Below are positions 1 through 36,951 of a stretch of 36,951 nt of DNA, one piece after another. Origin of the DNA: Myxococcaceae bacterium (GTDB lineage: Bacteria > Myxococcota > Myxococcia > Myxococcales > Myxococcaceae); the NCBI GenBank assembly GCA_019694595.1, contig JAIBBQ010000045.1, forward strand, positions 1-36,951, written 5' to 3'. A program made the position numbers and the translations under genes. How positions within the stretch are numbered: position 1 is the first letter of the stretch; the number at the start of each line of letters is the position of its first letter. The notes under the pieces are model-generated. The model was given only the letters and a program-made list of their open reading frames with translations. It was not told the origin of the DNA and did not search any database.

Positions 1-354
1 GCCGCCGCCTGTGCCGCCTCCGGCAGAACCACCGCCCACGCCGCCGCCTCCCGTGCCGCCTCCGGGGGCACCGCCGCCTGCGTTTCCCCCGGCCGAGCCG
101 CCGCCGCCGCCGGGGCTCCCGCCGCCGGAGCCGCCGCCGGCCGAGCTGCCACCGGCCGAGCCACCGCCATTTCCGCCAGTCGAGGCCTCGCCCCCGCCGC
201 TGGCCAGGGCCGAACCCCCTCCGCGCGGCGCAGGTGCACCGGCACCGCCTCCCGGTGCGCCACCGCCTCCGCGGCCCGGGCCGCCCGGAAGCTCGGCGGC
301 GCCATCACAGGAGCACACGACCACTGCGAGGACCAGCGCGAGGCCACGGTGCAT
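1..354 (-). CDS. Gly-rich lipoprotein, N-terminal fragment (cut by left edge)
   Basis: The minus strand is open from an ATG at 354 to the first base of the window (118 codons, no stop). It begins with a short basic N-terminus and a hydrophobic stretch (MHRGLALVLAVVVCSCD), a lipoprotein-type signal with candidate lipid-modified Cys at residue 14 or 16. The rest is almost entirely Gly with Ser, Ala, Thr and Pro (SAGGG, TGGG and SPGGG blocks), a flexible linker of a kind often found just after the lipobox in myxobacterial surface lipoproteins. No catalytic domain is inside the window, so the function is unknown. No strong ribosome-binding site precedes the ATG. It is divergent from the kinase at 533. 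The reading frame would continue exactly into the phosphoesterase fragment at the right edge if the sequence were circular. Confidence 0.6.
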   Translation of the reverse strand, partial: MHRGLALVLAVVVCSCDGAAELPGGPGRGGGGAPGGGAGAPAPRGGGSALASGGGEASTGGNGGGSAGGSSAGGGSGGGSPGGGGGSAGGNAGGGAPGGGTGGGGVGGGSAGGGTGGG

Positions 355-489
355 TCGCTGCCGCTTTGCATCGGCGATGCCTCGCTGCAGCGATGCGGAA
401 CTGCTGGCATTCCCGCCGCCTGAAGGCCCCTGCCACTGCGGCACCGGCCCTACAGGTGGCGCGTGCGTGCCTGACACCGCGTTCGGCCC

Positions 490-495
490 TATGAT
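490..495 (+). promoter_or_regulatory. Possible -10 element for the kinase gene
   Basis: TATGAT matches the sigma-70 -10 consensus at five of six positions and lies 37 nt upstream of the kinase ATG at 533. A CTGACA (471-476) resembles a -35 box, but the spacer is only 13 nt, shorter than the usual 16-18. At the normal distance the hexamer is poor. This is the only promoter-like element I see in the 178-nt gap between the two divergent genes. Confidence 0.25.
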
Positions 496-532
496 CGATG
501 GGCGTCGAAGGCGTGGAGGGGACTGCACCCGA

Positions 533-2017
533 ATGAGCTGTCAGCACTGCGGACGCCAGCACCCGGCCGGCACGGTCGACTGCCCGGTGACGGGCGAGGC
601 GATGAACACCGCCGGGCTCATCGGCACGGCGGTCGACCGGTACCAGCTGGTCTCGGTGCTGGGCGTGGGCGGCTTCGGGAGCGTCTACCTCGCGAACCAC
701 GTGCACACCGGCGCGCCGGTGGCGCTCAAGCTGCTCAAGCGCGCGCTGTCGAGCGACCGCGCGATGCTCGACCGCTTCCTGCGCGAGGCGCGCGCGGTGC
801 AGGCGGTGAACTCCGAGCACATCGTGCGCGTGCTCGACGCCGGCAAGACGCCCGACGGGCTCGCGTTCCTCGCGCTGGAGTACCTCGACGGGCTGGACCT
901 CAAGGAGCTCGCCGCCAAGCAGGGGCCGCTGGGGGTCGAGCGGCTCATCGGTATCGCGCTCCAGGTGCTCGACGGCCTGGGCGCCGCGCACGCCAAGGGC
1001 ATCGTCCACCGCGACATGAAGCCGGCGAACGTCTTCGTGCTGCGCAAGAGCGACGGCAGCGACCAGGTGAAGCTGCTCGACTTCGGCATCAGCAAGGTGG
1101 GCGCCGATTTCGGCACCGGCGGTGGACTCACGATGACCGGGACCTCGATGGGCACGCCCGGGTACATGGCTCCGGAGCAGTTCTTCGACGCCCGGAACGT
1201 CGACCTGCGGGCCGACCTCTACTCGGTGGCGGCGATGCTGTTCGAGCTGTTCGCCCGCCGGCTCCCCCACGCCGCCGACAGCCTCCCCGACCTCATCGTC
1301 AAGGTGCGCATGGAGGCCCCGCCGCCGCTGCGGCAAGTGGCGCCCCACGTGAGCCAGGCCGTGGCGCAGGTCATCGACCGCGGCCTCGCCAAGCAGCCCG
1401 ACCAGCGCTTCGCGTCGGCCCAGGACATGGCACGGGCGCTCGCAGGCGCGCTCCGCGGCGGCCCGGCGGTCGCTGCGGACCAGGCGGCCACCGATCTCTG
1501 GCCTCCGCCCGCGCCGCGCGCCTCGCCGGTGCGGCCGACCCAGAGCCCGATGGACCTGTCGGCCCTGGTCGCCGCCAAGCCCGCGCCCGCGGCGCCGTCG
1601 GGGCTCCCTCCGGTGCAGGAGATCACCTCGGGCTTCGTGGGCACCGGCAAGGCACTGGGGGCCGACGGCCGCCTCACCGGCAAGACGCTGCAGCCCACCG
1701 CAGCCGCCCCGCCCCCTGCTCCCGCGCCGCCGCCGCCCGGGGTGCCACGGGGCCTGGCCGAGACCAACCACATCGAGCTCGACCGCAAGCCGACCCGCCG
1801 CAGCGAGCGCACGCTGGAGCCGGTCCCCGAGCCACAGGAGCCGGGCTTCTTCGACTCCCAGCTCTGGGTGGTGCTGAAGCGGGTGTTGCTGGTGGTCGGC
1901 GCGCTCATCGTGCTCCAGGCGCTCTACCGGCACTTCTTCCCCAACCAGTCGGTGACGTCGCTGGTCCCCGGGCTGGGCGAAGCGCCAGCCGAGCCGACGC
2001 CCCCCACGCGTCGCTGA
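533..2017 (+). CDS. Membrane-anchored serine/threonine protein kinase
   Basis: This encodes a 494-residue Hanks-type kinase predicted to phosphorylate Ser/Thr on protein targets at the cytoplasmic face of the inner membrane. Visible motifs are the Gly loop GVGGFGSV (44-51), Lys66 of ALK, Glu85 of helix C, HRDMKPAN (159-166, catalytic Asp161), DFG (183-185) and APE (213-215), so it should be active. The N-terminus carries Cys3, Cys6 and Cys17 in a CxxC-x10-C arrangement, resembling a partial zinc ribbon. After the kinase domain comes a Pro/Ala-rich linker (about 310-435), one transmembrane helix (about 448-466) and a short extracytoplasmic tail. The frame is open far upstream, but that part is a Pro-rich translation of the antisense Gly-rich gene. 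The ATG at 533, preceded by a GGAGGG about 12 nt upstream, begins the plausible protein. No partner gene is adjacent on this strand. Confidence 0.93.
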   Translation: MSCQHCGRQHPAGTVDCPVTGEAMNTAGLIGTAVDRYQLVSVLGVGGFGSVYLANHVHTGAPVALKLLKRALSSDRAMLDRFLREARAVQAVNSEHIVRVLDAGKTPDGLAFLALEYLDGLDLKELAAKQGPLGVERLIGIALQVLDGLGAAHAKGIVHRDMKPANVFVLRKSDGSDQVKLLDFGISKVGADFGTGGGLTMTGTSMGTPGYMAPEQFFDARNVDLRADLYSVAAMLFELFARRLPHAADSLPDLIVKVRMEAPPPLRQVAPHVSQAVAQVIDRGLAKQPDQRFASAQDMARALAGALRGGPAVAADQAATDLWPPPAPRASPVRPTQSPMDLSALVAAKPAPAAPSGLPPVQEITSGFVGTGKALGADGRLTGKTLQPTAAAPPPAPAPPPPGVPRGLAETNHIELDRKPTRRSERTLEPVPEPQEPGFFDSQLWVVLKRVLLVVGALIVLQALYRHFFPNQSVTSLVPGLGEAPAEPTPPTRR

Positions 2018-2064
2018 AGCGAGCCCCCGTCGCAGGACGCGGAGTGCCTCCGGGCAGCCCGCGG

Positions 2065-2218
2065 CGTGCTTCCTCGCAACCCACGGCGTGCTTCCTCGCA
2101 ACCCACGGCGTGCTTCCTCGCAACCCACGGCGTGCTTCCTCGCAGCCCACGGCGTGCTTCCTCGCAGCCCACGGCGTGCTTCCTCGCAGCCCACGGCGTG
2201 CTTCCTCGTAACTCACGG
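2065..2218. repeat. 22-bp tandem repeat, seven copies, non-coding
   Basis: Seven head-to-tail copies of a 22-bp unit begin at 2065, 2087, 2109, 2131, 2153, 2175 and 2197. Copies 1-3 are identical. Copies 4-6 share one A-to-G change (cgcagcccacgg for cgcaacccacgg). Copy 7 is further diverged (cgtaactcacgg). A decayed partial unit precedes the array. The period is not a multiple of three, and open frames through it merely cycle the same residues, so it is unlikely to be coding. It lies in the convergent gap between the kinase and the COG3014-like lipoprotein. Each unit starts with CGTG and nearly ends with CACG, giving only a weak four-base dyad. Confidence 0.95.
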
Positions 2219-2309
2219 TGCGCTTTGCCCCCCAGTGAGCGTTCGGTCTCTCGATCCGAGGACCCTCCGTTGGACGGGGCGGGCCAGGCGAAGCCGGCCA
2301 AGCCCCGCC

Positions 2310-2339
2310 CCCCTCGCGGGCGGGAGCCCTCGCGAGGGG
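2310..2339. terminator. Inverted repeat, candidate bidirectional terminator
   Basis: CCCCTCGCG (2310-2318) and CGCGAGGGG (2331-2339) form a perfect 9-bp GC-rich stem around a 12-nt loop. It lies between two convergent genes, where a shared terminator is expected. No T-tract follows on either strand, so the intrinsic-terminator call is tentative. Its right arm runs into the adjacent 12-bp repeat. Confidence 0.4.
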
Positions 2340-2376
2340 ACGAACGAGGGGACGAACGAGGGGACGAACGAGGGGA
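2334..2376. repeat. 12-bp tandem repeat (about 3.6 copies)
   Basis: The unit gaggggacgaac occurs at 2334, 2346 and 2358, followed by a partial copy from 2370. It ends right at the stop codon of the minus-strand lipoprotein gene (2377-2379) and overlaps the right arm of the inverted repeat. Apart from these repeats and the 22-bp array, I see nothing in 2018-2376. Confidence 0.9.
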
Positions 2377-3612
2377 CTAGTACTGCCGGATGACGACGAG
2401 GCCGATGCGACCGGCCTTCACCTCGACCTCGCGCTCCACCGGGTGCCCGTGGAGGTTGACCGAGACGGTGTGCTTGCCGGGCGCCACCACCGCGCGCGCC
2501 ACCTGGTACTCCGCGGGCAACGACAGCCACGAGCGGGTGTCCGCCTGCTGGGTGAGCGTCATCAGCCCGAAGGCGAGCGCGCCGAGCTCCTTGCTCTTGG
2601 TGAGCCCGCCGACCACCGCCGCCGCGCCGGCCTTCACCGCCAGGCTGGCCACCGACTTGGCGATGAGCTTGCCGATGCGGTCTTCCAGCCAGCGGCGGGC
2701 CACGTCGTTGACGCTGGTGACCACCGCGCTGGTGACGCTCTTCCCGTCGATGCCCACCTTGGTGGGGCCGACCCCGACCAGGTTCGCCTTGTCGTAGACC
2801 GGCACCACGATGAGGCCGCCGCGGTTCTCGCGCTGGCTCGAGGTCTTGCGCGGGGCCTTGCCGGCCTCCAGCACCACCACCACCTGGCCCGAGCCCGCGG
2901 GCACCGGCTTGTCGTCGACGCCGGGGTACTTCTTCTTGAGCGCCTGGTAGTCGTCGTCGCGCTCGGTCTGCTTCGCGAGCCGCAGCACCGCGCCAGCCGC
3001 GGCGTCACCCAGGTCGGGCGCCACCTTGGCCGCCGCGAGGTAGTCGATGGCCGCGTCGTCCCACTCGTGCTGGTCCTCGTGGAGCACCGCGGACAGGTAG
3101 CGCGCGATCGCCAGCTGCTCGTACTTCTTGTCCTGCTTGGCGATCATCACTTCCAGCCGGTCGTTCAGCCGGCGCACCTCGACCAGCGCGTCCTCTTCCT
3201 TGCCCAGCTGCGCGTAGTTGATGGCCTGCATCACCGAGATGAGGAGCTTCTCGTAGTCCTCGCCGCGGTAGGTCTTGGTGCCTTCGTTCGACAGCACCGC
3301 GCCCACTTCCTCGCTCACCGAGACGGTGTCGAGCTGCTGGGCGAAGTCGTCGGCCTTCTGCAGCACCTCGATGCTCGCCTGCCAGTCGCCCTTGGCGTGC
3401 AAGATGGCGCCGTGGTCGAGCATCACCAGGAGCTTGTCGATGTCGCGCCCCTGGGTGGCCTCGGCCTTGAGCAGCTCGAGCGCCTTGTCTTCCTGGTACG
3501 ACTCGTAGGCGCTGCGAATGCGACCGTGCCGCTCCGCGTAGGTCGACGCGCAGCCGCTCGCCAGGGCGAAGCAGGCCACGCCCACCAGCGCGCGCAGAGA
3601 AGCGGTCGTCAT
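2377..3612 (-). CDS. COG3014-like lipoprotein
   Basis: This encodes a 411-residue envelope lipoprotein. The signal peptide has a lipobox LASGC with lipid-modified Cys21. The body is alpha-helical and repeat-like (about residues 30-240, resembling TPR-type packing), followed by a region rich in Val and Gly (about 270-380) and a short beta-rich C-terminus. The overall pattern, and its position next to an LpoB homologue, match the uncharacterised COG3014 family. ATG 3612 was chosen because a GAGGGGG lies about 9 nt upstream and the lipobox is then at the usual distance. An in-frame GTG start at 3633 would add seven residues. It is the last gene of a four-gene minus-strand operon, 31 nt after the LpoB-like gene. 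A scaffold or regulatory role in peptidoglycan synthesis is inferred from context only. Confidence 0.8.
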   Translation of the reverse strand: MTTASLRALVGVACFALASGCASTYAERHGRIRSAYESYQEDKALELLKAEATQGRDIDKLLVMLDHGAILHAKGDWQASIEVLQKADDFAQQLDTVSVSEEVGAVLSNEGTKTYRGEDYEKLLISVMQAINYAQLGKEEDALVEVRRLNDRLEVMIAKQDKKYEQLAIARYLSAVLHEDQHEWDDAAIDYLAAAKVAPDLGDAAAGAVLRLAKQTERDDDYQALKKKYPGVDDKPVPAGSGQVVVVLEAGKAPRKTSSQRENRGGLIVVPVYDKANLVGVGPTKVGIDGKSVTSAVVTSVNDVARRWLEDRIGKLIAKSVASLAVKAGAAAVVGGLTKSKELGALAFGLMTLTQQADTRSWLSLPAEYQVARAVVAPGKHTVSVNLHGHPVEREVEVKAGRIGLVVIRQY

Positions 3613-3643
3613 GTGCTCGAGCCCCCTCACCACGGGCGGGCTG

Positions 3644-4243
3644 CTACCAGCTCACGCCCTGCTTCTCGAACTTCTTGCGGAGCTCCTTCTCGTCCGTCCA
3701 GTCGACGATGCCCGAGCGGAGGTTCGAGAGCTTGGAGGTCATCTTGTAATAGACGAGCTTGTCGGCTCCGACTTCCTGGATGATGGAGCTGATCTCGCCG
3801 GTGAGCACGTAGTCCGCGCCCGCCTGCTGCCCCGGGCCCTTCGCCTGGTTGGGGTCGACGTAGCCCGAGCCCTGGTACTCGTACTCTTCCGCCACGTCCT
3901 TGCGGGCCGCCACGTCCTGGAACGCGAACTTGCCGCCGCGCGAGAGCGCCACCTGGATCTTGTCGGCGAGCGACTTCATGTCGATGTGCTCGCTGGTGGA
4001 GTTCTTGAACGTCTTGATGACGATCAGCGGCCGCCCCTGGATGGCGGCGAACTGCGGCGAGGCCATCAAGGAATCGGCCATCTTCTTGGCGATGAGCTGC
4101 AGGTCGTTCTCGTTGAACTTGTCCGAGAGCATCTCGATCTGGTTCGGGTCCTCGTACTGGCCACGCGTGAAGGCGCGCGGGCCGGTGCAGGCCACGGTCG
4201 AGGCGACGGCAGCGAGAAACACGGCATTGCGGATCAGGGTCAT
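3644..4243 (-). CDS. lpoB: LpoB-like penicillin-binding-protein activator lipoprotein
   Basis: This encodes a 199-residue lipoprotein. In the LpoB family, outer-membrane lipoproteins reach through the periplasm to stimulate class A penicillin-binding proteins. The sequence shows a signal peptide ending STVAC (Cys19), then the LpoB-type fold landmarks: DLQLIAKKMADSL, a central PLIVIKTFKNSTSEHIDM strand-loop, and a later GADYVLTGEISS strand, with an intervening insert rich in charged residues. The start is ATG 4243, five nt after the upstream stop and about 9 nt after a GGAA. It is flanked by the COG3014-like gene downstream and the unknown exported protein upstream, so the four genes look co-transcribed. 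No penicillin-binding protein is encoded in the window, so the partner is unidentified. Confidence 0.82.
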   Translation of the reverse strand: MTLIRNAVFLAAVASTVACTGPRAFTRGQYEDPNQIEMLSDKFNENDLQLIAKKMADSLMASPQFAAIQGRPLIVIKTFKNSTSEHIDMKSLADKIQVALSRGGKFAFQDVAARKDVAEEYEYQGSGYVDPNQAKGPGQQAGADYVLTGEISSIIQEVGADKLVYYKMTSKLSNLRSGIVDWTDEKELRKKFEKQGVSW

Positions 4244-4248
4244 GACGG

Positions 4249-5061
4249 TCAGTTCCATTCGCATTCGAAGCGGCTGCCCATGTAGCGCCACTGGTAGGTG
4301 AGGACGGCGTCTCGCTTGTACCCGGCGGTGAGCCGGCAAAGGCTCTGCAGGGACGCGCGAGGGTAATCGAACGTGTAGCTCTGTGCAGTCTTGCGCTCGA
4401 GCGCGTTGAGCTGCGACGGGTGGGTGAGCGACGGGTTGGCGCTCGCCACCACCAGCACCTGGTGCTTGCCGTACGTCTTGAGCGGCACGCTGCCCACGAA
4501 GCGCACCCGGCGCACCCGCTTGGTGATGAGCAGGTCCGACCGGTCGACCATCTCGTCGCTCGAGTTGTTGCGGGTCAGCAGCTCGATCAGGTCGGCGGTG
4601 AAGACGCCGGTGAGGTCGCCGTCGTCGACGAAGAAGTAGAGGAAGTTCTGGCGGGCTTCCCGGCTGTCGCCGCTGAAGTCCATGGTCACCAGCACCTCGA
4701 GGTGCCGGTTGGGCTTGAGGCCGTGCAGCGACACCGCCTGGATGACTTCCTTCGGCACGCCCGCCTTCTTCAGGCGAATCATGCCTTCGGCGCTGGCGTC
4801 ACACGCGCAGCGGCGCTCCTCGATCATCTTGATCATCATCGGAGCGTCGAAGCCTTCCTTCGCCAGCTTCTCCAGGTCCTCGTCGGTCAGCGGGAGCTGG
4901 TCCGAGCGCTGGTAGACCTTGGGGAGCTGGGCCCCGTCCCAGTTGACGATGTTCACCGTGGTCGCCACCCCGGTGGGGAACGGCAGCCCCGGCGCCACGC
5001 TGGGCGGCAGCGGGGGCGCGATCTGGGACACCACGAACGCCGTGAGCAGGGGAGCGAGCAT
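4249..5061 (-). CDS. Exported protein of unknown function with GVP/VI-type helical module
   Basis: I do not recognise a named family for this 270-residue protein. It starts with a hydrophobic segment (MLAPLLTAFVVSQIA) and a Pro-rich stretch, suggesting export. Residues about 55-115 form a helical module (LTDEDLEKLAKEGFDAPMM, later LKKAGVPKEVIQAV) of a kind recurring in bacterial exported proteins, where an acidic helix is followed by an 'LkkAGVpxxVI' turn. This part contains CAC (two Cys). The C-terminal half looks beta-rich with a Cys near the end. The ATG at 5061 follows the beta-barrel gene's TAG by two nt, so translation is probably coupled. Its place between a barrel and an LpoB homologue suggests an envelope role, but this is inference. 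Confidence 0.75.
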   Translation of the reverse strand: MLAPLLTAFVVSQIAPPLPPSVAPGLPFPTGVATTVNIVNWDGAQLPKVYQRSDQLPLTDEDLEKLAKEGFDAPMMIKMIEERRCACDASAEGMIRLKKAGVPKEVIQAVSLHGLKPNRHLEVLVTMDFSGDSREARQNFLYFFVDDGDLTGVFTADLIELLTRNNSSDEMVDRSDLLITKRVRRVRFVGSVPLKTYGKHQVLVVASANPSLTHPSQLNALERKTAQSYTFDYPRASLQSLCRLTAGYKRDAVLTYQWRYMGSRFECEWN

Positions 5062-5063
5062 GT

Positions 5064-5600
5064 CTAGAACCGCCAGCCGATGTTGAGGCCGATCCGGTAG
5101 GTGACACCGTTCCCCGCGATGGGGATGTCGATGGCGCCTTCCAGACCGGCGATGAGGTGCCGGTTGAACATCATGTCCACCGCGGCGATGGGCGACAGGC
5201 CGAAGCGCACGCCGGCGAGCGGGTCGGTGATGATGCCCGCGCGCAAGCCGAGCGAGCCGCTGACCGGCCAGGTGGCGGTGCGGAAGCGGGGCCCGAGCAG
5301 GCCGTGGAACCGCTGCGAGTTGAAGGCGTAGCTGCCGTGCAGGTCCATCAGGAACCAGTCGGTCATCCAGTACGAGGCGGTGCCGCCCATGTAGAGCGGG
5401 GCGCCGCTGCCGCCCAAGGGGGTGTTGTTGATCGCCCCGCCGAAGTCGAAGGCCAGCGAGAAGCTGCCCGACAGCGGCTTGTCGTACCCGCCCTTGCCCC
5501 ACTCCGAGTTCTCGGGGCCATCGGTGCGACCCCGGTCCTGGGCGAAGGCAGTGGCAGACAGCAGCACGGCGGCGACGGCGAGCAGTGAACGAGGGCGCAT
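5064..5600 (-). CDS. Small outer-membrane beta-barrel protein
   Basis: This encodes a 178-residue protein with a classical signal peptide (MRPRSLLAVAAVLLSATAFAQ, cleavage after AFA or AFAQ). The mature part has alternating hydrophobic strands rich in Gly, aromatic residues and turns, and ends GLNIGWRF, a C-terminal Phe as expected for substrates of the BAM machinery. The length fits an eight-stranded barrel such as OmpA/OmpW-type proteins, though no specific family is evident. It is the first gene of the four-gene minus-strand operon. Its promoter should lie in the 154-nt divergent gap (5601-5754), which contains a slightly AT-richer patch around 5665-5680. The ribosome-binding site is weak. 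Confidence 0.8.
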   Translation of the reverse strand: MRPRSLLAVAAVLLSATAFAQDRGRTDGPENSEWGKGGYDKPLSGSFSLAFDFGGAINNTPLGGSGAPLYMGGTASYWMTDWFLMDLHGSYAFNSQRFHGLLGPRFRTATWPVSGSLGLRAGIITDPLAGVRFGLSPIAAVDMMFNRHLIAGLEGAIDIPIAGNGVTYRIGLNIGWRF

Positions 5601-5754
5601 GGAATCCGTGGGGAGCAGCGAGGTTCGGCCTTGCAGAAGATGCGCTTTCAGACGGAAGAGGGCCTGGAATATTCACCAACGGCCCGGATCCGCAAACCCC
5701 CAAGAGCAGGTGTCTGTTCGAAAGAGGCTCTGATATGGGCCTGGGTCAAGTCCC

Positions 5755-6132
5755 GTGGCCAAGAAGATCCTCCTCATCGACGACAGCGAGATCACGCTCC
5801 AGCTCGAGCGCGCGGCGCTCGAGGCCCGTGGCTACGAGGTGCAGGCGGCCTCGACCCTGGTGGAGTTCGAGAAGCTGCTCAAGGTGTTCCGGCCGGACCT
5901 CATCCTGACCGACCTCCACATGCCCGAGGCCAAGGGCACCGACATCTGCCGTACCCTGAAGAACGAGTACGACACCCAGGACATCCCCATCGTCATCTTC
6001 AGCTCGCTCGACGACGAGCAGCTGGGGAAGCTCGCCGAGCAGGTCGGCGCCGACGGGTTCCTGTCCAAGGCCAACGGCCTCGACGCGCTCGGCGAGAAGG
6101 TCGACGAGCTGGTCGAGTCGATTCTCTGGTGA
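5755..6132 (+). CDS. Single-domain (CheY-like) response regulator
   Basis: This 125-residue receiver domain has no output domain. The acidic pair Asp9/Asp10, phospho-acceptor Asp53 (LTDLHMPE), Ser83 (IFSS, the Thr/Ser switch) and Lys105 (LSK) are all present, so it should be phosphorylated by a histidine kinase. None is encoded in the window. The start is GTG 5755. An upstream ATG (5735) is out of frame, and the ribosome-binding site is poor. The stop is three nt before the next gene, so the two are likely co-expressed. It may act by protein-protein interaction. Confidence 0.93.
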   Translation: MAKKILLIDDSEITLQLERAALEARGYEVQAASTLVEFEKLLKVFRPDLILTDLHMPEAKGTDICRTLKNEYDTQDIPIVIFSSLDDEQLGKLAEQVGADGFLSKANGLDALGEKVDELVESILW

Positions 6133-6135
6133 CCC

Positions 6136-7704
6136 GTGGGCCGCTGGTTCCTCGCGGCGCTCGCCCTGGCCGCCTGTCGTACCGGTGAGCCTCGCGGCAA
6201 GGACGCGGCGCCCCCGGCCGAGCAGCAGCACGCGGTGGTGGTGCTGTCCAGCGAGCTCAAGGGCTACGTCGGCCCCTGCGGCTGCTCCGAGAACATGCGC
6301 GGGGGCCTGGCGCGCGCCGCGGCGCAGGTGGCCGCCGCTCGCACCGGGCAGGCGCCTTCGCTCTTCCTCGACCTGGGTGACGCGCTCTTCGGCAGCCGAG
6401 AGCTGCCCGAGGCCGCGGTGCCCCAGCAGGAAGCGAAGGCCCGCGCCATCGCGAAGGCGTTCTCCGCGATGCACCTCGACGGGCGGCTGCCCGGCCCGCT
6501 CGACGACGCGCGCGGCGAGGCGCTGCGGTCCTCGCTCGCCCTGCCCGAGGTGCCCAGCGGCCAGCCGGCCCTCTTCCACCTCGGGAAGCTCGAGCTCGCC
6601 CTGGTCTCCGGGCCCGATGGCCAGACGCTGGCGGCCCAGGCCGCGCTGGCGCGCACCCGCGGGGCAGGCTTCGTCCTCGGCGCATACCTCGGCCCCTTCG
6701 ACGAGGCGCTCAAGCAGGTGACCGAGGCGACCGGGGTGGACTTCGTGGTGGTCGCCCGCTCGAAGGACGAGCTGAGCGGCGAGCAGAATCGCCTGGTGCG
6801 CGCGCCGGTGCCGATGGCGCAGATGCAGAGCAAGGGGCGCTCCCTCCTGCGGCTCGACTTGAGCGCGATCGGCCCGGGCCGCTTCGAGCTCCTGCGCGGG
6901 GCCGCGGAGCAGGAGCGCGACCTCAAGGCGCTCGACGAGCGCATCGAGCAGCTGCGGCGTCAGGTGAACGCCCCGGGCCTGGCCGACGAGCTCAAGGCGC
7001 TGCGCAAGTCGAAGCTCGAAGAGATCATCGCCCGCCGGGAGGCGCTCGCCGAGACGCCGGTGGCCGCGCCCACCGACAAGAACGGCGTCGCGGTGCGCTT
7101 CATCCCCCTGGAGTCGAACTTCCCCGAAGACGGCGCGGTGAAGGAGATCCTCACCGGGTACGACCGCGAGGTCGGCGAGCTCAACCTCGCCTGGGCGAAG
7201 GCGCACGGCACGGCCTGCCCTGCCCCGGCCGCTGGCCAGTCGGCCTACGTGGGCACCGCGCGCTGCCTGGACTGCCACGAGGAAGCGGCCGCCGTCTGGC
7301 AAGGCAGCAAGCATTCCCAGGCGCTGCCCACGCTGGAGAAGGCGGGCAAGCAGTTCCACCTCGACTGCATCGGCTGCCACGTCACCGGCTGGCAGCGCCC
7401 GGGCGGGACCTGCCGCATCGACCAGACGCAGCTGCTCGCCAGCGTGGGCTGCGAGGCGTGCCACGGCCCCGGGAGCGTGCACGCGGAGGACCCGGCGACC
7501 GCCAACATCCTCGACGGGAAGGCGCCCGAGGGCTGCCGCACCTGCCACGACCCCGAGAACTCGCCGCACTTCGACTTCGAGAGCTACCTGGCCAACATCA
7601 TCGGCCCCGGGCACGGGCAGCCTGCACCGCCCCGGCCCGACGCCGGGGTCCGCCCCCCGCCCCCTCCGCCGAAGAGCCCTGCCGGAAAGCCCAAGCGGAA
7701 ATAG
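6136..7704 (+). CDS. Tetraheme cytochrome c lipoprotein with degenerate 5'-nucleotidase-like domain
   Basis: This encodes a 522-residue lipoprotein with its lipobox at ALAAC (Cys14). Residues about 33-255 resemble the N-terminal metallophosphoesterase part of UshA-like proteins and contain the GPCGCSxxxxGGLAR motif (47-59) typical of cytochrome-linked versions. A LDLGD motif survives (78-82), but the expected DxH metal site and GNHE motif are not visible, so catalysis is doubtful. A charged helical segment (about 255-305) may be a coiled coil. The C-terminal third has four CxxCH heme sites (377-381, 411-415, 439-443, 467-471), like cytochrome c554-type domains, then a Pro-rich tail. The likely role is electron transfer at the periplasmic side of a membrane, with partner unknown. 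The start is GTG 6136, three nt after the response regulator stop. It is followed by the lytic transglycosylase after 58 nt. Confidence 0.87.
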   Translation: MGRWFLAALALAACRTGEPRGKDAAPPAEQQHAVVVLSSELKGYVGPCGCSENMRGGLARAAAQVAAARTGQAPSLFLDLGDALFGSRELPEAAVPQQEAKARAIAKAFSAMHLDGRLPGPLDDARGEALRSSLALPEVPSGQPALFHLGKLELALVSGPDGQTLAAQAALARTRGAGFVLGAYLGPFDEALKQVTEATGVDFVVVARSKDELSGEQNRLVRAPVPMAQMQSKGRSLLRLDLSAIGPGRFELLRGAAEQERDLKALDERIEQLRRQVNAPGLADELKALRKSKLEEIIARREALAETPVAAPTDKNGVAVRFIPLESNFPEDGAVKEILTGYDREVGELNLAWAKAHGTACPAPAAGQSAYVGTARCLDCHEEAAAVWQGSKHSQALPTLEKAGKQFHLDCIGCHVTGWQRPGGTCRIDQTQLLASVGCEACHGPGSVHAEDPATANILDGKAPEGCRTCHDPENSPHFDFESYLANIIGPGHGQPAPPRPDAGVRPPPPPPKSPAGKPKRK

Positions 7705-7762
7705 GCGCCGCGGTCCCAGGTTTGACCAGCGGTACCCCCGCCCCTACCCTCGACGCGCCTCG

Positions 7763-9421
7763 ATGCTGCTGCTCCCTCTCGCCCTCATCCTCGCGCAGCC
7801 CGTCGACGCCGGCGCCGCGGTCGACGCCGGGGTGCTCGAAGCCCAGCTCAAGGAAGCCGAGGAGCCCACCGGCGAGCTGGAAGAGATGCGCGCCCTGGAA
7901 GAGTCCGCCATCGGCCAGAAGACGGGCCCGGCGGCGCCGGCGGAAGAGACCGTGCTGCGCGAGGCGCTGCTCGAGCTCGGCTACGGCCAGGGCACCCGCG
8001 AGCGGCTGCTCGACGGGCTCGACGCCGCGCGGGCGATGGGCGGCGCGGAGCTGCTGCTCGACCCGGTATCGGACGTGGAGAAGTTCGACGTCGCCCTGGT
8101 GCGCGACCGCTACGACATCCCCGTCGAGATGCACCCGCTGGTGGCCCAGTACATCCGCTTCTTCCAGGGGGCGGGCCGCAAGTGGTTCCGGCGGTGGATG
8201 TCGCGCTCCACCCGCTACGTGCCGATGATGACGCCCATCCTCGAGTCGCAGGGGCTGCCGCGCGACCTGGTGTACCTGGCGATGATCGAGAGCGGCTTCA
8301 ACACCTCGGCCCGCTCGTGGGCCGCCGCGGTGGGGCCGTGGCAGTTCATCCAGGCGACGGGCAAGCGCTTCGGTCTCAAGCAGGACTTCTGGGTCGACGA
8401 GCGGCGCGACTGGGTGAAGGCCACCGTGGCGGCGGGCCAGTACCTGAAAGAGCTGCACGACGAGCAGGGCCACTGGTACCTCGCCTGGGCCGGCTACAAC
8501 TCGGGCGGCGGCCGGGTGCGGCAGCTGGTCAACGCCACCCAGAGCAAGGACTTCTGGGTCCTCATCGAGGCCAAGCGCGGCTTCGCTAAGGAGACCAAGC
8601 ACTACGTGCCCAAGCTCATCGCGTGCGCGCTGGTGGCCCGCTACCCCGCGGCCTTCGGCTTCACGCCCGACGAGTTCCAGCCGCTGGACCCGCTGGAATA
8701 CGAGGAGCTGCCGCTGACCCAGCAGGTCGACCTCGACGTGCTCGCGCGCGCCGGCGGCTTCGACTTGCAAGATCTGGAAGAGCTCAACCCCGAGCTCAAG
8801 CGCTGGTGCACCCCACCCGCGAGCGCCGAGCACCCGTACGTGCTGCGCGTGCCCAAGGGGAAGGCGGAGCCCCTCGCGGCCGCGGTGGCCAAGCTGTCGC
8901 CTGCAGAACGGCTCAACTACGCGGTGCACCGGGTGAAGAAGGGCGACACGCTCTCGGCCATCGCCGCGCAGTACCACTCGGCCACCGAGGCGATCATGCA
9001 CCTGAACGGGCTCAAGTCGGCCCGCTCGCTGCGCGTGAACAACGACCTCATCATTCCGGTGCCGAGCCCGGCCGCGCTCAAGGCGGGCAAGGACGACCCG
9101 GCGCTCACCCGGCAGGTGGCGCAGGCCCGGCGCGCCGGCGTGGCGGCGAGCCGGCCGCAAGACGAGATCCCCGCCGGTACGCAGAGCGCCAAGGCGCAGG
9201 CCGCGCAGGGCACGGTGAAGGTCGACCAGGTCGACGGCAAGAAGCGCGTCATCTACGGCATCGCGCCGGGCGACTCGCTGTGGAGCATCGGCCAGCGCTT
9301 CGACTGCAGCGTGGGCGACCTGCGCAACTGGAACGAGCAGCTCGCGACCAGCCGCAAGCTCAAGGTCGGCGCTGCGCTCACCATCTGGCCCGGGCCCAAG
9401 GCCGAGCTGCCCAAGGGGTGA
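7763..9421 (+). CDS. mltD: MltD-type lytic transglycosylase with two LysM domains
   Basis: This 552-residue protein is predicted to cleave the MurNAc-GlcNAc bond of peptidoglycan with 1,6-anhydro product formation. A signal-like N-terminus (MLLLPLALILAQ) is followed by an acidic linker and the SLT catalytic domain. The domain shows catalytic Glu176 in MIESGFN, AAVGPWQFI (188-196) and AWAGYNSGGGRV (241-252), the hallmarks of family 1 enzymes. Two LysM peptidoglycan-binding domains follow, about 386-433 (VKKGDTLSAIA) and 496-543 (IAPGDSLWSIG). This domain order matches MltD. The N-terminus shows no lipobox, unlike E. coli MltD. It is the third gene of the plus-strand set and converges on the leucine-rich protein gene with a 12-nt gap. 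Confidence 0.95.
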   Translation: MLLLPLALILAQPVDAGAAVDAGVLEAQLKEAEEPTGELEEMRALEESAIGQKTGPAAPAEETVLREALLELGYGQGTRERLLDGLDAARAMGGAELLLDPVSDVEKFDVALVRDRYDIPVEMHPLVAQYIRFFQGAGRKWFRRWMSRSTRYVPMMTPILESQGLPRDLVYLAMIESGFNTSARSWAAAVGPWQFIQATGKRFGLKQDFWVDERRDWVKATVAAGQYLKELHDEQGHWYLAWAGYNSGGGRVRQLVNATQSKDFWVLIEAKRGFAKETKHYVPKLIACALVARYPAAFGFTPDEFQPLDPLEYEELPLTQQVDLDVLARAGGFDLQDLEELNPELKRWCTPPASAEHPYVLRVPKGKAEPLAAAVAKLSPAERLNYAVHRVKKGDTLSAIAAQYHSATEAIMHLNGLKSARSLRVNNDLIIPVPSPAALKAGKDDPALTRQVAQARRAGVAASRPQDEIPAGTQSAKAQAAQGTVKVDQVDGKKRVIYGIAPGDSLWSIGQRFDCSVGDLRNWNEQLATSRKLKVGAALTIWPGPKAELPKG

Positions 9422-9432
9422 GCGGCGCGCGG

Positions 9433-9477
9433 GTCAGCTGCCTCCCGGGCTGCCATCGCCTGGGATCTGCAGCTGAC
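9433..9477. terminator. Inverted repeat at a convergent gene junction
   Basis: GTCAGCTGC (9433-9441) and GCAGCTGAC (9469-9477) form a perfect 9-bp stem with a 27-nt loop. It lies 11 nt beyond the mltD stop and covers the last codons of the opposing gene. It could act as a terminator for mltD, but there is no T-tract and the long loop weakens the call. Confidence 0.28.
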
Positions 9478-11146
9478 GCGAAGCGAGCCGCCTCGGCCAG
9501 TACCGGTCGATGAGGCGCTGCTGCACCGGCGTGGAGTGACGGAGCACCCGCAGACCGAGGAGCCCCGCCCCCGTCGCCAGCGCCTTCACGTCGGCCGCGT
9601 CCAGGTCTTCCCCCGCCCGGAGCTTCAGCGTGCGCACCGACTCGGCCATCGGAGCCTCGGCGAGTGCGCGCAGCGCAGCCCGGGTCGGCCCCGCCCAGTC
9701 GAGGTCTTCCCACGGCGCGGAGCGGCGCTCGAGCAGCGCCTGCACGCACAGCGCTCCCGGGACTACCGGAGAGAGCGACCTCAGGTTCGGCGCGCGCTCG
9801 GCGTCGAGCCAGGAAGCGACGGCCTCGGGCCTGGACCAGCCGTCACGGGCGTAGAGCGCCAAGCTCTCCATGCGAGGCCACGCCCTGCCGAGCAGCAGGG
9901 GCTCCGCCGCCGGCCCGCCCTGGAGGGTGAGCTCGCGCAGGTGGCCGAGCCAGGGCGCGTCCTGCAGGCGCTCGACGGGGACCGCGGCCGCGTGAAGCCG
10001 GGTGAGCGCCGGAAGCGGACTGCGCGCCAGCTCGGTGATGACGCCGTCGTCCACCGCGCGCGGGAGCCGGTACGTCTCCACCGTGCGTCCCAGGACGGAG
10101 CCTTCGAGGCGCGGGAGCCGGGCGCGCTCGGCCGAGGACAGGTTGAGCTCCGTCAGCGGGAGCGCGGCGAGTCCGGTGACGTCGACCGTTCCCTGGGCGG
10201 CGATGGTCAGCTGGCGCAGCCCGGGAAACGCGCCGCGCAGCGCGTGCTCCACCAGCGGCTGCACGCTCTCGTTGCGCACGTGGAGGTGCAGGCCCTCGAG
10301 CCGCGGCCAGGCGCCCTCCGGCAGCGAGAAGGGCCCGCCGGTGAGCTCCACCCCGTAGAGCGTCAAGGAGCGGAGCCCCGGGGTCGCCTCGGCGCAGCGG
10401 CGCAGCGCGTCGGCGCTCAGTCGTCCCATGGCGAGCTGGAGCTCCTCCAGCGCCGGGAAGACCTGCCCCCCGAGCAGCTCGGCCACGAAGAAGGGGTTCT
10501 GGCTGCCCGCGCAGGTGAGCCCCAGCGACTTGAGCCCGTCGGCGCACGCCCAGGCGCGCGCCAGCCTCGCGGGCGCCGCGCTCAGCCGCACGTCGAGGCG
10601 CTCCAGGCCCCGCGCCTGCGGCAACGCGAGCAATTCCACCAGCTCGTCGACGGGCTCGACGCCGGTGTACGGGTCGCCGACCTCCAGGCTGCGCAGCATC
10701 GCGAGCAGCGGCGCCGCGCGCAGCAGGGTCAGCTCCACCAGGTCGCCGCGGATCGACAGGCCGTCGATGGGCAGGTCGCGCTCGAAGGTGGGCAGCGCTT
10801 CCCGCAGCTCGCCGCGCTCGAAGGCGGCCAGCGAGGGAACGTCGGACCGCAGCGACACCCACGCGGCGCCCAGGGGCCGCAGCCGCTGCAGCGCCCCGTG
10901 TACCTCGGTGAACCAGCGCCGGGCGGCGGGCTCCTCGAGGGCTTCCCGGCGGCGCTCCAGCGCTGGGGAACGGGCCGCCGGCGCCTGCGCCGCTAGCAAG
11001 AGCCCGAGCGCGCCGTACTCGCCGCGAACGTCGCCCTGCTCGGTGAAGCGGTCGGCCACCGCGAGCCGGAGCCGAGGGTCGCGCGCCGCCGCGCGCAGCT
11101 CGGCGACCCGCTCCCGGCTGAGGCTCCCGCTGCGGGTGACGCTCAC
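9434..11146 (-). CDS. Leucine-rich-repeat-like protein with TIGR02996-like N-terminus
   Basis: This 570-residue, probably cytoplasmic protein has no signal peptide. Residues about 15-55 (RLAVADRFTEQGDVRGEYGAL) resemble the 'repeat-companion' segment TIGR02996, which accompanies leucine-rich repeats in myxobacteria and planctomycetes. The rest is an irregular series of Leu-rich units, for example LEELQLAMGRLS, LRSLTLYGVELT, LEGLHLHVRNES and LRELTLQGGP, spaced about 25-45 residues apart, consistent with a solenoid for protein binding. The start is GTG 11146, with no clear ribosome-binding site. It lies 14 nt after the yccF stop on the same strand, so the two may be co-transcribed. Function unknown. 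Confidence 0.85.
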   Translation of the reverse strand: MSVTRSGSLSRERVAELRAAARDPRLRLAVADRFTEQGDVRGEYGALGLLLAAQAPAARSPALERRREALEEPAARRWFTEVHGALQRLRPLGAAWVSLRSDVPSLAAFERGELREALPTFERDLPIDGLSIRGDLVELTLLRAAPLLAMLRSLEVGDPYTGVEPVDELVELLALPQARGLERLDVRLSAAPARLARAWACADGLKSLGLTCAGSQNPFFVAELLGGQVFPALEELQLAMGRLSADALRRCAEATPGLRSLTLYGVELTGGPFSLPEGAWPRLEGLHLHVRNESVQPLVEHALRGAFPGLRQLTIAAQGTVDVTGLAALPLTELNLSSAERARLPRLEGSVLGRTVETYRLPRAVDDGVITELARSPLPALTRLHAAAVPVERLQDAPWLGHLRELTLQGGPAAEPLLLGRAWPRMESLALYARDGWSRPEAVASWLDAERAPNLRSLSPVVPGALCVQALLERRSAPWEDLDWAGPTRAALRALAEAPMAESVRTLKLRAGEDLDAADVKALATGAGLLGLRVLRHSTPVQQRLIDRYWPRRLASRQLQIPGDGSPGGS

Positions 11147-11160
11147 GCCGCGAGTCTACG

Positions 11161-11538
11161 TCAGGGGCGCTCGTGCACCCGGGTGCCGAAGGGCGCCAGC
11201 GCCACGAAGGCGAGCTTCAGGTGCTGCAGCGCGAAGGGAATGCCGATGAGCGTCGCCGCACACGCCAGCCCCAGCGCGATGTGGCTGAGGAAGATCCACA
11301 GGCCCGCGAAGAGGAACCACACCACGTTGAAGAGGAAGCTGGGGGCGCCCCCGTGGCCGCCGGTGAAGTCCTTCCCGAACGGGAAGAGCGCCAGGCCGGC
11401 GATCTTGAAGCACTGCACGCCGAACGGAATCCCCACCACCGTGAGGCACAGCAGCGCCCCGGCGAGCAGGTACTCCAGGGCGGTGAGGAGCCCGCCGCCG
11501 AACAGCGCCCACAGCACGTTGAGGACGAAGCGCACCAT
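11161..11538 (-). CDS. yccF: YccF family inner-membrane protein
   Basis: This 125-residue integral membrane protein has two tandem copies of the YccF (DUF307) motif. The first half contains VLNVLWALFGGG and VVGIPFGVQCFKIAGLALFPFG; the second contains LFNVVWFLFAGLW and LIGIPFALQHLKLAFVALAPFG. The length and internal duplication match the family, whose biochemical role is not established. The start ATG 11538 gives MVRFVLNVLW, the usual family N-terminus. It is divergent from the alpha-2-macroglobulin gene, with 117 nt between the starts. Confidence 0.93.
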   Translation of the reverse strand: MVRFVLNVLWALFGGGLLTALEYLLAGALLCLTVVGIPFGVQCFKIAGLALFPFGKDFTGGHGGAPSFLFNVVWFLFAGLWIFLSHIALGLACAATLIGIPFALQHLKLAFVALAPFGTRVHERP

Positions 11539-11655
11539 GATGCTCTCTACGCCAGGAATGCCGCCCGATTGCGTGCTTGCGGCATGGCCCCTGGAAGGAA
11601 CATCCTCCGCGCCGCGCGTGTCGGTCTGCTCGCGCCCCTTCGAGGGGGACCCCAC

Positions 11656-14600
11656 ATGAAACGTCTCGTCCGCGGCGCAGCCCGCACCCGCTGGTTGGTG
11701 GCCCTGGTGGGCCTGACCGCCGTGGTGCTCCTGGTGGTCTCCAGCCGGGTCTGCCTCAGCTCCGGCTTCCAGTACGGCCTGTGGGTGAACCAGTGCCCCG
11801 ACGGCGACCCGGTGCTCACCGTGAGCGCCGCCGGCTCGGGCCTGGCCCGCGGCGCCGAGCGCGAGCTGCGCATCATGGCGATGGCCCACTACACGACCGG
11901 CAAGGCCGACCTGCTCAGCTCCGCGGTGGTGGAGTCCTTCACCCCGACCGTGACCCTGGTCGACGGCGCCAAGGAGACGCCGCTCGAACCCAAGAAGGGC
12001 TGGAAGACGGAAGGCGGTCAGCAGGTGGGCCTCATCACCATCCCCACGGTGAACGACGGCGACTACAAACTGCGCGTGAAGGTGACGTCCCGCGTGGGCA
12101 CCGCCCAGGCCGACCTGCCGCTCGCGCTGTACGCCCCGGCCCGCATCCACGTGCTCACCGATCGCCCCCTCTACGAGCCGGGCAACACGGTGAAGTTCCG
12201 CGCGCTCGCGCTCAAGGGCAACGACCTCACGCCGCTCGACGAGCGGCCCGGCACCTGGTTCGTGCGCGACCCGAGCGGCGAGGTGGTGATGCAGGAGCGC
12301 GTCGCCGCCGGCGCGTGGGGCGTGGTCACCGGCTCCTTCCCGCTCGACGGTCAGGCCACCAGCGGTGCGTGGACGGTGGAGTGGGCGTCGGGCAACCACT
12401 CGGGCTCGCGCAGCTTCGACGTGCGGCCCTTCACCCTGCCCCGGTTCCGCGTGGAGACCACCCCGGGCAAGCCGTTCTACGGGCGCGGCGAGCGGCCGGT
12501 GCTGCGCGGCGAGGTCCGCTACAGCTCGGGCGCCCCGGTGCCCGACGCCAAGCTCGAGTTCACCTGGAGCACCTCGGGCGAGTGGCCCCCGCCCACCGCG
12601 TGGACCGACGGCTCCGCGCTGCCCAAGGCCGCCTCGGCCGGCGCCAACGGCCGCTTCAGCGTCGAGCTGCCCGCGGTGCCGATGGACCTGCAGGGCAAGG
12701 CGACCCTGAGCGCGCACGTCTCGGCGACCGACCGCTCCGGCGACCGCATCGACGCCAGCGCGTCGATCCTCCTGTCGGAGGACCCCATCTCCGTCGACGC
12801 CGTCACCGAGCTCGAAGGTGGCCTCATCGAGGGCTTCAACAACCGCCTCTTCCTGCGCGCCACCACCGCCGACGGCCGCGTGCTCCCGGGCGCCGACCTC
12901 GTGGTGCGCCGCCTGTGGGAGCCCACCGACAAGGGCACCGCCACCAAGGCCGACGAGGACGGCGTCGCCCAGCTGCAGGTCGACCCCGGCCCCGCGGTGA
13001 ACGTGGTCATCCCCCCGCAGCCGTTCCGGCCTCCGCCCCGCGCCAAGCAGGTCACCCGCGGCGAGCTGGTCGACCACTTCGCCGAGGACTCCGAGCCGTC
13101 GCTCGCCGACCGCCTCGCCTTCGACCGCCTGGAGTCGAGCCTCGAGCGCTGCACCCGCTACGCGGACGCCGACGACCAGGCCCGGGGCGCGGTCTCCGTC
13201 GACGCCTCGGGAGCCGTGCGAACCACCGCCTTCACCGACACCGCCCTGGGCCGCTGCGTGGAGCAGGGCCTCAAGGGCCTGCGCCTGGGCACCGGCAAGG
13301 AACGCCTCTTCACCGTCAGCTACGCCTTCAACGACGAGGACCTGCCGCGCTTCGTGGTGGAAGCGAACACCAGCGCCGCCAACGGCCCGCTGGAAGCCGA
13401 GGAGCAGGCCATCAACCAGGCGATGAGCGACGTGCGCGACTGCGCCCCGCCCACCGTCGTCTCCGGCGTGCTGCCCCGCCGCGCGGTGTGGAGCCGCAGC
13501 TACAAGGGCAAGCAGCTCGAGCTGCGCTGGGTGAGCAACCCCGACGGCGAGCGCAAGCTGGAGTCGGTCGCCGCCTGTGTCGAAGGCCGCCTCAAGAAGC
13601 TCGAGCTCAAGGGGATGGGGCCGCTCGAGGACCGCGACCCGTCGCAGGACGTGGCGGACCTCGGCTTCGTGTCGGTGCGCGTCGACGCGCCCGCGAAGTA
13701 CGAGGCCGAGCGCCCGCAGGCGACCATCATGGAAGGGTACGAGCTGTCGGTGACCGCCAAGGCGGGCAAGGAGGTGCTCGGCACCACCCGCGTGCGCCTG
13801 CGGCCGGGTGCGGTGCCGCCGCTGCGGCTGCGCCTGAGCTCCCAGCTGGTGAACCCCGGAGACGTGGTGGAAGCCCAGCTCCTGCGCGGGCCCGATTTCC
13901 AGGGTGACCTGCCGGAGCTCGCGTACCTCGAGCTCGGCCGCACCACGAAGGAAGAGAAGGTCGACCGCACCAAGAAGACGGTGAGCTTCACCATTCCCAA
14001 GGACGCCCAGGGCTGGGCGCGCATCAGCGCGCTGAGCGCCCAGGTGTTCCTCTTCGTGCGCCCGCAGTCGCCGCTCGCGGTGTCGGTGAAGAGCGAGAAG
14101 GAACGCTACGCGCCGGGCCAGCTCGCGCGCCTCGAGCTGGAGACGCGCATCGGCGATCAGGGCAAGAGCGCCGCGGTAGGCCTCTTCGGCGTCGACGACA
14201 GCCTCGGCCAGCTGGTGAGCCTGCCCGGGGCAGACGAGCTGTCCTCGCTGCGCCCGCAGGTGAGCTCGAGCGGAGGCTTCGGCGGTCTCGACGCCCAGGC
14301 GCTGATGCTCGGCCGCATCCGCGGGGCGCAGGCCCAGGCGGCCACCCTGCTCAAGGTGAACGCCCTGCCCCCGCCGTCGGAGATCGAGCCGTCGCTCTCG
14401 GTCAGCGGCGGGAGCACCTTCGACCCCAACGAGGCGCTCACCGACCGCTTCTACGGCGTGCTGGAAGAGCTGCACGCGCAGGTGCGCACCTGGGAAGCCA
14501 AGGCCCCCGAGGCCGAGAAGATGTCGCCGCGCACCATGGCCCGGCTGTGGAGCCAGGCCATCGACGCGGTGGAAGCGCGCCACGAGAACGCCCGCGACGC

Positions 14601-14742
14601 GTTCCACCGCAAGCTGCGCCTGCACCGGCTGCCGGCCGATCTGCTGGCGCTCACCGACCCGCGGCAGGTGGTGGTCGCGGGAACCCGGCTCCCCGAGGAC
14701 ACCGAGAACTGGTCCGCCTGGGTGGCGAAGGAGAAGCCATGA
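11656..14742 (+). CDS. Alpha-2-macroglobulin-like protein, N-terminal half, with AgmX/PglI-like inserts
   Basis: This 1028-residue protein has an N-terminal membrane anchor or signal (about 14-30). Macroglobulin domains follow: an MG2-type domain (about 162-256, ARIHVLTDRPLYEPGNTV), another about 262-372, and later beta domains (about 715-850) including a LFGVDDSLGQL segment like the alpha-2-M_N_2 region. Two segments at about 490-558 and 588-650 look like AgmX/PglI C-terminal modules, each with a Cys pair (499/534 and 596/641) and, in the first, VSVDASGAVRTTAF and LGRCVEQGLKGLRL. Bacterial alpha-2-macroglobulins are envelope proteins proposed to trap proteases. ATG 11656 was chosen because CGAGGGGG precedes it and the hydrophobic anchor follows; the frame is open upstream but overlaps antisense yccF. 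Its TGA overlaps the next ATG (ATGA). Confidence 0.85.
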   Translation: MKRLVRGAARTRWLVALVGLTAVVLLVVSSRVCLSSGFQYGLWVNQCPDGDPVLTVSAAGSGLARGAERELRIMAMAHYTTGKADLLSSAVVESFTPTVTLVDGAKETPLEPKKGWKTEGGQQVGLITIPTVNDGDYKLRVKVTSRVGTAQADLPLALYAPARIHVLTDRPLYEPGNTVKFRALALKGNDLTPLDERPGTWFVRDPSGEVVMQERVAAGAWGVVTGSFPLDGQATSGAWTVEWASGNHSGSRSFDVRPFTLPRFRVETTPGKPFYGRGERPVLRGEVRYSSGAPVPDAKLEFTWSTSGEWPPPTAWTDGSALPKAASAGANGRFSVELPAVPMDLQGKATLSAHVSATDRSGDRIDASASILLSEDPISVDAVTELEGGLIEGFNNRLFLRATTADGRVLPGADLVVRRLWEPTDKGTATKADEDGVAQLQVDPGPAVNVVIPPQPFRPPPRAKQVTRGELVDHFAEDSEPSLADRLAFDRLESSLERCTRYADADDQARGAVSVDASGAVRTTAFTDTALGRCVEQGLKGLRLGTGKERLFTVSYAFNDEDLPRFVVEANTSAANGPLEAEEQAINQAMSDVRDCAPPTVVSGVLPRRAVWSRSYKGKQLELRWVSNPDGERKLESVAACVEGRLKKLELKGMGPLEDRDPSQDVADLGFVSVRVDAPAKYEAERPQATIMEGYELSVTAKAGKEVLGTTRVRLRPGAVPPLRLRLSSQLVNPGDVVEAQLLRGPDFQGDLPELAYLELGRTTKEEKVDRTKKTVSFTIPKDAQGWARISALSAQVFLFVRPQSPLAVSVKSEKERYAPGQLARLELETRIGDQGKSAAVGLFGVDDSLGQLVSLPGADELSSLRPQVSSSGGFGGLDAQALMLGRIRGAQAQAATLLKVNALPPPSEIEPSLSVSGGSTFDPNEALTDRFYGVLEELHAQVRTWEAKAPEAEKMSPRTMARLWSQAIDAVEARHENARDAFHRKLRLHRLPADLLALTDPRQVVVAGTRLPEDTENWSAWVAKEKP

Positions 14743-17162
14743 ATCGCTCGTTCGTCTGGGGTTTCCTCGCCGCGTCGGGGCTCCTGATCCTCGTCGGCGG
14801 GCTCTTGATTCTCGCGTTCACCGGCGCCCGCTCCGCGCGCGCAAGCCAGGGCTACGACGGGGCGATGGGCGCTGCGCTGGAGGCCGCGCCGGCTCCCGCG
14901 CCGATGATCGAGCGCGACGAGGAGGCGATGGCGACGGACAAGAAGGAGGCTCCCTCGCCCAAGCGCAAGATGATGCGGGCGCTGGACGGTCCTTCCGCCG
15001 TCGCCAACAAGAGCCTCGCCGGGCTCGGCCTGAGCGGCAAAGGCTCCGGAGGCGGCGGGCTGGGCATGCTCGGCGGAAAGGCCGACCGCGACGACGCCAA
15101 GCCGTCGGCGCCCCCGGCCTCGGAGCCCGAGGCGGCCAACGAGGCGGGCGGCGAAGGTGGCGCCCCCACCCGCGCGTGGTTCCCCGAGACGTTCCTCTTC
15201 GAGCCGCTGGTGGTGACCGACGAGCAGGGCCGCGCCACGGTGCCGGTGAAGGTGCCCGATCGCCTCACCTCGTGGCGGGTCCTGGCGCTGGCCCACTCGC
15301 GTCAGGGCGCGCAGGCGGGCGCGGTGACGTCGTTCCTCGGCACGCTGCCGACCTACGTCGACCCCGTGGTGCCGCCGTTCCTGGTCGCGGGCGACGAGGT
15401 GCGACTGCCGGTGCAGCTGGTGAACACCACGCCGGCCGAGGTCGCCGCGTCGCTCTCGCTGCGCGCGGAGAACGCCACCCTGTCGAGCGCCGGCGGTGCG
15501 GTGAAGGTGCCGGCCGAAGGCAGCACCGTGCAGTACGTGACGCTCAAGGCGCCGCGGCCCGGCGCCGTGGGCTTCCGCGCTGCGCTGGGAAGCACCGACG
15601 CGGTGGAGCGCACCATCGACGTGCACCCCGCCGGCCGCCGCCAGTCGGTCAGCGCCGGCGGCACCCTGGGCGCGCCGCGCACGCTGGAGCTCGAAGGGCC
15701 GGCCCACCCCATCGCCGGCACCGAGGTGGTGCGGCTGCAGGTCTACCCGGGCGCGCTGTCACTCCTGCGCTCCGAGCTGTCGGCGTCGCCCGGCCGCGGC
15801 GGCGTCTTCGAAGACGGCTACACCCTGCTCCTCGCCGGCCGCGCCTCGGGCCTGCTCAAGGCGCTGGGCGCCCAGCCCGACACCCAGGCGCTGCGCGACG
15901 TGGCGATGCTGGGCACGCAGCGCATCTTGCGGCACGCGCGCAACCCCGACGTGGCCACCGCCGCCGCGCTCGCCGAGGCCGCGCTCGCCCACCCCGAGAA
16001 CCCCGTGCTCTCGCGCGTGGGAGAGCGGCTCGCGGCCCAGGTGGCCCAGCGGCAGCGCCCCGACGGCACCTGCCAGGGCGCCGACGGGTGGACCTTGCAG
16101 CGCCTGCTGGTCGCCACCGCCGACTGCACCGCCGCGGTGAACGCCGCGCAGGAGACCGACGCGCAGAAGCACCGGGCGATTGCCTTCAAGCTGCGCGCGC
16201 GCGCGGCCTTCGAGCGCAACGTGGGCCGGGTGAGCGACCCGTACACGGCCGCCGCCATCCTCGCGACGGGCGCGGTCGACGGTGACGTCGCCGAAGGCCT
16301 GCGCAAGCAGGTGCTGGCCGCCATCGAGAAGCAAGCCGATGGCTCCGCGCTGATCACCCTGCCTTCGGGCGTGGTGCGGCCCGACGGCCAGGTGCCTTCC
16401 CGGCTCGAGGCGAGCGCGCTGGCGGCGCTGGCGCTGATGGACGTGAAGGACGCGCCCGTCGCCGACCTCGGCGCGGCGCTCTTGGGCAGCTACTCGCCCG
16501 CCTGGGGCTGGGGCGACGGCCGCACCAACCTGACGGCGCTGCGCGCGGTCCTGGGCATCTTCAAGACGCCCGTCCCCGAGAACGTGAAGGTGGTGCTGAC
16601 CCGCGACGGCAAGGAAGTCTCCGCGGGCGTGCTCGACGCCAAGCAGCTGCGCGACGTGATGACGCTCGCGGTGCCCGCCGAGGGCAGCGACGGCAAGCAC
16701 GTGTGGGGCGTGCGCGCCGAGCCCGCGGTGGCCGGCCTCGGCTTCGCGCTCGAGCTGGCCGCGCACGTGCCGTGGAAGGACGAGCCGGGCGGCGGCCTCG
16801 AGCTCACCGCCACCCTGCCCCCCACGCTCAAGGTGGGCCAGACGGCGCCCATCCAGCTGGTGGCGAGCGCCCCGGCGAACACCGCCACCAAGCTGACCTA
16901 CGCGCTGCCCGCGGGCGTGCAGGCCGACGTGCCCTCGCTCGACGCGCTGGTCGGCGCGGGCACCGTGCTGCGCTACGAGACCGAGGACGGCGCGGTCATC
17001 CTCCACCTGAAGCCCCTGGCGGCCGGCGGCTCCTTCCAGGGCACGCTCAAGGTGGTGCCCACGCTGGCGGGCACCCTGCACGCCTCGGCGAGCACCTTCG
17101 CCCCCGAGGCGCGCCCGGAGCAGGCGCGGGCCTTCGCCCCGGCGAAGTGGTCGGTGCAGTAA
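14739..17162 (+). CDS. Alpha-2-macroglobulin-like protein, C-terminal half (no thioester motif)
   Basis: This 807-residue protein has an N-terminal transmembrane helix (about 8-28), then a low-complexity charged/Gly-rich segment to about 140. The alpha-2-macroglobulin core domain starts at TRAWFPETFLFEPLVV (144-159) and continues with VKVPDRLTSWRVLALA (170-185), matching the family's 'RxxFPETW...PDSxTxW' signature. Where thioester-containing members have GCGEQ, this protein has SPGRGGVFEDG (350-360), so the reactive Cys and Gln are absent. The following alpha-helical region (about 365-690) resembles the thioester-domain toroid, and the C-terminus is beta-rich like a receptor-binding-type domain. 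It starts with ATGA overlap on the first half, so the two are made together and probably associate. It cannot trap targets covalently by the classical mechanism. Confidence 0.87.
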   Translation: MNRSFVWGFLAASGLLILVGGLLILAFTGARSARASQGYDGAMGAALEAAPAPAPMIERDEEAMATDKKEAPSPKRKMMRALDGPSAVANKSLAGLGLSGKGSGGGGLGMLGGKADRDDAKPSAPPASEPEAANEAGGEGGAPTRAWFPETFLFEPLVVTDEQGRATVPVKVPDRLTSWRVLALAHSRQGAQAGAVTSFLGTLPTYVDPVVPPFLVAGDEVRLPVQLVNTTPAEVAASLSLRAENATLSSAGGAVKVPAEGSTVQYVTLKAPRPGAVGFRAALGSTDAVERTIDVHPAGRRQSVSAGGTLGAPRTLELEGPAHPIAGTEVVRLQVYPGALSLLRSELSASPGRGGVFEDGYTLLLAGRASGLLKALGAQPDTQALRDVAMLGTQRILRHARNPDVATAAALAEAALAHPENPVLSRVGERLAAQVAQRQRPDGTCQGADGWTLQRLLVATADCTAAVNAAQETDAQKHRAIAFKLRARAAFERNVGRVSDPYTAAAILATGAVDGDVAEGLRKQVLAAIEKQADGSALITLPSGVVRPDGQVPSRLEASALAALALMDVKDAPVADLGAALLGSYSPAWGWGDGRTNLTALRAVLGIFKTPVPENVKVVLTRDGKEVSAGVLDAKQLRDVMTLAVPAEGSDGKHVWGVRAEPAVAGLGFALELAAHVPWKDEPGGGLELTATLPPTLKVGQTAPIQLVASAPANTATKLTYALPAGVQADVPSLDALVGAGTVLRYETEDGAVILHLKPLAAGGSFQGTLKVVPTLAGTLHASASTFAPEARPEQARAFAPAKWSVQ

Positions 17163-17216
17163 CGGCCGAGGGAAACCCCGAGGGCCTCGACACGCGCCCT
17201 GCGCTAGGGGGACGCC

Positions 17217-17891
17217 ATGCTCAGCCTTCTCCTCGCGGTCGCTCTCACCCAAGCGCCGGCCTCGTCGTCCGACACCAAGCCCGTCGCCCCACCTCCGCCG
17301 CCGGAGCCGCCCACGGCTCCGGTGGGAGTGACGCCGTCCGCGCAGCCACCAGCACCGCCTCCCGCGCCGCCGAGCGCGAGCGCGAAGCCGGCCGCCCCCG
17401 TGGACGAGGACTTCGACGTGGTCCGCTTCCGCTCCGGCATCAGCCTCGGCGGCGGGGTGACGGTGGGCCCGGTGCTGGGCCCCACGGCCGCGCTCTCCGT
17501 CCGCCTCGGGGCGCAATGGGGCCGCAACTTCGGGACCTACCTGCAGAGCCAACCCACCGTCTTCTTCGTCTCCAGCGACGCGGGCGTGGTGGTCGGCTTC
17601 ACGGTGAACAACTCGCTGCTCGCGGCGCTGACGCTCTTCGACATGCTCGAACTCGGCGTCGGCCCGTCGCTCGACTACCTCGGCCTCGCGGGCTGCGCGG
17701 GCAGCTCCTGCGTCGCCGGCACCGGGCTGGCGTTCGGCGCCGATGCCCGGGTGGCGGTCAACTTCGGCCACCGCGACCCGCGCGGCGGCCGGCGGAGCGG
17801 CCTGACGCTCTCCGCCGACCTCCACCCCCTCTTCGTCGGAGACTCGGTGGTGTTCTTCACCGTGTTCTCCGTCGGGGTGGACTGGTTCTGA
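17217..17891 (+). CDS. Outer-membrane beta-barrel protein with Pro-rich N-terminal linker
   Basis: This 224-residue protein has a short signal peptide (MLSLLLAVALTQAPA), a Pro/Ala-rich linker (about 20-62) and a C-terminal part with alternating hydrophobic strands, Gly-rich turns and a final VGVDWF. The aromatic C-terminus fits an outer-membrane barrel. One Cys pair (CAGSSC) lies in a predicted loop. No family is recognised. It follows the macroglobulin pair by 54 nt on the same strand and may be co-transcribed. It converges on the AAA+ gene with a 7-nt gap, leaving no room for separate terminators. Confidence 0.75.
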   Translation: MLSLLLAVALTQAPASSSDTKPVAPPPPPEPPTAPVGVTPSAQPPAPPPAPPSASAKPAAPVDEDFDVVRFRSGISLGGGVTVGPVLGPTAALSVRLGAQWGRNFGTYLQSQPTVFFVSSDAGVVVGFTVNNSLLAALTLFDMLELGVGPSLDYLGLAGCAGSSCVAGTGLAFGADARVAVNFGHRDPRGGRRSGLTLSADLHPLFVGDSVVFFTVFSVGVDWF

Positions 17892-17898
17892 ACGACCC

Positions 17899-19638
17899 TC
17901 AGCGCTCGGCGAGCAGGAGCTTCAGCTCCTTGATGCGCCGGGTGACGAAGTCGCGCTCCAGCGAGGCGAAGGCCTCCGGCAGCAGCTCCTTCGAGGTGCA
18001 CTCGGCGACCGCGACCAGGTTCTGCAGCTCGACCTCCAGCGGGTAGGTCGGCGGCAGGAAGTCCTTGAGCACCGCTTCCACGTCGCCGGCGACCACGTCC
18101 TTGCGGCCTTCCGTCACCGCGCGGAACTTGGACCGCACCAGGATGGCCTCGATGTCGGCGCCGCTCATCACCCGGCCCTTGGTGAGCTCCCCGAAGTTGG
18201 GCACCTCGACCGGCACGTGGGTCTTCTTCTGCATCGCCTTGAACAGCTCGAGCCGGTCGGCGTCGGTCTGCGGGTAGAAGAGCGCCAGGTGCTCCTCGGC
18301 GCGCCCCTGCCGCTTGAGGTCGATGGGCAACAGGTCCGGGCGGCAGGTGAGCAGGAACCAGACGATCTTCCCGCGGTACTCGGTGTTGCCCATGAAGCTG
18401 GCGATGGCCGCGAAGATGCGGCTCGAGGTGCCCGAGTCGCCCGACGCGTCGCGGTTCCCCAGGAACGCGTCCGCCTCGTCGATCATCACCGCCACCGGCC
18501 AGAGCGCCTTGAGGAGGTTGAAGATCTTCTCCAGGTTGGCCTCGGTCACGCCCTGCCACTGGCTGCGGAAGTTGAGGAACTTCACGCAGGGAATGCCGAT
18601 CTCCCCGGCGAAGCAGGTGACCATGAAGGTCTTGCCGGTGCCCACCGGCCCCGACAGCAGGTAGCCCATGGGCATCACGTCGAGGTGGCCGCCGCGCAGC
18701 GCGGACGCCCCCGCCCGCAGGAGCTTCTTGGCCTTGGCGTGCCCCGCCACCGTGTCCAGCGTGTACGGCGGCTCGACGAACTCCAGGAGCCCGTGGCACT
18801 CGGCCTGGATGATCTCCTTCTTCTTGTCCTTGAGGATCTCGGGGGTGATCTTCACCTTGGCTTCCAGCGCCTCGGTGAGCAGTCGGTCGAGGTTGATGCG
18901 CGAGAGGCCTGCCGTCATCTTCGCCAGGCCCGCCGCCGGCACTGCGGAGACCTGCGAGAGCTTCTGGCCGTCGAGCTTCCAGCTCACGTAGTCGAGCCGC
19001 TCCGCCTCGGTGGGCAGCGAGATCTCGATGTTCGACACGTACGGGTTGCGCGAGAGCCGCGGCGAGAGCTCCGCCAGGTTCTCCACGATGAGGATGATCG
19101 ACAGGTCGCCCGCGAGGAACTGCGGGTCCTGCGACCACTTCACCAGCGTGGTGAGCGCGAAGCGGTCCTCGGCCGAGAGGTGCGAGAGCTCGCCGGCCGG
19201 CGCCAGGGTCTCCGCGAAGTCGATCACCAGCGCCAGCGACTTGCCGTCGGCCATGCGGATGCGCAGGTAGTTCTCGAGCACCTGCAGCGCCCGACCCGGG
19301 TCGCGCGGCATGGTGCGCGCGTAGTCGGTGCCGTAGAGCGTGTCGTAGCCCGTCATCACCCGCTGCAGGTCCTTCTGGGTCTCCGGCTCGCTCGCGCGGA
19401 TGCCCGAGCTGCGCTCGTAGAACACCACGTGGTCGCGCCCGCCGAAGAGCTCCTCGGCGAGGAAGGTCCTCAGGTTGCCGAAGTCGCGCCCACCGTCGGA
19501 CGCGGTGGTCGGCAAGAGGTCGCGCACCGCGCCGAAGAGCACGAAGGTGCTCACCGTCTTCGTGTAGTACTTCTGCGCCAGCTTCCGTGCCCACTCGGGC
19601 AACGAGGCGAGCGGGTCCTGCGATTGCTTCTTGGCCAT
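17899..19638 (-). CDS. Classical-clade AAA+ ATPase with degenerate N-terminal AAA-like half
   Basis: This 579-residue cytoplasmic ATPase has an intact C-terminal AAA module. It shows Walker A GPVGTGKT (330-337), Walker B VAVMIDEADAF (382-392), a second-region-of-homology-like segment TCRPDLLPIDLKRQGR (431-446) with candidate arginine fingers Arg443/Arg446, and sensor-2-region GADIEAI (493-499). The N-terminal half lacks a P-loop but retains AAA-like landmarks (LALVIDFAET at 135-144; ENLAELSPRLSRNP followed by LPTEAERLDYV), resembling a decayed AAA domain as in Ycf46-like proteins. It may remodel or unfold a protein target; substrate unknown. The start is ATG 19638 with GAGGCG upstream. It lies 23 nt after the PEGA-kinase stop, so the two form an operon. 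Confidence 0.88.
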   Translation of the reverse strand: MAKKQSQDPLASLPEWARKLAQKYYTKTVSTFVLFGAVRDLLPTTASDGGRDFGNLRTFLAEELFGGRDHVVFYERSSGIRASEPETQKDLQRVMTGYDTLYGTDYARTMPRDPGRALQVLENYLRIRMADGKSLALVIDFAETLAPAGELSHLSAEDRFALTTLVKWSQDPQFLAGDLSIILIVENLAELSPRLSRNPYVSNIEISLPTEAERLDYVSWKLDGQKLSQVSAVPAAGLAKMTAGLSRINLDRLLTEALEAKVKITPEILKDKKKEIIQAECHGLLEFVEPPYTLDTVAGHAKAKKLLRAGASALRGGHLDVMPMGYLLSGPVGTGKTFMVTCFAGEIGIPCVKFLNFRSQWQGVTEANLEKIFNLLKALWPVAVMIDEADAFLGNRDASGDSGTSSRIFAAIASFMGNTEYRGKIVWFLLTCRPDLLPIDLKRQGRAEEHLALFYPQTDADRLELFKAMQKKTHVPVEVPNFGELTKGRVMSGADIEAILVRSKFRAVTEGRKDVVAGDVEAVLKDFLPPTYPLEVELQNLVAVAECTSKELLPEAFASLERDFVTRRIKELKLLLAER

Positions 19639-19661
19639 GGGGCGCCTCGCGGTGCGTGGGT

Positions 19662-21710
19662 CTAAGGCTTCTTCTTCAACGAGGAGTTGAGCCGCGTGTA
19701 GTCGGTCCCCTCCTTCACCTCGACGGTCTCGACGAACGTCTCGTAGCCGTCGGCGAGCACCATCACCGTCACCTTCCCGGCGGGCACGCGCTTGAGCTTG
19801 GGCCCCGGACGAATGGGGCTACCGTCGTCCTCGAGCAGCGGCTGGCCGTTGACGTTGAGGCTCAGGCCCGGGGCGTCCGGCAGCTCGATGTAGAGCAGGC
19901 CTTCGGGCTTCTTGCCCAGCACCAGCACCAGCACCGTCACGAGCACCAGCAGCAGCACCGACGCCGCAGCGAGGATCGGCAGCCGGTACGGGCGCAGCAG
20001 CTCCATCAGGTTCGCGGAAGGGGCCTTCGCCGTCGGAGCCGGAGCCGGAACCGAGGCCCTGGGCTCCGGCATCTGCGCGACGTTGGTCGCGCTCGCCGGC
20101 TCGTCGGCGGCCGAACGGCCCGCCGGTTCCGCCTGGACCCGACCGGGCGAGCCCGCCACCGTCGACTCCGGGCTCAGGTCGGGCCTGGGCAGCGGGTTGG
20201 CGATCGCCCCGCTCTGCGAGCGCCGCAGCACCGGCGGCGGCTGCTGCGGCAGCGTGGCCATGCCCAGCACCGTCGCCTGGTCGGCCTGGTCCACCTCGTC
20301 GCGGAGCTGCAGGTTCGAGCGGCTGGGCGACGCCAGCGTCGCGTCGAGCCCGATGCCCGGGTCTTCCACCACCGCGGGCATCTCGGTGGGCACCGTGGGG
20401 CGCGGGTCGTGCGCATCGCGCCCGGCGCCGTGCGCGAGGCCCGACGGAGGCATCGGCGGTGACGGCCGGAAGGGCGGCTCCTGCACCAGCTGCGTCGACT
20501 GGTGGGAGTCCTTGTCGTTGGTGAGCATCGGCGCCACCGCCGTGAGCTTGATGCTCGGCGTGGAGCGCGGCGGCGCCATCGGGGTCGCCGCGGGCACACC
20601 GGTCGCCAGGCCCCGGGGAGGTACACCGCGGGCAGGCGCCGCGGCGGGTGGCTGCACCGGGCGCTCGGGCACGAACTCCTCGCCGGTCGACGGGTCGGCG
20701 TCGGGGTCGCCGTACTGGACCCCTTCCGGCTTCGGCACGTCGGCGTAGTCCTTGAGTCTGGTCTTCTCGCGCTCGAACTCCTCGGCGAACGTCGACTTCA
20801 TGTACTGCGCGAGGTCCTTGCGGCCGAAGACGGCTTCCGAGGTGATGAGGAAGCGCTGCAGCGCCTCGCCCACCTCGCTGGCGTACTGGTAGCGCTCCTC
20901 GACGTCGCGGGCGAGCGCCTTCATCACGATCTTCTCCAGCGCCTCGGGAATGCGCCGGTTGTACGTGGTGGGGGGCAGCACCTCGACCTTGCGCACCTTC
21001 TCGAGCACCGAGAAGTCGCTGTCGCCCACGAAGAGCCGCTCGCCGGTGAGCATCTCGTACAGGCAGATGCCGATGGCGAAGACGTCGCTGCGGCGGTCGA
21101 GCGGCAGGCCGCGGATCTGCTCCGGGCTCATGTACCCGAACTTGCCCTTGAGGATGCCGGCCTGCGTCTTGGTCGCCTTGCCAGCGGCCTTGGCGATGCC
21201 GAAGTCGATGACCTTGATCTCTCCGTCGTAGCTGACGAGCAGGTTCTGCGGGCTCACGTCGCGGTGGACGATGTTCATCGGCCGGCCGGCGCCGTCGGAC
21301 GCGCGATGGGCGTAGTCGAGCCCCTCGCAGCACTTGGCGATGGCGTAGCAGGTGAGCGGAATGGGGGCCGGCTCCCCGCGCTTGCGGCAGCGGTCGAACA
21401 CCGCGCGCAGGTCCTTGCCGGAGATGTACTCCATGGCGATGAAGTACGAGTTCTGCACGTGCGACAGCTCGTAGATCTGCGCGATGTTGGCGTGGTTCAG
21501 CTGAACGGTGATCTTCGCCTCGTCGATGAACATCGAGATGAACTCGGCGTCCTCGGCGATGTTGGGGAGGATCCGCTTGATCGCCACCACCCGCTCGAAG
21601 CCCCCGGCCCCGAAGGACTTCGCGCGCCACACCTCGGCCATGCCGCCGATGTTCACGCGGTCGAGCAGCAGGTACTTGCCGAACGGAATCGGCGCTCGCT
21701 TGAGGCTCAC
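19662..21710 (-). CDS. Transmembrane Ser/Thr protein kinase with PEGA-like domain
   Basis: This encodes a 682-residue kinase. Motifs are a Gly-rich loop variant NIGGMAEVW (20-28, lacking the third Gly), Lys45 in AIK, Glu64 of helix C, HRDVSPQN (149-156, catalytic Asp151), DFG (169-171) and SPE in place of APE (195-197). The Ser-Pro-Gln-Asn loop is characteristic of many myxobacterial kinases. A long Pro/Ala/Ser-rich linker (about 320-570) leads to one transmembrane helix (about 578-599) and an extracytoplasmic PEGA-like beta domain (about 602-678, with LSLNVNGQPL and VPAGKVTVMVLADGYE), which may sense or bind the cell envelope. The start is GTG 21710. It is followed closely by the AAA+ gene and preceded by the pspA cluster with a 91-nt gap. 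Confidence 0.93.
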   Translation of the reverse strand: MSLKRAPIPFGKYLLLDRVNIGGMAEVWRAKSFGAGGFERVVAIKRILPNIAEDAEFISMFIDEAKITVQLNHANIAQIYELSHVQNSYFIAMEYISGKDLRAVFDRCRKRGEPAPIPLTCYAIAKCCEGLDYAHRASDGAGRPMNIVHRDVSPQNLLVSYDGEIKVIDFGIAKAAGKATKTQAGILKGKFGYMSPEQIRGLPLDRRSDVFAIGICLYEMLTGERLFVGDSDFSVLEKVRKVEVLPPTTYNRRIPEALEKIVMKALARDVEERYQYASEVGEALQRFLITSEAVFGRKDLAQYMKSTFAEEFEREKTRLKDYADVPKPEGVQYGDPDADPSTGEEFVPERPVQPPAAAPARGVPPRGLATGVPAATPMAPPRSTPSIKLTAVAPMLTNDKDSHQSTQLVQEPPFRPSPPMPPSGLAHGAGRDAHDPRPTVPTEMPAVVEDPGIGLDATLASPSRSNLQLRDEVDQADQATVLGMATLPQQPPPVLRRSQSGAIANPLPRPDLSPESTVAGSPGRVQAEPAGRSAADEPASATNVAQMPEPRASVPAPAPTAKAPSANLMELLRPYRLPILAAASVLLLVLVTVLVLVLGKKPEGLLYIELPDAPGLSLNVNGQPLLEDDGSPIRPGPKLKRVPAGKVTVMVLADGYETFVETVEVKEGTDYTRLNSSLKKKP

Positions 21711-21801
21711 GGCTGTCGCGTCTCGCTGCGCACGGGGCCTGGAACCGTAGCCGCTCCCCCGACGTGGTCAACGGTGGAAGGGCCGCCGCCGGCACTCGCC
21801 T

Positions 21802-22539
21802 TCAGGGGGCGCCGGCATCCTCGCCATCGAAGGGCGCACCTTCCTCATCCGCCTCGGGCGCCGGCGCCGCGCTCACCACGGTGGAGAGCGCATCGGGGCC
21901 CTGGCTCACCAGCCCCGGCTCCCCGAAGCGCCGCCCCAGGGGCAGCCCGACCGCGGTGAACCAGGCGAGCTTCCGGTCGGCCGCCACGCAGTAGACGATG
22001 GTGCCCGCGGGCAGCCCGGCCACCTCGGTCGCCGGCCCCGCGCAGCCGGTGCGCGCTTCCCAGGTCCAGCGCGCGAGCGGCTCGCCCTTCACCAGGTACG
22101 GCGGGGGCGGCAGGCCTTCGAGCAGCGGCTCCACCGCACGCGCAGGGGGCACGGCTTCCACCGAGGCCAGGCTGGCCGCTTGCTCCGCGAGATGCCTCAG
22201 GCTGAGCGCCACCCGCTCGGCGCGGCCCAGCGGGTCGCCGCGGCCGAAGACCGCGAAGAAGTCGACGAAGAAGACCACCAGCGCCACCACCGGCAGCAGC
22301 CGGTACCCGCGGAACTCGGCCCCTCGCCGGCGCACCACGCCCACCACCGCGCCCACTGCGGCCGCGGCCAGCGCGGCGAGCGCCAGCGCCGGGAAGCCCG
22401 GGCTCGGCAGCGCACTCATGGCCGCCACCGGGGCGGTCGGCGCCCGCAGGGCGTCGAGGAGGTCTCCCCCGTAGAGCCAGCCGAGCGCGAGCACGCACAC
22501 CGCGTCGGCGGTGAGCCAGCCCTTCGGCAGCGCGCTCAT
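21802..22539 (-). CDS. Small multi-pass membrane protein of the pspA-ABC cluster
   Basis: I do not recognise this 245-residue protein. It has three or so hydrophobic segments in the first half (about 10-28, 48-68 and 80-100), then an extracytoplasmic-looking domain (about 110-215) with two Cys (TGCAGPATEVAGLPAGTIVYCV) that could form a disulfide, and an acidic C-terminal tail. The VYCVAADRKLAWFTAVGLP segment looks like a small beta domain. The ATG at 22539 overlaps the permease stop (ATGA), so it is translationally coupled to the ABC transporter and probably works with it. It is the last gene before the 91-nt gap to the kinase. Confidence 0.78.
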   Translation of the reverse strand: MSALPKGWLTADAVCVLALGWLYGGDLLDALRAPTAPVAAMSALPSPGFPALALAALAAAAVGAVVGVVRRRGAEFRGYRLLPVVALVVFFVDFFAVFGRGDPLGRAERVALSLRHLAEQAASLASVEAVPPARAVEPLLEGLPPPPYLVKGEPLARWTWEARTGCAGPATEVAGLPAGTIVYCVAADRKLAWFTAVGLPLGRRFGEPGLVSQGPDALSTVVSAAPAPEADEEGAPFDGEDAGAP

Positions 22540-23813
22540 CCCGCGAGCACCCGCGCGGGCTCGAGCCGCGCCGCCCGCCGGCTCGGCCCCACCGCACCCA
22601 CCACCGCGGCCAGCGCGCCCAGCGCCACGCCCGCGAGCGGCAACCAGAGCGGCACCCGGAAGAAGGCGTCGGGCTTGAAGGGGAAGTCGGGCACGAAGCG
22701 GGCGACCGCCAGGTCCACCGCGAAGGCCGCCGCCACCGCGAGGGCGGCCCCCAGCGCGCCACCCGAGGCCCCCAGCACCAGCGCCTCGGCGCGCACCAGG
22801 CGGGCGACGTCGGCCCGCGACGCCCCCACCGCCCGCATCACCCCCAGCTCGCGGCTGCGCGCGCGCACCGACGCCGACAACGCGTGGGCGATGTTGAGCG
22901 CCGCCAGCAGGCAGATGAGCGCCGACAGCAGCGCCATCGCCAGGGTGGTGATGGCCACCGCGGCCCCGGCGTTCTCCGACAGCCGGCGCTCGGCGTCGTC
23001 CACCCGGAAGCCCATCTCCTTCACCGCCGCCACCACCCGCGGCACTTGCGCGGGGTCGCTGGTCTCCAGCGTCACCCCGGTGAAGGTCGCAGCGTCGGCG
23101 CCGTGGTCCTTGTTGATGCGCCGGGCCGCCTCGAGCGGAATGGTGACGCCCGCGAGCAGGCCGCGCTCGCTCACCCCCACCAGCTGCATGGTGCCCGGCG
23201 TCGACGGCCCCACCGCGGACGCGGTGACGAACGAGCGGTTGAGCTCCACCGGAAAGGAGAAGCCCACCAGCATCGCCGGCGACAGCTGCGGCAGCCCGCG
23301 AGCCGGCGCGAAGGTCTTGTTGTAGATCTCGATGAGCCGCGTCGCCGCCACCGCGGGAATCGGCTGCCCTGCCCCCGGGTCCTCGAACTTCCCGAGCTGC
23401 ACGTCGGCCTGCACCAGTGACGGGTCGACGCCCACCGCGATGACCTCGAGCCCCATGTTGAGCTGCTGCCCGAAGAAGTCGCCGCGGTAGCGGCACACCG
23501 CGGGCACCCTGACGTTCATCTTGCGGTGCGCCCGGTCCACTCCCGGCAGCGCCGCCAGCCGGTCCACCGCCGCCTGGTCGAGGGTGCCGCCGAGCAGGCC
23601 ACCGAGCGCCACCTGCGGAGGCACCACCTCCACCAGCCTGGTGTCCACCGGGAAGACCTTCTCGCGCACCACGCGGGAGATGCCCAGGCCGAGCGCCACG
23701 AAGAAGACGAGCGACGAGACGCCCACCGCGATGCCGAAGAGGCTCGAGAGCGCGCCGCGGCGGTCGCGCCGGAGGTTGAGCCGCACCAGCGCCGAGACCG
23801 CCGAGGCCTTCAT
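22536..23813 (-). CDS. FtsX-like ABC transporter permease (MacB/LolCE type)
   Basis: This 425-residue permease has the FtsX/MacB layout. There is one N-terminal transmembrane helix (about 18-45, FGIAVGVSSLVFFVALGLG), a large periplasmic domain (about 50-285), then three C-terminal helices. These include the region with SRELGVMRAVGASRADVARLV, the conserved coupling segment of this family, and the final SRRAARLEPARVLAG. Such type VII transporters do not move substrate through the membrane but transmit mechanical work to periplasmic partners, for example in lipoprotein release, efflux or amidase activation. The start ATG 23813 overlaps the ATPase stop, and its own stop overlaps the next gene (ATGA). 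The substrate is unknown; the neighbouring lipoprotein is the obvious candidate partner. Confidence 0.93.
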   Translation of the reverse strand: MKASAVSALVRLNLRRDRRGALSSLFGIAVGVSSLVFFVALGLGISRVVREKVFPVDTRLVEVVPPQVALGGLLGGTLDQAAVDRLAALPGVDRAHRKMNVRVPAVCRYRGDFFGQQLNMGLEVIAVGVDPSLVQADVQLGKFEDPGAGQPIPAVAATRLIEIYNKTFAPARGLPQLSPAMLVGFSFPVELNRSFVTASAVGPSTPGTMQLVGVSERGLLAGVTIPLEAARRINKDHGADAATFTGVTLETSDPAQVPRVVAAVKEMGFRVDDAERRLSENAGAAVAITTLAMALLSALICLLAALNIAHALSASVRARSRELGVMRAVGASRADVARLVRAEALVLGASGGALGAALAVAAAFAVDLAVARFVPDFPFKPDAFFRVPLWLPLAGVALGALAAVVGAVGPSRRAARLEPARVLAG

Positions 23814-24469
23814 ACGAGCTGCCCCTGGTCGAGCCGCAGCACCCGCTGGGCCGCCGCCGACACCCGGTCCTCGTGCGTCACCGCGAGAATGGTGAGCCCT
23901 TCCCGGTTGAGGCGCTGGAACAGCTCGATGATCTCCGCGCCCGTCGCGCCATCGAGGTTCCCCGTGGGCTCGTCGCACAGCAGCACCGGCGGCTTGAGGA
24001 AGAGCGCCCGGGCGATCGCCACCCGCTGCCGTTCGCCGCCCGACAGCTGCGCGGGGTTGCGCTGCGCCTTCGCCGCGAGCCCCACCCGCTCGAGCGCTTC
24101 CAGGGCCCGCCGGGGCGCGTCGGCCGCGTGCGCGCCGAAGAGCTCGGGCAGCGCCACGTTCTCCGCCGCGGTGAGCCCGCTCACCAGGTGGAACGACTGG
24201 AAGACGAACCCCACCGTGGTGTTGCGAAAGCGCGCCAGCGCCTCGTCGCTCGCCCCGTCGAGCCGCTGCCCGGCGACCGTCACCTGTCCGGCGTAGTCGG
24301 TGTCCAGCCCGCCGAGGATGTGCAGCAGCGTGGACTTGCCGCTGCCCGAGCGGCCCATCACCGCCACCAGCTCGCCGCGAGCGACGCGGAGGCTGGCGCC
24401 GCTCAGCACCGCCAGCGACTTCCCTTCTCCGTCCTCGAAGGTCTTCGACAGGCCCGACGCCTCGATCAC
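23810..24469 (-). CDS. MacB/LolD-type ABC transporter ATPase
   Basis: This is a 219-residue nucleotide-binding subunit with complete motifs: Walker A GRSGSGKST (39-47), Q-loop Gln91, signature LSGGERQRV (142-150), Walker B VLLCDEPTGNLD (162-173) and the switch His199. The spacing and PTGNLD motif place it in the LolD/MacB/FtsE group that partners FtsX-like permeases. The start is GTG 24469 in a GTGA overlap with the upstream lipoprotein gene. A much longer in-frame extension exists upstream but is antisense-like composition in the lipoprotein gene and is not credible. The stop overlaps the permease ATG. Confidence 0.95.
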   Translation of the reverse strand: MIEASGLSKTFEDGEGKSLAVLSGASLRVARGELVAVMGRSGSGKSTLLHILGGLDTDYAGQVTVAGQRLDGASDEALARFRNTTVGFVFQSFHLVSGLTAAENVALPELFGAHAADAPRRALEALERVGLAAKAQRNPAQLSGGERQRVAIARALFLKPPVLLCDEPTGNLDGATGAEIIELFQRLNREGLTILAVTHEDRVSAAAQRVLRLDQGQLV

Positions 24470-26064
24470 TTCTTCGCCCCCGTGAGGCTCAAGGTGAGCT
24501 GCAGCTGCACCGCGCCTTCCTTCGCCTCCGCGCCCACGGTGATGGCCTCGAGGTCGTCGGTGGCGTCGAGCCAGCGCAGCGTGGTCGCCTTGATGGCGAA
24601 GCCGCCCACGCCCCACGCGTCGCTGGGCAGCTCGCGCACCGCCGCCGACAGCGCGTGCAGGTCGACCACCGCCGCCACCGCGCGCTGCTCGAGCACCGCC
24701 TTCAAGCCCGCGGGGAGCGGCCCGTCGCCGTCGCTCTTCGCCTGCAGCGCCCCCAGCACGCGCGGCAGCGGCGAGCCGAAGGCCACCGTGTCGCCCTGGG
24801 CGGCGAAGTGCACCCCTTCGCCCGCGCTGTAGGTGGTGACGTAGACGGCCTGGCCGTCTTTCTCCTGCTTGTCGATCTTCGCCCCGAAGCGCGGCCCCGC
24901 CTGGGCCAGCGTCTCCAGCGATTTCGGCAGCGAGGCCGCGTCCTTCACCTTCGCGGCGCCGGTGAGATGCACCCAGCGGAAGGGGTTGGTGCGGCGCACG
25001 TCGAAGGCGGGGACCCCGTCCATGCGCGCGGTGGGGGCCAGCGAGAGCGCCGCCACCGCGCCGGGCGCCACGTTGCCGAAGAGCTGAGCCTTCCAGTCGA
25101 TGCCGCTCTCGCCCAGCGCCTTGGCGAGGTACGGGCCCACCAGCGCGTCGGCGTAGGGGGTCAGCTTCTGCGGGTCGCCCGCGAAGCGCGCCACCAGGAA
25201 CGCGTCCTTCGGCAGCCGGCCGAGCAAGGGTGCGACCTGCGCGGTGCGGGCGAGCACCTCGAGCGCCTGGGGGTCGCCGGTCCACGGCGCGTCGAGGGTG
25301 ACGCTCAGCCCCTGCGCGCTCAGACTCGCCGCGGCCGCCACCGCGCCCACCGGCCCACGCAGCACCGGCGAGCCGGGCGGCAGGTAGACCAGCAACTGCC
25401 GCTCCGCGGGCAACCGCCCGAGCGCCTTCGCCCACTGCGCATCCTTGCCCAGCGCGTCCATGTCGCCGAGCTGCGCCCAGCCCGAGAGCTTGTTCACCGC
25501 CTCGTCGACGCCCACCAATGCGTAGCCCTTGGTGAAGACCCAGCCGAAGCGGGCCGCCGCGCCCTTGGGGGCCAGGGTATGCACCACCAGCGTGCCGGCC
25601 TTGAGCTCGCCGGCCTCGGTGGCCCCCAGCCGCGCCTGCGCGAGGCGCTGGAAGAGCGCGCTCACCTTGCCTTCGTCGGCCACCGGCAGCGCGAGGAAGC
25701 CGGTGCCGTCGAGCATCACCGCGCCGCCGGCGCCGCGGTCCGGCGCGATGCCGGCGCCCTGGAGCGCTTCCTTCGAGCGCACGTCGATGCCCACGCTCTG
25801 GATGAGCGCGTTCACCAGCTCCTGCCCCGAGCCGAAGCCCTGGAGCTGCGCGGCGAAGCCCGCCACCTTGAGCTGCTGCAGCACCTCGAGCTTCTGCCCC
25901 AGCGCGTGCACCTGCGGCACCACCACCACCGCCACCGCGCCCTTGGGGAGCACGTCTTCCACCTGGACCTGGGCGCTGGACGCGGTCTTTCCGCAGCGGC
26001 TGCACCCCGCGGCGAGCACCACCACCATGGCCGACAGCCACACCCTGCGAGCCAACGCGTTCAT
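24466..26064 (-). CDS. Large lipoprotein (DUF3352-like) of the pspA-ABC cluster
   Basis: This encodes a 532-residue lipoprotein with lipobox LAAGC (Cys21). The mature N-terminus (VLPKGAVAVVVVPQVHALGQKLEVL) resembles DUF3352-type exported proteins, which start with a 'P.da..vv.v.d' strand followed by long amphipathic repeats. Two approximate halves have similar 'PLLGRLPKDAFLVARF' and 'GFLALP' strands, consistent with an alpha/beta domain duplication. Function is unknown. It sits between the coiled-coil membrane protein (ATGA overlap) and the ABC ATPase (GTGA overlap), so it is almost certainly part of the same complex or pathway. A periplasmic partner or cargo of the transporter is a reasonable guess. 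The family name is a weak match made by eye. Confidence 0.78.
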   Translation of the reverse strand: MNALARRVWLSAMVVVLAAGCSRCGKTASSAQVQVEDVLPKGAVAVVVVPQVHALGQKLEVLQQLKVAGFAAQLQGFGSGQELVNALIQSVGIDVRSKEALQGAGIAPDRGAGGAVMLDGTGFLALPVADEGKVSALFQRLAQARLGATEAGELKAGTLVVHTLAPKGAAARFGWVFTKGYALVGVDEAVNKLSGWAQLGDMDALGKDAQWAKALGRLPAERQLLVYLPPGSPVLRGPVGAVAAAASLSAQGLSVTLDAPWTGDPQALEVLARTAQVAPLLGRLPKDAFLVARFAGDPQKLTPYADALVGPYLAKALGESGIDWKAQLFGNVAPGAVAALSLAPTARMDGVPAFDVRRTNPFRWVHLTGAAKVKDAASLPKSLETLAQAGPRFGAKIDKQEKDGQAVYVTTYSAGEGVHFAAQGDTVAFGSPLPRVLGALQAKSDGDGPLPAGLKAVLEQRAVAAVVDLHALSAAVRELPSDAWGVGGFAIKATTLRWLDATDDLEAITVGAEAKEGAVQLQLTLSLTGAKK

Positions 26065-26807
26065 CGCACCCTCACCCCTTCCGGCCGGAACCCGGCCGCC
26101 TCGTCCAGCTCCAGGAACTGCTGCATCTCTCTCGCCGACGCCTGGGTGGTGGCCACGTCCTTCGCCACCGCGTCGAGTTGCCGCGTCACCACCTCGGGGT
26201 CGCGAATGGCGATCGACTGCTCGAAGGCCAGGCGCAGCACGTCCTCGATGGTGGCGAGCTGGTGGCTCAACAGCTCGCGGCTCTCCGAGGCCTGGTGAAA
26301 GCGTTCCCGTCGCTGGCGAAGAATGTCCACCCGGCGCTCCTTCACCTCGCGCAGCTTCGCGTTCTCTTCCCGCGCCACCTCGGCCTGGAGCGCGGCCAGC
26401 TCCACCTCGACGGCCTGACGGTCGTCCGCATTCAGATAGGTGCGGTAGGCGTTGAGGCTCGAGAGCAGCCGCACGAAGGCGTCGATGAGCGCGTCGAGCC
26501 GGTGCTCGCTGGAAGCGACCAGCACTTCGCCCCCGGGGAGCGCCCGGTAGGCTGCCAGAAGCTTCGCCTTGAGGTCTTCCAGCGCCTGCACCTGGGCGAG
26601 CTGCGACGGCGCCAGCGCCTCGAGCCCCCGGCGCCCCGCCTGACCGTCCCGGGCGGCGCCGCGGCGCGACAGCGCGCCGTACACCGCCGTCAGCACCGCC
26701 GCCCCCAGGCCGAAGCCGATGGGCACCGGGCTGTCGAGCACCGCGGACGCAGCCATCGCGCCCACCAGCGACAGCCAGGTCGCGGGCGCGGTCAGCGAAC
26801 GCGCCAT
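26061..26807 (-). CDS. Membrane-anchored coiled-coil protein next to pspA
   Basis: I do not recognise this 248-residue protein. Two closely spaced hydrophobic segments (about 8-24 and 28-46) form an N-terminal hairpin anchor. The rest (about 60-235) is helical and heptad-rich, for example [28 protein letters not shown] and a long charged stretch, predicted to be coiled coil facing the cytoplasm. The start ATG 26807 is four nt after the pspA stop, and the stop overlaps the lipoprotein ATG. A membrane hairpin plus coiled coil beside pspA suggests it recruits or regulates PspA at the membrane, by analogy with PspB/PspC. No sequence similarity to PspB/C is visible. Confidence 0.78.
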
Positions 26808-26811
26808 CGAG

Positions 26812-27546
26812 CTACTTGACCTGCTCCTTCTTCCCGATGGTCTTCTCGCCGCCGCTCGACACGTCGGACACCGGCGCCGGGCTCTCGAGACCCATCTCCA
26901 TCTTGAACTGCTTCACCAGCTCGTTGGCCTGCATCTTCTCGGCCTCTTCCTCGATCTTCACCGCGGAGTGGTCGACCGACTCCAGCGCCATGCTCATGCG
27001 CGCTTCGTTCACCGCGGTCTGCTCCTCGATCTTCCGCAGCATCTCGTCGTGGGTGGCGTCGATGCCCGCGACCTCGAACGACTCCATGGCGTCGGCGACC
27101 TTCGCCTGCCACTTCGAGCGGCGCGCGTCGCGGATGGCGGCCATCGCCTCGGCGGTCTTCTTGTCCTTCTCGCGCATGAACGCCTTCTTCACGTTCAGCG
27201 CCTTGTCGTAGGCGGCCTTGGCGGTCGCGAGCTGCGCCTCGTTGCGAGCCAGCGCGCTCTTCTCCATCTGCAGCCGGGTGGCGTAGCTGGCCGCGAGATC
27301 GTCGCGCCCACCCTGGATGGCGGCCTTCACCTTGGCGGTGAGCTCACCGACCTCCTGCTTGTACTTGGCGTTCTCCTTCTCGAGCAGGGTGAGGTTCGCC
27401 CGGACCATGGCGATCGACTCGTTCATCTTGGGGACCTGGTCGTTCAGGTCGCGGATGTTCTGCTCGAGGATCAGCTCCGGATCCTCGATGGAGCTGACGA
27501 AGAAACCCACGAAGCTGCGCATGGCGCGCCGAAACCTGTCCCACAT
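26812..27546 (-). CDS. pspA: PspA/IM30 (Vipp1) family membrane-remodelling protein
   Basis: This 244-residue protein is a PspA/IM30 member, a bacterial ESCRT-III-superfamily protein that assembles into rings or rods on the inner-membrane inner leaflet to limit proton leakage and remodel membrane. It shows the N-terminal amphipathic helix (1-18, [16 protein letters not shown]), the family hallmark [18 protein letters not shown] (21-38), then long charged helices to about 215 and a short flexible tail. The start is ATG 27546, with GGGAG about 9 nt upstream. It is the first gene of a tightly coupled six-gene series ending at 21802. No PspF, PspB or PspC is present. Confidence 0.95.
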
Positions 27547-27591
27547 GAGAGGTGCTCTCCCGGCACTTCGAGCCTGACCGCCAACGTCCCC

Positions 27592-27640
27592 TTCAAAGAC
27601 ACCGGACTCTACACACTTTGTTTCACAACCGGTGGGAGAC
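27592..27640 (-). promoter_or_regulatory. Relatively AT-rich upstream region of the pspA cluster
   Basis: The 144-nt gap (27547-27690) upstream of pspA contains a patch much richer in A and T than the surrounding sequence, including (on the minus strand) TTGTGAAACAAAGTGTGTAGAG at 27610-27631. This is where a promoter for the six-gene cluster is expected. I could not recognise a sigma-70 pair with correct spacing or a sigma-54 GG-N10-GC element. Confidence 0.3.
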
Positions 27641-27690
27641 CGCAGACCTTCCCCACCCAATACGCGGGTCCTTTCAACCGCTTGCATCAC

Positions 27691-29292
27691 CTACCGGAGG
27701 GAGGCGAACAGCTCCCAGAGGCTGCGCACCCGGAACCGGGCCACACGCCCCCCCGGCCGCACCTGCAAGGCCAGGGTGCCGTCGGCGAGGCGCCCTTCGA
27801 CGCCGTCGCCTTCCGCGGTCAACAGCGGGGTCGCGAACTGGCTCAGCGCCACCACGCAGCCCTGCGGCGCGTCCACCTCGACCTCGAGCGCGCGGAAATG
27901 CGTCTCCTCGCCGAGCTCGGGCCGCTGTCGCACCACCGTGCACCCGTCGACACGCACCAGCGGCGTGCGCGGCGGAGGCTCGTAGCCCACCGCCACCGGC
28001 ATCATCTCCCGCGCCGTCCACGGGTCGTCGAGGTGGGTGACGTGCTGCGCGTACACCTCGGGGGTGTAGCGCTGGTAGTGAATCGCCTGCGCCCGAACCG
28101 CGAGAACCAGGTGCAGCACCGCCACCACCGCCCACACGAGCGCGCCCGCGAGCCGCCGCCGGAGCCCGCCGCGCGCCGCCGCCCCCCAGAGCGCCGCCGC
28201 GAGCAGCGCCACCGCCGGGGTGAGAAACCCCACCAGCCTCCAGGGGAACTGCAGCAGCGTGGCCTTGGGCACCGCGCGGTAGAGCGGCATCGACGCCTCG
28301 AGCTGCAGGAACCCGTACAGCGCGATGGCCGCCGTGAGCAGCACCGCCGGCCCGAGCGCCACCCGGCGCCGGTCCTTCGCCAGGGCGACCACCGCCCCCA
28401 GCGCGAGCGAGGCCCAGAGCCAGCGGCCCACCTCCACGCTCACCCCTTGCCACTGCCGCCCCCACTGGAACGCCGGGTCCGCGAAGTAGCCGGGCCAGGC
28501 GACCAGCTGGTCCCACGGCAGGAACATGTTGAGTGCGTCGACCCGGAAGTACGGGCCCAGCTTGAGCACCAGCACCGCCACCGGGCCCGCCAGCACCAGC
28601 ACCACCGCGCCGGCGATGGCCGCGTCGACGACGGCCGCCTTGCGCCCCGTGAGCCGCAGGCGCAGCGCGAAGGCGAGCGCCACCAGCGGCGCGGCGAAGA
28701 GGAACATCACCATGTGCGCGTGGAAGAGCGCCGCCAGCCAGAGCCCGACCGAGAGGTGCGCCCGCTCCCCGCGCACCCAGCGCAGGAGCCCCTCGAAGAG
28801 CCAGGGGGTGAGCAGCACCGCGGTCGCTTCCGCAGGCGACCCACGGATGAGCCAGTCGGTCATCACGTAGGGCGCGGTGACGAAGGCCCACGCCGCCGCG
28901 AAGGCCACCCACGCGTCGGCGCCCAGGCCGCGCGCGGCCCGGTACAGCCCCGCCATGCCCAGCGCCCCGAAGCACCACAGCCCCAGGCGCAGCCCGGCGT
29001 CGGTGCCGAAGGGCACCGCGAAGGCCCCGGCCACGAAGTTGAACAGCCGGTGGTACAAGAGCGGCGCCGGCGTGCCGTGCCCCTGGAAGCAGAAGCGCGA
29101 CCACAGCGGGAAGACGTCGCCTTCCAGGAACGCGCGGCGGAAGTGCTCCACGCGTGAGAAGGCGCCCAGGCCTTCGTGGTTCTCCGGCCAGTCGGCGTGG
29201 AGCAACGTCGGCCCCATCGCCACCAGTGCCCCGGCGAGGAACGGCAACGCCAGGAGCAGCGCCCGCCCGACCTTCGCCGCGAAGGGCCTCAC
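27691..29292 (-). CDS. Polytopic membrane protein, PTPS_related-like (GT-C-type glycosyltransferase-like)
   Basis: This 533-residue protein has about ten or more hydrophobic segments and a soluble C-terminal domain. After the first transmembrane helix comes an extracytoplasmic loop with [33 protein letters not shown] and [16 protein letters not shown]. That pattern (acidic residues, then FPLW, then a Gly/Pro-rich turn and YHR) resembles PF10131 'PTPS_related' membrane proteins and the GT-C glycosyltransferase fold more generally, which use lipid-linked sugars at the membrane surface. Activity is not proven. The start is GTG 29292 in a GTGA overlap with the Nat-type permease stop, making it the third gene of that operon. 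A YfhO-like assignment is possible. Confidence 0.72.
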
Positions 29293-30512
29293 GCCTCCGG
29301 CCCTCTGCCCAGGAGCGCGCGCAGCCCGCCGCCGCCGAAGCGCACCGCCTCGCTGGCCGCCGCCTTCGCCACCAGCCGCAGCGCCAGGCCACAGAAGACG
29401 AGCGTGCTCGCCACGGTGAGCGCGGCGGGCCCCACCGTCGCCGCCGACAGCACCACCGCCTTCACCAGCAGCGCCACGTTGAGCAGCGGCACGCAGGCGG
29501 TGAAGGCGTTGAGCTCCACGCCGGGCATCAGCGCCAGCATGCCAGGCAGCGAGCCCAGCATGGTGAAGGGCGTCAGCAGCGCCTGCGCTTCCTTGAAGGT
29601 GCGGGCCACCGACGCCACCGCGAGCGCCACGCCGCTCACCATGCCCGCCGCCGCCACCAGGGCCACCAGCAGCACCGCGAGCTGGGCGGGGCTGAAGTGC
29701 ACCTGCGCCGACTGGCCGCTGTCCAGCGCCAGCCCGATGCGGAAGGTCACCGCCATCGACGCCAGGTTGGCGAGCGCGGTGCACGAGGCGAGCGTGGCGA
29801 CCGCGAGGTACTTGGCGGCCATCACCTGCCAGGGCTTCACCGGCGCCACCAGCACCGTCTCCCAGGTGCCCCGCTCGCGCTCGCCGGCCGTCATGTCGAT
29901 GGCCGGGTACAGCGCGCCCACGAAGAGCATCAGCACCAGGATGACCGGGAGCAGCCGCGAGGCGATGAGGGGCCCGAGGTCCTTCTCGAAGTCCACGTCC
30001 TCGGGTGCGACCTTCACCGGGCTGACGAACTCCGGCGTCACCTTGAGGTCCTCGAGGCGCACGGTGAGCCCGCGCTCGCCCACCGCGTCCAGCGTGCGCC
30101 GCAGCCGCTCCAGCGCTTCCATCGAACGGTCGTGCCGCTTGGTGTAGCGCACCGTCACCACCGCCTGCCCCCGGCCGTCGAGCGCCGCCACCGCGCCGTC
30201 GCTCGCCTCCACCACCGCCCACACCTGCTTCTCGCGCAGCGCCTCGAGGCCCGCCTCGGCCGTCATGCGCCGGTACACGGTGAAGGCCGGCACCGGCTGC
30301 CGCGCGAGGAGCGCCGCCGCCTCGTCGCTCGCCACCGCCACGTCCAGGCTCTCCCGCGCCAGGCGCTCGCGGCCGGCCGCCATCACCCCGCCGACCAGCA
30401 GCAACGTCAGCGGGTAGAGCACCACCGGCAGAAGCGCCATCAGGAGCACCGTGCGGCGATCGCGGATCGCCTCCGTCAGCTCGCGCCACCAGAGCAGCCG
30501 CACCGGGCTCAC
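29289..30512 (-). CDS. ABC-2-type permease, NatB-like
   Basis: This 407-residue permease has the NatB/YhaP arrangement: one N-terminal transmembrane helix (about 24-46), an extracytoplasmic domain (about 50-180), then five further helices (from about 185) and a cytoplasmic tail. Family landmarks include DRRTVLLMALLPVVLYP near the N-terminus and MTAGERERGTWETVLVAPV (about 228-246), the conserved cytoplasmic helix preceding the second transmembrane block. NatAB exports Na+ in Bacillus, but relatives move other substrates, so the cargo is unknown. The start is GTG 30512 in a GTGA overlap with the ATPase stop. Its stop overlaps the start of the polytopic membrane protein. Confidence 0.9.
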   Translation of the reverse strand: MSPVRLLWWRELTEAIRDRRTVLLMALLPVVLYPLTLLLVGGVMAAGRERLARESLDVAVASDEAAALLARQPVPAFTVYRRMTAEAGLEALREKQVWAVVEASDGAVAALDGRGQAVVTVRYTKRHDRSMEALERLRRTLDAVGERGLTVRLEDLKVTPEFVSPVKVAPEDVDFEKDLGPLIASRLLPVILVLMLFVGALYPAIDMTAGERERGTWETVLVAPVKPWQVMAAKYLAVATLASCTALANLASMAVTFRIGLALDSGQSAQVHFSPAQLAVLLVALVAAAGMVSGVALAVASVARTFKEAQALLTPFTMLGSLPGMLALMPGVELNAFTACVPLLNVALLVKAVVLSAATVGPAALTVASTLVFCGLALRLVAKAAASEAVRFGGGGLRALLGRGPEA

Positions 30513-31252
30513 GCGGCCTGCCCTCCCCCGCGCGCGTAGTGCAGGAAGGCCGCGGTCAGCGTGTGGGCGCCGCTGCGCTCCACCAGCGCCTGCGGCGTGC
30601 CTTGGGCCACCACCTTGCCGGCGCGCAGGAACACCAGCCGGTCGCAGAGGTACTCGGCCTCTTCCAGCCGGTGCGTCGAGAAGAGCACCGCCTTGCCGCC
30701 CGCCTTCGCCCGCTGCACCAGCTCCAGGATGCCCACCGACGCCAGCGGGTCGAGCGTCGCGGTGGGCTCGTCGAGCACGTAGGCCGGAGGATCGGCCACC
30801 AGCGCCCGGGCGATCGACACCCGCTGCTTCTGGCCGCTCGACAGCTGCCCGCAGCGGCGGTCGAGCACCGCGCCGAGCTCGAGTTCCTTCGCCAGCACCT
30901 CGGTGCGCGCGGCCACCACCTCGCGCGAGAGGCCATTGAGCTGCCCGAAGACCGAGAGCACCTCGCGCGCAGTGAGCCGCTCGAACAGCCCCGTCGACGA
31001 GGTGAGGAGCCCCAGCTTGCGGCGTGCCTCCAGCGGGTCCTGCTGCACGTCGACGCCGCAGACCAGCGCGCGCCCGGCATGGGGCGTGAGCAGCCCGGCC
31101 AGCATGCGCAGGGTGGTCGTCTTGCCCGCGCCGTTGGGGCCGAGGAGCCCCACCACCTCGCCGGGCGCCACGGTGAAGGACACGCCGTCGACTGCCAGGA
31201 GCCCCGCGAAGCGACGACTCAGCTGCTCGACGGCGAGGGCGGGCGACGACAC
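30509..31252 (-). CDS. ABC transporter ATPase, NatA-like
   Basis: This 247-residue nucleotide-binding protein has Walker A GPNGAGKT (38-45), Q-loop in the LGLLTSSTGLFERLTARE segment (80-97), signature LSSGQKQRV (137-145), Walker B YVLDEPT (158-164) and switch His194. The GLLGPNGAGKTT form and the LTARE motif fit the NatA/CcmA group that pairs with ABC-2 permeases, as found downstream. The start GTG 31252 (VSSPALAVEQLS) places the first beta strand normally. Upstream in-frame sequence lacks a start with matching composition. It is 41 nt downstream of the repeat-domain lipoprotein stop. Confidence 0.93.
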   Translation of the reverse strand: MSSPALAVEQLSRRFAGLLAVDGVSFTVAPGEVVGLLGPNGAGKTTTLRMLAGLLTPHAGRALVCGVDVQQDPLEARRKLGLLTSSTGLFERLTAREVLSVFGQLNGLSREVVAARTEVLAKELELGAVLDRRCGQLSSGQKQRVSIARALVADPPAYVLDEPTATLDPLASVGILELVQRAKAGGKAVLFSTHRLEEAEYLCDRLVFLRAGKVVAQGTPQALVERSGAHTLTAAFLHYARGGGQAA

Positions 31253-31293
31253 GCCCCGGGTGTTTAGCCGCCTTGGCGCTCGCGGCGAAGGCG

Positions 31294-33324
31294 CTACTTG
31301 CTCGCCGCAGGCATCGGCAGATGCACCGGCAGGCGAACGCCCATCGGCGCGTTGCCCCACGCGGTGTCGGGGTACGCGTCGCGGTTCAGCTTGAACCACA
31401 TCATGTAGTCGCCGTCGGGAATGCGCATGCGGTAGTGCGTGCTGCCGCCTTCCTGGTTCCAGTCCCAGTCGGTCCCGTCCTGCATGCGGCGGAGGTTCAG
31501 GCCGACCTCGGGGCCACCGGTGTTGTTCTCCACCAGCCGGCCGCCGACGCGGATCGGGCCCGTCACCAGCACCGACTTGTAGTCGAAGTTCAGCGTCTGC
31601 GGATGGTCGAGGTCCAGCCGGCTGACCATGCGGTAGCGGCCGCTCGCGTACTCGGGGAACGTGTGGTTATCGATGTAGAAGTTCACCTCGTACGAGCCCT
31701 TCGGCACCCGCACGCGGAAGCTGCCGTCTTCGGCCGGCGTCACCGTGCGGTAGAAGAACGACGACTGGGTCACCGTGCGGCTCTGGAAGGTGAACTGCCC
31801 CACCGGCTTGCCTCCCGGGGGCGGCTTGCCGTCGATGGTGATCTTCCCGTCGAGCACCGCGGTCTCCACCACGATGGGCAGCTTGGTGTCGCTCTGCACC
31901 TGGAAGTACTTGTTGATGAGGAACCAGCCCGCGGCGAGGTCGTCGGCGAGCGAGTTGTCGAGCGCGAGCAGCGCGTAATAGTTCGCGGGGAACGCCTTCA
32001 GCTCGAAGGTGCCGCTGTCGAGCGGCACCTCGAAGTACAGCAGGTTCGACGGGTACAGCGCGTCGGGCAGCGCCAGCATGTAGAGCGTGAAGTAGTCGGA
32101 CACCGAGTACTTCGGCGGCTGCCCGTCGATCAGGATGCCGCCTTCGATCTTGAACGTCTTCATGTCGACGTTCAGCTGCTGGTTCTGGTTCGTCAGGTCC
32201 AGCTGCGGCGAGACCTGCTTGCCGTAGATGCGCGACGGGAGCGAGCGGTCCGGCTTGCTCTCCATGTTGAGGTTCACGGTGTACTTGCCCGAGGGGATCA
32301 GGCTGTGGATGTTCGACAGCCCACCTTCGTGGTGGGTGATGGCGACGGGCGAGCTGCCGCCGGTCGGCGTGTACTCGAGCGTGAAGTCCTCGCCCGGCTG
32401 CCGGTCGGGGATCGGCGCGCCGTCGATCTTCACTTCGCCTTCGACCTCGTGGGCGTCGATGTTGATGTCGAACACCGAGTCGGCCGAGAAGTTGAGCGAC
32501 GTGGTCATCGGGTAACGCACCAGCTGGGTGCCCCCGAGCGCCTTGGGCTCGACGTTCAAGTAGATGCCGAACACGCCTTCGAGGAGATTCACCTCGTAGC
32601 CGCCGCCGACCGACGTGGTGCTCACCAGCTGCGTCGGCGGGAAGCCGGGCGCCTCGATGGCCAGGTCGGGCGGCGACTGCTGCGGCAGGAACGGCAGGTT
32701 CGCGAAGATGGCCCCGCCGCGCAGCACGTGCGAGCGCACCGCGAGGTCCCGCGACTGGTCCTTGTTGAGGTCGATGTTGCCGAACTCCTCGTGCCCCTGG
32801 TGGGTCGAGAACACGCCCGCCGGGTGGTACTTGAGGAGGTCGTAGCGGCCCTTCAGCACCTTGAGGTGGAACTTGCCGAACGCGTCCGTCGCCGGCTCCG
32901 CCTCGGCCTTGTAGTCGCCCGACTCGAAGCGCAGGTTGATGCCCGTGGCGCCCTGGCCGTTGAGCGTCGCGGTCCCGTCGAAGTTGCGCAGCGCCGCGCA
33001 CAGACCCCAGACGACGAAGCCACCGTCGGGCAGCTCGCCGCCGTCGATGATGCCGCCGTCGGTGTCCTGCACCTCGAGCGTGTCGCTGCCCGGGGGACAC
33101 GGCTCGGCCGCGGTGAAGCTCGGGTAGAAGAGCCCGCCGTCGGGGTCGATGTCCGGCCCGCCGTCGTTCATCGGGCCCGCGTCGGGCTTCGTCGTCGGGC
33201 CGCCGTCCTTCTCGCCGGCGTCGAACGGCCCCGGCTTCGGCGCGCACTGGCACCCCGCGGCGAGCAGGGTCAGCGAGAGCAGCGCAGCGAGGTTCCGAGG
33301 CGTTAGCAAAGTCACACCGATCAT
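31294..33324 (-). CDS. Large lipoprotein with repeated beta-sandwich domains
   Basis: This encodes a 676-residue lipoprotein with lipobox LAAGC (Cys25). An Asp/Gly-rich linker (DAGEKDGG...NDGGPDIDPDGG, about 36-64) follows, a common spacer in myxobacterial lipoproteins. The rest consists of several beta-sandwich-like repeats of about 80-100 residues. They recur with a signature such as (V/L)xGxIxIDGxPxP followed by '...SGKYTVN', 'KGSYEVNF' or 'DGDYMMWF' strands, resembling carboxypeptidase-regulatory/transthyretin-like or prealbumin domains. Such arrays usually bind carbohydrate or form surface appendage parts; no enzyme motif is visible. ATG 33324 was chosen for the signal peptide; a GTG at 33315 would shorten it by three residues. 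Confidence 0.8.
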   Translation of the reverse strand: MIGVTLLTPRNLAALLSLTLLAAGCQCAPKPGPFDAGEKDGGPTTKPDAGPMNDGGPDIDPDGGLFYPSFTAAEPCPPGSDTLEVQDTDGGIIDGGELPDGGFVVWGLCAALRNFDGTATLNGQGATGINLRFESGDYKAEAEPATDAFGKFHLKVLKGRYDLLKYHPAGVFSTHQGHEEFGNIDLNKDQSRDLAVRSHVLRGGAIFANLPFLPQQSPPDLAIEAPGFPPTQLVSTTSVGGGYEVNLLEGVFGIYLNVEPKALGGTQLVRYPMTTSLNFSADSVFDINIDAHEVEGEVKIDGAPIPDRQPGEDFTLEYTPTGGSSPVAITHHEGGLSNIHSLIPSGKYTVNLNMESKPDRSLPSRIYGKQVSPQLDLTNQNQQLNVDMKTFKIEGGILIDGQPPKYSVSDYFTLYMLALPDALYPSNLLYFEVPLDSGTFELKAFPANYYALLALDNSLADDLAAGWFLINKYFQVQSDTKLPIVVETAVLDGKITIDGKPPPGGKPVGQFTFQSRTVTQSSFFYRTVTPAEDGSFRVRVPKGSYEVNFYIDNHTFPEYASGRYRMVSRLDLDHPQTLNFDYKSVLVTGPIRVGGRLVENNTGGPEVGLNLRRMQDGTDWDWNQEGGSTHYRMRIPDGDYMMWFKLNRDAYPDTAWGNAPMGVRLPVHLPMPAASK

Positions 33325-33439
33325 GAGGCAGCCCGCGGGGGCCACTCCAAGTAGCAAGCCCGGGACCAGCCTGCAAACGCTCGCGAGGACTCGAGAAAGT
33401 CACCAAAGAGCCCAGCGATGCCAGGCGGTTGGCGCTTTG

Positions 33440-34447
33440 CTACCGCAGACCCAGCTCGGTCTGTGCCGGGCTGGAACGACCGAAGAGCTCCAGCTGCACG
33501 GCCTGGGTGGCGGCGCGGGCGAAGACCCCTTCCTTGCGCAGGGCCGCCGCCAGCTCCTCGGCGAAGCCGTGCACCGTCACCACCTCGCGCGCGCCGGTGG
33601 CCTTCGCGTAGCGCAGCAGCGACGGGAAGTCGGCGTGATCGGAGATGGGAAAGGCCACGTCGGCCCCGGAGCGTCGCGCGGCCCACGGCTCGATGGCCCA
33701 GCCGGTGAGCACCGCGGTCACCTTGGGCGTCAGGCGCTTGAGCGCCGGGCTCTTGCCGAAGGGCGGGAAGACGCCCACCTCGTCGGGCTGGAGCGTGCCG
33801 TCGAACTCCCGCGCTTCCACCGCGACGCCGAAGGCCCGGTAGATCTCGGTGACCGCGAAGATCGACGGGTGCACGCAGACCTTGAGGCCCCGGGCGTTCA
33901 GCTGGGCGATGGCTTCCTGCGACTTGCCGAGCGAGTACGCGTAGAGAATCGGGTGCACGCCGCGCGAGAGCGCGCGCCGGGCCCAGGCCTCCACCTCGTC
34001 GAACACCTGCGCACGCGCGGGGAAGCGGAAGCGCGGGCTGCCGAAGGTGGCCTCCATCACCAGCGTGTCGCACTCCGCGGTGACCGCAGGCTCGGCGGTC
34101 GCCAGGCGATCGAGCGTGAAGTCTCCGGTGTAGGCGAGCCGGTGCCCGTCGTCCCTCGTCACCTTGAGCTGGGCAGAGCCGAGCACGTGACCTGCGGGCA
34201 GCAGCTCGAGTTCCAGCGCCCCCAGCGTGAAGCGCTTGCGGTACGGCGCCGTCAGCACGCTCTCGAGCGGGCCCAGGCGGTGCGCCATCAGCCGCGAGGT
34301 GGCCTCGGTGGCGATGGTGCGCTGGTGACGCGCGATGTGGTCGCTGTGGGCGTGGGAGACGAACGAGAGCTCCGACTTCCGGCGGGCGTCGAGCCAGAGC
34401 GGGGTCCCGGTGACGTGCAGCCCTCCGCGCTTGAGCTCGACCGGCAT
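33440..34447 (-). CDS. Metallo-beta-lactamase-fold DNA exonuclease-like protein
   Basis: This 335-residue protein resembles the ligase-associated DNA exonuclease group (TIGR04122, SNM1/Pso2-like MBL plus beta-CASP fold). Metal ligands are visible in HAHSDH (32-37), His87 (PAGHVLGSAQ) and Asp109 (YTGDF). Later come the beta-CASP-type segments LILYAYSLGKSQE-like (residues about 165-180), VLTGWAIEPW, PISDHADF and VVTVHGFAEEL, matching that family's C-terminal order. In other bacteria it lies beside an ATP-dependent DNA ligase and a helicase, absent here. ATG 34447 begins just before the conserved GLHV strand; an earlier in-frame start (34483) adds a short unlikely extension. Confidence 0.85.
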   Translation of the reverse strand: MPVELKRGGLHVTGTPLWLDARRKSELSFVSHAHSDHIARHQRTIATEATSRLMAHRLGPLESVLTAPYRKRFTLGALELELLPAGHVLGSAQLKVTRDDGHRLAYTGDFTLDRLATAEPAVTAECDTLVMEATFGSPRFRFPARAQVFDEVEAWARRALSRGVHPILYAYSLGKSQEAIAQLNARGLKVCVHPSIFAVTEIYRAFGVAVEAREFDGTLQPDEVGVFPPFGKSPALKRLTPKVTAVLTGWAIEPWAARRSGADVAFPISDHADFPSLLRYAKATGAREVVTVHGFAEELAAALRKEGVFARAATQAVQLELFGRSSPAQTELGLR

Positions 34448-34496
34448 GGGCGGCGCCCATAGCACGGGTGGCCGACACGCCACCTCGGGAGCCAGG

Positions 34497-35171
34497 TCAG
34501 GGCGGCGCGACCTTGAGGCTCAGGTGGGTGACCTCGAACGTCTCGCTCGCGGACTGTGGTGTCAGCACGCGGGCGTGGAGGTCGATGAAGCTGTCGGCGG
34601 CGAGGTTGACGTATTCCACCCGCAGCCGCTTCCACGATGGGGACAGCGTCCCCCCCGGCGAGGTGATGGCGCCCAGCAGCACGTCGCCCGAGTCGTATTC
34701 CTTGAGATCGATCTCCACCTTGCTGGTGCTCGACTCCGCGCGCACCCACGCCGCGAAGCAGTAGCGCGCGCCTGCCTTGGGGGCGTGGGGGACCCAGGAA
34801 GGCGAGTCGTTGAGCCCGAACTCCGTCTTCGTGCCGGCAGGCGCGCTCACCCGCAGCGCGTTGCGCGCCGGCAGCCCTGACGCCGCGATGCGCTCGACCG
34901 AGGCCTGCAGGCCCGCCCACCCGGTGGCGTCGCGCTCCAGGTCCGGGTTGCCGATGAGGTTCTCGGCGTCGAGCACCGCGCTCGCCTCGCAGGCGCCCAG
35001 CGCATCTGCAGGCACGTCGGGCGCGACGCACCAGCCGTCCACGCACACCTTGCCGTCGCCGCACGGCGAGGCCGAGGTGCACGACCGGATGCGCTGCTCC
35101 ACGTCCACCGCGCAGGAGGACCCGAGCGCTGCCCAGGCGCAGCACAGCAGGGAGAAATGCGAGCGGCGCAT
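34497..35171 (-). CDS. Small exported lipoprotein with carbohydrate-binding-module-like domain
   Basis: This 224-residue protein has a signal peptide and a Cys at position 20 or so in LGSSC (MRRSHFSLLCCAWAALGSSC), a weak lipobox. A Cys-rich segment follows (RSCTSASPCGDGKVCVDGWC), likely a small disulfide-linked knot. The C-terminal domain (about 65-224) has the layout of a CBM4/9- or discoidin-like beta sandwich: NLIGNPDLERDATGWAG, then ARYCFAAWVRAES and SWKRLRVEYVNLAADSFIDLHAR strands. Binding to a polysaccharide or other envelope ligand is plausible but unproven. GTG 35180 is an alternative start, with GAG closer upstream. It is divergent from the cytochrome gene with about 50 nt between starts. 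Confidence 0.72.
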   Translation of the reverse strand: MRRSHFSLLCCAWAALGSSCAVDVEQRIRSCTSASPCGDGKVCVDGWCVAPDVPADALGACEASAVLDAENLIGNPDLERDATGWAGLQASVERIAASGLPARNALRVSAPAGTKTEFGLNDSPSWVPHAPKAGARYCFAAWVRAESSTSKVEIDLKEYDSGDVLLGAITSPGGTLSPSWKRLRVEYVNLAADSFIDLHARVLTPQSASETFEVTHLSLKVAPP

Positions 35172-35221
35172 CGGCGTCACTTCATCTCACGCGAACCCGC
35201 GGTCCATCTACACTTCCGGCG

Positions 35222-35989
35222 ATGCGGTCCTTCCTCGCCGTCACCTGGCTGACCTGCTCCGCCGCGCTGGCGCAGCCAGCTCCGTCCGCGGTGACGCGCC
35301 ACGCGGCGCTCCTCGGGCCGCTGGTGGAGCTCAGCGGCGACTACATGGAAGCCATCGAGACCGGAGACCCGCGCGAGCTCGACAAGCAGCGGGCGCTGGC
35401 GCACCACGCGGCGGAGGAGGCCGCCCGCCTGTCGCTGCCCCCGAAGGCCAGGGCCGACCTCGAGGCGCTGGTCCGCGCCGTCGATGCCGTGGCGCCGCCG
35501 GCGGAGGTGCACCAGCGCAGCCGCGCGCTGATCGAGCTGCTGCGCACCAGCGGCCGCTTCTCTCCCGCGCCCGCGCGTGCCCCCGACCTCGCCCGCGCGG
35601 CCAAACGGTACGCCCAGCTGTGCGGCGCCTGCCACGGCGAACAGGGCAAGGGCGATGGCGCGGCCGCGGCGACCCAGCACCCGCCCCCGGTGAGCTTCCA
35701 GGACGACGACGTGATGAACCCGCTCTCGCCGCTCGACGTCTTCTTCCTCCTCACCAGCGGCAGCTTCGAGAGCGCCATGCCCTCCTTCGAAGCGCTGAGC
35801 GACGAGGAGCGCTGGGAGCTCGCGTTCTTCGTCTTCACCCTGCGTCACGCCGCATGTCCGGCGCCGGCCGGGGCTCCGGTGCCGCTGGCCGAGCTCGCGC
35901 GCCTGAGCGACGGCGAGCTCAACGCGCGCCGAGGAGAGGCTGCGGTGGGCTGTCTGCGCACCGCGCTCCGGCTGCCGGGCCGTCAGTGA
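35222..35989 (+). CDS. Monoheme cytochrome c resembling the FTR1 periplasmic module
   Basis: This 255-residue exported protein has a signal peptide (MRSFLAVTWLTCSAALAQ). Its N-terminal helical part (about 25-110) resembles the periplasmic helices of FTR1/EfeU iron permease fusions (LLGPLVELSGDYMEAIETG...EVHQRSRALIELL). A class-I-like cytochrome c domain follows with heme site CGACH (134-138) and candidate distal Met186 (AMPSF). The remaining tail is short and no permease domain follows. In fused relatives, the cytochrome is thought to oxidise or accept electrons from Fe(II) during uptake; here it is alone, so its partner, if any, is elsewhere. It overlaps the convergent phosphoesterase gene by 7 nt. 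Confidence 0.82.
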   Translation: MRSFLAVTWLTCSAALAQPAPSAVTRHAALLGPLVELSGDYMEAIETGDPRELDKQRALAHHAAEEAARLSLPPKARADLEALVRAVDAVAPPAEVHQRSRALIELLRTSGRFSPAPARAPDLARAAKRYAQLCGACHGEQGKGDGAAAATQHPPPVSFQDDDVMNPLSPLDVFFLLTSGSFESAMPSFEALSDEERWELAFFVFTLRHAACPAPAGAPVPLAELARLSDGELNARRGEAAVGCLRTALRLPGRQ

Positions 35990-36951
35990 CAGGCACCGCT
36001 GCCCTTGTCGGTGAAGGTCGCCCCGGCCACCGGGAGGAACTCCCAGTCGTAGGTCGCGTCGTGCAGCGTGAGCTTGAGCAGCCCGTAGCTCGACGCGTAG
36101 CGGACCTCGCTGTTCGGCAGCGCAGTGCCGAAGCTGTAGAGCGTGCCGCCGCCAGTCCCCACCAGGAACTGCCGCAGACCGCGTGACGCATCGAGCGCGC
36201 CCGACGGCGTCTGGGGCGCGAAGCGCTCGTAGACGTGCTCGTGGCCGCTGATCACCACGTCGGCGTTGAAGTCGTAGAGCGCCTGCCAGACCGGCTGCAT
36301 GAAGGTCGAGCTGCCGTGCTGGCTGCCGGAGTTGAAGCGCGGTGCGTGGAAGATGGCGACGGTGCACTTGTTCGGGTGCGCCTGCAGGTCCGCGCGCAGC
36401 CACTTCTCCTGCGCACTCCCGGCAGACACCGAGGCGCCGAAGCTGTCGATCACCACCACGTGCCACTTGCCGAGGTCGTAGCTGTAATACGCGCCGCGCG
36501 TGGGGTCGCCTGCGTTGGCGCCGAAGTACTGGAAGTAGCCGCCCGCCGCGGTGACGTCGCGCTCGTGATTGCCGGGCGCCGGCCGGGTGCGCGCCTTGTG
36601 CCGCCCCCACGTGGGCCCGTAACAGGTCTGGTACTCGGTCAGCGTGCCGTCGTTGTACGCGTTGTCGCCCGCGGTGAAGACCACGCCGTTCGAGTTGGCG
36701 CCGTTGGCGAAGAGACCGTCGAGGAGCTTCGCCGTCGGCTCTCCGTTCGCCGAGCCACAGATCGAGATGTCGCCGGCGCCGACCAGGATCGGATCGGATC
36801 CGCCCGCCGCACCGCCACCCGGTGCGCCACCGCCCGCTGCACCACCACCCGCTGCACCACCGCCCGCTGCACCACCGCCCGCTGCACCACCGCCCGCTGC
36901 ACCACCACCCGCTGCACCGCCGCCCGCTGCACCGCCGCCCGCTGCACCGCC
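35983..36951 (-). CDS. Metallophosphoesterase, C-terminal part (N-terminus beyond right edge)
   Basis: The frame is open from the right edge (322 residues, no start seen) to TGA 35983-35985. It begins with tandem GGGAA repeats, then DPILVGAGDIS (metal-binding Asp), VVFTAGDNAY, APGNHERD, and VISGHEHVYERF, the ordered calcineurin-like/purple-acid-phosphatase-type metal ligand motifs, so the catalytic core is complete. Other features are WHVVVIDSF and a Cys near the C-terminus. Its role is hydrolysis of phosphate esters at the cell surface or periplasm; the substrate is unknown. A Gly-rich linker before the enzyme domain suggests a lipoprotein or secreted form. If the window is circular, the lipoprotein signal at 354-1 would be its N-terminus. 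Confidence 0.9.
   Translation of the reverse strand, partial: GGAAGGGAAGGGAAGGGAAGGGAAGGGAAGGGAAGGGAAGGGAPGGGAAGGSDPILVGAGDISICGSANGEPTAKLLDGLFANGANSNGVVFTAGDNAYNDGTLTEYQTCYGPTWGRHKARTRPAPGNHERDVTAAGGYFQYFGANAGDPTRGAYYSYDLGKWHVVVIDSFGASVSAGSAQEKWLRADLQAHPNKCTVAIFHAPRFNSGSQHGSSTFMQPVWQALYDFNADVVISGHEHVYERFAPQTPSGALDASRGLRQFLVGTGGGTLYSFGTALPNSEVRYASSYGLLKLTLHDATYDWEFLPVAGATFTDKGSGACH
36812..36951. repeat. 15-bp tandem repeat encoding GGGAA pentapeptides
   Basis: Units of 15 bp (on the plus strand ccgcccgctgcacca with small changes) run to the right edge, about eight to nine copies. On the coding minus strand they give a regular Gly-Gly-Gly-Ala-Ala series. The array is truncated by the window edge. 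Regular in-frame repeats suggest length variation without frameshift. Confidence 0.9.

Follow-up and report, generated by a model that had tools for sequence, protein, structure and literature searches.

A conserved myxobacterial PspA/AAA+ locus that may be coupled to a LolCDE/MacB-type ABC complex

The stretch of DNA analysed here (36,951 nucleotides, hereafter the window) is myxobacterial, and it carries on a single strand a cluster of eight genes in which pspA, encoding a bacterial membrane-repair protein, is accompanied by genes for a membrane-anchored helical-bundle protein, a lipoprotein, an ABC ATPase and permease, a small membrane protein, a kinase and a AAA+ ATPase. PspA is a member of the ESCRT-III superfamily that forms rods, and the ATPase of ESCRT-III is Vps4 (PMC11746142). 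Judging from gene content, order and protein families, we tentatively favour a reading, put just short of an even chance, in which the cluster is the myxobacterial version of a locus for membrane remodelling by PspA and AAA+, coupled to a mechanotransmission ABC complex of the LolCDE/MacB type. Searches of a literature library found no paper on a Myxococcus PspA locus, on DUF3352, or treating PspA and LolCDE as one system.

Organization of the locus

All eight genes lie on the minus strand. The first, pspA (P0001, 244 aa; 26812-27546), is separated by 4 nt from the gene for the helical-bundle protein, CC (P0002, 248 aa; 26061-26807). From this point, each gene overlaps its successor by four nucleotides: CC and the lipoprotein gene LIPO (P0003, 532 aa; 24466-26064) share ATGA at 26064-26061, LIPO and the GTG-initiated ATPase gene ATP (P0004, 219 aa; 23810-24469) share GTGA at 24469-24466, ATP and the permease gene PERM (P0005, 425 aa; 22536-23813) share ATGA at 23813-23810, and PERM and the gene for the small membrane protein, SMALL (P0006, 245 aa; 21802-22539), share ATGA at 22539-22536. 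This arrangement agrees in every detail with the initial annotation, which had described a six-gene, fully translationally coupled cluster. The six-gene boundary proved too narrow, as the cluster continues on the same strand into a kinase gene, STK (682 aa; 19662-21710), after a gap of 91 nt, and then into the AAA+ ATPase gene, AAA (579 aa; 17899-19638), after a further 23 nt. Full coupling likewise holds in the window and is only a local feature, with CC and LIPO lying about 50 to 4800 nt apart in relatives. The three overlaps that link LIPO, ATP, PERM and SMALL are identical in M. xanthus. Because these overlaps match and the gene order recurs across Myxococcaceae, the cluster is not a product of chance.

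The intergenic region upstream of pspA (27547-27690, minus strand) carries the block GTGTAGAGT at 27615-27607, and similar GTGTA..GT blocks precede pspA in many relatives. No sigma-70 consensus site was found in this region. Control by sigma-54 was considered and rejected, as none of 47 upstream regions reaches at least 9 of the 12 consensus positions.

PspA, the AAA+ ATPase and the kinase

PspA matches PF04012 at 66.8 bits, above the curated Pfam cut-off of 33.9, and is the only protein in the source genome to do so; its closest solved structures are those of Vipp1/PspA. The locus shares this PspA/IM30 effector with the classical PspF-PspABC system of E. coli and otherwise departs from it. 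The protein scores only 14.7 bits against TIGR02977, the proteobacterial PspA equivalog (cut-off 242.95), the sigma-54 site is missing, and PspB, PspC and PspF domains are absent, as initially annotated, from the eight cluster proteins and three upstream genes scanned with Pfam.

The window PspA ends in the tail EKTIGKK. The motif KT[ILV]GKK closes all 51 PspA proteins collected from relatives, where it follows a linker of mostly 15-16 residues (maximum 27), and this near-invariant tail is possibly a docking motif. Its partner need not be the AAA+ ATPase, since the tail is retained in three genomes of family f3 (G076, G085 and G088) that yield no AAA+ match.

The AAA protein matches PF00004 at 75 bits over residues 326-452. 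Its only Walker A motif, GPVGTGKT at residue 330, is conserved in 32 proteins, and the N-terminal half has none. A duplicated AAA+ domain was considered, and comparison of the N-terminal with the C-terminal half by hhalign was not significant. What the locus has in common with ESCRT-III/Vps4 is an ESCRT-III superfamily protein whose C-terminal tail motif is conserved and a AAA+ ATPase that co-occurs with it. Pfam at E 0.1 showed no MIT domain, the N-terminal domain of Vps4, in the window AAA+ ATPase.

The membrane Ser/Thr kinase STK matches Pkinase at 124 bits, and its C-terminus is weakly PEGA-like (19.7 bits, just under the cut-off of 20.8). A kinase gene occupies the same place in 36 of the 39 named loci that have sufficient sequence downstream.

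The ABC module and SMALL

Pfam and NCBIfam bear out the initial family calls for PspA, for the ATPase (LolD-type) and for the permease (FtsX-family), and the other three proteins of the original six lack a confident family of their own. ATP scores 118 bits against ABC_tran (Pfam) and 227.5 bits against the LolD family TIGR02211, below the equivalog cut-off of 307.75. PERM combines an FtsX C-terminal domain (PF02687, 59.7 bits; cut-off 25.5) with a MacB_PCD periplasmic domain (27.4 bits; cut-off 27), and this pairing places it among the MacB-superfamily (mechanotransmission) permeases. Its closest solved structures are YtrF, MacB, LolF and LolC. MacB- and YtrF-type transporters share both domains, but the window ATPase is not fused to the permease and a DUF3352-like lipoprotein stands in place of a MacA-type adaptor. 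That lipoprotein, LIPO, carries the lipobox LAAGC followed by SRCGK, and most relatives keep both the lipobox and the motif C-S-[RK]-C-G. DUF3352 (PF11832) matches six of 16 aligned members of the LIPO family (best 1.2e-9), and the window copy itself is unmatched.

The ATPase and permease families and the lipoprotein partner also recall LolCDE and LolF-LolD, and a housekeeping lipoprotein-sorting system, with its ATPase nearest LolD and its lipoprotein co-encoded, might simply have come to lie next to pspA. We regard this as very improbable, given that PERM reaches 57.6 bits against a LolCE equivalog cut-off of 362.45, that ATP misses the LolD cut-off, that there is a single permease gene, that PERM ranks 11th of 20 LolCE-profile matches in the source genome, where a far stronger LolC/E-like gene resides on contig C361, and that the neighbouring pspA, CC and AAA+ genes would be left without a conserved reason.

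SMALL was initially said to match nothing nameable, and Pfam and NCBIfam still return no family for it. Its Cys166 and Cys184 are invariant across 13 aligned sequences, and the gene was not found in several lineages.

The helical-bundle protein CC

CC has an N-terminal hydrophobic hairpin followed by a helical bundle, and its gene is kept beside pspA in relatives. The protein is a candidate anchor or partner of PspA. AlphaFold predicts helices at residues 8-24, 28-63, 67-88, 93-124, 127-146, 150-200 and 204-238 when supplied with an alignment of 28 sequences (pLDDT 82); the model made without an alignment is poor (pLDDT 62). Profile comparison by hhalign found no similarity between CC and PspA, and profile searches of the PDB with CC and LIPO returned nothing credible. 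Structural matches to CC are helical bundles, the best with a Z score of 11.2, under the level trusted for such folds. Many of these are BAR domains, and we do not claim a BAR identity, as such Z scores are common among helical bundles. An Snf7/ESCRT-III identity finds no support from Pfam, hhalign or the ranked structural matches, an absence that is not proof against it.

The initial view that CC matches nothing holds in the sense that no Pfam family was matched. It is softened by the position of the family, which stands where Ravi et al. 2024 (PMC11237479) describe a 'Snf7 homolog with a TM segment'. The operons in question comprise PspA, ABC, PBPB-OmpA, this Snf7 homolog and a two-AAA+ ATPase (example OGG56892.1), and PspA associates in certain clades with a two-AAA+ protein (PMC11237479). 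The window resembles them in bringing PspA, a transmembrane helical protein, a AAA+ ATPase with one evident active site and ABC genes into one neighbourhood. In the two-AAA+ protein an inactive N-terminal domain precedes an active C-terminal one; the window AAA protein has a clear C-terminal AAA+ domain and an N-terminal half without Walker A. The window differs from these operons in having, as its ABC part, a LolD/FtsX-type module together with a DUF3352-like lipoprotein, in its added kinase, and in that the binding protein of relatives lacks an OmpA domain and is missing from the source genome locus.

Conservation and modularity

The cluster recurs throughout Myxococcaceae, including M. xanthus, with the conserved same-strand order pspA, NMT1-type binding protein, CC, LIPO, ATP, PERM, SMALL, STK and AAA; all nine genes share one orientation in 22 of the 36 named loci whose flanks are long enough. 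The window locus lacks the binding protein, a membrane-anchored, NMT1/THI5-type solute-binding protein that relatives encode between pspA and CC; a paralogous locus on contig C105 (L071) has it, as do distant relatives. TelA (TelA/XpaC) was rejected as an identity for this intervening gene because its family match is to NMT1/THI5-type proteins; the source genome has no TelA.

Co-occurrence beyond this strain, the check proposed with the initial annotation, is evident: pspA lies upstream of CC in 44 of the 45 named loci with sufficient sequence on that side, and LIPO, ATP and PERM lie downstream of CC in most. Given this co-occurrence, it is plausible that PspA and the ABC complex are linked in function. 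Among the locus genes, AAA+ tracks the presence of pspA best. Across 116 relatives, 83 of which have the AAA+ gene, 77 carry both genes and 28 neither, and the 11 mixed genomes comprise six with AAA+ only (mostly fragmented or incomplete assemblies) and five with pspA only. This association (Fisher p about 4e-16, uncorrected for phylogeny) partly reflects shared ancestry. A search at E 1e-30 gave no AAA+ match in four f3 genomes with pspA, and in a genome of family f5 a divergent pspA immediately adjoins a divergent AAA+ gene.

LIPO, ATP and PERM also occur in genomes without any pspA (families f4, f5, f6 and f9), so the ABC module has a function of its own and the locus is built of modules rather than being a single obligate device of six parts. 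In several relatives the pspA/CC part and the transporter part are kilobases apart, with other genes in between, a number of them predicted on the opposite strand; in one f2 genome the two parts lie on different contigs. Family f7 has the LIPO module directly 3' of pspA, without CC. The original proposal that six proteins form a single envelope device thus lacks support in the form given, and it also leaves out the AAA+ ATPase, the kinase and the solute-binding protein of relatives.

Distant myxobacteria carry a single operon of PspA, binding protein, the permease SsuC, the ATPase SsuB, CC and AAA+, matching the gene set of Ravi et al. 2024. These operons encode SsuC and SsuB, so the transporter type varies but the association of PspA, CC and AAA+ persists. 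The window locus is a derived variant, in which a LolCDE/MacB-like module fills the transporter slot.

A possible mechanism and its alternatives

Under the coupled arrangement that we tentatively favour, PspA would polymerise on the inner membrane's cytoplasmic side, with CC setting the sites, and the AAA+ ATPase would remodel or disassemble the polymer in the way that Vps4 acts on eukaryotic ESCRT-III, perhaps being recruited through the KTxGKK tail. The ABC complex might use ATP to move the domains it has in the periplasm against the lipoprotein; in this way it would act on envelope lipids or lipoproteins and sense or relieve the stress that PspA answers. The kinase may adjust the PspA/ABC system.

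The strongest competitor, distinctly less probable in our estimation, is that the locus houses two modules, independent of each other and placed together for co-regulation, which respond to the same stress without contact. One, made up of PspA, its anchor and the AAA+ ATPase, would serve inner-membrane repair, and the other, the LolCDE-like transporter with its DUF3352 lipoprotein, would serve the traffic of lipids or lipoproteins. The transporter genes found without pspA and the separated parts described above favour this division, as does genome G020 (L088), which keeps pspA, CC, the kinase and AAA+ without LIPO, ATP or PERM at the locus. Yet families f1, f3, f7 and f10 have the parts side by side, beyond what co-regulation alone needs, and in f7 it is pspA itself that directly precedes LIPO.

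A narrower proposal, which we consider somewhat less probable again, is that the AAA+ protein is a dedicated 'Vps4-like' ATPase that would bind KTxGKK and remodel PspA polymers, with the trans-envelope ABC-lipoprotein complex and the membrane kinase tying remodelling to periplasmic conditions.

Myxobacteria make and meet many membrane-active compounds, and the permease and ATPase resemble YtrF, MacB and LolD; the locus might accordingly serve chiefly as an exporter of such compounds or a resistance system against them, of the MacB/Bce/Ytr kind, in which PspA and the remaining genes form a damage-control arm. This is unlikely, as neither a MacA adaptor nor a two-component system was found among the cluster genes scanned, and the single-copy PspA and the AAA+ ATPase, strongly conserved across the family, resemble core biology over accessory resistance.

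Implications

An open question (discussed in PMC11746142) is how, without a known Vps4, polymers of the bacterial ESCRT-III proteins PspA and Vipp1 undergo turnover. The laboratory organism M. xanthus, which is genetically tractable, combines at this locus pspA in single copy, a AAA+ ATPase conserved along with it, and candidates for an anchor and for a docking motif, so the question becomes directly testable there. This conserved eight- to nine-gene myxobacterial locus is thus a good place to ask whether a dedicated, envelope-coupled, ATP-driven ESCRT-III remodelling machine may exist in bacteria.

A pspA-transporter cluster extended by a kinase and an AAA+ ATPase

Six minus-strand genes, running from 27546 to 21802, encode PspA, a transmembrane (TM) coiled-coil/helical-bundle protein (CC), a lipoprotein (LIPO), a LolD-type ATPase (ATP), an FtsX-type permease (PERM) and a small membrane protein with a cysteine pair (SMALL). 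Every element of the initial annotation's description is present in the sequence: pspA is followed by a 4-nt gap, and the downstream overlaps are, in order, ATGA, GTGA, ATGA and ATGA. Pfam and NCBIfam support the identities of PspA, the LolD-like ATPase and the FtsX/MacB_PCD permease, and CC and SMALL have no family. The PspA start is taken to be the ATG at 27546 (MWDRF...), in agreement with the start in relatives. The lipobox of LIPO is well formed, with LAAGC followed by SRCGK; 6 of 16 aligned members connect the LIPO family to DUF3352. The Cys166/Cys184 pair of SMALL is invariant in 13 aligned sequences.

The AlphaFold model of CC (28 sequences) is a confident helical bundle with a less certain N-terminal helical hairpin, which reads as two TM helices. 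Profile comparisons of CC with PspA and with Snf7 reveal no similarity, and its structural matches are helical bundles, many of them BAR domains, with Z scores (about 9-10.5) within the range reached by unrelated helical models. For these reasons, we name CC only as a TM helical-bundle protein.

Beyond SMALL, the same strand carries a Ser/Thr kinase gene with a weak PEGA match (19662-21710, after a 91-nt gap) and a gene for a 579-aa AAA+ ATPase (17899-19638, after a further 23 nt). Since an opposite-strand gene is predicted to come next, the AAA+ gene is a natural end of the cluster. Upstream of pspA, same-strand genes for a 533-aa membrane protein without a Pfam match, an ABC-2 permease and its ATPase occupy 27691-31252, the first of these ending 144 nt before pspA. 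The ABC-2 permease and ATPase genes overlap by 4 nt, and the pair also precedes pspA in some relatives (loci L037 and L038). Between the membrane protein gene and pspA lies a conserved promoter-like block, GTGTAGAGT (27607-27615, minus strand), which is common to relatives and sits roughly 60 nt upstream of the pspA start; its Myxococcus xanthus counterpart, GTGTAAGGT, is about 40 nt ahead of the start. Many relatives have GGCAAT and GCGTA-like boxes farther upstream, and block and boxes together are perhaps an alternative-sigma promoter.

Conservation and modularity of the cluster

A scan of named genomes yielded 56 loci in Myxococcaceae and closely related bacteria, including M. xanthus and one record titled ‘Comamonas sp. 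KCTC 72670’ (BNCN01000001.1, locus L075), which has a layout nearly identical to that of Myxococcus and is probably mislabelled. Of the 45 loci that extend upstream by 2.6 kb or more, 44 have a same-strand pspA there, and 42 have both this pspA and, between it and CC, a gene for an NMT1/THI5-type membrane-anchored binding protein. In the 39 loci that extend downstream by 8.5 kb or more, the counts are 37 for LIPO, 38 for ATP, 36 for PERM, 28 for SMALL, 36 for the kinase and 33 for AAA+, with some absences reflecting locus ends. The full nine-gene set occurs in 22 of the 36 loci with both flanks. No binding protein lies between pspA and CC in the window, and the one protein related to it in the window genome, at 30% identity, is encoded on contig C105. 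It is also missing from L096, L099, L114 and a separate family, f10, whose locus (L129) arranges pspA, CC, LIPO, ATP, PERM, SMALL and the kinase as in the window. Three loci of family f3 (L053, L054 and L055) have a tandem CC pair ahead of the lipoprotein gene, and in loci of this kind the diverged second copy is 22-24% identical to the window CC.

The initial annotation interpreted the six proteins as one envelope device, which is only partly supported, given the kinase and AAA+ genes beyond and the modularity of the locus. A serious alternative to the mechanism favoured below is that the pspA and transporter parts are separable modules. Among 116 relatives, PspA is present in 82 and LIPO in 99, and LIPO-ATP-PERM occurs in families f4, f5, f6 and f9, whose sampled genomes lack pspA except for one f5 genome (G109). 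In f7, pspA lies directly ahead of LIPO without CC or the binding protein; the two parts are on separate contigs in f8 and f2; and the locus of genome G020 has no transporter but keeps the remaining genes. In Archangium, Hyalangium and others, CC and LIPO stand 2-5 kb apart, and some of the intervening genes are predicted to lie on the opposite strand. In contrast to this variable linkage, the LIPO-ATP-PERM-SMALL overlaps of M. xanthus are identical to the tight overlaps of the window. LIPO-ATP-PERM-SMALL thus forms a single translationally coupled unit, to which a second unit, the pspA part, is usually but not always joined.

Co-occurrence of PspA with the AAA+ ATPase

At a threshold of E 1e-100, the AAA+ protein is found in 83 of the 116 genomes: 77 have both it and PspA, 28 have neither, 5 have PspA only and 6, mostly fragmented or incomplete assemblies, have AAA+ only (Fisher p 4e-16, a statistic that ignores phylogeny). 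G109, the sole f5 genome with pspA in a family otherwise without either gene, carries a divergent pspA directly adjoining a divergent AAA+ gene (L143, G109:C122, 3525-6158). Important exceptions are four f3 genomes with pspA, which have no AAA+ match even at 1e-30.

KT[ILV]GKK forms the C-terminus of each of the 51 PspA proteins encoded at the named loci, preceded by a variable linker of mostly 15-16 and up to 27 residues. In the window this tail is EKTIGKK (26827-26847, PspA residues 234-240); f7 and f8 have KTLG or KTIG, and distant operons have K-x-LGP. Vps4 uses its MIT domain to recognise eukaryotic ESCRT-III proteins (PMC11746142), and by analogy the PspA tail may be a docking motif that recruits AAA+. 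Because the tail is retained in f3 genomes without AAA+ (three examined), its partner may instead be CC, the ABC ATPase or the membrane.

Relationship to known PspA operons and proposed mechanism

Distant families within the phylum (L132, L135, L136 and L139) carry an operon of PspA, PBP-OmpA, SsuC-like permease, SsuB-like ATPase, CC and AAA+. Operons of the same kind at L131 and L137 have a different helical protein near the PspA slot, and in L133 this protein comes after AAA+ instead. These operons match the arrangement of Ravi et al. 2024 (PMC11237479), who reported PspA and a two-AAA+ protein together with ‘Snf7 homologs with a TM segment’ and ABC/PBPB-OmpA genes, and who cited a PspA-Snf7 neighbourhood in Deltaproteobacteria. 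The window genome retains a paralogous copy of this transporter version on C105 (L071, G000:C105:1-7835, 1340-6273), encoding a 229-aa predicted helical protein, a PBP-OmpA fusion, an SsuC-type permease, an SsuB-type ATPase and, at 23% identity, a CC paralog. In the PspA slot stands the 229-aa protein, which may substitute for PspA. Given the distant operons and this paralogous locus, the window locus looks like a derived version with a LolD/FtsX/DUF3352 module in the transporter slot, if the direction of change is as we infer. It is a variant of the described arrangement with a myxobacterial organisation, which was found in no paper of the literature searched.

From the gene content, order, conservation and co-occurrence observed here, we infer the interactions and activities of a favoured mechanism. 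PspA polymers would form at sites set by CC, be remodelled by AAA+ and be linked to the FtsX-type ABC complex, presumably with a PERM homodimer since there is only one permease gene. The periplasmic domains of this complex, together with the lipoprotein, would either sense the outer part of the envelope or act on it, and the kinase could regulate the system. At this locus, the idea that bacterial ESCRT-III is under ATP-driven control can be put to the test.
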